Source of the DNA: Variovorax gossypii
Lineage (GTDB): Bacteria; Pseudomonadota; Gammaproteobacteria; Burkholderiales; Burkholderiaceae_C
Length of the DNA: 64,000 bases
Direction: 5' to 3'
NCBI RefSeq assembly: GCF_003965815.1
Contig: NZ_RXOE01000003.1
Location: 310,001 to 374,000 of the forward strand
Position 1 is the first letter of the stretch. Each line of letters opens with the position of its first letter. The notes beneath the pieces were generated by a model. The model was not told the DNA's origin. It did no database searches and saw nothing but the letters and a program-made list of their open reading frames with translations. Positions 1 to 64,000 of this stretch are shown here, piece by piece. The position numbers and the translations under genes were made by a program.

Positions 1-1202
1 GGCGCGAGCACCTGATCACCGAGGACGAAGGCAACGACACGCGCTTCGTGGTGCTCAACAAGATCGACACCATGTGGGACACGCTCAGCACGCCCGCGCA
101 GATCGAGCAGCAGATCGAGCGCCAGCGCGAAGGCGCGGCCCGCCTGCTCGAAGTGCCGCTGGCGCAGGTGCTGCCCGTGTCCGCGCAGAAAGGCCTGCAG
201 GCCAAGATCCAGCACGACGGCCAGCTGCTGCAGGCCAGTCGCCTGCCGGCGCTCGAATCGCTGCTCGCCGAAGGCGTGCTCGGCAAGCGCGAGACCATGC
301 TGCGGCTCGCGGTGGATGCGGGCATGACCGCGCTGCGCGCCGAAGCCGAGCGCATTTTGAAGGTGCGCCAGCGCGACCTGGCCGAGCAGGCGCTCGAGCT
401 GCAGGGGCTGCGCGGCAAGAACGTCTCGGTGATCCGTCACATGCGCGCGCGCATCGATCAGGAGCACGCCGAGTTCGAGGGCAGCAACACGCGCATCCTG
501 GCGCTGCGCTCGGTGCAGGGCAAGCTGCTGCGCGAGGTGTATGCCGTGCTCGGCCGCACCGCGCTGAAAGCCGACATGGTGAAGCTCTCGGCCGCGCTCA
601 AGCGCCCCGGCGTCAAGTTCAACGTGCGCAAGGTGTACGCCGAGACATTCGACTCGCTGCGCAACAACCTGCGCGAGGTGCAGGCGACCACGGCAGAGAT
701 CCAGTCGATGCTGCACGCCACTTTTCGCCAGCTCAACGCCGAGCAGGGCTTCACCCTGCAGGCGCCGGCCGAGCCCGACCTCACGGGCTTCGAGCAGGAG
801 CTGGCGCAGATCGAGCGCAGCCACATCCACTACCTGGGCGTGGGCAACCTGCTGAAGCTCGCGCAGGCCGACTTCTGCGACAAGCTGGTCCGCGCGCTCG
901 CCAGCCGGCTGCGGCTGGTCAACGAGGCCGCCATGACCGAGGTCGAGCGCTGGAGCAAGGGCGCGAGCGCGCAGATCGATGCGCAGCTCAAGGAGCGCCG
1001 TCGCAACTTCAGCAAGCGCATCGAGGCGATCGAGCGCATCCAGAGCGCGGCGGGCAACCTCGACGAGCGGCTGGTCGAACTCGCCGCGCAGGAAAGCAAT
1101 CTCTCCGAGCTTCATGTGCAGCTGCGCGAGTTCACTTCGCTGATCGCGCAGCACGGAAGGCCGCAGCCCGCGGCCACCATCGGCGAACTGCGTGCGGCCT
1201 GA
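1..1202 (+). CDS. Dynamin-family GTPase, 3' part
   Basis: This is the C-terminal part of a dynamin-like large GTPase; the gene begins before the window. The frame is open from base 3. The first residues include FVVLNKID, the NKxD guanine-specificity (G4) motif, so the P-loop and G1-G3 motifs lie upstream. The remaining ~380 residues are rich in charged residues and Leu and are predicted mostly helical, as expected for the stalk of bacterial dynamin-like proteins that remodel or bridge membranes. The stop overlaps the GTG start of mutY by 11 bases, so the two are probably co-transcribed. The GTG at 48 lies inside the G4 motif and is not a real start. The exact membrane function is unknown. Confidence 0.8.
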   Translation, partial: REHLITEDEGNDTRFVVLNKIDTMWDTLSTPAQIEQQIERQREGAARLLEVPLAQVLPVSAQKGLQAKIQHDGQLLQASRLPALESLLAEGVLGKRETMLRLAVDAGMTALRAEAERILKVRQRDLAEQALELQGLRGKNVSVIRHMRARIDQEHAEFEGSNTRILALRSVQGKLLREVYAVLGRTALKADMVKLSAALKRPGVKFNVRKVYAETFDSLRNNLREVQATTAEIQSMLHATFRQLNAEQGFTLQAPAEPDLTGFEQELAQIERSHIHYLGVGNLLKLAQADFCDKLVRALASRLRLVNEAAMTEVERWSKGASAQIDAQLKERRRNFSKRIEAIERIQSAAGNLDERLVELAAQESNLSELHVQLREFTSLIAQHGRPQPAATIGELRAA

Positions 1203-2274
1203 AGATTCCGCCTCCAAGGCGGCGACTGCAACCCTGTCATTGCCCCCGGATTTCGCCGCGCAGATCGTGAGCTGGCAGCGCAGCCACGGGCGCAGCCAGC
1301 TGCCGTGGCAGAACACGCGCGACCCGTATCGCGTGTGGCTGTCGGAAGTGATGCTGCAGCAGACGCAGGTGTCGACCGTGCTGGGCTACTTCGCGCGCTT
1401 TCTCGAACGCTTTCCCGATGTGAAGGCGCTGGCCGCCGGCACCGAGGACGAGGTGTTCGGGCTCTGGAGCGGGCTGGGCTACTACAGCCGGGCGCGCAAC
1501 ATGCATCGCTGCGCGCAGGAAGTCGTCGCGCGATTCGGCGGCGAGTTTCCGCGTACCGCGGCTGAACTCGTCACCCTGCCGGGCATCGGTCGATCGACCT
1601 CGGCTGCCATCGCGGCCTTCTGCTTCGGCGAGCGCGTGGCGATCCTCGACGGCAACGTGAAGCGTGTGCTGACGCGCGTGCTCGGCTTCGCTGGCGACAT
1701 GTCTTCCGCGGCGCAGGAGCGCGCTTTGTGGGACCTGGCGACGCAACTGCTTCCGTCCGCGAAGGAAAAGGAAGCCATTGCCTCCTACACGCAGGGCGTG
1801 ATGGACATGGGCGCCACGGTGTGCCTGCCGCGCAAGCCGAGCTGCATGATCTGCCCGGTGCAGAAAAGCTGCGTGGCCCTGCGTGAAGGTGCGCCGGAGC
1901 GCTACCCGGTCAAGACGCGCAAGCTCAAGCGCAGCGCGCAGTCGCTCTGGGTGCTGCTGGCGCGCGATGCGCAAGGCCGCGTGTGGCTGGAGAAGCGGCC
2001 GTCGAAGGGCGTCTGGGCCGGGCTCTATTGCCTGCCGGTGTTCGACAGCCGCGAAGAGCTTCTTGCCGCCCTGCCTGCGGCGGCGCGACGTGGTGCGCAG
2101 GACCTGCCGGCCTTCGTGCACGTCCTGACCCACAAGGATCTGCACCTGCACCCGGTGCAGATCCAGGACGGCCACCCGCAAGGCGAGGGCGCGCGCTGGT
2201 TCGAGGCGCAGGAGTGGAGCCGGCTGGGCCTGCCGGCGCCGATGCGCAAGCTGCTGGAAGGCGGCGAGGCCTAG
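1192..2274 (+). CDS. mutY: A/G-specific adenine DNA glycosylase MutY
   Basis: MutY removes adenine mispaired with 8-oxoguanine in base excision repair. The 360-residue product has the helix-hairpin-helix LPGIGRSTSAAI followed by AILDGNVKRV with the catalytic Asp, the EVMLQQTQV motif with the catalytic Glu, and the iron-sulfur loop CLPRKPSCMICPVQKSC (C-x6-C-x2-C-x5-C). A NUDIX-like C-terminal domain for 8-oxoG recognition follows. The GTG start overlaps the end of the dynamin-like gene; a later in-frame start is possible because the first ~20 residues are not conserved-looking. It converges on rapZ. Confidence 0.95.
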   Translation: MRPEDSASKAATATLSLPPDFAAQIVSWQRSHGRSQLPWQNTRDPYRVWLSEVMLQQTQVSTVLGYFARFLERFPDVKALAAGTEDEVFGLWSGLGYYSRARNMHRCAQEVVARFGGEFPRTAAELVTLPGIGRSTSAAIAAFCFGERVAILDGNVKRVLTRVLGFAGDMSSAAQERALWDLATQLLPSAKEKEAIASYTQGVMDMGATVCLPRKPSCMICPVQKSCVALREGAPERYPVKTRKLKRSAQSLWVLLARDAQGRVWLEKRPSKGVWAGLYCLPVFDSREELLAALPAAARRGAQDLPAFVHVLTHKDLHLHPVQIQDGHPQGEGARWFEAQEWSRLGLPAPMRKLLEGGEA

Positions 2275-2290
2275 CCAGCCCGCCAGTCGA

Positions 2291-3169
2291 TCAAATCGCG
2301 TCGAGTTCGCGGTGGCGCTTGAGCGCACCCCAGCGGGCGCCGAACGAGCGCGCCAGTTGCTCGACCAGGAACACCGAGCGGTGCTGTCCGCCCGTGCACC
2401 CGATGGCCACCGTCACGTAGCTGCGATGGTCGCGCGCCAGCGCGTCGAGCCAGTGCGTCAGGAACTGCTCGATGTCGTCGTACATGCGCGCCACGTCGTC
2501 GTGCTCGCGCAGCCACTCGATCACCGGCTCGTCGCGGCCGGTGAGCGGGCGCAGCGCCGGCACGTAGTGCGGGTTGGGCAGCATGCGCACGTCGAACACG
2601 TAATCGGCGTCCAGCGGCACGCCGCGCTTGAAGGCGAAAGACTCGAACACCAGCGTCAGCGCGCTCTGCGGCGCCGAGATCAGCGACTTGATGTAGCTCT
2701 GCAGCTGCGCCGGGCGGATCAGGCTGGTGTCGATCACGTCGGCGCCGTCGCGCAGGTCGGCCAGCAGCTCGCGCTCGAGCTCGATGGCCTGGGTCAGCAC
2801 GCGGTGCTGCTCGGGTGCGTCGGTGCGGCCTTCCTGGCGCGAGAGCGGGTGGCGGCGGCGGGTTTCCGAATAGCGGCGCAGCAGGGCGTCGGTGGTCGCG
2901 TCTAGGAACAGCGAGCGCAGCGAGATCCCGCCGTCACGGCGCAGCGCCTCGAGCTGCTGCGGAACGATGGGCAGCGAGACGCCGCTTCGCACGTCCATGG
3001 CAATGGCCACGCGCGTGGCCTGCTGCTCGTGCTGCAGCGCGATGAACGAAGTCAGCAGCTCGGGCGGCAGGTTGTCGACGCAGTAGTAGCCCGCGTCTTC
3101 CAGCGCATGCAGGGCCACCGACTTGCCGGAACCCGACATGCCCGTGATGAGCACGAGATCGAGGGTCAT
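2291..3169 (-). CDS. rapZ: RNase adapter protein RapZ
   Basis: RapZ (YvcJ family) is a nucleotide-binding adapter; in enterobacteria it directs RNase E to the GlmZ sRNA and so tunes amino-sugar synthesis. The 292-residue product starts [17 protein letters not shown], with the Walker A P-loop at residues ~10-17. Near the C-terminus it has [18 protein letters not shown], the conserved RapZ signature. The ATG overlaps the recN stop by four bases (ATGA), so translation is probably coupled. The open frame continues upstream in the recN antiphase, but the overlap and the P-loop position fix this start. Confidence 0.94.
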
Positions 3170-4848
3170 TGCAGGGCTGCCGAAGTCTTGTGGCCGAGCA
3201 TTTCGCGCGCGTGGGCGAGCGAGGTCTGCGAGACCTTCTCGCCGCCAAGCATGCGGGCGATTTCCCTGGCGCGGCTGTCGTCGTCGAGGCGCGACACGCC
3301 GCTCTCGGTGCGCGGGCCGTCGCTGCCGGTGGCGGCTGTCTGGCGCTTGGCCACCACGAGGTGGTGGTCGGCACAGGCGGCCACCTGGGGCAGGTGGGTC
3401 ACGGCGAGCACCTGGCGGTCGCGGCCGAGCTGCTTCATCAGGCGGCCGACGGTCTCCGCGACCGCCCCGCCAACGCCGGAGTCGACCTCGTCGAAGATCA
3501 GCGTCTGCGCGGCGCCGAGCTGGCTGGTGGTGACTGCGATGGCCAGTGCGATGCGCGACAGTTCGCCGCCCGAAGCCACCTTGCCGATGGCCCGGGGCGT
3601 GCTGCCGGTGTGGCCGGCCACGAGAAAGGCGACGTCCTCGAGGCCTGCTCGGCTGGGCTGTGCCAGCGGCTGAAGCTCGACTTCGAAGCGCCCGCCCTGC
3701 ATGCCCAGGCCCTGCATCGCGTCGGTGACGGCCTGGCCGAGGCGCGGCGCGGCCTGTTTGCGGGCCTTGCCCAGCGCCTTGGCTTCCTTCATGTAGGCCT
3801 GCTGCGCGGCCTGCTCGGCGCGTTCCAGGCCTTCGAGATCGCTCTGTGCGTCGAGCGCCTGCAGCTCGGCCTGCCAGCCGGCCAGCAGTGCCGGCAGCTC
3901 GGCCGGCGGGCGCTTGTAGCGGCGCGCGAGCGACATCCACAGACCCATGCGCTCGTCGAGTTCGGCGAGGCTTTGCGGGTCGGTGTCGGCATCGCGAAGG
4001 TAGCCGTGCAGCGTGTGCGCCGCGTCGGAGGCCTGCGCCACGCAGGAGGCGAGCACCTCGCCCAGTGCGCGGAACTCGGGCTCGATGTGCTCGCAGTTCT
4101 GCAGCAGCGTGGCCGCGCGCTGAAGCGCGGAGAGGGCGCCGTTGTCGTCGTCTTCGAGCGCCTGGCTGGCGCCCTGGGCCGCGTCGATCAGCGCCTGCGC
4201 GTTCGAGATGCGCGAGTGGTTGGTGGAGAGCTCTTCCCACTCGTCGGCACCCGGCGCGAGCTTGGCGACTTCGGAGATCTGCCATTGCAGCCGCTCGCGT
4301 TCGCGCTGCAGCGAGTCTTGCGCCGAGCGCGCGTGCTCGAGCGCGGAAAGCGCCTGCCGCCAGGCTTGCCATGCGGCATCGAGCGCGTCGGTGCGCACGC
4401 CGGCGTAGGCATCGAGCAGGCCGCGCACCGCCTCGGGCCGCGTCAGGCTCTGCCAGGCGTGCTGACCGTGAATGTCGAGCAGGCGGTCGCCGAGTTCGCG
4501 CAGCTGCGTGGCGGTGGCGGGGCTGCCGTTGATCCAGCCGCGGCTGCGGCCCTGCAGGTCGACCGTGCGGCGCAGCAGCAGTGCGTCGCCGGCCTCGAAG
4601 CCGCCTTCGTCGAGCCAGCTGCCGAGGGCCGGATCGGCATCGAACTCGGCGCTCACGTCGAGCCGCTCGGCGCCTTCGCGCACCGCGCCGGCATCGGCGC
4701 GATTGCCCAGCGCCAGCTGCAGCGCGTCGATCAGGATGGATTTGCCCGCACCGGTTTCGCCGGTCAATACCGTGAAGCCGCCGGACAGGTCGAGTTCGAG
4801 TGATCGCACGATCACGAAGTCGCGCAGTGCGATGCGTCGCAGCGCCAT
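3166..4848 (-). CDS. recN: DNA repair protein RecN
   Basis: RecN is an SMC-like ATPase that acts early in double-strand break repair. The 560-residue product starts [14 protein letters not shown]. It has Walker [15 protein letters not shown] near residue 30, a central helical coiled-coil region, the ABC signature [13 protein letters not shown] and Walker [14 protein letters not shown] in the last third, as in the family (E. coli 553 aa). The gene lies between nadK and rapZ on the same strand: the nadK stop is one base before the recN ATG, and rapZ overlaps its stop. The arrangement nadK-recN is common in beta-proteobacteria. Confidence 0.96.
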
Positions 4849-4849
4849 T

Positions 4850-5761
4850 TCAGGAGCCCCCTTCGTTCCAGTGAAGTTTCTTGCGCAGCGTGTCGAAATA
4901 GCTCCAGCCGCGCGGATGCAGGAAGCGCACCCGGAAGTCGGAGCGGCGCACCACCACGCGGTCGCCAATCGCCAGCGAGGCCAGCGACTGCATGTCGAAA
5001 TTGGCGCTGGCGTCGCGCCCGCCGACCAGCTCGATGACGATCTCGTCGGCGTCGGGCAGCAGCACGGGGCGGTTCGACAGCGTGTGTGGTGCGATGGGTA
5101 CCAGCACCCAGCCCGGCACGGCGGGATGCAAGAGTGGCCCGCCGGCCGACAGCGCATAGGCGGTCGAGCCGGTGGGCGTGGCGATGATCAGGCCGTCGGC
5201 GCGCTGGTTGGCAACGAAATGCCGGCCCACCGACACGCGAAGCTCGACCATGCCGGAGGTGGCGCCGCGATTGACGACCACGTCGTTCATCGCAAAGGCG
5301 TCGAACACCGATACGCCGTCGCGCACGACCTGCGCCTGCATCAGGCTGCGGTGGTCTTCCTCGTATTCGCCGGCCAGCATCGGAATGAGCGTGGCCTGGT
5401 AGTTGTCGAGCGGGATGTCGGTGATGAAGCCGAGCCGGCCGCGGTTGATGCCGATCAGCGGAATGCCGTAGCTGGCCAGTTGCCGGCCGATGCCGAGCAT
5501 GGTGCCGTCGCCGCCGACCACGAGGCCGAGGTCGCAGCGCTGGCCGATTTCCTCGACGGTGAGGGCCTGGTAGCGCGGATGGGCGGGGGCGCCGTCATCG
5601 GCTTCTTCGCACGTCGGGCGCTCTACGAACACCGTGCAGCCCTGGGATTCGAGGAAGGCGCCGATGCCCTCCATGACGCTGTCGCGCGCATCCGCCTGCG
5701 CCCGGGCGCCGGAAGCCTGGTATTTGCCGATCAGGGCTACGTGACGAAAGCGAGAGGTCAT
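4850..5761 (-). CDS. nadK: NAD kinase
   Basis: NAD kinase phosphorylates NAD to NADP. The 303-residue product carries the family motifs [10 protein letters not shown] (the GGDG nucleotide site) and [10 protein letters not shown], plus NEVVINRG-like and [15 protein letters not shown] segments in the middle of the protein. It is the first gene of the leftward nadK-recN-rapZ operon and is divergent from hrcA; only ~31 bases separate the two starts, so their promoters must overlap. The ATG is chosen because the N-terminus [10 protein letters not shown] matches the usual start of the family. Confidence 0.95.
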
Positions 5762-5792
5762 ATCTCACAAATTACAACACTAAAATCTTGCA

Positions 5793-6800
5793 ATGCTGGA
5801 CGACCGTGCCAAGTTGCTGCTCAAGACGCTCGTCGAGCGCTACATCGCTGACGGGCAACCCGTGGGGTCGCGGACGCTTTCGCGTTCCTCGGGGCTCGAT
5901 CTGTCGCCGGCAACCATCCGCAACGTCATGTCCGACCTCGAGGCGCTGGGGCTGATCGCCAGCCCGCACACCTCGGCTGGCCGCATTCCAACGCATCGCG
6001 GCTATCGCCTCTTCGTCGACACGATGCTGACCGCCCAGCGCGAGCAGATGACCGCGCCGAGCCTCGCGCCCGACCAGCCGCAGAAGGTGATCGCCAATGC
6101 GGCGCACCTGCTGTCGAACATGTCGCAGTTCGTCGGCGTGGTGATGGCGCCGCGGCGTGCTTCTGTGTTCAAGCAGATCGAGTTCCTGCGGCTGTCGGAA
6201 CGACGCCTGCTGGTGATCATCGTCTCGCCCGACGGCGATGTGCAGAACCGGGTGATCTTTCCGGAGGCCGACTATTCGCAGTCGCAACTGGTCGAGGCCT
6301 CGAACTACATCAACGCGAACTACGCTGGCCTGACCATCGAGCAGGTGCGCGACCGGCTGCAGTCCGAGATCGAGATGCTGCGCGGCGAGATCGCGACGCT
6401 GATGCAGGCCGCTGTGCAGGTCAGCTCCGAAGTGCTGACCGAGGCGCAGGAAGACGACGTCGTGATCTCCGGCGAGCGCAACCTGCTGGCGGTGAGCGAT
6501 TTCTCCAGCGACATGGGGCAGCTGCGCCGCGCCTTCGAGCTCTTCGAGCAGAAGGCCCAGCTGATGCGCCTACTGGACGTGTCGAGCAAGGCCGAGGGCG
6601 TGCGCATCTTCATCGGCGGCGAGAGCCAGGTGGTGCCGTTCGAGGAGTTGTCCATCGTCAGTGCCAACTACGAGGTCGACGGGCAGGTCGTGGGCACGCT
6701 GGGCGTGATCGGGCCGACGCGCATGCCTTACGAGCGCATGATCCAGATCGTCGACATCACGTCGCGTCTGGTGAGCAATGCGCTCAGTCATCGCAAGTAG
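5793..6800 (+). CDS. hrcA: Heat-inducible transcription repressor HrcA
   Basis: HrcA represses class I heat-shock genes (groESL, and in many bacteria the dnaK operon) by binding CIRCE inverted repeats. The 335-residue product has an N-terminal winged helix ([20 protein letters not shown], then [13 protein letters not shown]) and the C-terminal regulatory domain with [15 protein letters not shown] and FIGGE. I see no CIRCE element in the short spacer to nadK, so autoregulation through CIRCE is not supported here. Divergence from nadK is a typical burkholderial arrangement. Confidence 0.95.
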
Positions 6801-6831
6801 GTCGCGCGGCGCGAATAGAATCGTTCCGCGT

Positions 6832-6908
<77 letters not shown>

Positions 6909-6990
6909 CCACTCCCTCGGCGATTCGATCTTTGCATCTTTTGTCGTGCTTTCGGGGAGCAGCCAAAAACAGGCTATAATCGAGAGCTTC

Positions 6991-7067
6991 GCGGCTGTAG
7001 CTCAGCTGGATAGAGTACTTGGCTACGAACCAAGGGGTCGTGGGTTCGATTCCTGCCAGCCGCACCA
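6991..7067 (+). tRNA. tRNA-Arg(ACG), copy 1
   Basis: The 77-nt cloverleaf runs from GCGGCTG to CAGCCGC plus ACCA. The anticodon loop is CTACGAA with anticodon ACG at 7025-7027, presumably edited to ICG by TadA. A TATAAT hexamer at 6975-6980 precedes it, so it probably has its own promoter; no clear -35 is visible. A strong terminator follows. Confidence 0.96.
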
Positions 7068-7072
7068 TCTTG

Positions 7073-7113
7073 AAAATGCCCGGAAGATTCGTCTTCCGGG
7101 CATTTTTCTTTTT
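7073..7113 (+). terminator. Rho-independent terminator after tRNA-Arg copy 1
   Basis: A 12-bp GC-rich stem (ATGCCCGGAAGA / TCTTCCGGGCAT) with a short TTCG-type loop is followed by a T-rich run. It ends the first tRNA-Arg transcript. Its A-rich left flank could make it bidirectional. Confidence 0.9.
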
Positions 7114-7193
7114 CGGGCTTTGCGCTACTTTCGTGACAGTTCGCCCGAGTAAATCCGAAAAGGACAATAAAGCGGGCTATAATTGCTAGCTGT

Positions 7194-7270
7194 GCGGCTG
7201 TAGCTCAGCTGGATAGAGTACTTGGCTACGAACCAAGGGGTCGTGGGTTCGATTCCTGCCAGCCGCACCA
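7194..7270 (+). tRNA. tRNA-Arg(ACG), copy 2
   Basis: The sequence is identical over all 77 nt to the copy 203 bases upstream, with anticodon ACG at 7228-7230. It also has its own TATAAT at 7178-7183 and its own terminator. The flanks differ from those of copy 1, so this is an older duplication kept identical, or gene conversion. Confidence 0.96.
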
Positions 7271-7280
7271 CTATAAAGAA

Positions 7281-7309
7281 AGCCCGCAACGCGAGTTGCG
7301 GGCTTTTTT
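7281..7309 (+). terminator. Rho-independent terminator after tRNA-Arg copy 2
   Basis: The stem AGCCCGCAAC / GTTGCGGGCT with a GCGA tetraloop is followed by six T. It separates the tRNA from greB, whose ribosome binding site begins directly after the T-run. Confidence 0.9.
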
Positions 7310-7326
7310 CTTTTCGGAGGTTTGGC

Positions 7327-7902
7327 GTGAACAAGGCATTCACCAAGGAAACGGATTCCGACGGAGACGACGACGGCGCCGATGGTGCCTCGCCTCCGAT
7401 CCCCGCGGGCGGCAAGAACTACATCACCCCCGAAGGCTACGCACGTCTGCGCGACGAACTGCTGCAGCTGATGGACGAGGAGCGCCCGAAGATCGTCGAG
7501 ACCGTGCACTGGGCCGCGAAGAACGGCGATCGTTCCGAGAACGGCGACTACCTCTACGGCAAGAAGCGCCTGCGCGAGATCGACCGTCGCATCCGCTTTC
7601 TCACCAAGCGCCTCGAGATCGCGGAGGTCACCGATCCGTCTGTGCACCATGGCCGCGATCAGGTCTTCTTCGGTGCCACCGTCCTTTATGCCGACGAAAC
7701 CGGCGCCGAGCGCAGCGTCACGATCCTCGGCATCGACGAAGCGGAGAGTGCGAAGTCGCAGGTCAGCTGGATATCGCCGATCGCGCGGGCGCTCTTGAAG
7801 TCGCGCGAGGGTGACGTGGTGAAGCTCGTCACGCCGGGTGGGGCGCACGATGTCGAGATCCTGTCCGTGAGCTATCCGGCGCCGCGTCCGGCCACGGAAT
7901 AA
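7327..7902 (+). CDS. greB: Transcription elongation factor GreB
   Basis: Gre factors enter the RNA polymerase secondary channel and stimulate cleavage of backtracked RNA. The product is 191 residues. The acidic coiled-coil tip GDRSENGDY and the following YGKKRLREID lie in the N-terminal domain; SPIARALLKSREGDVV marks the FKBP-like C-terminal domain and the GreB type. The N-terminus has an extra acidic stretch (SDGDDDGADG). I chose the GTG at 7327 because CGGAGG lies six bases upstream at 7315-7320; the open frame reaches back into the tRNA gene, which cannot be coding. It converges on spoT with a 7-base gap. Confidence 0.93.
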   Translation: MNKAFTKETDSDGDDDGADGASPPIPAGGKNYITPEGYARLRDELLQLMDEERPKIVETVHWAAKNGDRSENGDYLYGKKRLREIDRRIRFLTKRLEIAEVTDPSVHHGRDQVFFGATVLYADETGAERSVTILGIDEAESAKSQVSWISPIARALLKSREGDVVKLVTPGGAHDVEILSVSYPAPRPATE

Positions 7903-7909
7903 CGGAGGG

Positions 7910-10165
7910 TCAGGGCGCGGGAACCGTCCTGGAAGCGGTCAGCACTGAGGCCGTACGCCGCGCCGCCCTCAGCACCGCATCCAGATGCGCGCGGTCGCGC
8001 ACGGCGATCACGAAGCGCAGGTCGGTCGAATCCTGCGGAGTTTCGTCGGCCATCTCCACGTGCGTGATGTCGGCCTCTGCATCGGCCAGCGTGGCTGCGA
8101 CACGCGCCAGCACGCCCTTGTCGTTGCGCACGGTGATCACCACTCCGGTCTCGAAGGCACGCGTGGGCTCGTCCGCCCACTCGACGGCGAAGAAGCGCTC
8201 GCTGTCCTTGTGGCGCAGCCGCTGGCCGACGCCGCAGTCTTCGGTGTGCACCACCAGGCCTTCGCCATGGCCGAGGTAGCCGACGATCGGGTCGCCGGGA
8301 ATCGGTCGACAGCACAGCGCGAAGCGCACTGAAGAGTTCTCGCTGCCGTCCAGCGTGACAGCGCCTTGCGACACCGTTTCATGCGAAATGAAGCGCTCGC
8401 GGCTCAGCAGCAGCGCGTCGGGCCGTTCGCCCAGTTCGGAAAGCATTGCCACCAGACGCTTCGCGACGATGCTCGCGATGCGTTTGCCCAGGCCGATGTC
8501 GGTCAGCAGTTCGGAGCGGGTGCGGTTGCCGGTGAAGCGCAGCAGCTTCTCCCACAGCGCCTGATGTTCCTCGTCGTCCTCGGGCAGCTTGCTCAAGCCC
8601 TCGGCGCGCAGTGCCTGTGCGAGCAGCTTCTCGCCCAGCCCTTCGGACTCGGCATGCGCCAGCGTCTTCAGGTAGTGGCGGATCTTGGAGCGCGCCCGAC
8701 CGGTTCGCACGAAGCCCAGCCAGGCCGGATTGGGCGTCGACACCGGTGCCGTGATCACCTCGACCACGTCGCCGTTCTTGAGCTCGGTGCGCAGCGGCAC
8801 CTGGTCGCCGTTGATGCGCGCGGCCGAGGTGTGGTCGCCGATGTTGCTGTGAATGGCGTAGGCGAAGTCGACCACCGTGGCGCCGCGGGGCAGCGCCATG
8901 ATCTGGCTCTTGGGCGTGAACACGTAGACCGCGTCGGGAAACAGGTCGACCTTGACGTGGTCCCAGAACTCGGCGGCGTCGCGCGTCTCGTCCTGGATGT
9001 CGAGCAGCGACTGCAGCCACTTGGTGCCCAGCCGGTCGTTGCTGGCGGCGTTGGGCTCGGCGGCCTTGTACAGCCAATGTGCGGCCACGCCCGATTCGGC
9101 CACCACGTGCATCGCCTCGGTCCGCAACTGGAACTCGACGCTCACGCCGGCCGGTCCCACGAGCGTGGTGTGCAGCGACTGGTAGCCGTTGAGCTTGGCG
9201 ATCGCGATGTGATCCTTGAATTTGCCCGGCAGGGGCTTGTACATCTGGTGAAGGATGCCGAGCCCGGTGTAGCAGGCGATCACGTTCGGCACGATCAGGC
9301 GGAAACCGTAGATATCGGTCACCTGGGCGAAGCTCAGGTGTTTTTCCTCCATCTTGCGGTAGATGGAATAAAGCGTCTTCTCGCGGCCGGCGATCCGCAG
9401 CGTCATGCCGGCGGCCGAAAAGGCGGCTTCGACCTCTTTCTGCACCTTCTGGATCAGGTCGCGGCGTCGGCCGCGCGCCTTGGCGACGGCCTTCGACAGC
9501 GTGGCATAACGCCACGGTTTCAAATGCCGGAACGACAGCTCCTGCAACTCGCGGTAGGTCTGGTTCAGCCCCAGGCGATGGGCGATGGGCGCGTAGATGT
9601 CCAGAGTCTCGCGCGAGATCCGGCCCCACTTTTCACGCGGTGCGTCGGCCAGCGTGCGCATATTGTGCGTGCGGTCCGCCAGCTTGACCAGGATGACGCG
9701 CACGTCGCGTGCCATCGCCAGCAGCATCTTGCGGAACGACTCGGCCTGGTTCTCTTCGCGGGTGTTGAACTGAAGCTTGTCGAGCTTGGTGAGCCCGTCG
9801 ACCAGCTCGGCAACCGGGGCTCCGAAGCGCTCGATGAGCTCGGGCTTCGTGACGCCGCAGTCCTCGATGGCGTCGTGGAGCAGGGCGGCCATCAGCGCCT
9901 GCGCGTCGAGCTTCCATTCGGCGCACTGCGCCGCCACGGCGATGGGGTGGGTGATGTACGGTTCGCCGCTGTTGCGCAGCTGACCGAGGTGCGCCTCGTC
10001 CGCGAAACGGTAGGCGCGGCGGACCAGCTCGGTGTCTTCAGGGCTCAGGTAGTCCAGCCGCGCGGTCAGTGCGGCGAAGCTCGCGGCGGCCGCATTCAGC
10101 GCCGCCGGGCTCGGCTTCGGCGTGCCTTTGGGGGCATGGGACTGAGATTTGGCGACCGCGCTCAT
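7910..10165 (-). CDS. spoT: Bifunctional (p)ppGpp synthetase/hydrolase SpoT
   Basis: This is the long RSH enzyme that makes and degrades (p)ppGpp. The 751-residue product has, in order, the HD hydrolase domain with LLHDAIED, the synthetase domain with REKTLYSIYRKM, YGFRLIVPN and GYQSLHTTLVGP, the TGS domain (IMALPRGATVVDFAYAIHSN), a helical region and a C-terminal ACT domain. The intact HDxxED motif supports hydrolase activity. The start at 10165 gives MSAVAKSQ; the frame extends 20 codons further upstream but with no conserved sequence. It follows rpoZ, as in E. coli, but a terminator lies between them. Confidence 0.94.
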   Translation of the reverse strand: MSAVAKSQSHAPKGTPKPSPAALNAAAASFAALTARLDYLSPEDTELVRRAYRFADEAHLGQLRNSGEPYITHPIAVAAQCAEWKLDAQALMAALLHDAIEDCGVTKPELIERFGAPVAELVDGLTKLDKLQFNTREENQAESFRKMLLAMARDVRVILVKLADRTHNMRTLADAPREKWGRISRETLDIYAPIAHRLGLNQTYRELQELSFRHLKPWRYATLSKAVAKARGRRRDLIQKVQKEVEAAFSAAGMTLRIAGREKTLYSIYRKMEEKHLSFAQVTDIYGFRLIVPNVIACYTGLGILHQMYKPLPGKFKDHIAIAKLNGYQSLHTTLVGPAGVSVEFQLRTEAMHVVAESGVAAHWLYKAAEPNAASNDRLGTKWLQSLLDIQDETRDAAEFWDHVKVDLFPDAVYVFTPKSQIMALPRGATVVDFAYAIHSNIGDHTSAARINGDQVPLRTELKNGDVVEVITAPVSTPNPAWLGFVRTGRARSKIRHYLKTLAHAESEGLGEKLLAQALRAEGLSKLPEDDEEHQALWEKLLRFTGNRTRSELLTDIGLGKRIASIVAKRLVAMLSELGERPDALLLSRERFISHETVSQGAVTLDGSENSSVRFALCCRPIPGDPIVGYLGHGEGLVVHTEDCGVGQRLRHKDSERFFAVEWADEPTRAFETGVVITVRNDKGVLARVAATLADAEADITHVEMADETPQDSTDLRFVIAVRDRAHLDAVLRAARRTASVLTASRTVPAP

Positions 10166-10206
10166 GCCTACCACTTTAGCGTGACCGATGTGTGGACGCG
10201 TCCGGA

Positions 10207-10237
10207 CATAAAAAAAGCACCGCATTGCGGTGCCTTT
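10207..10237 (-). terminator. Terminator between rpoZ and spoT
   Basis: Read leftward, GGCACCGCAATGCGGTGC forms a 7-bp stem and is followed by a run of T. It lies just after the rpoZ stop and should reduce gmk-rpoZ transcription into spoT, giving spoT at least partly its own promoter. Confidence 0.8.
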
Positions 10238-10258
10238 TCGTTGCAGGGCTGCGTCAGA

Positions 10259-10462
10259 TCAGCCCGGCACCTTCTTGAGCATTTCGAGGCCGATCTTGCC
10301 TTCTGCGATCTCGCGCAGGGCGGTCACGGCGGGCTTGTTCTTGCTCTCGATCTTGGGGGCGTGGCCCTGGCTCAGCATGCGCGCGCGGTAGGTGGCGGCC
10401 AGGACGAGCTGGAAGCGGTTCGGAATGTTGACGAGACAATCTTCGACGGTGATGCGGGCCAT
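10259..10462 (-). CDS. rpoZ: RNA polymerase omega subunit
   Basis: Omega assists assembly of RNA polymerase around beta-prime and is one of the sites through which ppGpp acts. The 67-residue product starts [17 protein letters not shown] and contains [12 protein letters not shown] and the [17 protein letters not shown] segment, which are typical of omega. It sits between gmk and spoT, the usual proteobacterial order. Confidence 0.96.
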
Positions 10463-10506
10463 GATGAGGATCTTTCGGTCGGTCTGGGAGCGGGTGGGCT
10501 CGGAAA

Positions 10507-11151
10507 TCAGGGGATGTTCAGTGCGGCGAAGGTGTCGGCACGCGCTCGGCGCTGCGCGGAATACCGGAGCCGCTGAGCGTGGACAATCGCCTTGAGATCG
10601 AAAAGTGCCCGCTCAAATAACTCGTTGATTATAACGAAGTCGAATTGTCCCGCCTGGGCCATCTCTTCGGCGGCGTTCTTCAGGCGCAGTTCGATGACCG
10701 AGGCGCTGTCTTCCCCGCGCCGTTCGAGCCGGGAGCGCAGTTCTTCCCAGCTGGGCGGCAGGATGAAGATCATGACCGCGTTGGCGAAGGTCTTGCGGAT
10801 CTGCAGCGCGCCCTGGAAGTCGATCTCGAGGATGACGTCGGCCCCCTGGGCGATGCGGTCTTCGACGGCCTTCTTGGAGGTGCCGTAGCGGTGGCCGTGC
10901 ACATGGGCCCATTCCACGAAGCCGTCGGCCGCGATCATCGCGTCGAACTCCGTCGGCGAGGCGAAGAAGTACTCGCGGCCATGCTTTTCCTGCCCGCGGG
11001 GCGACCGGGTCGTGTGGGAAACCGAGGGCTGGACCGCCGAATCGAGTTCCATCAGCGCCTTGACCAGGCTCGATTTGCCCGCGCCGCTGGGCGCCGCCAC
11101 CACGAAGATATTGCCGGGGTAATCCATTCTTTCGCTCGTCTTCGTCGTCAT
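10507..11151 (-). CDS. gmk: Guanylate kinase
   Basis: It phosphorylates GMP/dGMP to GDP/dGDP. The 214-residue product has the P-loop [13 protein letters not shown] near residue 20, the GMP-binding [21 protein letters not shown] and [11 protein letters not shown]. The start ATG overlaps the yicC stop by four bases (11148-11151), so the two genes are translationally coupled; rpoZ follows 44 bases downstream. Confidence 0.96.
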
Positions 11152-12071
11152 TCGATGTTCTGGACCTGCTCGCGCATCTGCTCGATCAGGACCTTCATGT
11201 CCACGCCGATGCGCGTGAGCTCCAGTGCCGCCGACTTCGAGCCCAGGGTGTTGGCCTCGCGGTGAAGCTCCTGGATCAGGAAATCGAGGCGCTTGCCGAT
11301 CTCGCCGCCCTTCTTGAGCAGCCGCTCGATCTCGTCCAGATGCGAGTTCAGCCGGGTGAGTTCCTCGGCCACGTCGATGCGGATCGCGAAGGCGGTGGCC
11401 TCAGTCAGCGCGCGGTCCTGGGCGGCTTCGGGCAGCGTACCGCCCGTGCCGGAGGTCAGGCCCATGGCCTCCTGCCAGCGCTCCAGGAAGCGGGTGCGCT
11501 GCTGCTCGACCAGTTGGGGCACCAGCGGGCCGGCCTGCTGCACCAGGGTGCGCAACTGGGCGAGATGGTCTTCGAGCATCTTTGCCAGCCGGGCGCCTTC
11601 GCGCTGGCGGGCCGACACCAGGCCTTCGAGCGCCTTGCCCGTCACTTCGAGCAGGTCGGGGCCCCAGTCGCCTCGGGTGGCGCTGTCGCCGCCGGCTAGG
11701 CGCAGCACGTCGGCCACGCTGAGCTCCCGTGCGCTGGGCAGCCATGCCTTGATGCTGTCCTGCACGCCGTTGAGCCGCTGCAGCAGCTTGACGGAGGGCT
11801 CGACCACGCCTCCCTGGGCCGCACTTTCGATGGCGGCCCGAACTTCGACCTTGCCGCGCTTGAGCTTGCCCGTGAGCAGCTCGCGCAGCGCGGTTTCGTG
11901 CTGGCGGAGTTCCTCCGGCAGCTTGAAGGTGAGATCGAGGAAGCGGCTGTTGACCGAGCGGATTTCAACCCCGAGCCGGCCCGCGGCGGAAGGCCGTGCT
12001 TCGGCTTCGGAGTGGCTGCCTGCGGGGCCGTTCTGGCCGCTGGCGTAGCCGGTCATGCTGTAAACTGGCAT
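11148..12071 (-). CDS. yicC: YicC-family endoribonuclease
   Basis: YicC proteins have been described as endoribonucleases that can promote sRNA decay. The 307-residue product starts with the family hallmark [11 protein letters not shown], has [21 protein letters not shown], and ends with the [18 protein letters not shown] motif. It is ~20 residues longer than E. coli YicC because of an Ala/Ser/Glu-rich insert at residues ~13-27, before the conserved VEIRSVNSR. It heads the leftward yicC-gmk-rpoZ set and is divergent from the Ser/Thr kinase gene. Confidence 0.93.
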
Positions 12072-12162
12072 TGCGCCTCACTGTGGTTTTGCTTGCATGC
12101 ACCGAGGCGTCGGCACCGCGTTCGCTTGCCGCACCATCGCCTTCGGGCGAAACTCCCGGATT

Positions 12163-13170
12163 ATGTCAAAGGTCAAGCCTACGCCCCTGCCGCCCGATAC
12201 GGTCATTGGTGGTTACCGCGTTGTACGCCGGCTTTCCGCGGGCGGTTTCGGTGTCGTCTACCTCGCCATCGATTCCAGCGGACAGCAGGTTGCCATCAAG
12301 GAATATCTGCCGTCGTCGCTCGCCACCCGGGGGCCGGGCGAGCTTGCTCCGCAGGTGCCGCCGGAGAAGCTGTCCCTCTACCGGCTGGGCCTCAAGAGCT
12401 TCTTCGAGGAGGGGCGCTCCCTGGCGCAGATCTCGCACGCATCGGTGGTGAGCGTGCTCAACTTCTTCCGCGAGAACGAGACCGTCTACATGGTCATGAA
12501 CTACCTGGAGGGCGCGACCCTGCAGGATTTCGTGGTCACGGCGCGCGACCTGAAGAAGCAGAAGGTGTTCCGCGAGTCGACCATCCGCTCGCTTTTCGAC
12601 GAGATCCTGCGCGGCCTGCGCATCGTCCACCAGTACAAGATGCTGCACCTGGACATCAAGCCGGCCAACATCTTCGTTACCGACGACGACCGTGCCGTGC
12701 TGATCGACTTCGGCGCCGCGCGCGAAGTGCTCAGCAAGGAAGGCATCTTCATCCGCCCGATGTACACCCCTGGCTTCGCAGCCCCCGAGATGTACCGGCG
12801 CGATTCGTCCATGGGCCCCTGGACCGACATCTATGCCATCGGCGCCTGCATCTACGCCTGCATGCAGGGCTACCCGCCCAACGACGCGCCCCGGCGCATC
12901 GAGAAGGACCGCCTCAGCCTGTCGCTGTCGCGCCTTCGCGGCGTGTACTCCGACAACCTGATCGAGGTGGTCGAGTGGTGCATGTCGCTCGATCCGCTGT
13001 CGCGCCCGCAATCGGTCTTCGCGCTGCAGAAGGAGCTCAGCCGCGAGGGCGAGCGCCGCTATACGAAGCTCACGGTGGGCGAGAAGGTGCGCCTGTCGAT
13101 CGACAACATCCGTTCCTTCGACAAGAAGGGCCTGCCCAAGGCTGCCGCGCCCACCACGCGCCCTGCATGA
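12163..13170 (+). CDS. Serine/threonine protein kinase
   Basis: A Hanks-type protein kinase of 335 residues with no transmembrane segment, so probably soluble. It has a Gly-rich loop LSAGGFGVVY at ~residues 23-32, the ATP-anchoring Lys in QVAIKEYL, catalytic loop HLDIKPAN (HRDLKPxN in most kinases, so Arg is replaced by Leu), DFGAA, and an APE-like AAPEMY. The missing Arg in HRD means activation-loop control may differ. It lies four bases before a PP2C phosphatase gene, which suggests a reversible signalling pair. The target is unknown. I use the ATG at 12163 because the 22 codons before it lack a kinase fold and a ribosome binding site. Confidence 0.9.
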   Translation: MSKVKPTPLPPDTVIGGYRVVRRLSAGGFGVVYLAIDSSGQQVAIKEYLPSSLATRGPGELAPQVPPEKLSLYRLGLKSFFEEGRSLAQISHASVVSVLNFFRENETVYMVMNYLEGATLQDFVVTARDLKKQKVFRESTIRSLFDEILRGLRIVHQYKMLHLDIKPANIFVTDDDRAVLIDFGAAREVLSKEGIFIRPMYTPGFAAPEMYRRDSSMGPWTDIYAIGACIYACMQGYPPNDAPRRIEKDRLSLSLSRLRGVYSDNLIEVVEWCMSLDPLSRPQSVFALQKELSREGERRYTKLTVGEKVRLSIDNIRSFDKKGLPKAAAPTTRPA

Positions 13171-13174
13171 CATC

Positions 13175-14080
13175 ATGAAATTCTCCGTCTTCCAGGTCAG
13201 CCGCAAGGGCGGGCGTCTCAAGAACGAAGACCGCATGGGCTATTGCTACACGCGGGAATCGGGGTTGTTCGTGCTCGCCGACGGCATGGGCGGCCACCCG
13301 GAAGGCGAAGTGGCGGCGCAGCTCGCGCTGCAGACCATCGCCGCGCTGTTCCAGCGCGAGGCGCGCCCCACGGTGAAGGACGTGAAGTCGTTCCTGGCCG
13401 AATCGGCCATGGCCGCGCACCAGCAGATCATGCGCTACGCGAGCCACAAGGCCATGCTCGACACCCCGCGCACCACCGTTGTCGCGGCGGTGCTCCAGGG
13501 CAACGCCGCCACATGGATGCATTGCGGCGACTCGCGCCTGTACGTCGTGCGCGACGGCCGCCTGCTGGTGCGCACACGCGACCATTCGCACGCCGAGCGA
13601 CCCAAGCCGCACGGCTCCGACATGCCCGTCAACCGCAACCTGCTGCTGACCTGCCTCGGCTCGCCGACCACGCCGCTCTTCGACGTCTCGGCGCCGCTGC
13701 AGCTGCAGCGCGGCGACCGCATCATGCTGTGCTCCGACGGCGTCTGGGGCGTGCTCGACGACGAGCTGATCGTGCACACGCTTTCCTCCGGCAAGCCCGT
13801 GTCCGACGCCGCCCCCGACCTCGCCGAGATGGCCCTGCGCAAGGGCGGCAGCCACAGCGACAACGTCACGCTCATCGCGCTCGAATGGGAAATGCCCGAC
13901 AGCGCGGACGACCGCAGCGGCGTTTCCACCGAAACCATCGAGGATGGCGTGTTCGCCTCGACCATCCAGGCCGGCATGCCCGCGGACAACGAGATCGACG
14001 ATCTCGACGAAGACGCCATCGAGCGTTCCATCGCCGAGATCAACGAAGCCATCCGCCGATCGGCCGCGCGCAAGAGCTAG
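13175..14080 (+). CDS. PP2C-family Ser/Thr phosphatase
   Basis: A metal-dependent phosphatase of 301 residues. Metal-binding motifs are intact: KNEDRMGY, LADGMGGHPEGEVAA, GDSRLYVVRDG and DNVTLIAL, in the standard order of bacterial PPM phosphatases (PrpC/Stp type). About 60 acidic, low-complexity residues follow the domain (EIDDLDEDAIERSIAEINEA). Four bases separate it from the upstream kinase gene; together they probably form a kinase-phosphatase couple. The nucleotide-metabolism genes rph-rdgB-hemW follow. Confidence 0.92.
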   Translation: MKFSVFQVSRKGGRLKNEDRMGYCYTRESGLFVLADGMGGHPEGEVAAQLALQTIAALFQREARPTVKDVKSFLAESAMAAHQQIMRYASHKAMLDTPRTTVVAAVLQGNAATWMHCGDSRLYVVRDGRLLVRTRDHSHAERPKPHGSDMPVNRNLLLTCLGSPTTPLFDVSAPLQLQRGDRIMLCSDGVWGVLDDELIVHTLSSGKPVSDAAPDLAEMALRKGGSHSDNVTLIALEWEMPDSADDRSGVSTETIEDGVFASTIQAGMPADNEIDDLDEDAIERSIAEINEAIRRSAARKS

Positions 14081-14134
14081 CTGAACAGGCCGCGCGACAG
14101 CGGCCGCCCCTTTTTTCTTTTCTTGGATTCGACA

Positions 14135-14866
14135 ATGACTGCTTTCACACGAAGCGGCGGCCGCGCCGCCGACCAGCTGCGCCCGGTGCGCATCACCCGC
14201 GGCTTCACCATCCATGCCGAAGGCTCGGTGCTCATCGAGTTCGGCCAGACTCGCGTGCTGTGCACCGCCTCCGTCGAGGAGAAGGTTCCGCCGCACAAGA
14301 AGGGCAGCGGCGAAGGCTGGGTCACGGCCGAATACGGCATGCTGCCGCGCGCCACGCACACCCGCAGCAGCCGCGAGGCCGCCAAGGGCAAGCAGACCGG
14401 TCGCACGCAGGAAATCCAGCGCCTCATCGGCCGCTCGATGCGCGCCGTGTTCGACCTCGCCGCGCTCGGCGAACGCACCATCCACCTCGACTGCGATGTG
14501 CTGCAGGCCGACGGCGGCACGCGCACCGCGGCCATCACCGGCGCCTTCGTCGCCGCGCAGGACGCCGTCGACAAGCTGATCGCCTCCGGCGCCCTGGCCG
14601 CCTCGCCCATCAAGGGCCACGTGGCCGCCATCTCGGTCGGCATCGTCGAAGGCACGCCGCTGCTCGACCTCGAGTACACCGAGGACTCGGCCTGCGACAC
14701 CGACATGAACGTCGTCATGACCGGCGCCGGTCACTTCGTCGAAGTGCAGGGCACCGCCGAAGGCGTGGCCTTCACGCGCGAGGAAATGAACATCCTGCTC
14801 GGCCTGGCCGAGAAGGGCATCGGCGAGCTCGTGACCCTGCAGAAGCAGGCACTGCTCGAGAGCTGA
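14135..14866 (+). CDS. rph: Ribonuclease PH
   Basis: A phosphorolytic 3'-5' exonuclease that trims tRNA 3' ends. The 243-residue product has [19 protein letters not shown] at the N-terminus, then [17 protein letters not shown], and [17 protein letters not shown], all conserved in RNase PH. I use the ATG at 14135; an upstream TTG at 14123 is in frame but unlikely. rdgB follows within three bases. Confidence 0.95.
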
Positions 14867-14869
14867 TCC

Positions 14870-15475
14870 ATGAAGCTGGTCCTGGCCTCCAACAACGCGG
14901 GCAAGCTCGCCGAGCTCCAGCAGCTCTTCGCGGAGCTGGCCGTCACCCTCGTTCCGCAATCGGCGCTGGGCGTGGGCGAGGCCGAGGAGCCCTTCCGTAC
15001 CTTCGTCGAGAACGCGCTGACCAAGGCACGCCATGCCAGCGCAGCCACCGGCCTGCCGGCCATGGCGGACGACGCGGGCCTGTGCGTCGATGCCTTCGGC
15101 GGCCTGCCGGGCGTCGACACCGCCTACTACGCCACGCAGTTCGGCTACGCCAAGGGCGATGCCAACAACGTGAAGGCGCTGCTCGAGCAGCTGGACGGCG
15201 TGGCGAATCGCCGTGCGGCGCTGGTGAGCACGCTGGTCGCGCTGCGCAGCCATGACGACCCCGAGCCGCTCATCGCCGTCGGCCGCGTGGTCGGCGAGAT
15301 CGCGCCCGCGCCCGTCGGCGACAACGGCTTCGGCTTCGACCCCGTCATGTACCTGCCGGCCTTCGGCAAGACCTTCGCGCAGCTGCCGCCCGAAGTGAAG
15401 AACGCGAACAGCCACCGCGGCCGCGCGGCGCAAGCCATGCTGGCGCTGATGCGCGAACGCTGGCTGCAGTCCTGA
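14870..15475 (+). CDS. rdgB: XTP/dITP diphosphatase (RdgB/HAM1 family)
   Basis: It hydrolyses non-canonical purine triphosphates such as dITP, XTP and ITP to monophosphates, keeping them out of DNA and RNA. The 201-residue product has the N-terminal SNNAGKLAELQQLF, the metal/substrate motif ADDAGLCVDAFGGLPGV and GDNGFGFDPV near the C-terminus. Its stop shares bases with the hemW ATG (TGATGG), so the pair is coupled. Confidence 0.95.
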   Translation: MKLVLASNNAGKLAELQQLFAELAVTLVPQSALGVGEAEEPFRTFVENALTKARHASAATGLPAMADDAGLCVDAFGGLPGVDTAYYATQFGYAKGDANNVKALLEQLDGVANRRAALVSTLVALRSHDDPEPLIAVGRVVGEIAPAPVGDNGFGFDPVMYLPAFGKTFAQLPPEVKNANSHRGRAAQAMLALMRERWLQS

Positions 15476-16737
15476 TGGCCACCACCTTCCCGATCCAGCC
15501 GGCGCAGCCTGTCGGTGCTGCGCAGGCCAACGACGTGCTGCACTGGATGCGGCCCGGTCCGCTGCAGCTCAGCGCGCTGCCGCCGCTGTCGCTGTACATC
15601 CACCTGCCGTGGTGCCTGCGCAAGTGCCCGTACTGCGACTTCAACTCGCACGAATGGCGCGCGACCAGCGAGGCGGACATCGACGGCATTCCCGAAGCGG
15701 CGTACATCGACGCGCTCGTGGCCGACCTCGATGCCGCGCTGCCGCTCATCTGGGGCCGCACCGTCCACACCATCTTCATCGGCGGCGGCACGCCGAGCCT
15801 GTTTTCCCCGCAGGCCATCGACCGCCTGCTGGGCGACATGCGCGCGCGCCTGAAGCTCACGCCCGACTGCGAGATCACCCTCGAGGCCAACCCCGGCACC
15901 TTCGAGCGCAACCGCTTCCGTGCCTACCGTTCCGCCGGCGTCACGCGCCTGTCGGTGGGCGTGCAGAGCTTCAATGACGAACACCTGAAGGCGCTGGGCC
16001 GCGTGCACGACCGCGCGCAGGCCATTGCAGCGCTCGAAGAGGCCGCCGCCACCTTCGACACCTTCAACCTCGACCTGATGTACGCCCTGCCGGGCCAGAC
16101 CCTGGAAGGCCTCGACGCCGACCTGTCGCAGGCGCTGGCGCTCGCGCCGCCGCACCTCTCGGTGTACCACCTGACCATCGAGCCCAACACCTGGTTCGCC
16201 AAGTTCCCGCCCACGCTGCCCGAGGACGACATCGCCTACGCCATGCTCGACCGCATCACCGAGCGCACCGGCGCCAAGGGCATGTCGCGCTACGAGGTGT
16301 CGGCCTATGCGCGCGAGGGGCATCAGTGCGCGCACAACCTCAATTACTGGCAGTTCGGCGACTACCTTGGCATCGGCGCAGGCGCGCACAGCAAGCTGAG
16401 CTTTGCGCACCGCATCGTGCGCCAGGTCCGCTTTCGCGAGCCGCGTCTGTACATGGACAACGCCCGCGCAGGCGCGGCGGTGTCGCAGAGCGACGAAGTG
16501 GCGCTGGCTGACCTGCCGTTCGAGTTCATGCTCAACGCGCTGCGACTGAAGCAGGGCTTTACGCTGCCGCAGTTCAGCGAGCGCACCGGGCTGGCGATGA
16601 CCTCCATCCAGCGCGGCCTCGAGGAGGCGGAGCGCAAGGGACTCGTGGCGCGCGACCTGTTCCGCGTATGGCCGACCGAGCGCGGACTGGACTTCCTGAG
16701 CGACCTGCAGGCGATGTTTCTGCCCGACGGGGAGTAG
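15475..16737 (+). CDS. hemW: Radical SAM heme chaperone HemW
   Basis: HemW is a radical SAM protein related to HemN that binds and delivers heme. The 420-residue product has the cluster motif CLRKCPYCDF (C-x3-C-x2-C), HTIFIGGGTPSLFSP, and EANPGTFERNRF. A C-terminal winged-helix-like domain (LEEAERKGLVARD) follows. HemW rather than the anaerobic oxidase HemN is inferred from length and from the rph-rdgB-hemW order common in beta-proteobacteria. Confidence 0.93.
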   Translation: MATTFPIQPAQPVGAAQANDVLHWMRPGPLQLSALPPLSLYIHLPWCLRKCPYCDFNSHEWRATSEADIDGIPEAAYIDALVADLDAALPLIWGRTVHTIFIGGGTPSLFSPQAIDRLLGDMRARLKLTPDCEITLEANPGTFERNRFRAYRSAGVTRLSVGVQSFNDEHLKALGRVHDRAQAIAALEEAAATFDTFNLDLMYALPGQTLEGLDADLSQALALAPPHLSVYHLTIEPNTWFAKFPPTLPEDDIAYAMLDRITERTGAKGMSRYEVSAYAREGHQCAHNLNYWQFGDYLGIGAGAHSKLSFAHRIVRQVRFREPRLYMDNARAGAAVSQSDEVALADLPFEFMLNALRLKQGFTLPQFSERTGLAMTSIQRGLEEAERKGLVARDLFRVWPTERGLDFLSDLQAMFLPDGE

Positions 16738-16769
16738 GGCGGCGCGGTCGGCTTAAAATTGCAGGCTTC

Positions 16770-16857
16770 GGAGAGTTGGGTGAGTGGTTTAAACCAGCAG
16801 TCTTGAAAACTGCCGACGTGAAAGCGTCCGTGAGTTCGAATCTCACACTCTCCGCCA
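16770..16857 (+). tRNA. tRNA-Ser(TGA), integration target
   Basis: An 88-nt type II tRNA with acceptor GGAGAGT/ACTCTCC, discriminator G, encoded CCA, a long variable arm and anticodon TGA at 16804-16806. A TAAAAT-like -10 lies at ~16753-16759. Its last 14 bases are part of the 23-bp direct repeat that flanks the downstream element, so this is the reconstituted copy at the left junction. Confidence 0.96.
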
Positions 16858-16866
16858 GAATCAATC
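16844..16866 (+). repeat. Left attachment-site repeat in tRNA-Ser
   Basis: Twenty-three bases, starting CACACTCTCCGCCA at 16844, are repeated exactly at 24305-24327. The repeat covers the last 14 bases of tRNA-Ser and nine bases beyond. Similarity continues imperfectly for ~50 bases through a terminator in both copies. Confidence 0.88.
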
Positions 16867-16880
16867 CTTGGCGGTATTTG

Positions 16881-16914
16881 AAAGTCCCTCGCAGTCCATG
16901 CGGCGGGACTTTTT
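16881..16914 (+). terminator. Terminator after tRNA-Ser, left copy
   Basis: AAAGTCCC pairs with GGGACTTT around an inner CGCA/TGCG stem, followed by a T-run. It ends the tRNA-Ser transcript. A diverged copy lies at 24342-24376 after the right repeat, so the element and the chromosome each carried a terminator next to the crossover. Confidence 0.8.
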
Positions 16915-17016
16915 CATTGGGGCAGATGTCCTTTTCGGTCCGGTGCGATCTGCCACAGATCCCCCCTAGCCGAACGCCAAACGTGGCATCAATCATGGTA
17001 TTTTCAAGCCGATACC

Positions 17017-17384
17017 ATGACCCTCACTGTTAAAGCTGTTGATGCGGCCAAACCGCGCGAGAAGGCCTACAAGCTGACCGACGCGCACGGCCTTTATTTG
17101 TTCGTCTCGCCGACCGGTGCGAAGAGCTGGCGAGCGAACTACACCGCCAGCGGAAAGCAAAAGACGAAGACCTATGGTCTCTATCCTGCGGTAAGCCTCG
17201 CTGATGCACGCAAAGCGCATGCGTCTTCTCGCGAGGGGCCGCCAGCGGCTGCCGCAGCGCCGACCTTCGAAGCCGTGGCGCGCGACTGGCTCAAGGCGAA
17301 GCTGCCGACCCTCTCCAACGGCAAGCATCAAATTCAGGTCGAGAACACATTGGAGCGGTATGCATTCCCTCTGCTCGGCTCTGG
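17017..17384 (+). pseudogene. Tyrosine integrase, N-terminal fragment
   Basis: The first ~120 residues match the arm-type DNA-binding domain (DUF4102) of P4-like tyrosine recombinases: LTVKAVDAAKPREKAYKLTD, GLYLFVSPTGAKSW, KTYGLYPAVSLADARKAH, then the start of the SAM-like core-binding domain (TFEAVARDWL, NTLERYAFPLLG). The catalytic domain (R-H-x-x-R...Y) is missing. At ~17376-17382 the sequence switches to the C-terminus of a terminase in another frame, so the gene ends in a deletion junction. Its position beside tRNA-Ser and its orientation fit the original integrase of the element. Confidence 0.85.
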
Positions 17385-17927
17385 TACGTGGGCACCGACA
17401 CGGCAAAGGACTTGATCTACGGGCGCCTGTGCGTCGAGAAGAGAGGTGCCGGCTTCGTTCACTTCAGCAAGGACTTGCCGCAGGAGTTCTATACGCAGCT
17501 CACCTCCGAGGCGCGCGTGCCGCAGCGCGTGGCCGGTGGCGAAGCCTACCGGTGGATGAAGTCGCCGGGCGCTCGCAATGAGGCGTTGGACTCCACCGTC
17601 TACGCGGTCTTCTGCACACACATGCTCGGGCTGCACCTGTACACCGGAAAGATGTGGGAGCGGTTGGAGTCCATCGTTCAGCCGCCAACGGCAGATCTGT
17701 TTCGCGTGGAACAGACTGCAGAGGTTTCACCGGCGGATATTCCACGCGAAACGCAATCGGTCGAGCAGCCTTCCGAACCAGCGAGCGTCGAGCCGAGCGC
17801 GATGAAGACGCCTTCGTCTCCCGTACTGACAGCACCGTTGCCGCCAGTCGCACCCACGAAACCGGCACTGCCGCGCCGGGCTATCCAACGTCCTTTCCGT
17901 CAATCTCATTCAGCTAGAACATGGTGA
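17376..17927 (+). pseudogene. Phage terminase large subunit, C-terminal fragment
   Basis: The frame beginning RLWYVGTDTAKDLIYGR continues with HFSKDLPQEFYTQL, GGEAYRWMKSPGARNEALD and VYAVFCTHMLG. These are the end of the nuclease domain of lambda gpA-like terminase large subunits, which cut and package phage DNA. A Pro/Ser-rich tail follows residue ~110. The ATPase and most of the nuclease domain are missing, removed by the deletion that joined it to the integrase fragment. Any protein made from the internal GTG at 17388 would be inactive. Confidence 0.82.
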
Positions 17928-18242
17928 GCAACACGAACCAAAACGATATCGTTCTCGACATCCTTTTTCGCGTGCAAGACGCACTTGTTAAGGCAAAAGG
18001 CGAACTGACGCCCGAGTTGGTGAAGGGGGTGGAGGCGAGCGTCCGCGCCGATTGGGGCGGTGCGCGTGTTCATCGCGAAGCACCGTGGCGAGGGGCACAG
18101 CAACCGCAACAGTCGGATCATGAGAGATTACCTCGGCGGGGAGCGATTGAAGCTGCTTGCCCGTCGCTATGAGCTTTCGGAGCGCCAGGTTCTGCGGATC
18201 GTCAAGCGTCCCAGCGCCTTTGTCTCAAAATGGCTTCGCTGA
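17921..18242 (+). pseudogene. Mor-type phage regulator, frameshifted
   Basis: One frame gives MVSNTNQNDIVLDILF through VKGVEASVRADWGG; the next frame gives RVFIAKHRGEGHSNRN, then YLGGERLKLLARRYELSERQ. Together they read as one ~105-residue protein of the Mor transcription activator family (middle-operon activators of Mu-like phages), ending in a helix-turn-helix. The frames join at the TGGGGCGG run near 18053-18060 and need one base removed. This is either a real disabling insertion or a homopolymer sequencing error. Confidence 0.65.
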
Positions 18243-18410
18243 ACTCATGAATGAGGGGTGGCACTCGGCGTCTCGACTAGGCGCGCGAAAACTGGTGGAA
18301 ACCCCTCGTTGTGCGGGAAATATCGAATACACAATCTAAAGATGGCACTGTCATCCGTTGCGTTTGTTTAACGATGAGGCGTGAGTCCTTTTTCTAGTGA
18401 AGATTAAATA

Positions 18411-20204
18411 ATGAAAATTGTGGCGTTTCGAGTGACTAACTTTAGATCGATTGTTGATACGGGGCGCATTCAACTATCTGGTGACAACATTACGGCATTG
18501 GTCGGACAAAATGAATCGGGAAAGTCGGCGGTTCTAGACGCGTTGGCTCTTACTTTTACAGATTTGCATCCTTCTGTTGAGGATTTTAGGTATGGCGAAA
18601 AACCCCCAGCGGTTTTTCTTGAAACGCAGTCCTCTTCATCCGAGCTCGAAGGAATGCTTTCTGAAATTTCCAACGAGGCGCTACGGGCAAAGGTCGCGAA
18701 AAGATTAATTCCTCTGAATGGCGTGTTGCAGTGGCAATTCTTTGTTTATTCTGTTGATGAAGAGCAGCCTAGAATTACGCATGTATTTGATAATTTGCCG
18801 CTAGGTGATTTGGATGTTGAGGCGCGCGACGAGTTGGATGCTGTGGCGCTTGAAGAAGCTCGACTTGCATTGAAGGATGAAATTTCGAAATTCAGGAAAG
18901 CTATTTATAAATCTGCCCCGACGTTCGTTCCATTCGATGAGGAGTCTGGCTTATTGCCGAATCGAATCGATGTTTCGGCGAATGCCGTTCTTAAAGGCGC
19001 CGGCTCTGTTGCTGCCCTGAATTTCTTGTCTATTGCTGGGATTCAATTAAATACGCTTCTTGCTAGTGATACCAAAGGGCAAACCGCTTTGTTGAGGCGA
19101 GCAAATAAGAAGATTACAGACGATTTTCGAGCTTTCTGGAAACAGAATATTGGAGAGGTTAGCGGAATTGAATTGAGCTGTGCTGTGCATCAGTATCCGA
19201 CGGGAAGAGAAAAGCAAGGGCAGTCTTTTTTGGAGTTCTTAATTAGCGATGGAGATAATACGCTTCATCCCCGGCAAAGAAGCAAAGGGACTAGATGGTT
19301 CATCTCCTTCTTTCTTCAACTGCGCGCAGCCGCGGAGGCGGATTCAGATCACTTTTTTCTGCTCGATGAACCGGGTTCCAATCTTCATGAGCGAGCACAA
19401 ACGGATGTCATGGAGTTGGTGGAGAAAATCAGCTCCAAAGTTGGAGTCATTTACTCTACACACAGTCCCCATTTGATTCGTCATGATCGCTTGAATCGAG
19501 TTGTTGCGGTGGAACGCGATTCTGCGGAACCGGGCAATCCTACGAAGTTAATAGGCGCTCATGCACTTGGTGCGGCAAATATCGATACGCTCAGCCCAAT
19601 ATATGTTGCAATGGGCGTTTCTTTGGCGCGGCAAACTTCTATCAAGCAAAGAAATAACGTAATTCTTGAGGAATTGAGTGCTCAGTATTATTTGAGGGCA
19701 TTTTGGCTTTTGGCTAAAAGCACTCAAGAGGTGCAATTTCTTGCCGCAACTGGTGCTTCAAATATTCCCATGCTTGCAAATTTATTCTTGGGATGGGGGC
19801 TCGAATTTCTTGTTGTTGTGGATGACGAGGCAACAGGTCGAGGTGTTTTTAATCGTCTGAAGCGGGATATGTTTTTGGATGATTCGTCCTGGGCAAAAAA
19901 GAGAATGTATAAATTGGCAGGGTGTGATGGAATAGAAGATATTTTTGAGGCGGATGATTATAAAAATTATGTTGCGGCCGAAGCTGTGCTTGGCAAAGGG
20001 CAGCGAAATTCGGGGTGGGCAAAATCTCATGGGGCAGCCAAGGCAATTCATGCGTTCGAATTTCTTCGAAAAGTGGAGTCGGGGCTGATTGAGATGGAGA
20101 AACTGCAGGCGGGTACTCAAAAAAATATCGCGAAAACTGTAGAGGAAATAGCGGAGAGACTCTCGATGTTTGCAAAAGCGCCGCAGGTTGAACAGGCGTC
20201 TTAG
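18411..20204 (+). CDS. OLD-family ATPase/TOPRIM nuclease
   Basis: A 597-residue protein with an SMC-like AAA ATPase and a C-terminal TOPRIM-like nuclease region, the architecture of OLD (overcoming lysogenization defect) proteins. Walker A GQNESGKS is at residues 32-39; Walker B FFLLDEPGSNLHERAQ lies near residue 315, and the switch-like YSTHSPHLI near 345. TOPRIM candidates are the Glu pair in VILEELSAQYYLRAF (~415), LVVVDDEATG (~470) and IEDIFEADD (~508). It is visibly AT-rich against its neighbours, so it is foreign cargo. No UvrD-like helicase follows, so it resembles single-gene class 1 OLD rather than Gabija. A role in phage exclusion is inference. Confidence 0.83.
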   Translation: MKIVAFRVTNFRSIVDTGRIQLSGDNITALVGQNESGKSAVLDALALTFTDLHPSVEDFRYGEKPPAVFLETQSSSSELEGMLSEISNEALRAKVAKRLIPLNGVLQWQFFVYSVDEEQPRITHVFDNLPLGDLDVEARDELDAVALEEARLALKDEISKFRKAIYKSAPTFVPFDEESGLLPNRIDVSANAVLKGAGSVAALNFLSIAGIQLNTLLASDTKGQTALLRRANKKITDDFRAFWKQNIGEVSGIELSCAVHQYPTGREKQGQSFLEFLISDGDNTLHPRQRSKGTRWFISFFLQLRAAAEADSDHFFLLDEPGSNLHERAQTDVMELVEKISSKVGVIYSTHSPHLIRHDRLNRVVAVERDSAEPGNPTKLIGAHALGAANIDTLSPIYVAMGVSLARQTSIKQRNNVILEELSAQYYLRAFWLLAKSTQEVQFLAATGASNIPMLANLFLGWGLEFLVVVDDEATGRGVFNRLKRDMFLDDSSWAKKRMYKLAGCDGIEDIFEADDYKNYVAAEAVLGKGQRNSGWAKSHGAAKAIHAFEFLRKVESGLIEMEKLQAGTQKNIAKTVEEIAERLSMFAKAPQVEQAS

Positions 20205-20329
20205 TCTCGTTCGCGTTGAGATGCGTCCTGGATGGGGCCCACCAGGCTGGGGAATGGTGACACTCCATGCCTTGTTGATGTCGGCGTGCGTCTTCGATAG
20301 TCCGGTCAACACTGACCAAAGGCCCGACC

Positions 20330-20875
20330 GTGGCTATCGACGCTTTCAACACCGAACCTATTTCCATCATTCCCGGCGACAGCGTCAAATGGACGCGAAC
20401 GCTCGCCGACTATCCGCCCTCTGCAGGCTGGGCACTGAGCTACGAACTGCTCAACGCGCAGCACCGCTACGAAATCGCCGCAACGGCTAACGGCAACGCA
20501 CACCGCGTCGTCGTCTCTCCGCAGACTACGCAAACCTATGCGCCTGGCTCCTACGACTGGCGTGCCCGGGTCACGAATGCCGATGAGGTCTACACGGTCG
20601 CCACGGGGCGGCTGACGGTCACTCCGTCATTCGGCGCGGTGGCAGACATCCGCTCGCACGCGCGGCGCACGCTGGAGGCCATCGAGGCGGTTCTCGAAGG
20701 CCGGGCCACCAGCGCGACCGCCGAATACGAAATCAACGGCCGGCGCCTGAAGTACATCCCGCTCACCGAGTTGCACGCACTGCGCACGAAGTACCAGCGC
20801 GAGGTCGCGGCAGAGGAGGGCAAGAGCGGACCGCGAGGCGTATCGGGTCGCATCATGGTGAGGTTCGGCCAATGA
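20330..20875 (+). CDS. Phage gpW-like head-tail connector protein
   Basis: A 181-residue protein from a GTG start. The last ~75 residues (RTLEAIEAVLEGRATSATAE, then YEINGRRLKYIPLTELHALR) follow the pattern of lambda gpW, a small head-completion protein, and the gene sits directly before the portal gene as gpW does. The first ~105 residues form a separate beta-rich domain (SIIPGDSVKWTRTLADYPPS, GSYDWRARVTNADEVYTV). The stop overlaps the portal ATG by four bases. It seems intact, but its partners are missing. Confidence 0.65.
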   Translation: MAIDAFNTEPISIIPGDSVKWTRTLADYPPSAGWALSYELLNAQHRYEIAATANGNAHRVVVSPQTTQTYAPGSYDWRARVTNADEVYTVATGRLTVTPSFGAVADIRSHARRTLEAIEAVLEGRATSATAEYEINGRRLKYIPLTELHALRTKYQREVAAEEGKSGPRGVSGRIMVRFGQ

Positions 20876-22371
20876 AGACGCCCGCCTTCCTGCACCGCGT
20901 CTTCGGCGGCAAGTTCGCGGCCAAGAAGACACAGGTCCGCCGCTTCCAGGCGGCCCGCATTGATCGGCTCTCGGCCGACTGGATCGCGACCTATTCCAGC
21001 ATCAACGAAGAGCTGCGCGGCGACCTCGACCGGCTGCGCGCGCGTGGCCGCGAGCTGCGCAACAACAACGACTACGCGCGCAAGTTCTGCGGCATGGTCG
21101 AAACCAACATGGTCGGGCCGGCTGGCTTCGTCATGCAGGCACGCAGCGAGAACGCACCAGGCAAGGCCGACAAGCTCGCCAACGACGCCATAGAGGCCGC
21201 TTTCGTGCGCTGGCAGGCGGTGTGCGACGTGACCGGACGGCAGTCGCTGCGCGACATGTGCGAGACCCTTGTCGGTGGCTTGCCGAGCGATGGCGAGTTT
21301 CTGGTGCGGCTCGTGCGCGGGCCCGACGCTGGCAACGAGTTCAACTTCGCGCTGCAGCTCATCGACGTGGATCGCATCGATACCACGTTCAACGGAATCG
21401 AGCCATCGACGGGCAACACCGTCATCATGGGCGTGGAGGTCAACGCCTGGCGGCGAACCGTCGCGATCCACATCTTCGAGGCGCATCCGAACGATGGCCC
21501 GCGCACATCGCGCCGGCGCGTGCGCCTGCCGGCCGAGGACGTGATTCACGGCTTCAAGGTCGAGCGCGCCGAGCAGGTGCGCGGCATTCCGTGGATGGCG
21601 CCGGGCATGCTCAGCCTGCACCACCTGGGCGGCTTCATGCTGGCCGCGGTGCTGGCGGCCGAGCACGGCGCGAATCACTTCGGCTTCTTCACGCAGAACA
21701 ACGATGCGACCCCGGGCGTGTTGCCAGTGGGCCAGCACGAAGAGGGCGAAGGCGGTGAGGCCATCACCACGAGTCAGCCCGGCGTCTACGACACGTTGCC
21801 GCCTGGCTATGACTTCAAGCCGCACGAGAGCAAGTACCCGAACGAGGTCTTCGGTCCGTTCGTGAAGACGGCCCTGCAGCGTGTCGCGAGCGGCTGGCGG
21901 GTTTCGTATCACGCGCTCGCGAACGACCTCGAAGGCGTCAACTTCTTCAGCATCCGCAGCGGCACGCTCGATGAGCGCGACCGGTGGTCCTCGGATCAGC
22001 AGTGGTTCATCGACATCCTGCTCAAGCGCGTGCGCTCCGAATGGCTCGTGATGTCTCTGCTGTCTAACGCGATCACCATGCCCACCGGTAGCCCGCTGCC
22101 GGCGGCGAAAGTCGCGAAGTTCGCGCCGCACGATTGGCTCGGCCGTCGCTGGGAGTGGGTGGACCCGCTCAAGGACATGAACGCGCGCATTGCCGGCGTG
22201 GGTGCGGGGCTGGTGGCGCCGCAAGACCTGAGCGCGCAGATGGGCCGCGACTTCTACGACACCATGCTGAAGATCAAAGAGGCGCAAGACCTCGCGCAGC
22301 AGCTCGGCATCGTGCTGCCTGCGTACGCGGCGAGCTGGCCGGCGAGGCAGTGTGTTTGGCGTTCAAGGTGA
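20872..22371 (+). CDS. Lambda-family phage portal protein, altered C-terminus
   Basis: The portal ring is the DNA gate of the phage head. The 499-residue product matches the lambda gpB family: RELRNNNDYARKFCGMVETN, LVGGLPSDGEFLVRLVRG, IDVDRIDTTFNG, VIHGFKVERAEQVRGIPWMA, and YHALANDLEGVNFFSIRSG. It is full length to about residue 485 (QDLAQQLGIVLPAYA). The last ~12 residues (SWPARQCVWRSR) come from a deletion junction with an unrelated gene read out of frame. The scaffold/protease and capsid genes that should follow are gone. Confidence 0.88.
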   Translation: MKTPAFLHRVFGGKFAAKKTQVRRFQAARIDRLSADWIATYSSINEELRGDLDRLRARGRELRNNNDYARKFCGMVETNMVGPAGFVMQARSENAPGKADKLANDAIEAAFVRWQAVCDVTGRQSLRDMCETLVGGLPSDGEFLVRLVRGPDAGNEFNFALQLIDVDRIDTTFNGIEPSTGNTVIMGVEVNAWRRTVAIHIFEAHPNDGPRTSRRRVRLPAEDVIHGFKVERAEQVRGIPWMAPGMLSLHHLGGFMLAAVLAAEHGANHFGFFTQNNDATPGVLPVGQHEEGEGGEAITTSQPGVYDTLPPGYDFKPHESKYPNEVFGPFVKTALQRVASGWRVSYHALANDLEGVNFFSIRSGTLDERDRWSSDQQWFIDILLKRVRSEWLVMSLLSNAITMPTGSPLPAAKVAKFAPHDWLGRRWEWVDPLKDMNARIAGVGAGLVAPQDLSAQMGRDFYDTMLKIKEAQDLAQQLGIVLPAYAASWPARQCVWRSR

Positions 22372-22466
22372 GAAACACGCACGTCATCTTCAACAACTGC
22401 CACGAGGACAAGGGGCAGCGCAACGCGCGAACCTTCACGGGCAAGCTGACGAAGGCCCGGCAATGA
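22341..22466 (+). pseudogene. DUF72-like C-terminal fragment
   Basis: In the frame that differs from the portal, the sequence reads GEAVCLAFKVRNTHVIFNNC followed by HEDKGQRNARTF and ends TKARQ. The VxxxFNNxxxxxxxRNA pattern is that of the C-terminal end of DUF72 proteins. Only ~40 residues remain, fused to the portal end at ~22330-22345, so it is a scar of another deletion. Confidence 0.45.
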
Positions 22467-22763
22467 AGGTCGCATTGTTGAGCGGCGCGGCGCTCGATGA
22501 ATGGGGGGCGCGAGCGCTGGGGCGAGCCGCCCGGCGTCGCCTACTCTGAAGCATGGCCGGGCTTCGACCGGGTGCTAGATCGCGATGCAATCCAAGTCGC
22601 CCCGCTGCCCGGTAAGCGGTATCTGTGGTGTGCCATCGTGGTAGGTCGCCCTGGCGGACGGTTGCCTGAAGGGCGCGGCCCGTGGCTGGAGGGCGAGTCG
22701 CCGCCGGTGGCGGTTGCTCGCGCAACCGTAGCCGCTCGATATGGTTCGACGGTGGAGGCGTAA
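22463..22763 (+). pseudogene. DUF2591-like phage protein, frameshifted
   Basis: The ATG at 22463 starts MKVALLSGAALDEWGARALG; the next frame continues EPPGVAYSEAWPGFDR and ends AVARATVAARYGSTVEA. Joined, they follow the layout of DUF2591 phage proteins (opening SGxxLDxWxARAxG, closing AxxRxxVAxxYG). One extra G in the CTGGGGCG run at 22519-22522 breaks the frame. The function of the family is unknown. Confidence 0.5.
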
Positions 22764-22907
22764 AACCTTTTCGTGTGTCGCTGTGCAGCGGTGATGCACT
22801 GTCTAGTTTTACAGGGAACGCCTCGGTTTCGTATGTCTGACAACGGATAGATTTGGTTTACTCGGTGGCCAAGTTCGGCTCGCTTTGTCCCGGTCTTGTC
22901 CTGGTCG

Positions 22908-22934
22908 AAAAAAAGCCGTTGAATATCAACGGCT
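22908..22934 (-). terminator. Terminator after the tRNA-end fragment
   Basis: On the minus strand the stem AGCCGTTGATATTCAACGGCT is followed by seven T. It directly follows the tRNA-like 3' end, as in a normal tRNA gene. Confidence 0.8.
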
Positions 22935-22937
22935 TGT

Positions 22938-22965
22938 TGGTGCCTTCAACAGGAATCGAGCCTGT
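22938..22965 (-). repeat. Truncated tRNA 3' end, possible old attachment site
   Basis: Read leftward, ACAGGCTCGATTCCTGT forms a perfect T-arm (ACAGG/CCTGT, 7-base loop) and is followed by TGAAGGC, discriminator A and CCA. No anticodon arm or D-arm lies on the 5' side. The acceptor strand is not that of tRNA-Ser, so it marks recombination involving a different tRNA gene, perhaps tRNA-Leu (uncertain). Confidence 0.6.
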
Positions 22966-23032
22966 AAGATGAAGTAATTGATCCACGACAAAGGTTGATG
23001 CAATCTTAGCCCGATTCAGCAACCGAGCAATC

Positions 23033-24091
23033 ATGGAAAGTACAAAAACTCCTTCAACAGATGAACTGGCTGCCTGGTATCGAGCCGCTGAGCCACGCTT
23101 TAGAGCGTTGGCAGATAACGTCGCAGCCACTATTAATAGTTTGCTGAAAGAGCAAGGAGTTGCATATTTAACGGTATCGGCTCGGGTGAAGACTCTGGAA
23201 AGTCTTTTGGAGAAATTTTCACGAAAGCGTTACGATTCATTTGAAGATTTAACAGATTTTCTAGGCGTTAGGGTAATTGTTTACTTAGATTCTGAAATCC
23301 CGGTGGTTTGTCGACTTTTGGAGAAAGCATTCCATGCTCATCCCGAGCTGGGCGTCGACAAATCTGAGGAGCTTGCTGTTGATCAAATTGGTTACAGGTC
23401 GGTGCACTATATCTGTGACCTGGGGTTGAAGCGTCTCGAATTGCCAGAGCTGGCGCAGTACAAAGGGCTAAAGTTTGAAATTCAGATTAGAACGGTTCTT
23501 CAACATGCATGGGCGGAGATTGAACACGATAGAAGTTACAAGTTTTCTGGTGATTTGCCTCAAGCAATTCGGCGGCGATTGAATTTGCTCGCTGGGACAT
23601 TGGAGTTGGTTGATAGGGAGTTTTCTACGCTGGCTAAAGATCTAGATGAGCATGCGAAACAAAAAACCACAGAAGAACCGCTTGCGATAAATGATGCGGA
23701 GGAACTGAATCCGGAGATAGTCGGTCGATTTCTTGAGTCGATGCCGTTTGGTAAAAGCATTGATCCCGATAAAAGAGGATCGTCGCTTGTTTCGGCATTC
23801 GACGAGTTGGTAAACTTTGGGGTATCGAGCGTTGGGGATTTGCGAAAACTTCTCTCGCCCGAATTCTTGCTGAATATCAACCAAACGGCTCCAGGAACAA
23901 AGGTTGGAATTGTGAGGCGGGCAATGATGTTCAATGATATCGACAAATATCTTGCTATGTCTTACAAACGAAGTTTCGGTGGCCTAAGCAAAGCGACGCA
24001 GGAAATACTGCGCAAAAAGTACGGAGACGAGAAAATCAACGATGTGCTGAAAGTGATTCGGGAGTCGAGAAAAATTAATAGTGAGCCATGA
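23033..24091 (+). CDS. RelA/SpoT-domain nucleotide synthetase, island cargo
   Basis: A 352-residue protein with a stand-alone RelA/SpoT synthetase domain (~residues 20-210) and no HD hydrolase, TGS or ACT domain. Synthetase motifs look intact: RVKTLESLLEKFSRKR, DFLGVRVIVYL, GYRSVHYICDLG and EIQIRTVLQHAWAEIEHD followed by YK. The ~140-residue C-terminal part is helical and unrecognised. The gene is AT-rich like the OLD gene and lies next to the right repeat. Small synthetases on mobile elements can act in phage defence or as toxins (CapRel, FaRel). No antitoxin-sized neighbour is visible, so a fused self-inhibitory C-terminus is one possibility. The product could also modify tRNA rather than make (p)ppGpp. 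Confidence 0.82.
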   Translation: MESTKTPSTDELAAWYRAAEPRFRALADNVAATINSLLKEQGVAYLTVSARVKTLESLLEKFSRKRYDSFEDLTDFLGVRVIVYLDSEIPVVCRLLEKAFHAHPELGVDKSEELAVDQIGYRSVHYICDLGLKRLELPELAQYKGLKFEIQIRTVLQHAWAEIEHDRSYKFSGDLPQAIRRRLNLLAGTLELVDREFSTLAKDLDEHAKQKTTEEPLAINDAEELNPEIVGRFLESMPFGKSIDPDKRGSSLVSAFDELVNFGVSSVGDLRKLLSPEFLLNINQTAPGTKVGIVRRAMMFNDIDKYLAMSYKRSFGGLSKATQEILRKKYGDEKINDVLKVIRESRKINSEP

Positions 24092-24304
24092 TCTGAATCA
24101 TCCGATGCGACCGTGGACGATTGCGCGTTACAACTTGGTGTGCGAACTTTTTGCGTCGTTCGCAAATCTTCGGCTCAGGTGCGCGTTCCGAGCGCGGCCG
24201 ACTTATGACGGCTGCCGACGGGTCGTCCGCAAGCCTCGGTGGAATGAGGTATTCGCTGTGGTACTCTGAAGTTAAGTTATTGACATATATAGCTATTTGA
24301 GTTC
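24092..24304. other. Gene-free right end of the island
   Basis: Contains no credible gene. A TTGACA at 24280-24285 has no good -10 partner. TGAGTTC at 24298-24304 directly before the repeat equals the T-arm start of tRNA-Ser, with the next six bases (GAATCT) missing, so the displaced tRNA end is longer than the exact repeat. Confidence 0.4.
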
Positions 24305-24327
24305 CACACTCTCCGCCAGAATCAATC
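24305..24327 (+). repeat. Right attachment-site repeat
   Basis: An exact 23-base copy of the tRNA-Ser 3' end and adjoining bases at 16844-16866. It marks the displaced chromosomal junction of the element. Beyond it lies the second tRNA-Ser-type terminator and then native high-GC sequence. Confidence 0.88.
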
Positions 24328-24341
24328 TCTGGCAGTTTTTG

Positions 24342-24376
24342 AAAGTCCCGCGCAGCCTCTGCGACGGGACTTTTTT
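24342..24376 (+). terminator. Terminator, right copy
   Basis: AAAGTCCCG / CGGGACTTT stem with inner CGCA/TGCG pairing and a six-T run. It is diverged from the copy at 16881. It is probably the terminator that originally served tRNA-Ser and now also faces the convergent gene at 24398. Confidence 0.75.
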
Positions 24377-24397
24377 CATATTGCTGCGGCTACCCCA

Positions 24398-25516
24398 TCA
24401 CCAAGGCCGAGGCGGCACCGGCGGCGGAACCCTCGGCAACTGTCCCCCAACAGCCGCCACCGCATTGCTGCGCCCCCGCCCGATCTGCACCGCCGGGTTG
24501 GAAGAAGACACCAGCGTCGGCTGCGTAATCTCCAGCGCGTCGTAGTTACCCAGCGCCAGCGCGTAGGCGACCAGATTGGCCAGCTGCGTGGCGCCGCCCT
24601 CGCCAGGCAGCAGCGGCTTGAGCACCGGCCGGCTGGCTGCCTGGTAAGGCTTGCCCTTGGGACCCATCCCCGTCAATGCCTGCCGCGCATCCGCACGGGC
24701 CGTGTGATACGCGTTGAACACCACGTCCTTGGCGATGTCGACCATGCGCTCGGAGATCTGGTCGGTGTCCGAGTGCATCAGCTCCGCGATGCGCTCAGAT
24801 CGCTTCTGCATGTCTTCCACGAAGGCGTTGATCCTGATGAGCTGCTGGCGCAGGTCGGACGCGGCCATGCGCACCTTGGCCGCCACGCCCGGATAGAGCA
24901 CTGCGTCGTTCAGGCCGGTGATCTGGTCCGGCATCGAATTGATCAGGTTGGCGATGTGCTTGTACTGGGCCATGGCCGCCTCCGCCGCTGCCATTGCATC
25001 GCGGTCGTCGCGAAAGAGCGGCGCGGTGTCCTTGTTGCCGCGCGCGGAAATCACGGCGTCGGCCTCGCGGATGCTCTTGCCGTGCAGGTAGGTGTCGATG
25101 CCGCCTTCGGCCTGGCCCACGAGCAGCGTTCCTATCTTGACGCCGCCGGTCACCACCTGCTTGAGGTATTTGGCACCGGGCACCGGGATGGCGCCCAGTC
25201 CCGCCTTGGCCACCGCGGCAACGCCCTTGAGCACCAGCTTCTGCATGTCGGCGGTGTTGCCGCAGTACTCGCCCAGCAGCATGGTCAGCTTCTTCTTGAA
25301 CGGAACGCTGAAGCTGTCGTTGGACTTTGCGCGAAAGGCGTCCCAGCTCCGCTCGACGAAGTCGGTCTTCTGCACGACGGCCGCGCTCACCACGCCCCAG
25401 TCCTTGGTGCGCATGCGGTCCAGGAGCATGCGCACGCCCGCTGTCATTTCCTTCTCGTAGTACTGGGCGAGGCTCTTGCCCAGCGCATCGAATGCTGTTT
25501 GCGGAATGTCGAGCAT
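24398..25516 (-). CDS. Conserved-looking protein of unknown function
   Basis: I do not recognise this 372-residue protein. It starts MLDIPQTAFDALGKSLAQYY and is rich in Ala and charged residues, with mostly helical character. A hydrophobic, Gly-rich stretch (KGVAAVAKAGLGAIPVPGAK, then VTGGVKIGTLLVGQ) at ~residues 95-135 could be an amphipathic or membrane-inserting segment. The C-terminus is Pro-rich (RVPPPVPPRPW). There is no signal peptide. It lies just outside the tRNA-Ser island and has normal high-GC codon use. A toxin or pore-like role is possible but unsupported. Confidence 0.7.
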   Translation of the reverse strand: MLDIPQTAFDALGKSLAQYYEKEMTAGVRMLLDRMRTKDWGVVSAAVVQKTDFVERSWDAFRAKSNDSFSVPFKKKLTMLLGEYCGNTADMQKLVLKGVAAVAKAGLGAIPVPGAKYLKQVVTGGVKIGTLLVGQAEGGIDTYLHGKSIREADAVISARGNKDTAPLFRDDRDAMAAAEAAMAQYKHIANLINSMPDQITGLNDAVLYPGVAAKVRMAASDLRQQLIRINAFVEDMQKRSERIAELMHSDTDQISERMVDIAKDVVFNAYHTARADARQALTGMGPKGKPYQAASRPVLKPLLPGEGGATQLANLVAYALALGNYDALEITQPTLVSSSNPAVQIGRGRSNAVAAVGGQLPRVPPPVPPRPW

Positions 25517-25668
25517 GAAGAGAAGACCCTCTGGTGCGGTGGTGGAGGAACGATCGGTCTTCCATGCTATGCAGGGCCGGCGTGCGGCGCATTGGACTTT
25601 GGTCCAATGCGCACCCGAAGCCGCTCTCCTAGGATCACCGTTCGTTCAGGTATTCCGGTCCAAGGTTC

Positions 25669-26316
25669 ATGTCACGGCAGACTCCCGCTCACATCCCCGT
25701 CGATCACGCGGGGCAACTCGCGAACCATGCGGCCATCGGGCTGTCGGCGCTGGAAAGCCTGCCCCAGGCCATCGCGGTGCTCGACCCGCATTGCCGCGTG
25801 AAGTACGTCAACCGTCTTGCGCACAGTCTCTGCACATCTTCGGGCCCGTGTCGCATGCTGTGCGGATACTGGCAATTCCGGGAGGAGGACGCGCAGGCCC
25901 GGCTGGAGGAACTCGTGCGAAACGTGTGCGTTCCGGGGCGGAGCTCGACCATCGGCGGCGGGTTCCGCATGCGGTCCGGGGAAGGACCGCCGTTGCAGGT
26001 ATCCGTCCTTCCGTTGAAGGCCAGCCATCCTCTCGCATCGCCTCGCTCGGTCCCGCTGGCACTGGTCTTCATCGTGGCCTCCCAGTCCGCGTCCTTCGCG
26101 GCGTCGCACGTGATCGCCGACCAGCTGGGGCTGACGGCGACGGAAGCCAGGCTCGCGGCAAGCCTCGCTGCAGGGAAGACGGTGTTCGATTTCGCGGCTC
26201 TGCAGCGTTGCACCATGCATACCGCGCGCAGCCATCTCAAGAACCTGATGCGCAAGACCGGCTGTCGCCGGCAGTTCGACGTTGTGCGCCTCGTGCAATC
26301 TCTTCAAGCGGGTTGA
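25669..26316 (+). CDS. PAS/LuxR-type transcriptional regulator
   Basis: A 215-residue protein with an N-terminal PAS-like segment (LESLPQAIAVLDPHCRVKYV, then NRLA) and a C-terminal LuxR-type helix-turn-helix (LGLTATEARLAASLAAGKTV, then HTARSHLKNLMRKTG). Such proteins sense a small ligand and bind DNA as dimers. Cys residues in CTSSGPCRMLCG may be redox- or metal-sensing, which is speculation. It is divergent from the unknown gene at 24398 and convergent with the AraC gene at 26343; no obvious target is adjacent. Confidence 0.75.
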   Translation: MSRQTPAHIPVDHAGQLANHAAIGLSALESLPQAIAVLDPHCRVKYVNRLAHSLCTSSGPCRMLCGYWQFREEDAQARLEELVRNVCVPGRSSTIGGGFRMRSGEGPPLQVSVLPLKASHPLASPRSVPLALVFIVASQSASFAASHVIADQLGLTATEARLAASLAAGKTVFDFAALQRCTMHTARSHLKNLMRKTGCRRQFDVVRLVQSLQAG

Positions 26317-26342
26317 AGCGCCAGGTCGTGGGCGCAACGGCC

Positions 26343-27407
26343 TCACTTGATCGCCGTGTTCCCGTATTTCCTAGCGCGTGATTGCACGGCTCGTGTAGTG
26401 CGAGGCGTCGGCGAATCCACGCGGCTGCCGCGCCAAGCCTCCGGTGAGCAGCCGAACTGCGCACCGAACCATCGCGTGAATGCGCTGTGCGTGCTGTAGC
26501 CCAGCAGCGCAGCCACCTCGCCAAGGCTGTAGCGGCTGTTGGCCACATAGCGGCGGGCGAGTTCCTGCCGGACGTCGTTGAGCAGCTGCTTGAAGGTCAG
26601 CTTGCGTGCATCGAGTTCGCGCTGCAGCGTGCGCATGCTCATTCCCAGGCCCAGCGCCACCGACTTGCAGGTGGCGCGTCCTGCCGGCAGCATGAGGTAG
26701 ATGGCCTTGCGCACTTCCTGGTCGATCGAGCGCTGGCGATCGTCGGGGAGCGTCGCGATCAGCTTGCGCGCGTAGGCGGCGAGCACGGGGTCGGCCCCCG
26801 GGTTGGGTACGTCCAGGTCCGCCGCGCGGCACACCAGCCCGTTGAAGCCGCCGTCGAACTCGATGCGGCATCTGAAGAAGCGGCGGTGAAAGGCGGGGTC
26901 GGCGGGCGGCTCGTGCGCGAAGCTCACGCTGGCCGGCTGCCACCTGTCTCCGAGCAGTGCCTCGCACATCCGGTAGAGCACGCCGATCGCCAGTTCGATG
27001 GACTGCCGCGCGGGCTCCGACAAGGCCAGCTCCTCGCGCAGCACGACCATGCTGCCGACGTCCTCGACCTGGATGGCCAGCCTCTCGTTGAGCAGGTGAA
27101 GGTGCTCGATCAGCGTGAGCAGCACCTGCCGCAGCGTCGGCTGGTGCATGAGCAGCAGGCTGACCATGCCGAAGTTCGACAGCTGGCGCCGCGCCGCGAT
27201 GCGCAGCCCGAAAGATTCGCAGCCCGTCTGGCTCGCCGCGTCCTCCAGCAGGCGCGCCACGCGATCGGCCTCGACGAGCTGGTCGGGTTCCCTGACGAGC
27301 TGCGCGCGAAGCCCGGCCCTGCGCAATGCCGCGCCCGGGTCATAGCCGAGTTCCTGCGCCACTTCCGGGAAGTTCGTCAGTGCCGCCGCGCGCACCAGAG
27401 CCGTCAT
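26343..27407 (-). CDS. AraC-family transcriptional regulator
   Basis: A 354-residue regulator with an N-terminal ligand domain of the Arabinose_bd (PF12625) type (TNFPEVAQELGYDPGAALRR, and GLRIAARRQLSNFGMVSLLL) and a C-terminal AraC DNA-binding domain (GMSMRTLQRELDARKLTFKQ, then YSLGEVAALLGYSTHSAFTR). I use the ATG at 27407, which has GAAAGG seven bases upstream. It is divergent from the TauD dioxygenase gene set; the spacer holds a 21-bp-phased direct repeat, so it most likely controls that set and itself. Confidence 0.88.
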   Translation of the reverse strand: MTALVRAAALTNFPEVAQELGYDPGAALRRAGLRAQLVREPDQLVEADRVARLLEDAASQTGCESFGLRIAARRQLSNFGMVSLLLMHQPTLRQVLLTLIEHLHLLNERLAIQVEDVGSMVVLREELALSEPARQSIELAIGVLYRMCEALLGDRWQPASVSFAHEPPADPAFHRRFFRCRIEFDGGFNGLVCRAADLDVPNPGADPVLAAYARKLIATLPDDRQRSIDQEVRKAIYLMLPAGRATCKSVALGLGMSMRTLQRELDARKLTFKQLLNDVRQELARRYVANSRYSLGEVAALLGYSTHSAFTRWFGAQFGCSPEAWRGSRVDSPTPRTTRAVQSRARKYGNTAIK

Positions 27408-27451
27408 GCCGGGCCTTTCACAAGTGCTCAAGTGCGGGGAATTCTGGCATC

Positions 27452-27484
27452 AAATGCAAAGCGAATGGCACGAAATGCAAAGCG
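27452..27484. promoter_or_regulatory. AraC-type direct-repeat operator
   Basis: The 12-mer AAATGCAAAGCG occurs at 27452-27463 and again at 27473-27484, exactly 21 bp apart, two helical turns on the same face. This is the classical geometry of AraC half-sites and lies between the divergent AraC and dioxygenase genes. Confidence 0.65.
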
Positions 27485-27622
27485 CAGCGGCACTTGCACT
27501 CCTACAGTTCCCTTCATGCACTGACCCTGGAGCAAGGGCAGGCAAGAAAAAAGAAACGCACGACGACAAGACTTTCCGCGGACCAGGCCGTGGATTGCCG
27601 CCGGCCCACATGGAGACAAGAC

Positions 27623-28471
27623 ATGCGGATCGAACCACTGACCTGCGCCATCGGCGCCCAACTCGTCGGAGTCAGCCTGGCCGATGTGGCACGGGATGAC
27701 GCCCTGTTCGCGGAGATCAAGGCGCTGCTGCTGCGGCACAAGGTGCTGTTCCTGCGCGACCAGAAGATCAGCCGGGCGCAGCACGTGGCCTTCGCGCGGC
27801 GCTTCGGCGAACTCGAAGACCATCCCGTCGCCGGCAGCGATCCGGAGCACCCGGGCCTGGTGCGCATCTACAAGACGCCCGACGCGCCCAACGACCGCTA
27901 CGAGAACAGCTGGCACACCGATGCCACCTGGCGCGAGGCCCCGCCGATGGGCTGCGTGCTCCGCTGCGTCGAATGCCCGCCCGTGGGCGGCGACACCATG
28001 TGGGCCAACATGGCGATGGCCTACGAGCGGCTGCCCGGGCATGTGAAGGAGCTGATCGAGCCGCTGCGCGCCCGCCACAGCATCGAATGCACCTTCGGCG
28101 CGGCGATGCCGATCGAGAAGCGCCTGGCGCTCAAGGCCCAGTACCCGGATGCGGAGCACCCCGTGGTTCGCACTCATCCCGAGACCGGCGAGCGGGTGCT
28201 GTTCGTCAACGGATTCGCCACGCACTTCACCAACTTCCATACGCCGGCCAACGTGCGATACGGCCAGGACTTCACGCAGGGCGCCTCGTCGCTGCTGCAG
28301 TACCTCATCAGCCAGGCCGCGATCCCCGAGTACCAGGTGCGCTGGCGCTGGCAGCCCGACAGCGTGGCGATCTGGGACAACCGCGCCACGCAGCACTACG
28401 CGGTGATGGACTACCCGCCATGCCACCGAAAGATGGAGCGCGCCGGCATCGTCGGCACGCCGACCTTCTGA
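27623..28471 (+). CDS. TauD/TfdA-family dioxygenase
   Basis: A 282-residue Fe(II)/2-oxoglutarate-dependent dioxygenase. The iron ligands are the HxD in NSWHTDATW and the distal His in IWDNRATQHYAV; the 2-oxoglutarate-binding Arg is in CHRKMERAGIVG. It follows the TauD/TfdA fold length and order. The substrate cannot be read from sequence. It opens a rightward set with BKACE, a Bug receptor, a quinone oxidoreductase and a porin, so it probably starts oxidative breakdown of an imported carboxylate. I chose the ATG at 27623; the long upstream open frame covers the operator. Confidence 0.9.
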   Translation: MRIEPLTCAIGAQLVGVSLADVARDDALFAEIKALLLRHKVLFLRDQKISRAQHVAFARRFGELEDHPVAGSDPEHPGLVRIYKTPDAPNDRYENSWHTDATWREAPPMGCVLRCVECPPVGGDTMWANMAMAYERLPGHVKELIEPLRARHSIECTFGAAMPIEKRLALKAQYPDAEHPVVRTHPETGERVLFVNGFATHFTNFHTPANVRYGQDFTQGASSLLQYLISQAAIPEYQVRWRWQPDSVAIWDNRATQHYAVMDYPPCHRKMERAGIVGTPTF

Positions 28472-28520
28472 TCCTCGCGCTTCTTCTTTTTCTTCTTCCG
28501 CATTTCCCACGGAGCTCCCG

Positions 28521-29579
28521 ATGAACTTCCTCGACGGTCACCTGTTCCCCGAAAACCAGCAGCCGCTGATCATCACCGCCGCCCCTTATGCGCCCTCATG
28601 GCTGCCCTCGGACTTTCCCGGCGAGATCGCCGTGACGATGGAAGAGCAGATCCAGAAGGCGGTGGACTGCTACAACGCCGGCGCCACCGTGCTGCACCTG
28701 CATGTGCGCGAACTCGACGGCAAGGGCAGCAAGCGGCTGTCGAAGTTCAACGAGCTGATCGCCGGCGTGCGTGCGCGCGTGCCGGAGATGATCATCCAGG
28801 TGGGCGGCTCCATCAGCTTCGCGCCGGAAACCGAAGGCGCCGCTGCCAAGTGGCTCTCGGACGACACGCGCCACATGCTTGCCGAACTCGATCCGAAGCC
28901 CGACCAGGTCACGGTGACCATCAACACCTCGCAGATGAACATCCTCGAGCAGTTCGATGCACGGGACATCCGCGGCACCTCGATGGAAGACCCGGCCGTC
29001 TTCAACGCATACAAGGAAATGACGGTGCCGGCGCAGCCGGGGTGGGCCGAGGAGCACATCCGCCGACTCACGGCAGCGGGCATCCAGAGCGCCTTCCAGT
29101 GCTACAACATCAACAGCTTCGAATCGGTAGAGCGGCTCATGCGCCGGGGCATCTACAAGGGCCCGCTGGTGATGAACTGGGTGGCCATCGGCGGCGGCAT
29201 GGACGCGCCGAACATCTACAGCCTCGCCAATTTCGTGCGCGCCGTGCCCGACGGCGCGGTGCTCACGGTGGAGAGCTCGGTGCTCAACGTGCTGCCCGTG
29301 AACATGATGGGCATCGCCATGGGCCTGCACGTGCGCTGCGGCACCGAGGACAACCTGTGGAACCAGTCGCGCACGGCCAAGATCGGCACGGCGGCGCAGG
29401 TCGAGCAGCTGGTGCGCATCTCACGCGAGTTCGGCCGCCCGATCGCCACGGCGCAGCAGGCGCGCGAGATCTCGAAGATCGGCGTGTTCTACGACACGAC
29501 GGAAGAGTCGCTGCTGGCCAACGGCTTCGCGCCCAACCGCAACGGCGGCCAGCAGGGCTTCCTGCGCAAGGCGGCCTGA
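28521..29579 (+). CDS. BKACE-family beta-keto acid cleavage enzyme (DUF849)
   Basis: BKACE enzymes (3-keto-5-aminohexanoate cleavage family) condense a beta-keto acid with acetyl-CoA and release acetoacetate plus a new acyl-CoA. The 352-residue product has LIITAAPYAPSW at the N-terminus, the zinc-binding HLHVRELDGKGS and GGGMDAPNIYSLANFV. Typical family members are ~270-310 aa, so this one is somewhat long and belongs to a divergent subgroup. Next to a TauD-type oxygenase it may cleave the keto acid formed after hydroxylation. The real substrate is unknown. Confidence 0.85.
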   Translation: MNFLDGHLFPENQQPLIITAAPYAPSWLPSDFPGEIAVTMEEQIQKAVDCYNAGATVLHLHVRELDGKGSKRLSKFNELIAGVRARVPEMIIQVGGSISFAPETEGAAAKWLSDDTRHMLAELDPKPDQVTVTINTSQMNILEQFDARDIRGTSMEDPAVFNAYKEMTVPAQPGWAEEHIRRLTAAGIQSAFQCYNINSFESVERLMRRGIYKGPLVMNWVAIGGGMDAPNIYSLANFVRAVPDGAVLTVESSVLNVLPVNMMGIAMGLHVRCGTEDNLWNQSRTAKIGTAAQVEQLVRISREFGRPIATAQQAREISKIGVFYDTTEESLLANGFAPNRNGGQQGFLRKAA

Positions 29580-29628
29580 ATCCCCGGAACCCCCGGATTC
29601 CCCGATTTCACCGATCACCGGAGCAGCC

Positions 29629-30600
29629 ATGCCGCGTCTTTCTCTTCTTGCCGCCATGCTCGTCGCCGCCACTGCCGCGCTGGGCTCGCCGTGGGCATCC
29701 GCATACACCGACAAGCCGGTGAAGATGATCGTTCCCGCGCCGCCGGGCGGGACCATCGACGTGCTCGCGCGCATCGTGAGCGACCAGCTCTCGCGCGACA
29801 TCGGCCAGCCGGTGGTGGTCGAGAACAAGCCGGGCGCCGGCGGGGCCATTGCCGTCAAGTACCTGCTGTCGCAGCCGGCCGACGGCCAGACGCTGATGAT
29901 GACCGCCAGCAACGTGCTCACCGAGGTGCCGCACGTGCTCAAGGGCGGCTTCGATCCGCTGAAGGACGTGAAGCCCGTCGCGCTGATCGCGCGCTCGTCG
30001 ATGCTCTTCATCGCTTCGCCGCAGTTTCCCGCGAAGGACGCGAAGGAGGCCATCGCCTACGCGAAGGCCCATCCGGGCCAGCTGTCCTATGCCTCCTACA
30101 GCGCGGGCACGGCGTCGCAGTACGCCGGTGCCATCCTGAACAAGACGGCGGGGCTGGACATGCAGCACGTTCCGTATCCGGGCTCCGCTCCGGCGCTGGC
30201 CCAGGTGATGGGCGGGCAGGTGCCGCTGATGTTCGACGGCGCGGTCACGTCCAGGCCGCTGATCGCCGCGGGCAAGGTGCGGCTGCTGGCTGTCGCGAGC
30301 AAGGCCCGCCTGCCGGAGTTTCCCGGCGTGCCCACCTTCGCGGAGCTGGGCTATCCGGCGCTGGACTTCGGCAACTGGACCGGCGTGATCGCCTCCTCGC
30401 AGATGCCGGCACCGCTGGTCGAGAAGATCCATGCGGTGCTGCAGAAGGTCGCGGCCAACCCGGCGGTGCGCGCGAGCGCGTCCAACGCCGGCTTCGAACC
30501 GATGGCGGAGCGCACGCCCGCGCAGGCGCAGGTCGAGCTGCAGGAAGAGTTCACCCGCAACGCCGGGATCGTCAAGAGCTACGACATCAGGCTGAACTGA
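29629..30600 (+). CDS. Bug/TctC-family solute-binding protein
   Basis: A 323-residue periplasmic receptor of the Bug family (tripartite tricarboxylate transporter receptors). The signal peptide is MPRLSLLAAMLVAATAALGS with cleavage near residue 25 (ASA-YT). Family motifs are MIVPAPPGGTIDVLAR, GQPVVVENKPGAGG and LAQVMGGQVPLMFDG. No TctA/TctB membrane genes are nearby, as is usual for orphan Bug proteins in Burkholderiales. It probably binds the carboxylate degraded by its neighbours. Confidence 0.93.
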   Translation: MPRLSLLAAMLVAATAALGSPWASAYTDKPVKMIVPAPPGGTIDVLARIVSDQLSRDIGQPVVVENKPGAGGAIAVKYLLSQPADGQTLMMTASNVLTEVPHVLKGGFDPLKDVKPVALIARSSMLFIASPQFPAKDAKEAIAYAKAHPGQLSYASYSAGTASQYAGAILNKTAGLDMQHVPYPGSAPALAQVMGGQVPLMFDGAVTSRPLIAAGKVRLLAVASKARLPEFPGVPTFAELGYPALDFGNWTGVIASSQMPAPLVEKIHAVLQKVAANPAVRASASNAGFEPMAERTPAQAQVELQEEFTRNAGIVKSYDIRLN

Positions 30601-30644
30601 GCAGGGGCTCAGTGCCGACAAACAGCAAAACGAGGAGAGATCAC

Positions 30645-31616
30645 ATGGTCAAGGCCATCCGCTTCCACGAGACGGGCGGGCCCGAAGTGCTGAAGCTCGA
30701 GGACGTCGAGGTCGCGGACCCCGGGCCCGGCGAGGCACGCGTGCGCCACAGCTTCATCGCGGTCAACTTCATCGACATCTACTTCCGCACCGGCCGCTAT
30801 CCGCTGGCACTGCCCAACGGGCTGGGGTCCGACGCGGTCGGCGTGGTGGAGGCCGTCGGGCCGGGCGTGACGGAGGTCAGGCCCGGCGATCGCGTCGGCT
30901 ATCTCCTCGGCCCTCAGGGCGCCTATTCGCAGGCCCGCGTGATGCCGGCCGACGTGCTGATACCGCTGCCGGATGGCATCTCCGACCGCACCGCCGCCAC
31001 GCTGATGATGAAGGGCATGACGGCGCAGTACCTGTTCCGCCAGGTCTATCCGCTCGAGGGCGGCGAGACCATCCTGTACCACGCGGCCGCCGGCGGCGTG
31101 GGCCTGATCGCCTGCCAGTGGGCGCGCGCGCTGGGCGTGACGATGATCGGCACCGTCAGCAGCGACGAGAAGGCCGCGCTCGCCCGCGCCAACGGTTGCG
31201 CGCACACCATCGTGACCTCGCGCGAGAACATCGTCCAACGCGTGCGCGAGATCACCGAGGGCCGTGGCGTGCCGGTGGTCTACGACTCGGTGGGAAAGGA
31301 CACGCTGATGGATTCGCTCGACTGCCTGCAGCCGCGCGGCACGCTGGTGAGCAACGGCACTTCGTCGGGCTCCGTGGTGGTCGACTCGCAGCTGCTCGCG
31401 GCCAAGGGCTCCATCTGGATGACGCGGCCGGCGATGGTGCACTACATCCACCCGCGCGCCCACATGCTCGACATGGCTCGCGAGCTGTTCGACCACGTGC
31501 TGGCCGGGCGCATCGTCAGCGAACCGCAGCAGAGCTTCGCGCTCGCCGACGCTGCGCAGGCGCATCGTGCGCTCGAGTCCCGCAGGACGACCGGATCGAC
31601 CGTCCTGATTCCCTGA
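30645..31616 (+). CDS. Zinc-independent quinone oxidoreductase (MDR family)
   Basis: A 323-residue medium-chain dehydrogenase/reductase resembling NADPH:quinone reductase. It has VKAIRFHETGGPEVLKLEDV, the NADPH loop YHAAAGGVGLIACQWARALG, and GSDAVGVVEAVGPGV. It lacks the catalytic-zinc Cys and structural-zinc Cys cluster. A strong GAGGAGA ribosome site lies eight bases before the ATG. It may reduce an enoyl or quinone intermediate in the pathway. Confidence 0.9.
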   Translation: MVKAIRFHETGGPEVLKLEDVEVADPGPGEARVRHSFIAVNFIDIYFRTGRYPLALPNGLGSDAVGVVEAVGPGVTEVRPGDRVGYLLGPQGAYSQARVMPADVLIPLPDGISDRTAATLMMKGMTAQYLFRQVYPLEGGETILYHAAAGGVGLIACQWARALGVTMIGTVSSDEKAALARANGCAHTIVTSRENIVQRVREITEGRGVPVVYDSVGKDTLMDSLDCLQPRGTLVSNGTSSGSVVVDSQLLAAKGSIWMTRPAMVHYIHPRAHMLDMARELFDHVLAGRIVSEPQQSFALADAAQAHRALESRRTTGSTVLIP

Positions 31617-31650
31617 TCCGCTCAAGCCCCTGATACCGAAGTCCCCCGAT

Positions 31651-31677
31651 GCCCTGGTGCTCTCGAAGCACCGGGGC
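31651..31677 (+). terminator. Terminator-like hairpin after the oxidoreductase
   Basis: An 11-bp imperfect stem (GCCCTGGTGCT / AGCACCGGGGC) with a five-base loop. No real T-run follows, so it may be an attenuating or RNA-stabilising hairpin before the porin gene. Confidence 0.45.
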
Positions 31678-31729
31678 GCTTCACCGCGCCTGTCGCGATC
31701 CACCTGGTCCACGTGAGGAGAACATGTCC

Positions 31730-32956
31730 ATGAAAAGAACAATGCTGCTGCTGTCCGTGCTTGCTGTCTCCGGCGGCGCCGCGGCGCAGTCGTCGCTCAC
31801 CGTGTTCGGCGTGATGGACGCCGGCGTCAGCCACTACAGCACGAAGAGCCGGTCCTGGGGCGGCACACCGGCCCGGCAGGTGACGCAGAGCCAGACGGTG
31901 CTGTCGCCTTCGGGCTATGCGTCGAGCCGGCTGGGCTTTCGCGGCACCGAGGACCTGGGCGGCGGCCTCGCGGCGGGCTTCTGGCTGGAAGCGCCGCTGG
32001 CCAACGACACGGGCGGCGGCATCGCGAACTTCGGTCGCCGCTCCACGCTCAGCCTGTCGGGGCCCTTCGGTGAACTGCGACTGGGCCGCGACTACACGGC
32101 GTCGTTCTGGAACGACGCCGTGTTCGATCCCTTCTCCGTCAACGGCGTGGGCACCAACCTGGTCGCGGTGGTCAACAGCAATATCGCCGCCTCCCGGGCG
32201 CTGGCCACCGGCGGCCTGCTCAACGGCGGGCTTTCCGCCGGCACCGACAGCTACCTGCGCACCAGCAATGCCGTCAGCTACTTCCTGCCGCCGGGGCTCG
32301 GCGGCTTCTACGGCCAGGTGCAGTACGCCTTCCACGAGAACGTGAAGACGAGCGGCACGACCGACAGCCCCTCCGGGCGCGGGCGCTATGCCGGCGCGCG
32401 CGTAGGGTGGGCCAGCGGCCCGGCCGACGTGGCGCTGGCCTACGGCGAGAGCACGCTCGTGAGCGCCGCACCCGCCGGCGAGAAGATCAAGAGCCTGAAC
32501 CTCGGCGGCTCCTACGACTTCGGCGCGGTGAAGGTCTTCGGCGAATGGTCGAGCGTGCGCGACGCGCGCGACAACGCCGGGCTCTTCGGCACGCGCTCCA
32601 CCGACCGCTACGACGGCTTCGTCGCCGGCGTGAACATGCCGGTGGGGCCGGGCGTCATCCGCGCTTCGTTCGCGCGCGTGAATTTCAAGAACGGCAACGG
32701 CCTGCCGAACAGCGACGCCTCGGTCGACAAGCTGGCGCTGGGCTACGTGCACAACCTGTCCAGGCGCACCGCGCTGTATGCGACGGTGGCGCGCATCGGC
32801 ATCCGAAACGGGCACAACAACCCGACGGTGATGGGCGTCACGCCGCTGGTGGTGAGCCTGCCGGCGATATTTCCGCAGGCTGCGTACGTCACCACCGGTG
32901 GCATGGAGCCGCGCAGCGCGATCGGCTACGACTTCGGCATACGCCACGCCTTCTGA
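31730..32956 (+). CDS. Gram-negative porin
   Basis: A trimeric 16-strand outer-membrane porin of the burkholderial OmpC-like family, ~408 residues. A signal peptide (KRTMLLLSVLAVSGGAAAQ) precedes the typical mature start SSLTVFGVMDAGVSHYS. YASSRLGFRGTEDLGGGL follows, and the C-terminal residue is Phe (YDFGIRHAF) for BamA recognition. I chose the ATG at 31730, nine bases after AGGAG; the ATG at 31724 in the same frame is only three bases from it. It closes the dioxygenase-BKACE-Bug set and may let in its substrate. Confidence 0.92.
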   Translation: MKRTMLLLSVLAVSGGAAAQSSLTVFGVMDAGVSHYSTKSRSWGGTPARQVTQSQTVLSPSGYASSRLGFRGTEDLGGGLAAGFWLEAPLANDTGGGIANFGRRSTLSLSGPFGELRLGRDYTASFWNDAVFDPFSVNGVGTNLVAVVNSNIAASRALATGGLLNGGLSAGTDSYLRTSNAVSYFLPPGLGGFYGQVQYAFHENVKTSGTTDSPSGRGRYAGARVGWASGPADVALAYGESTLVSAAPAGEKIKSLNLGGSYDFGAVKVFGEWSSVRDARDNAGLFGTRSTDRYDGFVAGVNMPVGPGVIRASFARVNFKNGNGLPNSDASVDKLALGYVHNLSRRTALYATVARIGIRNGHNNPTVMGVTPLVVSLPAIFPQAAYVTTGGMEPRSAIGYDFGIRHAF

Positions 32957-32989
32957 TCGGCGGGAGTCGTCCGGTTGCGCTTTCGCAGC

Positions 32990-33439
32990 TCAGGCGTTGC
33001 GTGAAGCCTTCGTGGGCCTTGCCTCGCTTGCCAGGGAGGACAACTTCATCTCCGACAGCACGCGCCTCGCGTTGGCGGAGCAACTCATGTCGTCGGGCTT
33101 CGCCTCGATCTGCGCCATCAGCTCGACCAGTTGGGCCTTGCTCTTCGCGAGCTGCACCTGCAGCGTCTCGATGTCTTCCACCTTGCGGCGCAGCGTGTCG
33201 AGCAAGCTGCCGCGTTCCCATTGCGAGAGATCGCCGGGTAGCAGCGCGCGCAATTCGTCGAGGCTGAAGCCCGCTCGCTGCGCGGTGGCGATCAGCTGGA
33301 GCATCAGCACCGCGTCGGCGGGATAGCTGCGGTAGCCGTTGGCCTGGCGCTCGGCGGTCTTGAGCAGGCCGATGCGTTCGTAGAAGCGGATGCGGGAAGC
33401 CGCAAGGCCTGTCTGCTGGGCGAGTTCTCCGATCTTCAT
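32990..33439 (-). CDS. MerR-family transcriptional regulator
   Basis: A 149-residue MerR regulator: MKIGELAQQTGLAASRIRFY, ERIGLLKTAERQANGYRSY, then the dimerisation helix (KVEDIETLQVQLAKSKAQLV). One Cys lies near the C-terminus (DDMSCSANARR), so it is not an obvious metal sensor; small-molecule or SoxR-like sensing is not supported. The ATG at 33439 gives the standard MerR start. It is divergent from the epimerase gene, whose promoter carries a MerR operator. Confidence 0.9.
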   Translation of the reverse strand: MKIGELAQQTGLAASRIRFYERIGLLKTAERQANGYRSYPADAVLMLQLIATAQRAGFSLDELRALLPGDLSQWERGSLLDTLRRKVEDIETLQVQLAKSKAQLVELMAQIEAKPDDMSCSANARRVLSEMKLSSLASEARPTKASRNA

Positions 33440-33468
33440 GTGGGCCGTGCTCCATGCGAAGCTGCAGT

Positions 33469-33499
33469 TTGACATTGAACCTTGCTTCAAGGTTACTCT
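33469..33499 (+). promoter_or_regulatory. MerR-type promoter with 19-bp spacer
   Basis: TTGACA (33469-33474) and TACTCT (33494-33499) are separated by 19 bp, the overlong spacing that MerR activators correct by twisting DNA. The spacer contains the perfect dyad AACCTTGCTTCAAGGTT (33478-33494). It reads toward the epimerase gene. Confidence 0.85.
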
Positions 33500-33573
33500 C
33501 GCGCCGATACGCACGAGGTGCGGCACAGGCAGCAGATGCAGCGCGATGCGGCGCTGCGATTCGAGGAAACGGC

Positions 33574-34518
33574 ATGCAGACGATATTGGGTGCGAACGGC
33601 CAGATCGCGGTGGAACTGGCGCGTGAACTGCACAGCGGGTACACGCGCGAACTGAGGCTCGTGAGCCGCAATCCACGCAAGGTGAATGACACCGACGTGC
33701 TGGTGCAGGCCGACCTTCTCGATGCGCGCCGCACCGCCGAAGCGGTCGAGGGCAGCAGCATCGTCTACTTCACCGCCGGGCTGCCGCCCGACTCCCGGCT
33801 GTGGGAAGAGCAGTTTCCGGCGATGCTGAATAACGCCCTCGAGGCGAGCAGGGCGGCGGGCGCGAAGTTCGCCTATTTCGACAACACCTACATGTACCCG
33901 CAGGACGACCGGCTGCAGACGGAGCAGACGCCCTTCGCGCCGGTGGGGCGCAAGGGCCGCGTGCGCGCGGCGATGGCGTCCATGGTGCTCGAGGAGATGG
34001 CGCGAGGCGACATCCCGGTGCTCATCGGAAGGGCTCCGGAGTTCTATGGACCCGGCAAGACGCAGAGCTTCACCAACGCGCTGGTCATCGACAACCTGAA
34101 GGCCGCGAAGAAGCCTCGCGTGCCGGTGCGCGACGACACGCTGCGCACGCTCATCTGGACGCCCGATGCGAGCCGCGCGCTGGCCATGCTCGGCAACACG
34201 CCGGATGCATTCGGTCAGACCTGGCACCTGCCCTGCTGCGATGACCGGCAGACCTACAGGAGCTTCGTCGCCATGGCCGCCGAGGTCTTCGGCCGCGATG
34301 CGGCCTTCTCGGTCATCGGCAAGCGGACCTTGCTTGCCGCCGGCCTCTTCTCCAGGCGGGTGCGCGAGATCGCGGAACTGCTGCCGCGCTACGAGCAGGA
34401 CAACCTCTTCGATTCCACGAAGTTCAAGCGCCGGTTCCACGACTTCGAGGTGACCACGTACCGCGAAGGCCTCGCGCTGATCCAGCAGGAATGGCGCCAG
34501 GAGCCGGCGAAAAGCTGA
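33574..34518 (+). CDS. NAD(P)-dependent epimerase/dehydratase-like protein
   Basis: A 314-residue atypical extended SDR / NmrA-like protein. The N-terminus TILGANGQIAVELARELHSG carries the Rossmann GxxGxxA-type motif. FAYFDNTYMYPQ supplies a Tyr but not a clean YxxxK. The gene has GAGGAAA eight bases upstream of the ATG and a MerR-controlled promoter, so it is probably induced by an electrophile or drug-like signal. The substrate is unknown. Confidence 0.85.
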   Translation: MQTILGANGQIAVELARELHSGYTRELRLVSRNPRKVNDTDVLVQADLLDARRTAEAVEGSSIVYFTAGLPPDSRLWEEQFPAMLNNALEASRAAGAKFAYFDNTYMYPQDDRLQTEQTPFAPVGRKGRVRAAMASMVLEEMARGDIPVLIGRAPEFYGPGKTQSFTNALVIDNLKAAKKPRVPVRDDTLRTLIWTPDASRALAMLGNTPDAFGQTWHLPCCDDRQTYRSFVAMAAEVFGRDAAFSVIGKRTLLAAGLFSRRVREIAELLPRYEQDNLFDSTKFKRRFHDFEVTTYREGLALIQQEWRQEPAKS

Positions 34519-35075
34519 ACTGCTCCCCGCACGCCGGGGCGGTGATCCCGGCACCTCCCATGTTGATGGGAGCAGTAGCGATGTCTTTCGTGCCAGCTGC
34601 TGACAAATGTGAACTGGCACACATCCGCGATCCGAAAGCGAATGCCAAGACCTACTGCAATCCGTAGTATTCATTTTGTTTCAAAAACGTCCTACGGAGC
34701 TTGCACGTGATGACCTGCATACCCTCGTTCTTCCGAACGTACGAGCCGCTCGATGCGGTTCGTGGGCATGCCGCACGAGCGCGTGGCCCCGTCACATCGA
34801 AGGCCACGATCATGAAGCCCGACTCCTAGTGTTCTCCTTGCAGTGATGCGCATCGCGGCGATCCGCCGCGAACCGTGCGACTGCCTTCAGCGACCCGATA
34901 GCTGCTTGCCGATGGCCCTTGCGAGGGCTCGTGCATGGCGGCTCGCGTTCGTCCGCTGACTTTCGGATTTCGATTTTTATCTCGCGCCGCTGCGCGAGAT
35001 GGAGAGCCGTTGCCGCGACAGAAGCGGCCGGTCCTCCCTTACAGGGTTCGAGAAGATTTTTGGATCGAGGATGCA
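34519..35075. other. Long regulatory-looking spacer before the EAL gene
   Basis: 557 bases with no convincing gene. They hold a 7-bp hairpin CTCCCAT-GTTG-ATGGGAG at 34555-34572, a spaced inverted repeat GTGCCAG...CTGGCAC at 34590-34620, and a CRP-like site at 34608-34623. The sequence is less GC-rich around 34640-34690. The length suggests the control region of the surface-fibre locus. Confidence 0.5.
34608..34623. promoter_or_regulatory. Candidate CRP/FNR-like binding site
   Basis: TGTGAACTGGCACACA matches TGTGA-N6-TCACA at nine of ten defined positions. It overlaps the inverted repeat GTGCCAG/CTGGCAC. Two Crp/Fnr-type regulators are encoded at the other end of the locus, which gives it weight, but a chance match is possible. 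Confidence 0.35.
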
Positions 35076-36485
35076 ATGGCTGCTATCTCAGCACTGACCG
35101 CCTGGCCCTCAGGTGCGCACCGGCCCGCCGTGCGGGCCCCGCGCGCTTCGACGGGGGTGTGTCTGCACGACTCGCGCACCGAGCCTGTCGCGAGCGTCGC
35201 GCATGCTTTCGCGGCGCCCGTGGGCCGTGCGGCGACGCGCAGGGCCTGCGCCTTCGTGTTCGTCGCGAACCTTCCGCTCCTCGCGGAAGCGTACGGACAG
35301 GATTTCGCATCGGCCGCGAGCCTGGAGATCCAGCGCCGGCTCTGCGCCAACTTCGTCGTGTCTGCGTCGTCCGACATGGCCAGGCTGCGGGACGATTGCT
35401 TCCTGCTCTGGCACAACGAAGCCTTCGAATGCGCGATCTTCGAAGGCCGTGCGCCGGGCGAGTTTCCCCGCACGATGCGGCGCGCGAGCCGTCCCATCGA
35501 GGCCTTGCTCGCGGTGCTCGGCGCGGAGCCCGTGCGCGCCGGCGGCATCGCCGCGCTGGTGCAGCTGCACGCGGACTGGATCGACGTATGCCCGCCCGAG
35601 CAACTCGGCGCCTCCGAGATCGAACTGGCACTGTGGACCGCGCAGCCCTTTCCCGAGGCGCACGAGACCCGCGCCGACGGCTGGCGCCAGCTCTACCGGG
35701 CCGACATGGACATGGCCGTGCGCCTGAGCGAGGCCACGCGCGGCGAGGAGCTGACGTTCTCGTGGCGGCCGGTCGTGCAACCGGGCAGCGCCGCGACCGT
35801 GCTCTACCGCGAAGGCCGCACGCGCATCGCATCGGGCCGGGGCGAACAGGGCCTGCTGGAGTCCGACGTGTTCATGCCCTGCCTGCAGCGGCTGGGCCTC
35901 ACGCGCGCGTTCGACCGCACCGTCATGCGGCATGCCGTCGCCGCATTGCGGATGCAGCCTTCCGCGCACATCGGCGTGAGCATCTCGGCGCAGGGCGTGC
36001 GCGTCGATCACTGGTGGGCCTCGCTGCTCGCGGTGCTCGACAAGGAGCCCGCGCTGGCTTCGCGGCTGGTGATAGAGATCGTCGACAGCGCGGCGCTGCC
36101 CGACTTCGAGGCCGCACGGGACTTCTGCGTGCAGCTGCAGCTGCGCGGCTGCCGCATCGCCATCCGCGATTTCGGCAGCGGTGCCGACAACCTCGCGGCC
36201 GTCCAAGCCTGCAGGCCCGACATCGTCAAGCTCGACGCCGCCCTGCTGCGCCGCGCGCGTGAAGGCGCGTTCGGCCGCGAGTGCCTGCGCGACATGCTGT
36301 CGCTGTGCACGCATCTCGCGCCGCACGTGGTCGTCGACGGCATCGAGCGCGACGACGACCTGCACATCGCGTCGCAGGCCGGCGCGCAGTGGATGCAGGG
36401 CTTCGGCGTGCGAGGCGCGGAGCGGCATGCGCGCATCGGCTCGCCCGCTGGCGGCGACGCCGGTGGCAGCGCGGAGGCTGAATGA
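35076..36485 (+). CDS. Degenerate EAL-domain protein
   Basis: A 469-residue protein; residues ~225-455 align with EAL (c-di-GMP phosphodiesterase) domains by motif order. Key catalytic positions are changed: the ExL motif position reads LYREG, DDFGTG is RDFGSG (first Asp to Arg), and the ExVE position reads VDGIERDDD. The structural elements IGVSISAQGVR, LVIEIVDSA, DIVKLDAALL and QWMQGFGV remain. It is therefore probably inactive and may act as a c-di-GMP receptor or scaffold. The N-terminal ~200 residues are unrecognised, possibly a GGDEF remnant. GAGG lies five bases before the chosen ATG at 35076. It leads the CsgG-like locus. Confidence 0.82.
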   Translation: MAAISALTAWPSGAHRPAVRAPRASTGVCLHDSRTEPVASVAHAFAAPVGRAATRRACAFVFVANLPLLAEAYGQDFASAASLEIQRRLCANFVVSASSDMARLRDDCFLLWHNEAFECAIFEGRAPGEFPRTMRRASRPIEALLAVLGAEPVRAGGIAALVQLHADWIDVCPPEQLGASEIELALWTAQPFPEAHETRADGWRQLYRADMDMAVRLSEATRGEELTFSWRPVVQPGSAATVLYREGRTRIASGRGEQGLLESDVFMPCLQRLGLTRAFDRTVMRHAVAALRMQPSAHIGVSISAQGVRVDHWWASLLAVLDKEPALASRLVIEIVDSAALPDFEAARDFCVQLQLRGCRIAIRDFGSGADNLAAVQACRPDIVKLDAALLRRAREGAFGRECLRDMLSLCTHLAPHVVVDGIERDDDLHIASQAGAQWMQGFGVRGAERHARIGSPAGGDAGGSAEAE

Positions 36486-36772
36486 CCATGAGCCTCCTGA
36501 ACACCGACATCCAGCTGCGCCTCGCGCGCCTGAGCACCGACCTTCTGCTGCTGCAGCGTGCCGTCCAGGAGCTGATGCTCGAGTGCACCCCGCAGCCTCC
36601 CGGCATGAGCGAAAGCGACCTGATCGCCGCGGCGCAGTACCGCGCGCTGGAGGCCGCGCTGCATGCGCCCGACAGACCGGCCGCGCCAGCCACCCAGGAG
36701 GACGCCGAGCTGCTCGTGTGGCCGGGCTTCACCGAGCCGGTTCCCATGCGAAGGGCGGCGATGCGCGCCTGA
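36482..36772 (+). CDS. Small protein of unknown function
   Basis: A 96-residue product whose ATG overlaps the EAL gene stop by four bases (ATGA), so it is translated with it. The first half is a Leu-rich helix (LRLARLSTDLLLLQRAVQEL); the rest is Pro/Ala-rich. No signal peptide. It could be a partner of the EAL protein. Not recognised. Confidence 0.65.
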   Translation: MTMSLLNTDIQLRLARLSTDLLLLQRAVQELMLECTPQPPGMSESDLIAAAQYRALEAALHAPDRPAAPATQEDAELLVWPGFTEPVPMRRAAMRA

Positions 36773-36824
36773 CCGCTTCGCGCATCGGCCTCGACCTTCT
36801 CCCATTTCGTTTCGTAGGACTTTC

Positions 36825-37367
36825 ATGCTTACTCAAATCACCAGGGTTTCCAGGACCACGCGCGCCGCGCTGTTCGGCCTGCTGGCCGCCACCGGCGCAT
36901 GCGCGCTGGCCAACAACGTCGGAGAGAACGCCGCGTGGCAGTTCCAGACTTCCGCCGACAAGGCCAACCAGGCGGCGGTGCAGGACATGATCCAGCGCAA
37001 GAAGGCCGGCTCGTACGGCGCGGCCAACTACACCACCAACAACTACATCGGCAAGCAATACAACTGCGACGTCACCTCGACCGCGCAGGGCAACCAGGGC
37101 ACCAACAGCACCACCGCCAACTCGCCCGGCACCAGCGGCGCGTCGGCCAACTCCACCGGCAACTCGAGCACCGGCGTCGGCGGCACGGGCACGGTGAGCA
37201 CCGGCCAGGCCAACAGCGGCACGGTCGGCTCGGCGGTGATCGGCTCCACCACCAGCAACGTGCAGGGCTGGTCGAGCCAGGCCCTGAACTCCAACCAGAC
37301 CAACACCGGCAGCCAGAGCGCAAGCATCAGCGGCAGCTCGGCCTGCGCCTTCGGCGCGCTCAACTGA
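36825..37367 (+). CDS. Secreted Asn/Ser/Thr/Gly-rich protein, HfaA- or curlin-like candidate
   Basis: A 180-residue exported protein with a signal peptide cleaved near residue 29 (ALA-NN). The mature part begins with a charged helix (QTSADKANQAAVQDMIQRKK) and then ~130 residues of N/S/T/G-rich sequence with recurring NxxGxNxxT and SGxSxNSTGN patterns, like amyloid subunits. Two Cys (YNCDV, SSACAF) may form a disulfide. It precedes a CsgG/HfaB-like secretion gene by 30 bases. I infer a CsgG-exported fibre or anchor subunit; homology to holdfast protein HfaA is only suggested by context. Confidence 0.7.
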   Translation: MLTQITRVSRTTRAALFGLLAATGACALANNVGENAAWQFQTSADKANQAAVQDMIQRKKAGSYGAANYTTNNYIGKQYNCDVTSTAQGNQGTNSTTANSPGTSGASANSTGNSSTGVGGTGTVSTGQANSGTVGSAVIGSTTSNVQGWSSQALNSNQTNTGSQSASISGSSACAFGALN

Positions 37368-37396
37368 CCCCCAAAGCAGACAGGGAAGCAAGAGGA

Positions 37397-38800
37397 ATGA
37401 TCACATTCAAGTCGATCCGCGCGTTGCCGCGCGGAAAAGCCGCGTCGCGCGGACTGGCCGCGGCGGCCGCCGTCATGAGTCTGGCCGGCTGCGTCACCGC
37501 GCCGCAGCAGCAGATGGCGCCGAAGGAAGCGCCCGTGGTGCTCGGCCCCGCCGTGCGCCAGAACGTCACGCCCATGGAGGCGGTTCTCGCCTGCTTCGGC
37601 GACCACGTGGCCGCCACCCAGCGCCCGCCCTTCGTCATCACCGTGGGCGACGTGAAGGACTACACCGGCAAGTACAGCATCAACGAAGGCAACGCCATCA
37701 CGCAGGGCGGCGCGCTGATGGTGTATTCGGCGCTCGGCAAGCTCGGCGGCGCGGTGCAGGTGGCCGAGCGCTTCGACCCGGTCATCGCGGAACGTGAACT
37801 GGGCTATGCCGATCGCCGCCAGCTCGGCGACGGCCGTACGCACCAGCTCGGCGGCCCCAGCGGCGGCCAGGCCGTGCCGTGGCTGCCGTACTTCGGCGGC
37901 ACCATCAACAAGTCCGACTACTTCATCGTCGGCGGCATCACCGAGCTCAACTACAACATCAACTCGGGCGGTGCCGAGATCGGCGTGAATCAGGTGGGCA
38001 TCAAGGCGCGCACCTTCACCCAGTCGGTGGGCGTCGACCTGCGCATCGTCGACACCAAGACGCTGATGATCGTGAAGACCGTGAGCCTCACGAAGCAGTT
38101 CAACGGCTACGAAGTCGGCTTCAACGTCTTCCGCTTCTTCGGCAGCAAGCTCTACGACATCGACGTCGGCGCCAAGGGCCAGGAGCCCGTGCAGATGGGC
38201 GTGCGCGCCGCGCTGGAAGAGGGCGTGGTGCGCCTGGTGGCCGCGGTCGCCAAGGTCGACCCCAACCCCTGCCTGGGCATGCGCCTGACTGAGGACCTGC
38301 GCGTCGCGCCCGCCGAGGAGTTGCGCAAGGTGGCCAACCCGCTCGTCGATTCGGCCGGCGCGGTGGTGCAGCAGGGCGAGGCCGTCAACGCGGCCAGCCA
38401 GACCGGCGCGAGCCTGACGGGCTCGAGCGTGCAGATCCCCTTCGAGTTCGGCGCGGCCGCGCTCACGGGCGGCACGCTGAACCTTCTCGACCAGATCGCG
38501 GCGGCCGCCGCCAAGGCGCCCACCGAGGTCGTGCTGGTCGCGCGCGACACCGAGAACTGGGACGCCGGCAAGCGCGACCTGCTGACCGACCAGCGCATCG
38601 GCGTGGTCACGACGGCGCTCGCGTCGCGCGGCCTGGCGCCCGGCGGCATCAGCGTCACATGGCGCCCGGACAAGGCGGATACGTCGATTCATCGCGACGG
38701 CCCCGGCCTGCAGGAGATCGCAAAGCTCCGTGTCCAGGGTGCGGTGAGGGGTGGACCGGCCCGTCCGGTCCGTGAGGGGAACGCAACCGAAGGGAAGTAA
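37397..38800 (+). CDS. CsgG/HfaB-family lipoprotein with OmpA-like domain
   Basis: A 467-residue outer-membrane lipoprotein. The lipobox LAGC puts the lipidated Cys at residue 32. Residues ~50-300 follow the CsgG/HfaB fold (FVITVGDVKDYTGKYSINEG, DYFIVGGITELNYNINSGGA, VDLRIVDTKTLMIVKTVSLT, AALEEGVVRLVAAVAK). CsgG forms a nonameric pore that exports unfolded curli subunits; HfaB is its holdfast-anchoring relative. Residues ~345-445 (IPFEFGAAALTGGTLNLLDQ, then LLTDQRIGVVTTALASRGL) resemble an OmpA peptidoglycan-binding domain, an extra module absent from E. coli CsgG. The flanking genes encode its likely substrates. Confidence 0.85.
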   Translation: MITFKSIRALPRGKAASRGLAAAAAVMSLAGCVTAPQQQMAPKEAPVVLGPAVRQNVTPMEAVLACFGDHVAATQRPPFVITVGDVKDYTGKYSINEGNAITQGGALMVYSALGKLGGAVQVAERFDPVIAERELGYADRRQLGDGRTHQLGGPSGGQAVPWLPYFGGTINKSDYFIVGGITELNYNINSGGAEIGVNQVGIKARTFTQSVGVDLRIVDTKTLMIVKTVSLTKQFNGYEVGFNVFRFFGSKLYDIDVGAKGQEPVQMGVRAALEEGVVRLVAAVAKVDPNPCLGMRLTEDLRVAPAEELRKVANPLVDSAGAVVQQGEAVNAASQTGASLTGSSVQIPFEFGAAALTGGTLNLLDQIAAAAAKAPTEVVLVARDTENWDAGKRDLLTDQRIGVVTTALASRGLAPGGISVTWRPDKADTSIHRDGPGLQEIAKLRVQGAVRGGPARPVREGNATEGK

Positions 38801-38898
38801 CCGGGACACACAAGGTCTTCATCGCAGCAAACAACGGCAATCCGCCGATCAGCAATCCATCCAGTCAGTCCTTCTTTCAGATCCATCAAAGGAACGTC

Positions 38899-41800
38899 AT
38901 GCAGAAGAATCGCAAGCACTCGGGCCGCCGCGTCAACGGCGCACCGCTCAACAGCATCGGCATGGCCGTGCTGGCCACGCTCGTGGCCAGCGGCGCGCAG
39001 GCCGCCGAAACGGTCGTCACGCCCGTGGCCGCCAACACCACTGCCTACCAGAGCGTGCAGTCGGTGCAGGACAAGACGCTGCCGGTGACCGCCACGGCCG
39101 CCGGCACCACCATCGACATCACGACGGCCGGCCCGCAGACCGGCAACAGCAACACGGTCACGCAGAACGCGGTGAAGGCAAGCGCCACGGGCAACGCCTT
39201 CGTCAACGCGGTCGACCTCTCGCTGACCGGCGGCACGGGCGCGACGCCCGCCGAAGGCGCGGCCTCGCTCGGCGTGCAGACCAACAGCGGCGTCGTTTCC
39301 AGCCTCGCCACTGGCAACACGGTGAAGGTCGATCTCGACGGCTTCTCGAGCGGCGGTGCCGCCAACACCAGCAACACGATCGCGGCGAGCACCACGCTCA
39401 ACAGCGGCTCGTCGACCATCTCGGGCGCGGTGCCCGTCGACTATGCCTCGACCAATCCGGGCTCGGTCTCGCTGGCCTACACGCCCGCCGGCGGCAGCGT
39501 GACGGCCCAGGGCAGCCTGGTCGTCAACTCCGTGCAGCAGGCCACCGGCGCGGCTTCGTCCGCGTCGGCCAGCGGCAACAACCTGACGCTCACGCTGACG
39601 GCACCCGGCACCAACGCGGTCGACGCCGCACCGGCGCTCGACGGCAACACTGTCTCCGCGACGCTCAAGGGCAACGCGGCCAACAGCACGGCCAGCATCC
39701 AGGCCGGCGGCGCGCCGGCCTTCACCGGCTCGGCCGTCGTCGCGAACCAGCAGCTGAACCAGTCGGCCACGCCGGTGACGCACACGGCCTCGGCCAGCGG
39801 CAACGCCATCATCGCTTCCATCGGCAGCGACACCGCCGGCAGCACCAACACGCTGCAAGGCGCGCTGTCCGTGCAGGGCAACACCATCTCCAGCAGCGCC
39901 ACCGGCAACGAAGCCCTCGGCGCCACCACCGGCACGGCCGGCAATCGCATCGTGCTGGCCGACGGCGTCTCGGTCGCCGGTTCGGGCGGCGCCACCTCCA
40001 ACACCGGCGTCTACAACGCGGGCAGCCTGTCGAGCACGGTCGCGGCCGATCTGGTCGTGTCGAACAGCCAGGGCAACGTGGGCGTCTCGCTCAGCGCGGC
40101 CACGCAGGGCGCGGGCATCGTCGCGGGCGTGCAGTCGGTCGACGGCGGTACCGTCACCGTCGCGAACAACGCGACCACCGCATCGGCGACCGGCAATGCC
40201 GCGTCGAGCGCGATCCTCAGCGGCAAGGACGCCGCCTCGTTCACCGCCACCGCGGCGCTGGCGAACCAGCAGAGCAACTACAACGGCGGCGTGAACGCCG
40301 CCGCGGGCCTGAGCGCGATCGCCGCGATCACCGGCGGCGAGGACGGCACCAACAACGCCAGCGCAGTCTCGGTGACGGGCAACCGCACCGCCGCGACGGC
40401 CTACGGCAGCAGCGCGAGCCAGAGCCTCGCGCTCCAGGCGAACGCACTGCCGCTGTCCGGCGCCAATGCCACGCTCGCCGGCGGCAGCCTGCCCGACGGG
40501 AACGTCACGGCCGCGGGCGCGGCCACGGTGACGAACCTGCAGGGCAACTACTCCGCCCCCGTCAGCGCCCAGACCTTGGGCTCCGTCATCGGCCTGATGG
40601 CCGATTCGCGCGGCACCGGCGGCGACACCATCCACGGCAGCACTTTCACCGTGGGCGGCAACACGCAGGAAGCCGTGGCCGTGAGCAACGGCGCCAACAA
40701 CGCGCTGTCGCTGACCGGCACCACCGTCGGCGCGGGCGCCGGCGTGGCGAGCGTCCAGGTCGTGGACCAGGGCTCGCCGGTCAGCGCGGAGCTGACGAGC
40801 TCGGTGGCCGGCGTCTATCTCGGCACGCACACCACCGACAGCTCCGTCGCGCTGACGAACAACCTGCAGCGCGCGGTGGCGTACGGCAACTCGGGCGCGA
40901 ACAGCCTGAACGTGTCGGCCAACAGCGCGAGCGTGCCGCTGTCGGAGACACCTGCCTCGGTGGCGACGCCCGCGGCCGGCACGGCCAGCGTCAATGCCGC
41001 CTACGGCGTGCTGAGCAACCAGTCGGTGTCCGGTGACGTCTCGGCAGTTGCGGACGGCCGCGGTGTCGGGCCGGTCGGCTCGCAGACCGTGCTGATCGAA
41101 GGCAACGTCACCCGCAGCACCGTCTCGAACCAGGGCAACGCCTTGGTCGGCGCCGCCTACGGCAACGATGTCTCCAACGCCGCCAAGCTGGCGCTGGGCA
41201 CCGGCGCCACAGTGGCCGGCGCGGCATCGGTGGGCAATGTCACCAGCGTGCAGAACGTGAACGGCGCGGCCATCACCGCATCGGTGCCGGGCGGCAACGT
41301 GGTCTCCACTGCGATCGAGGACAACGTCGTGGCATCGACGGTCGCCACCTCCGGCAACCAGCTGCAGGCCCTGGCCTACGGCAACCGCGCGAGCGGCAAT
41401 ACCCTCGACGTGTCCGGCAATACGCTGGCCACCGTCACGGAACAGCCGCGCGCCGTGAGCGTCGGCGCCACCGCGACGACCGATGCGGCCTTCAGCGTGC
41501 AGAGCGTGCAGAACGGTTCGGGCAGCCTGAGCGCATCGCTGCGCAACGGCGTCCTGGGCACGGACGCTTCGCAGATCCGCACGCAGGTTGGCGGCAACGT
41601 CACCGGCTCCAGCGTGGCGTCGAACGGCAACAGCGCCAGCGCCGCCGCCACGAGCAACAGCGCCGTCAACGGCCTGACGCTCGCGGGCAACAGCCTGTCG
41701 ACCTCCAGCGCGGTGCAGAACGTGCAGACGACCAGTGCGGCCATCGAGGCACTGGCGGGCCAGGCCGGCACGCCGGGAACGCCCGCGTCGCCATCGGCGC

Positions 41801-43608
41801 CCTTCAGCTACAGCGCGCACGTGATCGACACCGACGTGCTCGGCGGCAACACCGTCGGCAACACCACGACGATCACCAGCGGCGTGCTGGGCGTGCAGAT
41901 CGCCAGCCTCACGCAGGCCCAGATCAACTACCTGACCGCCAACGGCTGGAGCGTCGGCAGCGGCAACACGGCCGGCATGCTGACCGCGCCCGCGTCCATC
42001 CTGGGCCCGGTCTCGGTCGCGACCTACAGCCAGCTGCAGACTGGCTCCGCCGTGCCGTTCGATGCCACCATCCCGGGCACTCCGGCCGTGGCCGCGGTTC
42101 CGAACCGTGGCGGCGTGACGGTGGCCGTGGCCGGCAACGTCACCGGCTCGCAGCTCGCCGTGACCGGCAACAGCAGCAGCGCCGCCGTCACCGGCAACAG
42201 CGCCACCAACAGCGCTTCGGTCACCGGCAACACGATCGCCTCGGGCGGCGCGACCACGGCCAGCGCGAGCGGCCTGGTCGGCGGAACGACCGGTGCGCAG
42301 GCCGACCACACGGTGTCGAACGTGCAGCAGGTCACGGGCGTGCCCGCGCTGTCGACCAGCGTCTACGGCACCTTCGCCGTCGACACTGCCGCGGGCGCGG
42401 CCATCTCGGGTTCGGCGCTGAGCGTCTCCGACAACAGCCAGCGCGGCACCGCCGTGGCGAACACCGCGGCCAACAGCCTGAGCCTGAGCGGCACCAACGT
42501 CGCGAGCACGTCGGCGCTGTCGTCGGCGCAGTCGGGCGCCGCGGCTGTCTCGGCGGCTTCGGACCTCGAGCTGTACGCGCCGGGCGCTGTCTCGGCATCG
42601 TCGGTGGACCTGTCGCGCAACAAGAACACGTCGCTGGGCGTGATCAACGACGTGACCAACACCCTGAGCGTGAAGGCCTCCAACGTGACGCCGGCCGGCG
42701 CCACCGGCAACGCGGTGCTGGTGCAAGGCACGGCCACCGGCGACCACGTGCTGAACAATGCCCAGCTGGCGACGACCTCGGTGAGCAGCACCGCGACCAC
42801 GCGCCTGTACAACCAGGACCAGACGGCCGCGGCCACGACGGGCCTGGTCAACAGCACCGCGACCATCAGCGGCAACAGCACGACCGCCGAAGCCTCGGCC
42901 AACCGTGCCGACAACAGCGTGGCGCTCAACGGCACCGCGGTGCAGGGCGCGAGCGCGGGCCTGAACAACCTGCAGCTCAGCAGCGCGGCAGTGACGGCAA
43001 GCGCCTCGACCTCGGCCACGTTCAAGCTCGAAGGCACCAGCCCGGCCACGCCGGCGGCGCTGAACAGCGGCATCACGATCGACGGCAACAGCACCACGGC
43101 GCTGGCACGCGGCAACGCAGCCACCAACGCGCTGAACCTGTCGGCGGGCAGCGGCTATGCCGCCGCCGCGGCGGTCGCGGGCAGCACCGCGGGCGGCACC
43201 ACGCAGGCCACGGCGGCATTGCTCAACACGCAGGGCAACAGCGGCAACGTGACGGCCAGCGCCACGGGCACGTACCAGGTCGCGCTCAACGGCGTGAGCG
43301 CGGGCACGGCTCCCGGCCTGACGAACGGCACCGCCGCGCTGACGGACAACACCGTCGCTGCGCAGGCCTACGGCAACACGGCGACCAACGCCGTGACCGT
43401 CGCGGCCACGGTGGCGAACCGTCCGACGGTGGCGGTGGCGAACTACCAGACCAACAGCGGTGCCATCGTCGCGACTGCGAGCGGCGTGAACTACGGCACG
43501 GGCATCACCGGCGCCACCACCGGCAGCACGCTGCGCGCGGCCGGCAACCAGGTGACGGCGACCGCGGTGGGCAACTCCGCCGTGTCGACCATCGCTTCGG
43601 CGCGCTGA
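38899..43608 (+). CDS. Giant secreted repeat protein, curlin/HfaD-like adhesin candidate
   Basis: A 1569-residue exported protein. After a positively charged N-region, a signal peptide (GMAVLATLVASGAQA) is cleaved near residue 35. The rest is built of degenerate ~70-residue units, roughly 20 by eye. Each pairs a half like AxVxNxQxNxGxVxA with a half like VxGNxxxAxAxGNxAxNxLxL. The alternating N/Q ladders and GNxA steps recall curlin repeats and predict a beta-solenoid or amyloid. Composition is Ala/Ser/Thr/Asn/Gly/Val; Cys is absent, and there are no LPxTG, autotransporter or RTX motifs. It directly follows the CsgG/HfaB-like gene, so export through that pore is likely. A terminator follows. 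Confidence 0.82.
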   Translation: MQKNRKHSGRRVNGAPLNSIGMAVLATLVASGAQAAETVVTPVAANTTAYQSVQSVQDKTLPVTATAAGTTIDITTAGPQTGNSNTVTQNAVKASATGNAFVNAVDLSLTGGTGATPAEGAASLGVQTNSGVVSSLATGNTVKVDLDGFSSGGAANTSNTIAASTTLNSGSSTISGAVPVDYASTNPGSVSLAYTPAGGSVTAQGSLVVNSVQQATGAASSASASGNNLTLTLTAPGTNAVDAAPALDGNTVSATLKGNAANSTASIQAGGAPAFTGSAVVANQQLNQSATPVTHTASASGNAIIASIGSDTAGSTNTLQGALSVQGNTISSSATGNEALGATTGTAGNRIVLADGVSVAGSGGATSNTGVYNAGSLSSTVAADLVVSNSQGNVGVSLSAATQGAGIVAGVQSVDGGTVTVANNATTASATGNAASSAILSGKDAASFTATAALANQQSNYNGGVNAAAGLSAIAAITGGEDGTNNASAVSVTGNRTAATAYGSSASQSLALQANALPLSGANATLAGGSLPDGNVTAAGAATVTNLQGNYSAPVSAQTLGSVIGLMADSRGTGGDTIHGSTFTVGGNTQEAVAVSNGANNALSLTGTTVGAGAGVASVQVVDQGSPVSAELTSSVAGVYLGTHTTDSSVALTNNLQRAVAYGNSGANSLNVSANSASVPLSETPASVATPAAGTASVNAAYGVLSNQSVSGDVSAVADGRGVGPVGSQTVLIEGNVTRSTVSNQGNALVGAAYGNDVSNAAKLALGTGATVAGAASVGNVTSVQNVNGAAITASVPGGNVVSTAIEDNVVASTVATSGNQLQALAYGNRASGNTLDVSGNTLATVTEQPRAVSVGATATTDAAFSVQSVQNGSGSLSASLRNGVLGTDASQIRTQVGGNVTGSSVASNGNSASAAATSNSAVNGLTLAGNSLSTSSAVQNVQTTSAAIEALAGQAGTPGTPASPSAPFSYSAHVIDTDVLGGNTVGNTTTITSGVLGVQIASLTQAQINYLTANGWSVGSGNTAGMLTAPASILGPVSVATYSQLQTGSAVPFDATIPGTPAVAAVPNRGGVTVAVAGNVTGSQLAVTGNSSSAAVTGNSATNSASVTGNTIASGGATTASASGLVGGTTGAQADHTVSNVQQVTGVPALSTSVYGTFAVDTAAGAAISGSALSVSDNSQRGTAVANTAANSLSLSGTNVASTSALSSAQSGAAAVSAASDLELYAPGAVSASSVDLSRNKNTSLGVINDVTNTLSVKASNVTPAGATGNAVLVQGTATGDHVLNNAQLATTSVSSTATTRLYNQDQTAAATTGLVNSTATISGNSTTAEASANRADNSVALNGTAVQGASAGLNNLQLSSAAVTASASTSATFKLEGTSPATPAALNSGITIDGNSTTALARGNAATNALNLSAGSGYAAAAAVAGSTAGGTTQATAALLNTQGNSGNVTASATGTYQVALNGVSAGTAPGLTNGTAALTDNTVAAQAYGNTATNAVTVAATVANRPTVAVANYQTNSGAIVATASGVNYGTGITGATTGSTLRAAGNQVTATAVGNSAVSTIASAR

Positions 43609-43624
43609 CCGGCGCGCCATCCAT

Positions 43625-43660
43625 GCCCCGGCGAGCGCTCGTGCGCCCGCCGGGGCTTTT
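43625..43660 (+). terminator. Terminator after the giant repeat gene
   Basis: GCCCCGGCG pairs with CGCCGGGGC around a 14-base loop and is followed by TTTT. It separates the fibre operon from the Crp/Fnr genes. Confidence 0.8.
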
Positions 43661-43707
43661 CCGCCAGCGCGGCGTGCACGGCTGCATGGCCGGGTGTTCC
43701 ACAAGCC

Positions 43708-44493
43708 ATGTACCTGCATCCCCTCATTGCCAATGTGCCTCCGGCAGAGCGCGAGGCGCTCGTCCAGAGCTGCGAGCTGCGTTCCTTCAGGCGCAACGAG
43801 ACGGTGCTCGCCGCCGATACCTGGACCGACCGGATCTATTGCGTGGCCAGCGGCCTGCTGCGCGTCGTCGTCCACGGCAAGGGCAGCGCGCAAGGCACCG
43901 ACGTCACCACCGACTTCATCCGGCAGGACGATTTCTTCATGGGGCCGTCCCTTGCGCAGGACGGCTACCAGGCCACGCAGACGCTGATCGCGGCGCTGCC
44001 TTCGGCCGTCTATCTGGTGCCGGTGGCCGCCATGCGGCGGCTGTGCGCCGCGCATCCCGAAGTGGCCATCGGCCTGCTCGGGCTCGCGATGAAGCGCATG
44101 GCCGTGGTCAGGGGCCAGCTGCGCCGCATCTCGGCACTGTCGGCCGAAGACCTGGTGAGCCGCGTGCTGCACCAGCTCACGCTGCTCGCGCCGGCGAGCG
44201 CGGGCGGATACGACAAGCGCATCACCCAGTCGGTGATCGCCTCCTACTCGGGCCTTTCGCGCGAGGTGGTCAACAAGACCATGCGCGCGATGGAGAACCG
44301 CGGCCTGGTTCGCAGGGACGAAGACGGCGTGCACGTGTCGCCCGACTTCGCCGCCACCGACTTCGGCGAGCTGCGGCCGGCCGAGCCCGGCCTTTCCGGC
44401 GCTGCGGTGCAGCAGCCGGATGGCCCGATGCTGCCGCCGCAGTTGTTCGATTCGCTGCGCATGCGCGGGGAGCGCGACTCCGGAAACGACTGA
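43708..44493 (+). CDS. Crp/Fnr-family regulator, copy 1
   Basis: A 261-residue regulator: an N-terminal cyclic-nucleotide-binding-like domain (LRSFRRNETVLAADTWTDRI, YCVASGLLRVVV) and a C-terminal winged helix (RITQSVIASYSGLSREVVNK, then RAMENRGLVRRDEDGVHV). It lacks the FNR N-terminal Cys cluster and the clear cAMP-contact RS motif, so the ligand is unknown. A ~35-residue tail after the HTH (PDGPMLPPQLFDSLRMRG) is missing from copy 2. It is probably linked to control of the adjacent fibre locus. Confidence 0.88.
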   Translation: MYLHPLIANVPPAEREALVQSCELRSFRRNETVLAADTWTDRIYCVASGLLRVVVHGKGSAQGTDVTTDFIRQDDFFMGPSLAQDGYQATQTLIAALPSAVYLVPVAAMRRLCAAHPEVAIGLLGLAMKRMAVVRGQLRRISALSAEDLVSRVLHQLTLLAPASAGGYDKRITQSVIASYSGLSREVVNKTMRAMENRGLVRRDEDGVHVSPDFAATDFGELRPAEPGLSGAAVQQPDGPMLPPQLFDSLRMRGERDSGND

Positions 44494-44546
44494 GCCCCCC
44501 ATGTTTATGTGTTTCGCCGACGGGCTCTGGTGCGCATCATGCAGGC

Positions 44547-45203
44547 ATGTATCTGCACCCCCTGATGGCGGGACTTCCGCCGGCGGAACGAGAGGCGCTC
44601 GCCGAATGCAGCAGGCCTCGTTCCTACAAGCGAAACGAAGTCCTGCTGGCGGCAGGCGATACGACCGACCAGATCTATTGCGTGGCCAGCGGCCTGCTGC
44701 GCGTGGTCACGCCGGGCCACGCCGAAGGCTCCGAGATGACGACGGAGCTCATCGGTCCGAACGACTTCTTCTTCGATCTCTCGATCCGGGAAGACCGCTA
44801 CCGGACGAAGCAGACGCTGATCGCCACCTTGCCTTCGTCGGTGTTCCTCGTACCCATCGCGAAGATGCGCGGCCTCTGCGTGCGTCGTCCCGAAGTGGCG
44901 CTGGGCCTGCTCGGGCTCACGATGAAGCGCATGAACGTGCTGCGCGACCAGTTCCGCCGCATCTCCGTGCTTCCCGCCGAAGACCTGGTGCTGCGCGTGC
45001 TGCATGAACTCACCCGCCTCGCACCGATCGGCCCGGGCGGATACGACAAGCGCATCACGCAGTCGGTGATCGCCTCGTACTCCGGGCTCTCGCGGGAGAT
45101 GGTCAACAAGATCATGCGCGCCATGGAAATCCGCGGGCTGGTGCGTCGCGACGAAGACGGCGTGCATGTGGCCGAGGATTTCGTCGCTACCGACTTTGCG
45201 TAG
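44547..45203 (+). CDS. Crp/Fnr-family regulator, copy 2
   Basis: A 218-residue paralogue of the preceding gene; both start MYLHPL and share IYCVASGLLRVV and GGYDKRITQSVIASYSGLSR almost unchanged. The sensor half differs (SIREDRYRTKQTLIATLPSS), so the two probably respond to different signals but bind similar DNA sites. It is a tandem duplicate with 53 bases between the genes. The ATG at 44547 aligns with the start of copy 1. Confidence 0.88.
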   Translation: MYLHPLMAGLPPAEREALAECSRPRSYKRNEVLLAAGDTTDQIYCVASGLLRVVTPGHAEGSEMTTELIGPNDFFFDLSIREDRYRTKQTLIATLPSSVFLVPIAKMRGLCVRRPEVALGLLGLTMKRMNVLRDQFRRISVLPAEDLVLRVLHELTRLAPIGPGGYDKRITQSVIASYSGLSREMVNKIMRAMEIRGLVRRDEDGVHVAEDFVATDFA

Positions 45204-45257
45204 CCTTCGCCCTCGGGCCCGGTGTTTCGAACGGGCCGCAGGTGCGGCAGCCGCGAA

Positions 45258-46271
45258 TCAGCCGTGGCGTTCTTCCGCCAGCGTCTCGGAAGGCCGTTCC
45301 CCGAAGCGCGCACGGTACTGCGCCGCGAAATGTCCCAGGTGAAGAAAGCCGTACTTCTGCGCCACCTCGCGTACGCCGGCTCCGTTGGCTCCGGCTGATG
45401 CCTGCAGTTCGGCCCGCACCCTCTCGAGCCGGGTCTCGCGCAGGAACTCCATCGGACCCTGTCCCGCATGCTGGCGGAAGGCCAGCTGCAGGGCCCTCGC
45501 GCTGCACCCGACCTCGCGGCAGACATCGGCCAGCGACAGAGGCTGGTCGGCATGCGCCTCCATGTACTCCTGGGCCCTGCGGACCACGCGCGGCAGCAGG
45601 CTGCGCCGCTGGGTGTCGCCGGCGAGGGCGCGGGAGTGGTTGTGTCCGGCCGACATCAGCAGGCTGGCCATCAGGTACGCCTCGGCGTGCTCGGCCAGCG
45701 GGCTGCCGGCCTGCAGCGCATTGCCGGCGTCGAGCGTGAGTCGCAGGTAGTCGATGAAGTGCACCAGCGGCGCGAGCGCGGGGTTGTCCAGCGGCACGCC
45801 GAGGTCGAACACCAGGTGTTGCCGGACGGGTGCCTGCAGCAGCGATTCGAGCCGCGAGAGCAGGGCGGGGCGCGCCAGCCGCACGATCAGGTGCGGGCTG
45901 TCGTCGGCCCAGCGCATCGACAGCAGCTCGGTGGGCGAGGGCAGCGACGCGAGGCGGGGCGTGGCGTCCACCTGCTGCGCGCCGCAGCGGATCTCGGCCG
46001 CGCCGCGCAGCGGAATCTGCAGCAGGAAGAAGTCCTGCAGGTAGCCGGGGTCGATCTGCACGCCGGGGCCGTACTGCACGTAGTTGAGGCTCACGTCCCG
46101 GTGCAGCCGGGCGCTGTGGTGGCAGGCATCGAGGTCGGCGCGGGGGCGCAGGGTGACCAGGCCGTGCGGGCAGAACACGCGTGCCACGCTTTCGCGGGCT
46201 TCGTCCACGTCGTGGCTCTCGAAGAGCCGGTAGCGCTGCAGCGGCAGCTGTGGGGTCGCGGCGGTTTCCAT
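45258..46271 (-). CDS. AraC-family transcriptional regulator
   Basis: A 337-residue regulator with an AraC-binding-like N-terminal domain (HHSARLHRDVSLNYVQYGPG, QIPLRGAAEIRCGAQQ) and a C-terminal HTH_18 domain (LSLADVCREVGCSARALQLA, then YGFLHLGHFAAQYRARFGER). This architecture is common in activators of aromatic and related catabolic genes. It is divergent from the SDR-StyA cluster and is its likely regulator. The ATG at 46271 begins the conserved part; the 52 codons before it are not supported. Confidence 0.88.
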   Translation of the reverse strand: METAATPQLPLQRYRLFESHDVDEARESVARVFCPHGLVTLRPRADLDACHHSARLHRDVSLNYVQYGPGVQIDPGYLQDFFLLQIPLRGAAEIRCGAQQVDATPRLASLPSPTELLSMRWADDSPHLIVRLARPALLSRLESLLQAPVRQHLVFDLGVPLDNPALAPLVHFIDYLRLTLDAGNALQAGSPLAEHAEAYLMASLLMSAGHNHSRALAGDTQRRSLLPRVVRRAQEYMEAHADQPLSLADVCREVGCSARALQLAFRQHAGQGPMEFLRETRLERVRAELQASAGANGAGVREVAQKYGFLHLGHFAAQYRARFGERPSETLAEERHG

Positions 46272-46425
46272 GGGGCGAGGGCACCGTAGCAAAAACCGCT
46301 CCTGCCCACAATTCGGGCAGTCCCTCGGCACCTCTGCACGCCCCGGGCCAGAAAACTGCGCGCCAGGGACACGGCCTGCGTTTGCGGGATCCGCCGCGGG
46401 CTCTCCTCCCCATAACGTTCGCTCC

Positions 46426-46443
46426 ACAGGCCGCCCGGCCTGT
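46426..46443. promoter_or_regulatory. Palindrome upstream of the SDR gene
   Basis: ACAGGCC-GCCC-GGCCTGT is a perfect 7-bp inverted repeat 36 bases before the SDR start. It could be an operator or a 5'-UTR hairpin. Confidence 0.35.
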
Positions 46444-46479
46444 TGCCCGATGTTCGATCAACCGAGGAGAGCAAGCGTC

Positions 46480-47271
46480 ATGTTCAAGGGACTCGAAGGC
46501 AGGAGCGCCATCGTCACCGGCGGTTCCACGCTGATAGGCGCCGGCGTGGTGCGTGCACTGCACGCGGCCGGCGTGAAGGTCGTCATCGCCGACATCGATG
46601 CCAGCAACGGCCAGCCGCTGGCCGATTCGCTGGGCGCCGGCGCGCGCTTCGTGCGCACCGACATCACCGACGACGCCCAGGTGAAGGCCTGTGTGGCGGA
46701 GGCGGCCGAGCGCCACGGCGGCGTGCACTTCCTTATCAACCTGGCCTGCTCGTACGTGGACGACGGTTTCAAGTCGCCGCGCGCCGACTGGCTCACCTCG
46801 TTCAACGTGAACGTGGCAAGCGCGGTGGCGATGCTGCAGGCCGTGCATCCGCACATGGTGGCGGCCGGCGGCGGGGCGGTGGTCAATTTCACGAGCATCT
46901 CGTCGAGCGTGGCGCAGACGGGCCGCTGGCTCTATCCGGTGAGCAAGGCCGCGATGGCGCAGCTCACCCGCAACATGGCGATGGATCTTGCGCCCGACCG
47001 CATCCGCGTGAACAGCGTGTCCCCGGGCTGGACATGGTCGGCCGTGATGAACCAGCTCACCAACGGCGACCGCGCCAAGACCGACCGCGTGGCCGCGCCC
47101 TTCCACCTGCTGGGGCGCGTCGGCGACCCCGACGAGGTGGCGCAGGTGGTTCTGTTCCTGTGCTCCGACCACGCGAGCTTCGTGACCGGTGCCGACTATG
47201 CGGTGGACGGCGGCTACTCCGCCATGGGCCCGGAGCAGGCCGTGCCCGCCATTCCCAAGCTGATGGACTGA
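46480..47271 (+). CDS. Short-chain dehydrogenase/reductase
   Basis: A 263-residue classical SDR. NAD(P)-binding TGGSTLIGAG is near residue 14, Asp after the second strand (VIADID) suggests NAD preference, and the catalytic Ser and YxxxK are in TSISSSVAQTG and YPVSKAAM. The usual NNAG reads NLAC, a small deviation. SGxTWSA... and the C-terminal FVTGADYAVDGGYSAMG are typical. A GGAG ribosome site precedes it. It is the first gene of the SDR-StyA1-StyA2B-DLH set and probably oxidises an alcohol or diol made by the monooxygenases. Confidence 0.92.
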   Translation: MFKGLEGRSAIVTGGSTLIGAGVVRALHAAGVKVVIADIDASNGQPLADSLGAGARFVRTDITDDAQVKACVAEAAERHGGVHFLINLACSYVDDGFKSPRADWLTSFNVNVASAVAMLQAVHPHMVAAGGGAVVNFTSISSSVAQTGRWLYPVSKAAMAQLTRNMAMDLAPDRIRVNSVSPGWTWSAVMNQLTNGDRAKTDRVAAPFHLLGRVGDPDEVAQVVLFLCSDHASFVTGADYAVDGGYSAMGPEQAVPAIPKLMD

Positions 47272-47304
47272 CCCGCTCCACGCGGAGCATCGAAGGAGCA
47301 TGAA

Positions 47305-48543
47305 ATGAAGCGAATCGCCATCGTCGGCGCGGGCCAGTCGGGCCTGCAACTGGGTCTCGGACTGCTCGCCGCGGGCTACGAGGTCACGATGTTCAGCAAC
47401 CGCACGGGCGAGGACATCCGCCAGGGCAAGGTCATGTCCAGCCAGTGCATGTTCCACACCTCGCTGCAGATCGAGCGCGACCTGGGCCTGGACCACTGGG
47501 CGAGCGTGTGTCCCACGGTGGACGGCATTGGCCTGGCCGTGCCGCATCCCGAGCAGAAGGGCGCCAAGGTCATCGACTGGGTGGCGCGGCTCAATTCGAG
47601 CGCGCAGTCGGTCGACCAGCGAGTGAAGATCCCGGCCTGGATGGACGAATTCAGGAAGAAGGGCGGTGAGCTGGTCTTCAAGGACGCGGGCATCGACGAG
47701 CTCGAGACCTGCACGCAGAGCCACGATCTCACGCTGGTGGCCAGCGGCAAGGGCGAAATCTCCAGGCTCTTCGAGCGCGACGCGCACAAGTCCACCTACG
47801 ACAAGCCGCAGCGCGCGCTGGCGCTGACCTACGTGAAGGGCATGAAGCCGCGCGAGCCGCACTCGGCCGTGTGCTTCAACCTGATTCCAGGTGTGGGCGA
47901 ATACTTCGTCTTCCCGGCGCTGACGACGACGGGCCCCTGCGAGATCATGGTGTTCGAGGGCGTGCCAGGCGGCCCGATGGACTGCTGGGCCGACGTGAAG
48001 ACGCCGCAGGAGCATCTGGCGCGCAGCAAGTGGATCCTCGACACCTTCACGCCGTGGGAGGCCGAGCGCTGCAGGGATATCGAACTGACCGACGACAACG
48101 GCATCCTCGCAGGCCGCTTCGCGCCGACGGTGCGCAAGCCGGTGGCAACGCTGCCCTCGGGCCGCAAGGTGCTGGGCCTGGCCGACGTGGTGGTGCTCAA
48201 CGACCCGATCACGGGGCAGGGATCGAACAACGCGGCCAAGTGCGCCGACACTTATCTCAAGAGCATCCTCGCGCGCGGCGACGACCCGGCCGACGCCGCA
48301 TGGATGCAGCAGACCTTCGACCGCTACTGGTTCGGCTACGCGCAATGGGTCACGCAGTGGACCAACATGCTGCTGGCCCCGCCGCCGCCCCACGTGCTCA
48401 ACCTGCTCGGCGCCGCCGGCGCGATGCCGCCGCTGGCCAGCGCGTTCGCCAACGGCTTCGACGATCCGCGCACCTACTTCCCGTGGTTCGCCGATCCGGA
48501 CGAGGCCGGGCGCTACATCGAGACCTGCGCGGCGGTCGCCTGA
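47305..48543 (+). CDS. StyA-type FAD monooxygenase (StyA1)
   Basis: A 412-residue flavoprotein of the styrene/indole monooxygenase (StyA) family, group E flavin monooxygenases that use FADH2 supplied by a partner reductase. It has the dinucleotide fold IVGAGQSGLQLGLGL, the family segment YDKPQRALALTYVKGM and the FAD-site DPITGQGSNNAAKCA. It lacks a reductase domain. The next gene encodes a closely similar StyA domain fused to a reductase, so the pair is a StyA1/StyA2B system. As I recall, such a pair from Variovorax paradoxus was found to favour sulfoxidation over styrene epoxidation; the native substrate is unknown. Confidence 0.88.
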   Translation: MKRIAIVGAGQSGLQLGLGLLAAGYEVTMFSNRTGEDIRQGKVMSSQCMFHTSLQIERDLGLDHWASVCPTVDGIGLAVPHPEQKGAKVIDWVARLNSSAQSVDQRVKIPAWMDEFRKKGGELVFKDAGIDELETCTQSHDLTLVASGKGEISRLFERDAHKSTYDKPQRALALTYVKGMKPREPHSAVCFNLIPGVGEYFVFPALTTTGPCEIMVFEGVPGGPMDCWADVKTPQEHLARSKWILDTFTPWEAERCRDIELTDDNGILAGRFAPTVRKPVATLPSGRKVLGLADVVVLNDPITGQGSNNAAKCADTYLKSILARGDDPADAAWMQQTFDRYWFGYAQWVTQWTNMLLAPPPPHVLNLLGAAGAMPPLASAFANGFDDPRTYFPWFADPDEAGRYIETCAAVA

Positions 48544-48562
48544 CCGACGCCGGAGCGAAGGC

Positions 48563-50296
48563 ATGAAGCGACGCGTGGCCATCGTCGGCGCGGGGCAATC
48601 CGGCATGCAGCTCGCGCTGGGACTGCAGCGTGCCGGGCATGAGGTGACGGTCTTCTCGAATCGCGCCCCGCGCGAGATCTTCGAGGGGCCGGTGATGTCC
48701 AGCCAGTGCATGTTCGAGACAGCGCTGCAGACCGAGCGCGAACTGGAGCTGGACTGGTGGGCCGACGAATGCCCGCCGGTGCAGGGCATCGGCATGGCGG
48801 TGCGCAATCCGGAAGGGGGCAAGGCCATCGAATGGAGCGCGATGCTGGACGGCCCCGCCCGGTCGGTGGACCAGCGGCTCAAGATACCCGCCTGGATGGC
48901 CGAGTTCGAGAAGCGCGGCGGCACCCTGGTGCTGCAGGACGTGGGGATCGACGAGCTGGAAGCCTGCGCGCGCTCGCACGAGCTCGTGGTCGTCGCGAGC
49001 GGCAAGGGCGAGATCTCGAGGCTCTTCGAGCGCGACGAGGCGCGGTCTCCTTACGACAAGCCGCAGCGCGCGCTGGCGCTGACCTATGTGAAGGGCATGA
49101 AGCCGCGCGAGCCTCATTCGGCCGTGTGCTTCAACCTGATCCCCGGCGTGGGCGAATACTTCGTGTTCCCCGCGCTGACCACCACGGGCCCCTGCGAGAT
49201 CATGGTGTTCGAAGGCGTGCCCGGCGGCCCGATGGATTGCTGGGAGGACGTGAAGACGCCGCAGGAGCATCTGGCGCGCAGCAAGCGGATCCTCGAAACC
49301 TTCCTGCCTTGGGAAGCCGAGCGCTGCAGGGATATCGAGCTCACCGACGACAACGGCATCCTCTCGGGCCGTTTCACGCCGGTGGTGCGCAAGCCGGTGG
49401 CGACGCTGCCCTCGGGGCGCAAGGTGCTGGGCCTGGCCGATGCGATCGTGCTCAACGACCCGATCACGGGGCAAGGCTCCAACAACGCCGCCAAGTGCGC
49501 CGACATCTACCTGAAGCGCATCCTCGAGAACGTCGACGCGCCCTTCGACGCCGAATGGATGCAGCAGACCTTCGACCGCTACTGGGAAGGCTACGCCCGC
49601 TGGGCCACGGACTGGACCAACAGCCTGCTCGCCCCGCCCCGGCCCCACCTGCAGAAGCTGCTGCAGAGCGCCACCCACATGCCCGCGGTGGCGAGCACCA
49701 TCGTGAACGGCTTCGACGACCCGCGCGCGTTCGCGCCCTGGTGGTTCGACGCCGCGCAGGCCGACCGCTTCCTGGAGGACCGGGCGCGCGAGGCGGCCGT
49801 CGACCGCTTCGACCGGCGCGACTTCCGCAGGGCGCTCGGGCAGTTCAGCACCGGCGTCACCGTCATCACGACGCGGGCCATCGACGGCCGCCGCGTGGGC
49901 ATGACCGCCAACTCGTTCTCCTCGGTCTCGCTCGATCCGCCGCTGGTGCTGTGGAGCCTGGCGCGGCAGGCGCCGAGCGTGGCCGACTTCACCGGCGCCA
50001 GCCACTTCGCGATCAACGTGCTGGCGGCGAACCAGCATCACCTGTCACGGCAGTTCTCCACGCCGCAGCCGGACAAGTTCGGTGGGGTCGACTGCTGCGA
50101 GGGCACGGCCGGCGTGCCGCTGCTCAACGGCGTCATCGCCCGCTTCGTGTGCCGCAACGTGAGGCAGTACGACGGCGGCGACCACCTCATCTTCATCGGC
50201 GAGGTCGAGCGCTACGAGCGCTTCGACGGCGAGCCGCTGGTCTTTCACTCGGGCTACTACCAGGTGACTACGCGGCACCCGGAGTGCGTGCAATGA
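48563..50296 (+). CDS. StyA2B-type monooxygenase-flavin reductase fusion
   Basis: A 577-residue fusion. Residues 1-~405 are a StyA-like monooxygenase with IVGAGQSGMQLALGL and KPQRALALTYVKGMKPREPH identical to StyA1; residues ~413-577 are a StyB/HpaC-like flavin reductase (FRRALGQFSTGVTVITT, GMTANSFSSVSLDPPLVLWS, HFAINVLAANQHHLS). The fusion lets one protein make FADH2 and use it. It follows StyA1 by ~20 bases and may feed reduced flavin to it. Near-identical blocks show that the two genes arose by duplication. Confidence 0.93.
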   Translation: MKRRVAIVGAGQSGMQLALGLQRAGHEVTVFSNRAPREIFEGPVMSSQCMFETALQTERELELDWWADECPPVQGIGMAVRNPEGGKAIEWSAMLDGPARSVDQRLKIPAWMAEFEKRGGTLVLQDVGIDELEACARSHELVVVASGKGEISRLFERDEARSPYDKPQRALALTYVKGMKPREPHSAVCFNLIPGVGEYFVFPALTTTGPCEIMVFEGVPGGPMDCWEDVKTPQEHLARSKRILETFLPWEAERCRDIELTDDNGILSGRFTPVVRKPVATLPSGRKVLGLADAIVLNDPITGQGSNNAAKCADIYLKRILENVDAPFDAEWMQQTFDRYWEGYARWATDWTNSLLAPPRPHLQKLLQSATHMPAVASTIVNGFDDPRAFAPWWFDAAQADRFLEDRAREAAVDRFDRRDFRRALGQFSTGVTVITTRAIDGRRVGMTANSFSSVSLDPPLVLWSLARQAPSVADFTGASHFAINVLAANQHHLSRQFSTPQPDKFGGVDCCEGTAGVPLLNGVIARFVCRNVRQYDGGDHLIFIGEVERYERFDGEPLVFHSGYYQVTTRHPECVQ

Positions 50297-50339
50297 GCGC
50301 GCAGCCTGAACCACTCACCCAATGAACGGAGCAATTCAC

Positions 50340-51575
50340 ATGCAGCAAAAAGCCACCGACACCACGCGGCAGGTCCGCATCCAGGCCACCGATGGAAGCG
50401 GCAGCTTCAGCGGCTATCTCGCCGTGCCGCGCTCGGGCACCGGCCCGGGGTTGGTGCTGGCGCAGGAGATCTTCGGCGTGAACGCCACGATGCGCGAGGT
50501 GGCCGACTACTACGCCGAAGAGGGCTACGTGGTGCTCGTGCCCGACCTGTTTTGGCGGCAGGAGCCCGGCGTGCAGCTCGGCTACTCGCCGGAAGACTGG
50601 CAGCGCGCCTTCGCCCTCTACCAGGGCTTCGACGAAGCCAAGGGCATGGAGGACATGCAGGCGTCCATCACCGCCTTGCGCCAGCGGCCCGAAGTGCAGG
50701 ACGCCAAGGTCGGCGTGCTCGGCTTCTGCCTGGGCGGCAAGCTCGCCTACCTCAGCGCCTGCCGCACCGACGCCGACGTCGCCGTCGGTTACTACGGCGT
50801 GGGCATCGACGCCGCCCTCGACGAAGCCGACAACATCAAGCGCCCCCTCACGCTGCACATCGCCGAGCTCGACAAGTTCTGCCCGCCCGAGGCGCGCGAG
50901 CGCATCGTCGCGGCACTCAAGGGACGCCCCGGCGTTTCGCTGCACGTGTACCCGGGCATGGACCACGCCTTCGCCCGCCTGGGCGGCGAGCACTTCCACA
51001 AGCCCTCGGCCCTGATGGCCCACGAGCGCAGCATCGCCACGCTGAAGGGCGCCATCGGCCCGCACTACGACCTGCCCGCGCTTTGGGACAAGCACTGCGA
51101 GTACGAGTTCGGCACCCGCAACGTCGACGACACCATGTCCACCATGGTGGCCGAGCCCTACGTCAACCACATCCCGACCATGACCGGCGGGGTGGGCTAC
51201 AAGGCGCTGCACGCGTTCTATACGAACCACTTCGTCAACAGCAACCCGCCCGACACCTCGCTGGTGCCGATCTCGCGCACGGTGGGCGCCACGCAGGTGG
51301 TCGACGAGATGCTGTTCTGCTTCACCCACACCACCGAGATCCCGTGGATGCTGCCGGGCGTGGCACCGACCGGAAAGCGCGTGGAGATCCCGCTGCTGGC
51401 GGTCATCAAGTTCCGCGGCGACAAGCTCTATCACGAGCACATCTACTGGGACCAGGCCAGCGTGCTGGTGCAGGTGGGGCTGCTCGATGCGAAGCTGCTG
51501 CCGGTGGCGGGCGTCGAGACGGCACGCAAGCTGCTGGACGAGACGCTGCCTTCGAATACGCTGATGAAGCAGTAG
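50340..51575 (+). CDS. Dienelactone hydrolase fused to an NTF2/SnoaL-like domain
   Basis: A 411-residue protein. Residues ~10-235 are a dienelactone hydrolase-type alpha/beta hydrolase with nucleophile Cys in VGVLGFCLGG, Asp in ELDKFCPPE and His in YPGMDHAFARLG. Residues ~245-400 (YVNHIPTMTGGVGYKALHAF, VVDEMLFCFTHTTEIPW, YHEHIYWDQASVLVQVGLL) look like a SnoaL/NTF2 polyketide-cyclase fold. This fusion is longer than ordinary DLH (~235 aa). The start at 50340 has CGGAG nine bases upstream. As the last gene of the SDR-StyA cluster it may open a lactone produced there. Confidence 0.87.
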   Translation: MQQKATDTTRQVRIQATDGSGSFSGYLAVPRSGTGPGLVLAQEIFGVNATMREVADYYAEEGYVVLVPDLFWRQEPGVQLGYSPEDWQRAFALYQGFDEAKGMEDMQASITALRQRPEVQDAKVGVLGFCLGGKLAYLSACRTDADVAVGYYGVGIDAALDEADNIKRPLTLHIAELDKFCPPEARERIVAALKGRPGVSLHVYPGMDHAFARLGGEHFHKPSALMAHERSIATLKGAIGPHYDLPALWDKHCEYEFGTRNVDDTMSTMVAEPYVNHIPTMTGGVGYKALHAFYTNHFVNSNPPDTSLVPISRTVGATQVVDEMLFCFTHTTEIPWMLPGVAPTGKRVEIPLLAVIKFRGDKLYHEHIYWDQASVLVQVGLLDAKLLPVAGVETARKLLDETLPSNTLMKQ

Positions 51576-51599
51576 GGCAGAGGCTGAAGCCCTGAGGGC

Positions 51600-52517
51600 T
51601 CAGCCCGAAGCCTTCACCGCGTCGACCAGGAAGCGCACGAAGGCCCTTGCCGCATCGGGCAGCGACCGGCCCGCCATGGTTTCGATGGCGAGGTGCCGCT
51701 CGTGCATCTCGCGGTCCTTCAGGGGAATGGCGACCAGCGCCTTGCTCTGCAGCAGCGTGCGGATCGACAGCGGGCCGTAGAAGGCGATACTGCCGCCGCC
51801 AGCCGCCGCGAAGCTCAGCAGCGAATTCGCGTGGTTGCTGGACATGGCCAACTCGTAGCGCAGCTCCTGCCGCGAGCAGCTGGCATCGAGCAGCCGGCGG
51901 ATGGAGCTGTCTTCCTGCGGCAGCCCTAGCGGATACGCCACCACCTGTCGAAGCGACAGCTGCCGCTGCTGCGCGAGCGGATGGTCCATGGCCATCACGG
52001 CGAGGATGGGGCTCGGGTGCCGCAGCTCGACCTCGACGCCCGGTTCGGGCAAGGCGGCCAGGGTGATGCCGACGTCGGCTTCGCCATCGCGCACCAGCCG
52101 AGAGATGTCGGCGGGCGCGCAGACCTCCAGGTGAAAGCGGATGCCCGCGTGCTTGAGGCGGAACTGCGCGATCAGCCTGGGAATGAAGTCGAAGGCGAAG
52201 CCCTCGGTGCTCGCCACGCGCACGTGCCCGGTGCGCAGTCCGCGCAGGCCGGCGATGTCGTTGGCGACGCGCTCGATGTCCTGCTGCGCGCGCTTGGCGT
52301 GCGCGGCCAGCAGCTCACCGGCGGCGTTGGGCACCATGCCGCGCGCATGGCGCTCGAAGAGCAGCGTGTCGAGTTCGCGTTCCAGCCGCGCCACCTGCCG
52401 GCTCACGGCCGATGGCGCCACGTTGAGCTTGAGCGCGGCTTCCTTCACCGAACCGGTCTTCACGACCTCGAGGAAGTAGCGGACCGCGGGTTCCTGCAGG
52501 GCACGAGGCGACGGCAT
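51600..52517 (-). CDS. LysR-family transcriptional regulator
   Basis: A 305-residue LTTR. The winged helix is residues ~10-70 (FLEVVKTGSVKEAALKLNVA, then SAVSRQVARLERELD); a periplasmic-binding-like effector domain follows. It is divergent from a Bug receptor and an amidase gene, and the spacer holds a T-N11-A palindrome. The ATG at 52517 has AGGAG seven bases upstream. It probably controls the receptor-amidase pair. Confidence 0.9.
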   Translation of the reverse strand: MPSPRALQEPAVRYFLEVVKTGSVKEAALKLNVAPSAVSRQVARLERELDTLLFERHARGMVPNAAGELLAAHAKRAQQDIERVANDIAGLRGLRTGHVRVASTEGFAFDFIPRLIAQFRLKHAGIRFHLEVCAPADISRLVRDGEADVGITLAALPEPGVEVELRHPSPILAVMAMDHPLAQQRQLSLRQVVAYPLGLPQEDSSIRRLLDASCSRQELRYELAMSSNHANSLLSFAAAGGGSIAFYGPLSIRTLLQSKALVAIPLKDREMHERHLAIETMAGRSLPDAARAFVRFLVDAVKASG

Positions 52518-52555
52518 GAATGGCTCCTGCGCGTGGGTGGAATGGATGCTGTCGA

Positions 52556-52570
52556 TTGCCGATTCGGCAA
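52556..52570. promoter_or_regulatory. LysR-type T-N11-A box
   Basis: TTGCCGATTCGGCAA is a perfect 7-1-7 palindrome containing T-N11-A (52557-52569). It lies between the divergent LysR and Bug genes, where the recognition site of the regulator is expected. Confidence 0.65.
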
Positions 52571-52675
52571 CGCAGAATTCTAAACATTGCGCTTGTGACA
52601 CCGGCATGACGATCCTAGGATGAACTCGTTCGCACCTCGAACCCCCGTCATCCAGTCGAAATTCCAGGAGTTCCG

Positions 52676-53668
52676 ATGAACCGTCTCCCGCTCGTGGCGC
52701 GCATGGCATTGCTTTGCTGCAGCCTTGGATTTGGCGCCGTGCCGCTGACTTCTCTTGCCGCCGAGACGGGCTTTCCCGCCCGGCCGGTCACGCTGGTGAT
52801 TCCCTTCCCGCCCGGCGGCGCCACCGACGTCAACGGCCGCGTGATCGCGCAGCGGCTGGGCAAGGAGCTCGGGCAGCCGGTGGTGATCGAGAACCGCGGC
52901 GGCGCCGGCACGGTGGTCGGCGCGAGCTACGTGGCGAAGTCCGCGCCCGACGGCTACACGCTGCTGCTGAGTTCGGGCTCCACCTTCACCGTCAATCCGG
53001 CGATCCGCAGCAACCTGCCCTACGACCCGGTGAAGAGCTTCGAGCCGATCGGCATCGCCGGACGTGTCGCGCTGATCCTGCTGGCGAACAGCGAAGTGCC
53101 GGTGCAGACGGTCAAGCAGTTCGTCGAGTACGTGAAGGCCTCGCCCGGCAAGTATTCGTACGGCTCCTTCGGCACCGGCACCACCGCGCAGTTCGCGGGC
53201 GAAACCATGCTGCATGCCACCGGCCTGAAGATGACGCATGTGCCCTACAAGGGCAGCGCACCGGCCATGACCGACCTGATGGGCGGCCAGATCCCGTTCA
53301 GCATCGACACGGTGAGCGCGGCCGTCCCACAGCTCAAGAGCGGCAAGATCAAGGCCATCGCGCTGACCACCGCGCGGCGCTCGGCGCTGCTGCCCGACGT
53401 GCCCACCTTCGCCGAGAGCGGCTATGCCGAGGTCGACATGGATTCGTGGCTCATGCTGGCGGCACCGAAGGGCGTGCCCGCCGACGTGAAGGCCAGGCTG
53501 GAGAAGGCGCTGGCCGCGACGATCGCCGATCCGGAGACGAAGACCAAGCTGCTGGCCGCTGGCCTGGAGCCGAGCTACAGCAACGCCGCCGCGAGCGTCG
53601 AGCTGATCAACCGCGAATTGCCGATCATGCGTGCCGTCGCTGCGCGCGCCAACATCACCGCCGACTGA
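52676..53668 (+). CDS. Bug/TctC-family solute-binding protein
   Basis: A 330-residue periplasmic receptor. The signal peptide ends near residue 29 (SLAA-ET). Motifs are LVIPFPPGGATDVNGR, GQPVVIENRGGAGTVVGA and MTDLMGGQIPFSIDT. The stop shares bases with the amidase start (TGATG), so uptake and hydrolysis are coupled; the ligand may be an amide or its acid product. No transporter membrane genes are adjacent. Confidence 0.93.
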   Translation: MNRLPLVARMALLCCSLGFGAVPLTSLAAETGFPARPVTLVIPFPPGGATDVNGRVIAQRLGKELGQPVVIENRGGAGTVVGASYVAKSAPDGYTLLLSSGSTFTVNPAIRSNLPYDPVKSFEPIGIAGRVALILLANSEVPVQTVKQFVEYVKASPGKYSYGSFGTGTTAQFAGETMLHATGLKMTHVPYKGSAPAMTDLMGGQIPFSIDTVSAAVPQLKSGKIKAIALTTARRSALLPDVPTFAESGYAEVDMDSWLMLAAPKGVPADVKARLEKALAATIADPETKTKLLAAGLEPSYSNAAASVELINRELPIMRAVAARANITAD

Positions 53669-55218
53669 TGAGCTTCACCAAAACCACGCACGACACCGCC
53701 ACGGAGCTCGTCGAGAAATCCGCCGTCGAGCTGCGCCGCCTCATCGGCAGCAAGGAAGTCTCGCCCGTCGAACTGCTGGAGGCATGCATCGCGCGCATCG
53801 AGCGCGTGAACCCCTTCGTCAATGCGGTGACCGCCACCTGCTTCGAGCGCGCGCGTGCCGAGGCTCGCGAGGCGGAGAACGCCGTGATGCGCGGCGACAC
53901 GCTCGGCCTGCTGCACGGCCTGCCGATGGGCGTGAAGGACCTGGAGCCCACAGAGGGCCTGCTCACGACCTGGGGCTCGCCGATCTACCGCGACCATGTG
54001 CCCACGGAAGACATCGAACTCGTGGCCCGCCTGCGCCGCGCGGGCGCCATCGTCGCCGGCAAGACCAACGTGCCCGAGATGGGGGCGGGCGCCAATTCGC
54101 GCAACGACGTGTGGGGCGCCACCGGCAACCCCTTCAATCCGAACCTGAACGCAGGTGGCTCTTCCGGCGGCTCCGCGGCCGCGCTGGCCTGCGACATGCT
54201 GCCGGTGTGCACCGGCTCCGACACCGGCGGTTCGCTGCGCATTCCCGCGGCCAAGTGCGGCGTGGTGGGCTTCAGGCCTTCGCCCGGCGTGGTGCCGAGC
54301 GTGCGCAAGCCTCTGGGCTGGACGCCCATCTCGGTCGTCGGGCCCATGGGCCGCACCGTGGAGGAAGCCTGCCTGCAACTGGCGGCATCCGCGGGCATGA
54401 CTGCGGGCGATCCGCTGAGCTATCCGCTCGATCCGCTGTCCTTCCTCGTGCCGCAGCGCGTCGACCTCGGCAGGCTGCGCGTGGCGTGGACCGAAGACTT
54501 CGGCACCTGCGCAGTGGACAACGACATCCGCGCCACCTTCCGCCGGAAGATCGAAGCCATGCGGCACCTGTTCGTCCGCTGCGACGAGGTCAGCTTCGAC
54601 ATGGGCGAGGCGCACCGCTGCTTCGACGTGCTGCGCGCTGAGGCCTTCGTCGCAGGGATGCAGGCGGCCTACGAACGCGACCCCGAAAGCCTGGGCCCCA
54701 ACCCGCGCGCCAACTACGAGATGGGCGCGAAGATGAGCCTGCTCGACAGCGCCTGGGCGCAGGCCGAGCAGACGCGGCTTCTCAAGCGCTTCCAGCCGAC
54801 CTTCGCCGACTACGACCTGGTGCTGTCGCCGACCACGCCGGTCTCGCCGTTCCCGTGGACGCAGCTGTACGCCGCAACCATCAACGGCGAGCCGCAGGCC
54901 AACTACTACCGCTGGCTCGCACTGACCTACGTGGTCACGCTGACCACGCACCCGGCCATCTCGCTGCCCTGCGGCGTCGACCACGCGGGCATGCCCTTCG
55001 GGCTGCAGATCGTCGGCGGCTTCAGGGCCGACCACCAGCTGCTGGGCGCGGCGCATGCGATGGAGGCGGCGTTCGCACCCGACCCGCGCCTGTGCCGGCC
55101 GATTCCCGACCTGAGCGCGTTGCGCGCGGCAGAACCGGCGCTGAAGTCGATCGTGAAGACGCCGCCCGTCTTCGGCGACAGTCGCCTCGCCGCGTCCGAA
55201 GCCGTGTCGGCCGTCTGA
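53668..55218 (+). CDS. Amidase-signature family amidase
   Basis: A 516-residue cytosolic hydrolase of the amidase signature family with the Ser-cisSer-Lys triad: Lys in PMGVKDLEPTEG, cis-Ser in the Gly/Ser-rich GGSSGGSAAALA, and nucleophile Ser in GSDTGGSLRIPA. Length and motif spacing fit family members acting on aryl or alkyl amides. The substrate is unknown; coupling to the Bug gene suggests an imported amide. The last ~25 residues (VKTPPVFGDSRLAASEAVSA) are an unconserved tail. Confidence 0.92.
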   Translation: MSFTKTTHDTATELVEKSAVELRRLIGSKEVSPVELLEACIARIERVNPFVNAVTATCFERARAEAREAENAVMRGDTLGLLHGLPMGVKDLEPTEGLLTTWGSPIYRDHVPTEDIELVARLRRAGAIVAGKTNVPEMGAGANSRNDVWGATGNPFNPNLNAGGSSGGSAAALACDMLPVCTGSDTGGSLRIPAAKCGVVGFRPSPGVVPSVRKPLGWTPISVVGPMGRTVEEACLQLAASAGMTAGDPLSYPLDPLSFLVPQRVDLGRLRVAWTEDFGTCAVDNDIRATFRRKIEAMRHLFVRCDEVSFDMGEAHRCFDVLRAEAFVAGMQAAYERDPESLGPNPRANYEMGAKMSLLDSAWAQAEQTRLLKRFQPTFADYDLVLSPTTPVSPFPWTQLYAATINGEPQANYYRWLALTYVVTLTTHPAISLPCGVDHAGMPFGLQIVGGFRADHQLLGAAHAMEAAFAPDPRLCRPIPDLSALRAAEPALKSIVKTPPVFGDSRLAASEAVSAV

Positions 55219-55227
55219 GGCGGCGCC

Positions 55228-56649
55228 CTACGCGTCCGCCACCGCGTAGGGCGTGAACCTGCTTTCGTTCTCGTTCACGTCCAGCGCCCGCCCGATGAAC
55301 GGGAACGCCCGCTGGGGGCAGGCCGTGCGCTCGCACACCTTGCAGCCCATGCCGATGGGCGTGGGCACCTCCTGGTCGGCCAGGTCGAGGCCCTTGGAAT
55401 AGATCAGGCGCGGCGCGTGGCGGATGTCGCAGCCCAGGCCGATCGCGAAGGTCTTGCTGGGCGAGTCGAAGCCGCGCTGCCCGTGCGACACCGTGCGCGC
55501 CACCCACAGGTAGGTGCGTCCGTCGGGCATGCGCGCGAGCTGCCTCAGCACGCGACCGGGCTGCGCGAAGGCCTCGTACACGTTCCACAGCGGGCAGGTG
55601 CCGCCGGTCTTCGAGAAGTGGAAGTGCGTGGCCGACTGCCGCTTCGAGATGTTGCCCGCGCGGTCCACCCGGATGAAGAAGAAGGGCACGCCGGGCGCGC
55701 CGGGCCGCTGCATGGAGCTCAGGCGATGGCAGACCGTCTCGAAGCCCACGCCGAAGCGGCGCCCCAGCAGGTCGATGTCGTAGCGCAGGCTTTCCGCGGC
55801 TTTCAGGAAGAGTTCGTACGGCAGCAACACCGCGCTGGCGAAATAGTTCGCCAGCCCTATGCGGGCCAGCGCATGCGTCGGGGCGTCGTCGAAGCCGGCG
55901 CCTTCCAGCAATGACTCGATCAGCCGCGTCTGCTCCAGCAGCGCCAGCTGGGTCGCGAGCTGGAACGACTGCTGGCCCGGCTCCAGGCCGCCCGACAGGC
56001 GCAGCACGCGGCTGGCGGGGTCGTAGCGGCGCTGGCTGTCGATGGCGTCGTCTTCGGTGGGCACCACGCGCACGCCGTGCTGCTCCAGCAGCCGCTGCTG
56101 CAGCCATTCGGACAGCGGCCCGCCGTGGCCGCGCGCTTCTTCCGCGAGCCTTTCCGCCCGCAGGTCCAGCTCCTCGAAGTGGTTCTGGTGGGCGAAGAAG
56201 AAGTCGCGCACGGCCTCGAAGGGCATGGGGCGCGCGCTCGTGAGCTCGCCGCGTCCGTCGCCGAGTCCGGCGGCCATGATCTCGAGCCGCTCCATGGCTT
56301 CCTGGTGGCGGTGGTGCAGTGCGAGCAATGCGCGCGCCACCGCCGGCATCTGCGAGGCGACTTCGCGCAGCTCGGGCAGCGCGACGGCTTCTCCGCCGGG
56401 GTTGTCGGCCAGCGCGTCGCGCATGCTCGAGACGAGGCGGGCTTCCTCGTCCTCGGAGAACTGCTGCACGTCGATGCCCAGCGTGCGGCTGATCTTCAGC
56501 AGCACGGCCACGGTCAGCGGCCGCTGGTTCTGTTCGATCTGGTTGAGGTAGCTGGGCGAGAGCCCGAGCGCCTGGGCCAGCGCCACCTGCGTCATGCCGC
56601 GCTCCGCGCGCAGCTTGCGCAGGCGCACGCCCATGAATGTCTTGCTCAT
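55228..56649 (-). CDS. ScfR-type XRE-family regulator of short-chain acyl metabolism
   Basis: A 473-residue regulator with an N-terminal XRE helix-turn-helix ([35 protein letters not shown]), a middle IrrE-like/DUF955 region and a C-terminal DUF2083 domain with conserved Cys ([19 protein letters not shown]). Relatives (ScfR, RamB, MccR) control propionate or acetate use in response to acyl-CoA. It is divergent from the thioesterase-prpC-acnD-prpF operon and two symmetric boxes lie in the spacer. The ATG at 56649 has AGGAG eight bases upstream. Confidence 0.88.
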
Positions 56650-56666
56650 CGTGCGGCTCCTGGCGT

Positions 56667-56685
56667 ATTTGCAATATTCGCAAAT
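56667..56685. promoter_or_regulatory. Operator box 1 of the 2-methylcitrate operon
   Basis: ATTTGCAATATTCGCAAAT is an inverted repeat ATTTGC-N7-GCAAAT. It resembles the TTTGCAAA-type motif known for RamB-like regulators. It overlaps the region just upstream of the regulator gene, fitting autorepression. Confidence 0.65.
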
Positions 56686-56740
56686 ATCGCGTTTTCCATT
56701 CGCAATGATTGGCTGTTTCAGTCCTTCATTATGGCCACGC

Positions 56741-56759
56741 ATTTGCGTAAATTGCGAAT
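56741..56759. promoter_or_regulatory. Operator box 2 of the 2-methylcitrate operon
   Basis: ATTTGCGTAAATTGCGAAT has the same layout (ATTYGC-N7-GCRAAT) as box 1 and ends two bases before the thioesterase start, ideally placed to block the operon. A lone half-site ATTCGC lies between the boxes at ~56698. Confidence 0.65.
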
Positions 56760-56761
56760 CC

Positions 56762-57163
56762 ATGACAAACCAGAACGAGGCGGTCGAGCTCACGGAAATC
56801 GTGTTTCCCGAGCACGCCAACCACTACGGCACGCTCTTCGGCGGCAACGCGCTGATGCTGATGTCCAAGGCGGCCTTCCTGTGCGCGCGGGCGTTCGCGA
56901 AGTCCGACGTGGTAATGGCCCGTTGCGGCGACGCGCAGTTCCTCGCGCCCGTGCCGGTGGGCAACGTGCTGCATCTGCGCGGCTGGATCAGCCGCGTCGG
57001 CCGCAGCTCGCTGACGGTCTGCGTGAGCGGCACCGCGCAGCAGCTCGGGCGCGAGCCGCGGGCGGTGCTGCGGTCCTGGTTCGAGATGGTCGCCGTCGAC
57101 GGCAACGGCCGGCCCGCGCGCATTCCCGGCGCCTACCTGCATCGAGAGAAGGAAGAAGCATGA
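56762..57163 (+). CDS. Hotdog-fold acyl-CoA thioesterase
   Basis: A 133-residue YciA/ACOT-like single-hotdog thioesterase: [20 protein letters not shown] (with the catalytic Asn/Gly/His region) and a central [15 protein letters not shown] strand. It may release acids from excess acyl-CoA and thereby spare CoA during propionate stress. Its stop overlaps the prpC ATG by four bases, so it is the first gene of the operon. Confidence 0.88.
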
Positions 57164-58323
57164 ACGACATCGCAACCCCCACGGCTCCCGGCTTCAAGCC
57201 CAAGAAATCCGTGGCCCTGTCCGGCGTGACGGCCGGCAACACCGCGCTGTGCACCGTCGGCCGTACCGGCAACGACCTGCACTACCGTGGCTACGACATC
57301 CTCGACATCGCCGAGGTCTGCGAGTTCGAGGAAATCGCGCACCTGCTGGTGCACGGCAAGCTGCCCACCGCAGCGGAGCTGCGCGCCTACAAGGCCAAGC
57401 TGAAGTCGATGCGCGGCCTGCCCGCGAGCCTGAAGGAGGCGCTCGAGCAACTGCCCGCCGGCGCGCATCCGATGGACGTGATGCGCACGGGCGTCTCGTC
57501 GCTGGGCTGCATGCTTCCCGAGAAGGAAGACCACAACCTGCCGGGCGCACGCGACATCGCCGACCGGCTGATGGCTTCGCTCGGCTCGATGCTGCTGTAC
57601 TGGTACCACTGGTCGACGCAGGGCAGGCGCATAGATGTCGAGACCGACGACGACTCCATCGGCGCGCACTTCCTGCACCTGCTGCACGGGCGCAAGCCTC
57701 CAGCGAGCTGGGAGCGCGCGATGCACACCTCGCTCAACCTCTACGCCGAGCACGAGTTCAATGCCTCGACCTTCACCGCGCGCGTGGTGGCGGGCACCGG
57801 CTCCGACATGTACTCGGCCGTCACCGGCGCCATCGGCGCGCTGCGCGGGCCCAAGCACGGCGGCGCCAACGAGGTGGCCTTCGAGGTCCAGAAGCGCTAC
57901 GACTCGCCCGACGAGGCCGAAGCCGACATCCGCCGCCGGGTCGAGGCGAAGGAAGTCGTGATCGGCTTCGGCCACCCGGTCTACACCGTGAGCGACCCGC
58001 GCAACGTGGTCATCAAGGGCGTGGCGAAGTCGCTGTCGCAGGAGGCCGGCTCGACCAAGATGTTCGACATCGCCGAGCGGCTGGAGGGCGTGATGTGGGA
58101 GGCCAAGAAGATGTTTCCCAACCTCGACTGGTTCAGCGCCGTGAGCTATCACATGATGGGCGTGCCCACGGCGATGTTCACGCCGCTCTTCGTCATCGCG
58201 CGTACCTCGGGCTGGGCGGCGCACATCATCGAGCAGCGCGTCGACAACAAGATCATCCGGCCGAGCGCCAACTACACGGGCCCGGAAGACCTGAAGTTCG
58301 CGCCGATCCAGGATCGGAAGTAA
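57160..58323 (+). CDS. prpC: 2-Methylcitrate synthase
   Basis: PrpC condenses propionyl-CoA with oxaloacetate. The 387-residue product (E. coli 389) has the citrate-synthase features [14 protein letters not shown] with the first catalytic His, [14 protein letters not shown] with the second His, and the arginine region near the C-terminus. The PrpC type rather than GltA is shown by its length, the [17 protein letters not shown] start and linkage to acnD and prpF. Confidence 0.95.
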
Positions 58324-58379
58324 AAAGCGAAGAAGAGACGAGACAAGCCAAGACGAAGAAGAGGCCCGAGCGCCGCCCC

Positions 58380-60986
58380 ATGAACACCCAATACCGCAAG
58401 AAGCTCCCCGGCACCTCCCTGGACTATTTCGACGCACGCGAGGCCGTCGAGGCCATCCGCCCGGGCGCCTGGGCCACGCTGCCCTACACCTCGCGCGTGC
58501 ACGCCGAGAACCTCGTGCGCCGCTGCGACCCGGCCATCCTCCGGCAGAGCCTGACGCAGATCGTCGAGGGAAAGAGGGAGCACGACTTTCCGTGGTTTCC
58601 GGCGCGCGTGGTGTGCCACGACATCCTGGGCCAGACCGCACTGGTCGACCTGGCGGGCCTGCGCGACGCCATCGCGGAGCAGGGCGGCGACCCGGCGCAA
58701 GTGAACCCGGTGGTGCCGGTGCAGTTGATCGTCGACCATTCGCTGGCGGTGGAGTGCGGCGGCTTCGACCCCGATGCCTTCGAGAAGAACCGCGCCATAG
58801 AAGACCGGCGCAACGAAGACCGCTTCCACTTCATCGACTGGACGAAGCGGGCCTTCAGGAACGTGGAGGTGATCCCGCCGGGCAACGGGATCATGCATCA
58901 GATCAACCTGGAGCGGATGTCGCCCGTGGTGCATGCGCAGGACGGCGTGGCCTACCCCGACACGCTGGTCGGCACCGACAGCCACACGCCGCATGTCGAT
59001 GCGCTGGGCGTGGTCGCCATCGGCGTGGGAGGACTGGAAGCCGAGAACGTGATGCTGGGCCGGGCCTCGTGGATGCGCCTGCCCGTCATCGTCGGCGTGA
59101 AGCTCTCGGGCCGGCCGCAGCCGGGCATCACCGCCACCGACGTGGTGCTGGCGCTGACCGAGTTCCTGCGCAAGTCGAAGGTGGTGGGCGCGTACCTCGA
59201 GTTCCACGGCGAGGGCGCGGCCAGCCTCACGCTCGGCGACCGCGCGACCGTCTCGAACATGGCGCCCGAGTACGGCGCCACGGCCGCGATGTTCGCGATC
59301 GACCAGCAGACCATCGACTACCTGCGCCTCACCGGCCGCAGCGACGAGCAGGTGCGGCTGGTCGAAACCTATGCGAGGCACGCCGGCCTGTGGGCCGACG
59401 CGCTGAAGGACGCGGTGTACGAGCGCGTGCTGCACTTCGACCTGTCGACCGTCGTGCGCAACATGGCGGGCCCGTCGAATCCGCATGCGCGCGTGGCCAC
59501 CATCGAGCTCGCGGCGCGCGGCATCGCGGCGCCATGGCGCGACGAGCCGGGCCGCATGCCCGATGGCGCCGTGATCATCGCGGCCATCACCAGCTGCACC
59601 AACACCAGCAATCCGCGCAACGTGATCGCCGCCGGCCTGCTGGCGCGCAACGCCAACCGGCTGGGCCTCGTGCGAAAGCCGTGGGTCAAGTCGTCGCTGG
59701 CACCGGGCTCGAAGGCGGTGACGCTGTACCTGCAGGAGGCCGGCCTGATGGGCGAGCTCGAGAAGCTCGGCTTCGGCGTGGTGGCCTACGCCTGCACCTC
59801 GTGCAACGGCATGTCGGGCGCGCTGGACCCGGCAATCCAGCAGGAGATCGTCGATCGCGACCTGTACGCGACGGCGGTGCTCTCGGGCAACCGCAATTTC
59901 GACGGCCGCATCCATCCGTATGCGAAGCAGGCCTTTCTTGCCTCGCCCCCGCTGGTGGTGGCCTACGCCATTGCCGGCACCGTGCGCTTCGACATCGAGC
60001 GCGACGTGCTGGCAGTGGTCGACGGTAGGGAGGTGCGCCTGAAGGACATCTGGCCCGCCGACGAGGAGATCGACGCCATCGTGAAGTCGAGCGTGAAGCC
60101 CGAACACTTCCGGCGGGTGTACGAGCCGATGTTCGCCATCCAGCCGGACTCCGGCGAGAAGGTGGCGCCGCTGTACGAGTGGCGCCCCGCATCCACCTAC
60201 ATCCGCCGCCCGCCGTACTGGGAAGGCGCCCTGGCCGGCGAACGCGCGCTCAGGGGCATGCGGCCGCTGGCGATCCTGCCCGACAACATCACCACCGACC
60301 ACCTCTCGCCTTCCAACGCGATCCTGATGGACAGCGCGGCCGGCGAGTACCTCCACAGGATGGGCCTGCCCGAGGAGGACTTCAATTCCTACGCCACCCA
60401 TCGCGGCGACCACCTCACCGCGCAGCGCGCCACCTTCGCCAACCCCACGCTCAAGAACGAGATGGTGCGCAAGGGAGACGGCAGCGTGCGAGCCGGCTCG
60501 CTGGCGCGCGTGGAGCCCGAAGGGCAGGTCATGCGCATGTGGGAAGCCATCGAGACCTATATGCTGCGCAGGCAGCCGCTGATCATCGTGGCGGGCGCCG
60601 ACTACGGCCAGGGTTCCTCGCGCGACTGGGCCGCCAAGGGCGTGCGGCTGGCCGGCGTGGAGGCCATCGCGGCAGAGGGCTTCGAGCGCATCCACCGCAC
60701 CAACCTGATCGGCATGGGCGTGCTGCCTTTGGAGTTCAAGCCCGGTACCAGCCGCCTGACGCTGGGCCTGGACGGCACCGAAACCTACGACGTGAGCGGC
60801 GCGCGCGAGCCGCGTGCCGACCTGACGCTGGTTGTTCACCGCCGCAACGGCGAGCGTCTCGAAGTGCCCATGACCTGCCGCCTCGACACCGCCGAGGAAG
60901 TCTCGATCTACGAGGCCGGCGGCGTGTTGCAGCGCTTCGCGCAGGACTTCCTCGCCTCGAACGCGGCGGCGCCCGCCATCGCCTGA
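58380..60986 (+). CDS. acnD: Fe/S-dependent 2-methylcitrate dehydratase AcnD
   Basis: AcnD dehydrates 2-methylcitrate to the trans-type 2-methylaconitate and needs PrpF to pass it on. The 868-residue aconitase-like protein has cluster Cys residues in AAITSCTNTSNP and YACTSCNGMSG, the DSHTPHVDALGV motif, and the swivel-domain GADYGQGSSRDWAAKG. It is close in length to AcnD/AcnA. PrpF linkage fixes AcnD instead of a housekeeping aconitase. A 56-base A/G-rich spacer separates it from prpC. Confidence 0.95.
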   Translation: MNTQYRKKLPGTSLDYFDAREAVEAIRPGAWATLPYTSRVHAENLVRRCDPAILRQSLTQIVEGKREHDFPWFPARVVCHDILGQTALVDLAGLRDAIAEQGGDPAQVNPVVPVQLIVDHSLAVECGGFDPDAFEKNRAIEDRRNEDRFHFIDWTKRAFRNVEVIPPGNGIMHQINLERMSPVVHAQDGVAYPDTLVGTDSHTPHVDALGVVAIGVGGLEAENVMLGRASWMRLPVIVGVKLSGRPQPGITATDVVLALTEFLRKSKVVGAYLEFHGEGAASLTLGDRATVSNMAPEYGATAAMFAIDQQTIDYLRLTGRSDEQVRLVETYARHAGLWADALKDAVYERVLHFDLSTVVRNMAGPSNPHARVATIELAARGIAAPWRDEPGRMPDGAVIIAAITSCTNTSNPRNVIAAGLLARNANRLGLVRKPWVKSSLAPGSKAVTLYLQEAGLMGELEKLGFGVVAYACTSCNGMSGALDPAIQQEIVDRDLYATAVLSGNRNFDGRIHPYAKQAFLASPPLVVAYAIAGTVRFDIERDVLAVVDGREVRLKDIWPADEEIDAIVKSSVKPEHFRRVYEPMFAIQPDSGEKVAPLYEWRPASTYIRRPPYWEGALAGERALRGMRPLAILPDNITTDHLSPSNAILMDSAAGEYLHRMGLPEEDFNSYATHRGDHLTAQRATFANPTLKNEMVRKGDGSVRAGSLARVEPEGQVMRMWEAIETYMLRRQPLIIVAGADYGQGSSRDWAAKGVRLAGVEAIAAEGFERIHRTNLIGMGVLPLEFKPGTSRLTLGLDGTETYDVSGAREPRADLTLVVHRRNGERLEVPMTCRLDTAEEVSIYEAGGVLQRFAQDFLASNAAAPAIA

Positions 60987-61004
60987 GCGGAGAATCGCGA
61001 CACC

Positions 61005-62201
61005 ATGGCTTCTTCCTTCGCACCGCAGATCAGGATCCCCGCCACCTACATGCGCGGCGGCACCAGCAAGGGCGTGTTCTTTCGCCTGCAGGACCTGCCC
61101 GAGGCCGCCCGCGTGCCCGGCAGGGCGCGCGACGCGCTGCTGCTGCGCGTCATCGGCAGCCCCGACCCCTACGGCAAGCAGATCGACGGCATGGGCGCCG
61201 CCACCTCGAGCACCAGCAAGACCGTCATTCTTTCGAAGAGCGAGCGGCCCGGCCACGACGTGGACTACCTCTTCGGCCAGGTGTCCATCGACCAGCCCTT
61301 CGTCGACTGGAGCGGCAACTGCGGCAACCTCTCGGCGGCAGTCGGCCCCTTCGCCATAACCAACGGCCTCGTCGACGCGATCCGCGTGCCGCGCGACGGC
61401 GTGGCGGTGGTGCGCATCTGGCAGGCCAACATCGGCAAGACCATCGTCGCGCACGTGCCCATGGCCGGCGGCGCGGTGCAGGAGACCGGCGGCTTCGAGC
61501 TCGACGGCGTGACCTTTCCGGCCGCCGAGGTGCAGCTCGAATTCATGGACCCGGCGGCGGAAGAAGAAGGCGCGGGCGGGGCGATGTTCCCGACGGGCCG
61601 GCTGGTCGACGAGCTCGAGGTGCCCGGCGTCGGCACGCTGCGCGCGACGATGATCAACGCGGGCATCCCGACTGTCTTCGTGGAGGCGCAGGCCGTCGGC
61701 TACACCGGCACCGAGCTGCAGGACGCGATCAACGGCGACGCCAGGGCGCTCGCGGTGTTCGAGGCGATCCGCGCGCACGGCGCGCTGAAGATGGGCCTCA
61801 TCGGGGACATCGCCGAGGCGGCCAAGCGCCAGCACACGCCCAAGGTCGCTTTCGTCGCGCCGCCGAAGGACTACACGGCCTCCAGCGGCAAGGCCGTGCG
61901 CGGGGCGGACATCGACCTGCTCGTGCGCGCGCTGTCGATGGGCAAGCTGCACCACGCCATGATGGGCACGGCCGCCGTGGCCATCGGGACGGCGGCGGCC
62001 ATTCCGGGCACGCTGGTCAATCTCGCGGCAGGCGGCGGCGAACGCGCGGCGGTGCGCTTCGGCCATCCCTCGGGCACGCTGCGCGTTGGCGCCGAGGCCC
62101 GCAAGAGCGGCGGTGAATGGGTGGTGACCAAGGCCCTGATGAGCCGCAGCGCCCGAGTGCTGATGGAAGGCTGGGTGCGCGTGCCCGGCGACAGTTTCTG
62201 A
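61005..62201 (+). CDS. prpF: 2-Methylaconitate cis-trans isomerase PrpF
   Basis: PrpF isomerises the AcnD product to cis-2-methylaconitate for the standard aconitase. The 398-residue product (Shewanella ~397) has the N-terminal RIPATYMRGGTSKGVFF, GNCGNLSAAVGPFAI, and FVAPPKDYTASSGKAV, all PrpF signatures. It follows acnD by 18 bases. Confidence 0.96.
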   Translation: MASSFAPQIRIPATYMRGGTSKGVFFRLQDLPEAARVPGRARDALLLRVIGSPDPYGKQIDGMGAATSSTSKTVILSKSERPGHDVDYLFGQVSIDQPFVDWSGNCGNLSAAVGPFAITNGLVDAIRVPRDGVAVVRIWQANIGKTIVAHVPMAGGAVQETGGFELDGVTFPAAEVQLEFMDPAAEEEGAGGAMFPTGRLVDELEVPGVGTLRATMINAGIPTVFVEAQAVGYTGTELQDAINGDARALAVFEAIRAHGALKMGLIGDIAEAAKRQHTPKVAFVAPPKDYTASSGKAVRGADIDLLVRALSMGKLHHAMMGTAAVAIGTAAAIPGTLVNLAAGGGERAAVRFGHPSGTLRVGAEARKSGGEWVVTKALMSRSARVLMEGWVRVPGDSF

Positions 62202-62220
62202 TCGATTGGAAGTTCTTCGA

Positions 62221-63081
62221 ATGTCTACCCGCAAGCAACTCAAGTCCCTCGCGCAGGCCCGCCGCGGCCTGATCGTGCCGGGCGCCTTCAACGCCTTGTC
62301 GGCCCGGGTCATCGAAGACCTGGGCTTCAAGGCGATCTACATCACCGGCGCGGGCGTCACCAACATGTGGTTCGGCATGCCCGACCAGGGCTTCATGGGG
62401 CTCGCCGAAATCGCAGACCACACCGCGCGCATCCGCGACGCGGTCTCGGTGCCGCTGCTCGTCGATGCCGACACCGGCTTCGGCAATGCCCTGAACGTGC
62501 GCCACACGGTCCGCACGCTGGAGCGCGCCGGCGCCGACTGCATCCAGTTCGAGGACCAGGTGGCGCCCAAGCGCTGCGGCCATTTCTCGGGCAAGGAAGT
62601 CATCTCCACCGAGGAGGCCGTGAGCAAGATCAAGGCCGCCGTCGACGCCCGCCAGGACCAGGACCTGCTGATCATGGCCCGCACCGACGCGGCCGCCGTC
62701 CACGGCTTCGAGGCCGCGGTCGAGCGGGCGCAGAAGTTCGCCGAGGCCGGCGCCGACATCCTTTTCGTCGAGGCCGTGACGAAAGAGGAGGAGGTCCGGG
62801 CGCTGCCGAAGCGCCTGGACAGGCCGCAGCTCATGAACATGGTGATCGGCGGCAAGACGCCGATCTTCAACGCGACCGAACTCGGCGAGTTGGGCTACGG
62901 CATCGTCCTGTATGCCAACGCGGCGCTGCAGGGGGCGGTGGCGGGCATGCAGAAGGCGCTGACGGTGCTGCGCGACGAGAAGGAAGTGCAGGAGTCCAGC
63001 GGGCTGGTCACGCCTTTTGCGGAGCGGCAGCGGCTGGTGGGGAAGCCGGAGTGGGATGCGCTGGAGAAGCGGTATACCTGA
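62221..63081 (+). CDS. Isocitrate lyase/PEP mutase family enzyme, likely 2-methylisocitrate lyase
   Basis: A 286-residue ICL/PEPM-family lyase with the metal-binding LLVDADTGFGNALNV, IQFEDQVAPKRCGHF with the catalytic Cys, and IMARTDAAAVHGFEAAVERA. It lies 19 bases after prpF and could supply the last step of the 2-methylcitrate cycle (to pyruvate and succinate). However, the GAGVTNMWFGMPDQGFMGL region differs from canonical PrpB, where an SGA(A)VA...GxPD motif is usual. It may be a related oxaloacetate- or carboxyphosphonoenolpyruvate-type enzyme. Confidence 0.82.
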   Translation: MSTRKQLKSLAQARRGLIVPGAFNALSARVIEDLGFKAIYITGAGVTNMWFGMPDQGFMGLAEIADHTARIRDAVSVPLLVDADTGFGNALNVRHTVRTLERAGADCIQFEDQVAPKRCGHFSGKEVISTEEAVSKIKAAVDARQDQDLLIMARTDAAAVHGFEAAVERAQKFAEAGADILFVEAVTKEEEVRALPKRLDRPQLMNMVIGGKTPIFNATELGELGYGIVLYANAALQGAVAGMQKALTVLRDEKEVQESSGLVTPFAERQRLVGKPEWDALEKRYT

Positions 63082-63132
63082 TGGGCTGTGCGAGGCCTTG
63101 CATGCGAGGCCGAACCACCCAATCTCGCACCA

Positions 63133-63528
63133 TCACTCAAATCGGATCTCAGCCACGGTAGGCGCATTCGGCTCCCTGGTTTGGGCATTCGCAATGCCAC
63201 CGTCCTTTTCGTTCCTGAACCAGTAGCGACAGCCGGTTCGAGAGATCATCGTCACGCACATCGAGCCGTCGGGGTTGAGAACCCACTTGCCCGACGCCTT
63301 GCCGGGCCCGCTTTGATTGACAAAGTCGACGCGGCCATCCGAATAGAACTGCCAGCGCGACACCATGCCGGTCGAAAGATTGCTTGAAATGATGGGCTTG
63401 CCGATCAAGGTGGTCTCGATCTCGGCTTTGCTTAGAAACACGCGGCTCTGGACGGGGGCGGACTCCTCGGAGACGGCGGGCACGGCGGCAATGCAAAGCA
63501 GGGCGCTGATGGCATAGCGTGTGAACAT
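63133..63528 (-). CDS. Small secreted protein of unknown function
   Basis: A 131-residue protein with a signal peptide (MFTRYAISALLCIAAVPAVS). The mature part is beta-rich, with SNLSTGMVSRWQFYSDGRVD, GKWVLNPDGSMCVTM and TGCRYWFRNEKDGG; the two Cys could form a disulfide. The xxGxWxxxxDGxxCxxx layout is similar to the DUF995-type periplasmic proteins, but I am not sure. GAGAGG lies before the ATG. It is convergent with the lyase gene. Confidence 0.75.
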   Translation of the reverse strand: MFTRYAISALLCIAAVPAVSEESAPVQSRVFLSKAEIETTLIGKPIISSNLSTGMVSRWQFYSDGRVDFVNQSGPGKASGKWVLNPDGSMCVTMISRTGCRYWFRNEKDGGIANAQTREPNAPTVAEIRFE

Positions 63529-64000
63529 GACATGCCTCTCTGACGTCGCGTAGTCGGCGTGCGTTCAGCCATGCGCGTGCGTCCAAGCGTCTGGTTGGCC
63601 TGTCGGTAGTGCCCGATGGTGTTACATGGCATTAACTAAAAAGCGCTAATTTTTGCGCGCTGGATCCGGCCGGTCCACGCGAACGAGGCCTGCTTCTTCC
63701 TGGACTCCACGGCCACGCCGGGAGGGGGCAAGATCGAGACGAGGAAGGCGGCGTTCTTTTTCGGCGATGACACGACTTGTGCTCCGATGGGCCCTCGGCA
63801 AGGTGACCGAAGGGCGTTGTGGGGTGGCTTACGCAAACTCCGTGGCAACGCGCCGGTGACGGCGGAAGAGCACTATGAGGGCAACGGTGCAGTGGTTTGT
63901 GTTGTGCTGTGTCGTGCGTACGGCGCTTGTAAATGGTCTGTTGATTCCCGCGCAGAGGTGACCCACGTTTCAGCTGAAGCTCGGCCCTTCTCATACCTCG
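63529..64000. other. Right edge: unexplained open stretch
   Basis: No gene can be called with confidence. On the plus strand a frame is open without a stop from 63640 to the window end; it reads ACFFLDSTATPGGGKIETRK and AAFFFGDDTTCAPMGPRQGD but has no ATG and no ribosome site. The minus strand has overlapping ORFs with unlikely Pro/Ser/Arg-rich products. It may be a fragment of a dispersed repeat, a gene remnant, or the 3' part of something beyond the edge. Confidence 0.35.

Follow-up and report, generated by a model that had tools for sequence, protein, structure and literature searches.

What kind of protein is encoded directly behind a CsgG-type pore gene when its chain is 1569 residues long, and what would such a chain do? 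Pores of this type are best known as exporters of small amyloid subunits and, in Caulobacter, of the holdfast anchor; single chains of 1300-2800 residues would be a test of how long a polypeptide they can let through. Here we describe a locus of this kind in a 64,000-nucleotide stretch of DNA from Variovorax gossypii, called the window below (Table 1). The long product, referred to as the giant, is probably an adhesive cell-surface protein of very large size and not a true curlin, because its repeat units occur together with a neighbouring pore of the holdfast/curli type. Among the titles and abstracts searched in the open-access literature, none was about such a giant.

Table 1. Features of the locus, with positions in the window.
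Feature	Position	Strand	Description	Evidence
EAL-domain protein	34935..36485	+	516 aa	Pfam EAL 2.4e-38
Small ORF	36482..36772	+	96 aa, 4-base overlap with EAL gene	ORF
Small secreted partner	36825..37367	+	180 aa, hfaA position, two Cys in mature part	sequence, motif
HfaB/CsgG-family lipoprotein pore	37397..38800	+	467 aa, LAGC (presumed lipobox)	NCBIfam, Pfam, solved CsgG
OmpA-like C-terminal part of pore protein	38441..38671	+		family-level Pfam OmpA matches, profile
Giant repeat protein	38899..43608	+	1569 aa, Cys-free	ORF call, unit HMM
Presumed Sec-type signal peptide of giant	38899..39003	+	residues 1-35, boundary AQA/AE	sequence; relatives' N-termini similar
Repeat array of giant	39052..43596	+	18 units, residues 52-1566	unit HMM
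Crp/Fnr-type regulator	43708..44493	+		Pfam cNMP_binding 2.1e-9, HTH_Crp_2 8.9e-9
Second Crp/Fnr-type regulator	44547..45203	+	resembles the first	by-eye similarity

The repeat array and its predicted fold

The giant's gene starts with ATG, with AAAGGA 6-11 bases 5' of the start, and its product contains 19% Ala, 13% Ser, 13% Thr, 12% Gly, 10% Val and 8.5% Asn. A preliminary description of this DNA had given coordinates, strand and length exactly, and its statement that the protein is Cys-free and rich in Ala, Ser, Thr and Asn was confirmed by the counts. The assignment of the first 35 residues as a Sec-type signal is our assumption from a general rule. Comparison with four relatives yielded dN/dS values of 0.28 to 0.42.

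The repeat was modelled with an HMM that was seeded with 15 units of the giant itself and iterated on 42 relatives. The units found in the window's protein cover 72% of the chain and start at a median spacing of 78 residues (interquartile range 72-86), with no unit between residues 936 and 1065. Averaged over the 42 relatives, the HMM recovered 19.4 units (>5 bits), compared with 0.048 per shuffled protein (n = 126); the shuffled controls contained six domains >8 bits, the best across HMM iterations reaching 26.0 bits. Q anchors placed by hand numbered 19, with one 200-residue gap at 940-1140. The earlier figure of about 20 units of about 70 residues was therefore close.

The unit has the consensus AV.N.Q.ntGaVtAtatg, followed by a variable loop and StvsVsGNt.sA.AtGNsAtNtLsltA. 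Across 795 units, the Q is nearly invariant, and the Asn of the first and second GN is present in 99% and 92%, respectively; the giant's own units share a mean identity of 35%. The motifs NxQxN and GNxxxAxAxGNxAxN, which the preliminary description had placed in every unit, are real but looser and rarer than claimed: the strict forms occur six times and once (shuffled means 0.47 and 0.00), the relaxed form of the second occurs five times, and [VIL]x[NS]xQ occurs 17 times (shuffled mean 2.66). The same description had made its proposal depend on a regular period. A period exists according to the unit HMM but is loose; in a plain N/Q autocorrelation it is weak (z 2.4 at offset 71, z 4.2 at offset 9; 199 offsets) because the unit spacing varies. 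In two relatives (L004 and L009; 90% and 66% identity) the units pair one to one with those of the giant and keep their order, so the array is old and in register among near relatives; in three others (L010, L031 and L042; 54%, 48% and 47%) this order is lost in part or completely.

AlphaFold returned a confident all-beta model for the last six units (pLDDT 88.8). The earlier proposal of a curlin-like giant amyloid or beta-solenoid is supported in part. In a Foldseek search against the PDB, all rows had E values of 0.23 or more and were mostly beta-helix enzymes, tailspikes and adhesins; these matches were rejected as relatives and taken as a common fold. A weak row was CsgA (8c50). The SufB-SufC-SufD complex, an intracellular iron-sulfur scaffold, has a beta-helix with 4% identity to the giant, and the two share the arrangement only.

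The pore, its small partner and the linkage to the giant

The preliminary description had placed the giant after a CsgG-like gene, and this neighbour is real: the protein matches Pfam CsgG with E 1.3e-18 (67.5 bits, cut-off 20.8) and the solved CsgG structure with 5.7e-10. Among the NCBIfam models, its match to holdfast_HfaB (NF037935) has an E value of 3.1e-58 and 197 bits, which does not reach the equivalog cut-off of 300, and that to CsgG an E value of 5.5e-11. Its LAGC is taken to be a lipobox, again by a general rule. The C-terminal part is OmpA-like at the level of the family: Pfam OmpA was matched by 18 of 20 pore members at E<=1 (best 1.8e-10), the window's protein alone reached E 0.14, under the cut-off, and a profile of this part matched solved OmpA with 8.8e-5. 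This part seems not to be needed everywhere, because the pore protein of a Pseudotabrizicola locus (L054, 9884-15601) is 307 aa long and has no room for it, yet has a giant behind it.

The small partner matched no family in Pfam or NCBIfam, and AlphaFold gave no usable model (pLDDT 37.9). Through its WxF[QED][TS] motif, it was recovered in 43 of the 51 loci scanned, with exactly two Cys in each case.

With the pore protein as query, a search that picks up none but close relatives, we obtained 52 loci from Variovorax, Xenophilus, Polaromonas, Ramlibacter, Limnohabitans, Caenimonas, Alcaligenaceae, sphingomonads, Caulobacteraceae bins, Mesorhizobium and others; the nearest pore protein (96% identical) is from a Variovorax. 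Together with the window and the second copy in the same genome, 54 loci were compared. A giant of >1000 residues follows the pore gene in 42 of them and pieces of one in four; in eight the sequence ends 0-722 bases past the pore gene. Whole or in pieces, the giant is next after the pore in every locus with enough downstream sequence. Unsplit giants range from 1268 to 2792 residues and from 14 to 31 units, with a spacing of about 70-85. The giant gene of Xenophilus E41 (L027 and L028, one strain; 11444-16405) is split by an in-frame stop, seen in L027 (L028 has the same ORFs), and both entries were counted among the 42 by the larger piece; that of Variovorax sp. E3 (L006, 11513-16204) lies across several frames, by assembly error or decay.

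This linkage bears on the question of whether the pore might export the small protein alone, with the giant taking another route or staying in the periplasm. Known CsgG cargo consists of small unfolded chains, which would suit such an arrangement. The adjacency of giant and pore speaks against it, as does a Pfam scan of six proteins of the locus, which found no other secretion gene. Since Caulobacter HfaD also depends on HfaB, according to passages of PMC6707917, we regard export of the small protein alone as quite improbable.

Comparison with curli and with the Caulobacter holdfast anchor

The preliminary description called the units curlin-like, which did not hold. The curlin repeat (Curlin_rpt, PF07012) had no match at E<=1 in the V. 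gossypii genome (86% complete) and was not among the Pfam families listed for 36 fragments. The spacing of 72-86 residues compares with 23 ± 5 for the CsgA repeat (in the passages drawn on from PMC10192328), so that the giant's unit is about three times as long as that of a curlin. CsgE and CsgF likewise had no match at E<=1 in this genome, an absence that is not final at 86% completeness. Lacking the curlin repeat, CsgE and CsgF, the giant was rejected as a true curlin.

There are also likenesses to curli, namely the CsgG-family pore beside the giant, the N/Q positions, the beta fold and the weak structural row for CsgA 8c50. They could be accommodated by a curli variant, with the giant as an amyloid subunit of the CsgA type, very long and joining end to end into polymers, and the small protein as a CsgB-like nucleator; the unit's second arch (N.h.A.A-xG-N.A.N.L) resembles the curlin scheme N-x-psi-x-psi-x-Q / xGxx given in a section of PMC10192328. 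We consider this variant unlikely in view of the missing curlin repeat and missing CsgE/CsgF (in a genome 86% complete), the unit spacing, and a pore that is far better as HfaB than as CsgG in NCBIfam. Many repeats per chain are also found in long CsgA proteins, with up to 62 repeats in one chain (same section of PMC10192328), and in four very large Shewanella proteins with regularly spaced curli-like repeats (excerpts of PMC3521004). As these sources present them in the parts cited, both carry the curlin repeat, to which the giant has no match.

The Caulobacter holdfast anchor is the closer comparison in gene order, which runs from a small protein through an HfaB pore to an Asn-rich surface protein. 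Passages of PMC6707917 describe HfaA and HfaD as surface-exposed through HfaB and as holding the holdfast, and its Discussion describes as open which part of the anchor tethers the holdfast sugar. HfaD contains stretches of the form V.N.Q.N.G.V.A ... A.A.GN.A, similar to the giant. There are also differences: Caulobacteraceae HfaD proteins (n = 30) have 407-492 aa compared with 1268-2792 aa for the giants, their units (motif-picked) have a median of 47 residues compared with a spacing of about 70-85, and Caulobacteraceae HfaB proteins (27 in 30 loci) have 337-411 aa, whereas the window's has 467 aa with an OmpA-like end. The small protein belongs to a two-Cys family different from HfaA, with no similarity to Caulobacteraceae HfaA past the signal peptide (score 22.7; best of 10 shuffles, 18.8).

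The NCBIfam HfaD model (NF037936) had no match in the V. gossypii genome and none at E<=10 when run directly against the 42 giants; in 11 related genomes it gave only two matches, both under the cut-off, one in a 149-aa frame (E 0.017) and the other in a 155-aa frame (E 0.39). A profile of the whole giant scored 31.2 against HfaD over 16 columns (maximum 16.5 in 15 shuffles), and a profile of the unit scored 19.0 over 18 columns with hhalign (maximum 13.3 in 100 shuffles; probability 3.7%). A first unit test (100-shuffle maximum 9.1) was biased because the HfaD units were motif-picked, and weight is given instead to the hhalign result, which is free of this bias. A scan with the unit at the sequence level gave mean best scores of 17.1 for HfaD, 9.8 for shuffled and 11.6 for reversed proteins, with ambiguous controls (one shuffled protein at 21.4, one reversed at 22.7). 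Homology of the giant to HfaD is only suggestive on these comparisons.

With curlin excluded, a weak HfaD motif, and HfaA and HfaD using HfaB in Caulobacter (PMC6707917, in the passages cited above), the giant is most likely a variant of the HfaB-dependent surface proteins, with a function in adhesion or polysaccharide anchoring. We assign a probability of roughly 0.6 to the fuller reading that it is an enlarged protein in the HfaD position, exported through the HfaB/CsgG-type pore and folding outside into a beta-solenoid that acts as an adhesin or polysaccharide anchor. In that case, the locus would be an export and anchoring system like HfaA-HfaB-HfaD, with the giant as its large surface component. 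Giant and small two-Cys protein would reach the periplasm through Sec, and the lipoprotein would pass both unfolded across the outer membrane, its OmpA-like end perhaps tying the pore to peptidoglycan. Outside the cell, the approximately 18 units of each chain would form one long beta-solenoid in which N, Q and Ala positions stack between units, so that a single chain would make a stiff adhesive rod or serve to anchor a surface polysaccharide, on the model of HfaD as it is thought to act with HfaA in the Caulobacter holdfast. Giants of this kind would offer a confident model for a protein in the HfaD position.

Two Caulobacteraceae bins (L035 and L036) encode pore and small protein of the window's type and had no NCBIfam HfaD match in their genomes; L035 contains a giant, and the sequence of L036 ends too early to show one. 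Among the 80 Caulobacteraceae genomes searched, the HfaD model had a match in 52 and none in 28.

Regulators, distribution and spread

The EAL gene, the 96-aa ORF, the genes of the small protein, pore and giant, and the two Crp-like genes all lie on the same strand. Of 53 loci, 17 have an EAL homologue linked to the pore (six of the 17 sphingomonad); it lies upstream in all of these except L023, where it comes behind the giant; a Crp/Fnr-type gene lies <=0.7 kb after the giant in eight of 53. The 96-aa ORF has counterparts in six of 53 loci, all Variovorax, and no family above cut-off in Pfam or NCBIfam. In a comparison of the EAL motifs, made without the copies of L007, L008 and L028, the sphingomonad copies kept DDFG and EGVET (6/6) and EAL itself (3/6), residues that we presume to be catalytic. 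The corresponding columns of the window's protein read EGRTR, RDFG and DGIE, and DDFG is also altered in all eight other non-sphingomonad copies compared. Because DDFG is changed, the Variovorax EAL protein is perhaps a degenerate, non-catalytic c-di-GMP receptor and not an enzyme. Together with the Crp-like regulators, this would suggest that production of the giant follows c-di-GMP and another small signal, and would tie c-di-GMP to an uncharacterised Variovorax surface protein.

A search of 100 genomes of the genus found the pore gene in 22, nine of which have two full copies. V. gossypii itself has two such loci, C13 (the window) and C8; the second copy (L055, 436-1866; L056, 8070-9965) is located, by eye, near a chaperone-usher pilus set, presumably of the Csu/spore-coat-U kind. 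An order-level search of 300 genomes gave a strong pore match in the own genome and one other, and eight weak ones; by eye, two weak HfaB matches (G356 and G147) are in csg-like sets and one (G092) in a short HfaA/B/D-like set. When a profile built from the six C-terminal units of the giant was searched against 299 genomes of the family, four gave matches at E<=1e-10.

In Variovorax paradoxus VAI-C, a plasmid of 293 kb bears the entire module (L091, 6357-17749), with genes for EAL, small protein, pore, giant, Crp and GGDEF-EAL; this giant (1566 aa, 18 units) is annotated as S-layer family. If the giants formed an S-layer or passive coat, they would build a surface sheet in place of an adhesin or polysaccharide anchor. 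That reading comes from annotation only. No S-layer family appeared in the Pfam scans, a main coat would be odd with a pore gene present in no more than 22 of the 100 genomes searched in the genus, and the linkage to regulators fits an inducible part better, which makes an S-layer function doubtful.

A tree of the pore proteins places the sphingomonad and Caulobacteraceae copies together with those of Variovorax and its neighbours in one group of 35 rows (support 100/99), and 12 other Burkholderiales rows stand apart, with a weak fork of their own (85/66); the program warned of long branches. This grouping and the plasmid-borne module hint at horizontal spread. HfaB-like genes on plasmids of Vibrio (next gene 669 bases; an 890-aa hypothetical protein 3.8 kb further), Loktanella (next gene 471 bases) and Caballeronia (annotated CsgE and CsgF) were considered and rejected.

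Beyond the HfaD-position reading, we tentatively suggest, at somewhat less than even odds, that the giants represent a second, non-curlin class of surface fibre exported by CsgG/HfaB proteins. Its entire beta-solenoid would be pre-linked in one chain of 14-31 units and not polymerised from small subunits, its pore would usually be fused to an OmpA-like part that binds peptidoglycan, its operon would be read by a degenerate c-di-GMP receptor, and it would move between betaproteobacteria and alphaproteobacteria, in some cases with a large plasmid as its carrier.

Further large Asn-rich ORFs are located behind the giants of L038 (16193-21266) and L033 (16732-21141). Those of 1074 and 1469 aa had no Pfam match at E<=0.01, and a third (577 aa) runs off the end of L038; they are possibly extra surface proteins. 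Elsewhere in the window, at 16770-24091, a tRNA-Ser is followed by low-GC stretches with phage pieces (the end of a terminase large subunit, a lambda-type portal), and genes for an ATPase (AAA_15/AAA_21) and for a protein with a RelA/SpoT domain are also present; this region is likely an island or what is left of a prophage, and it may carry defence cargo.
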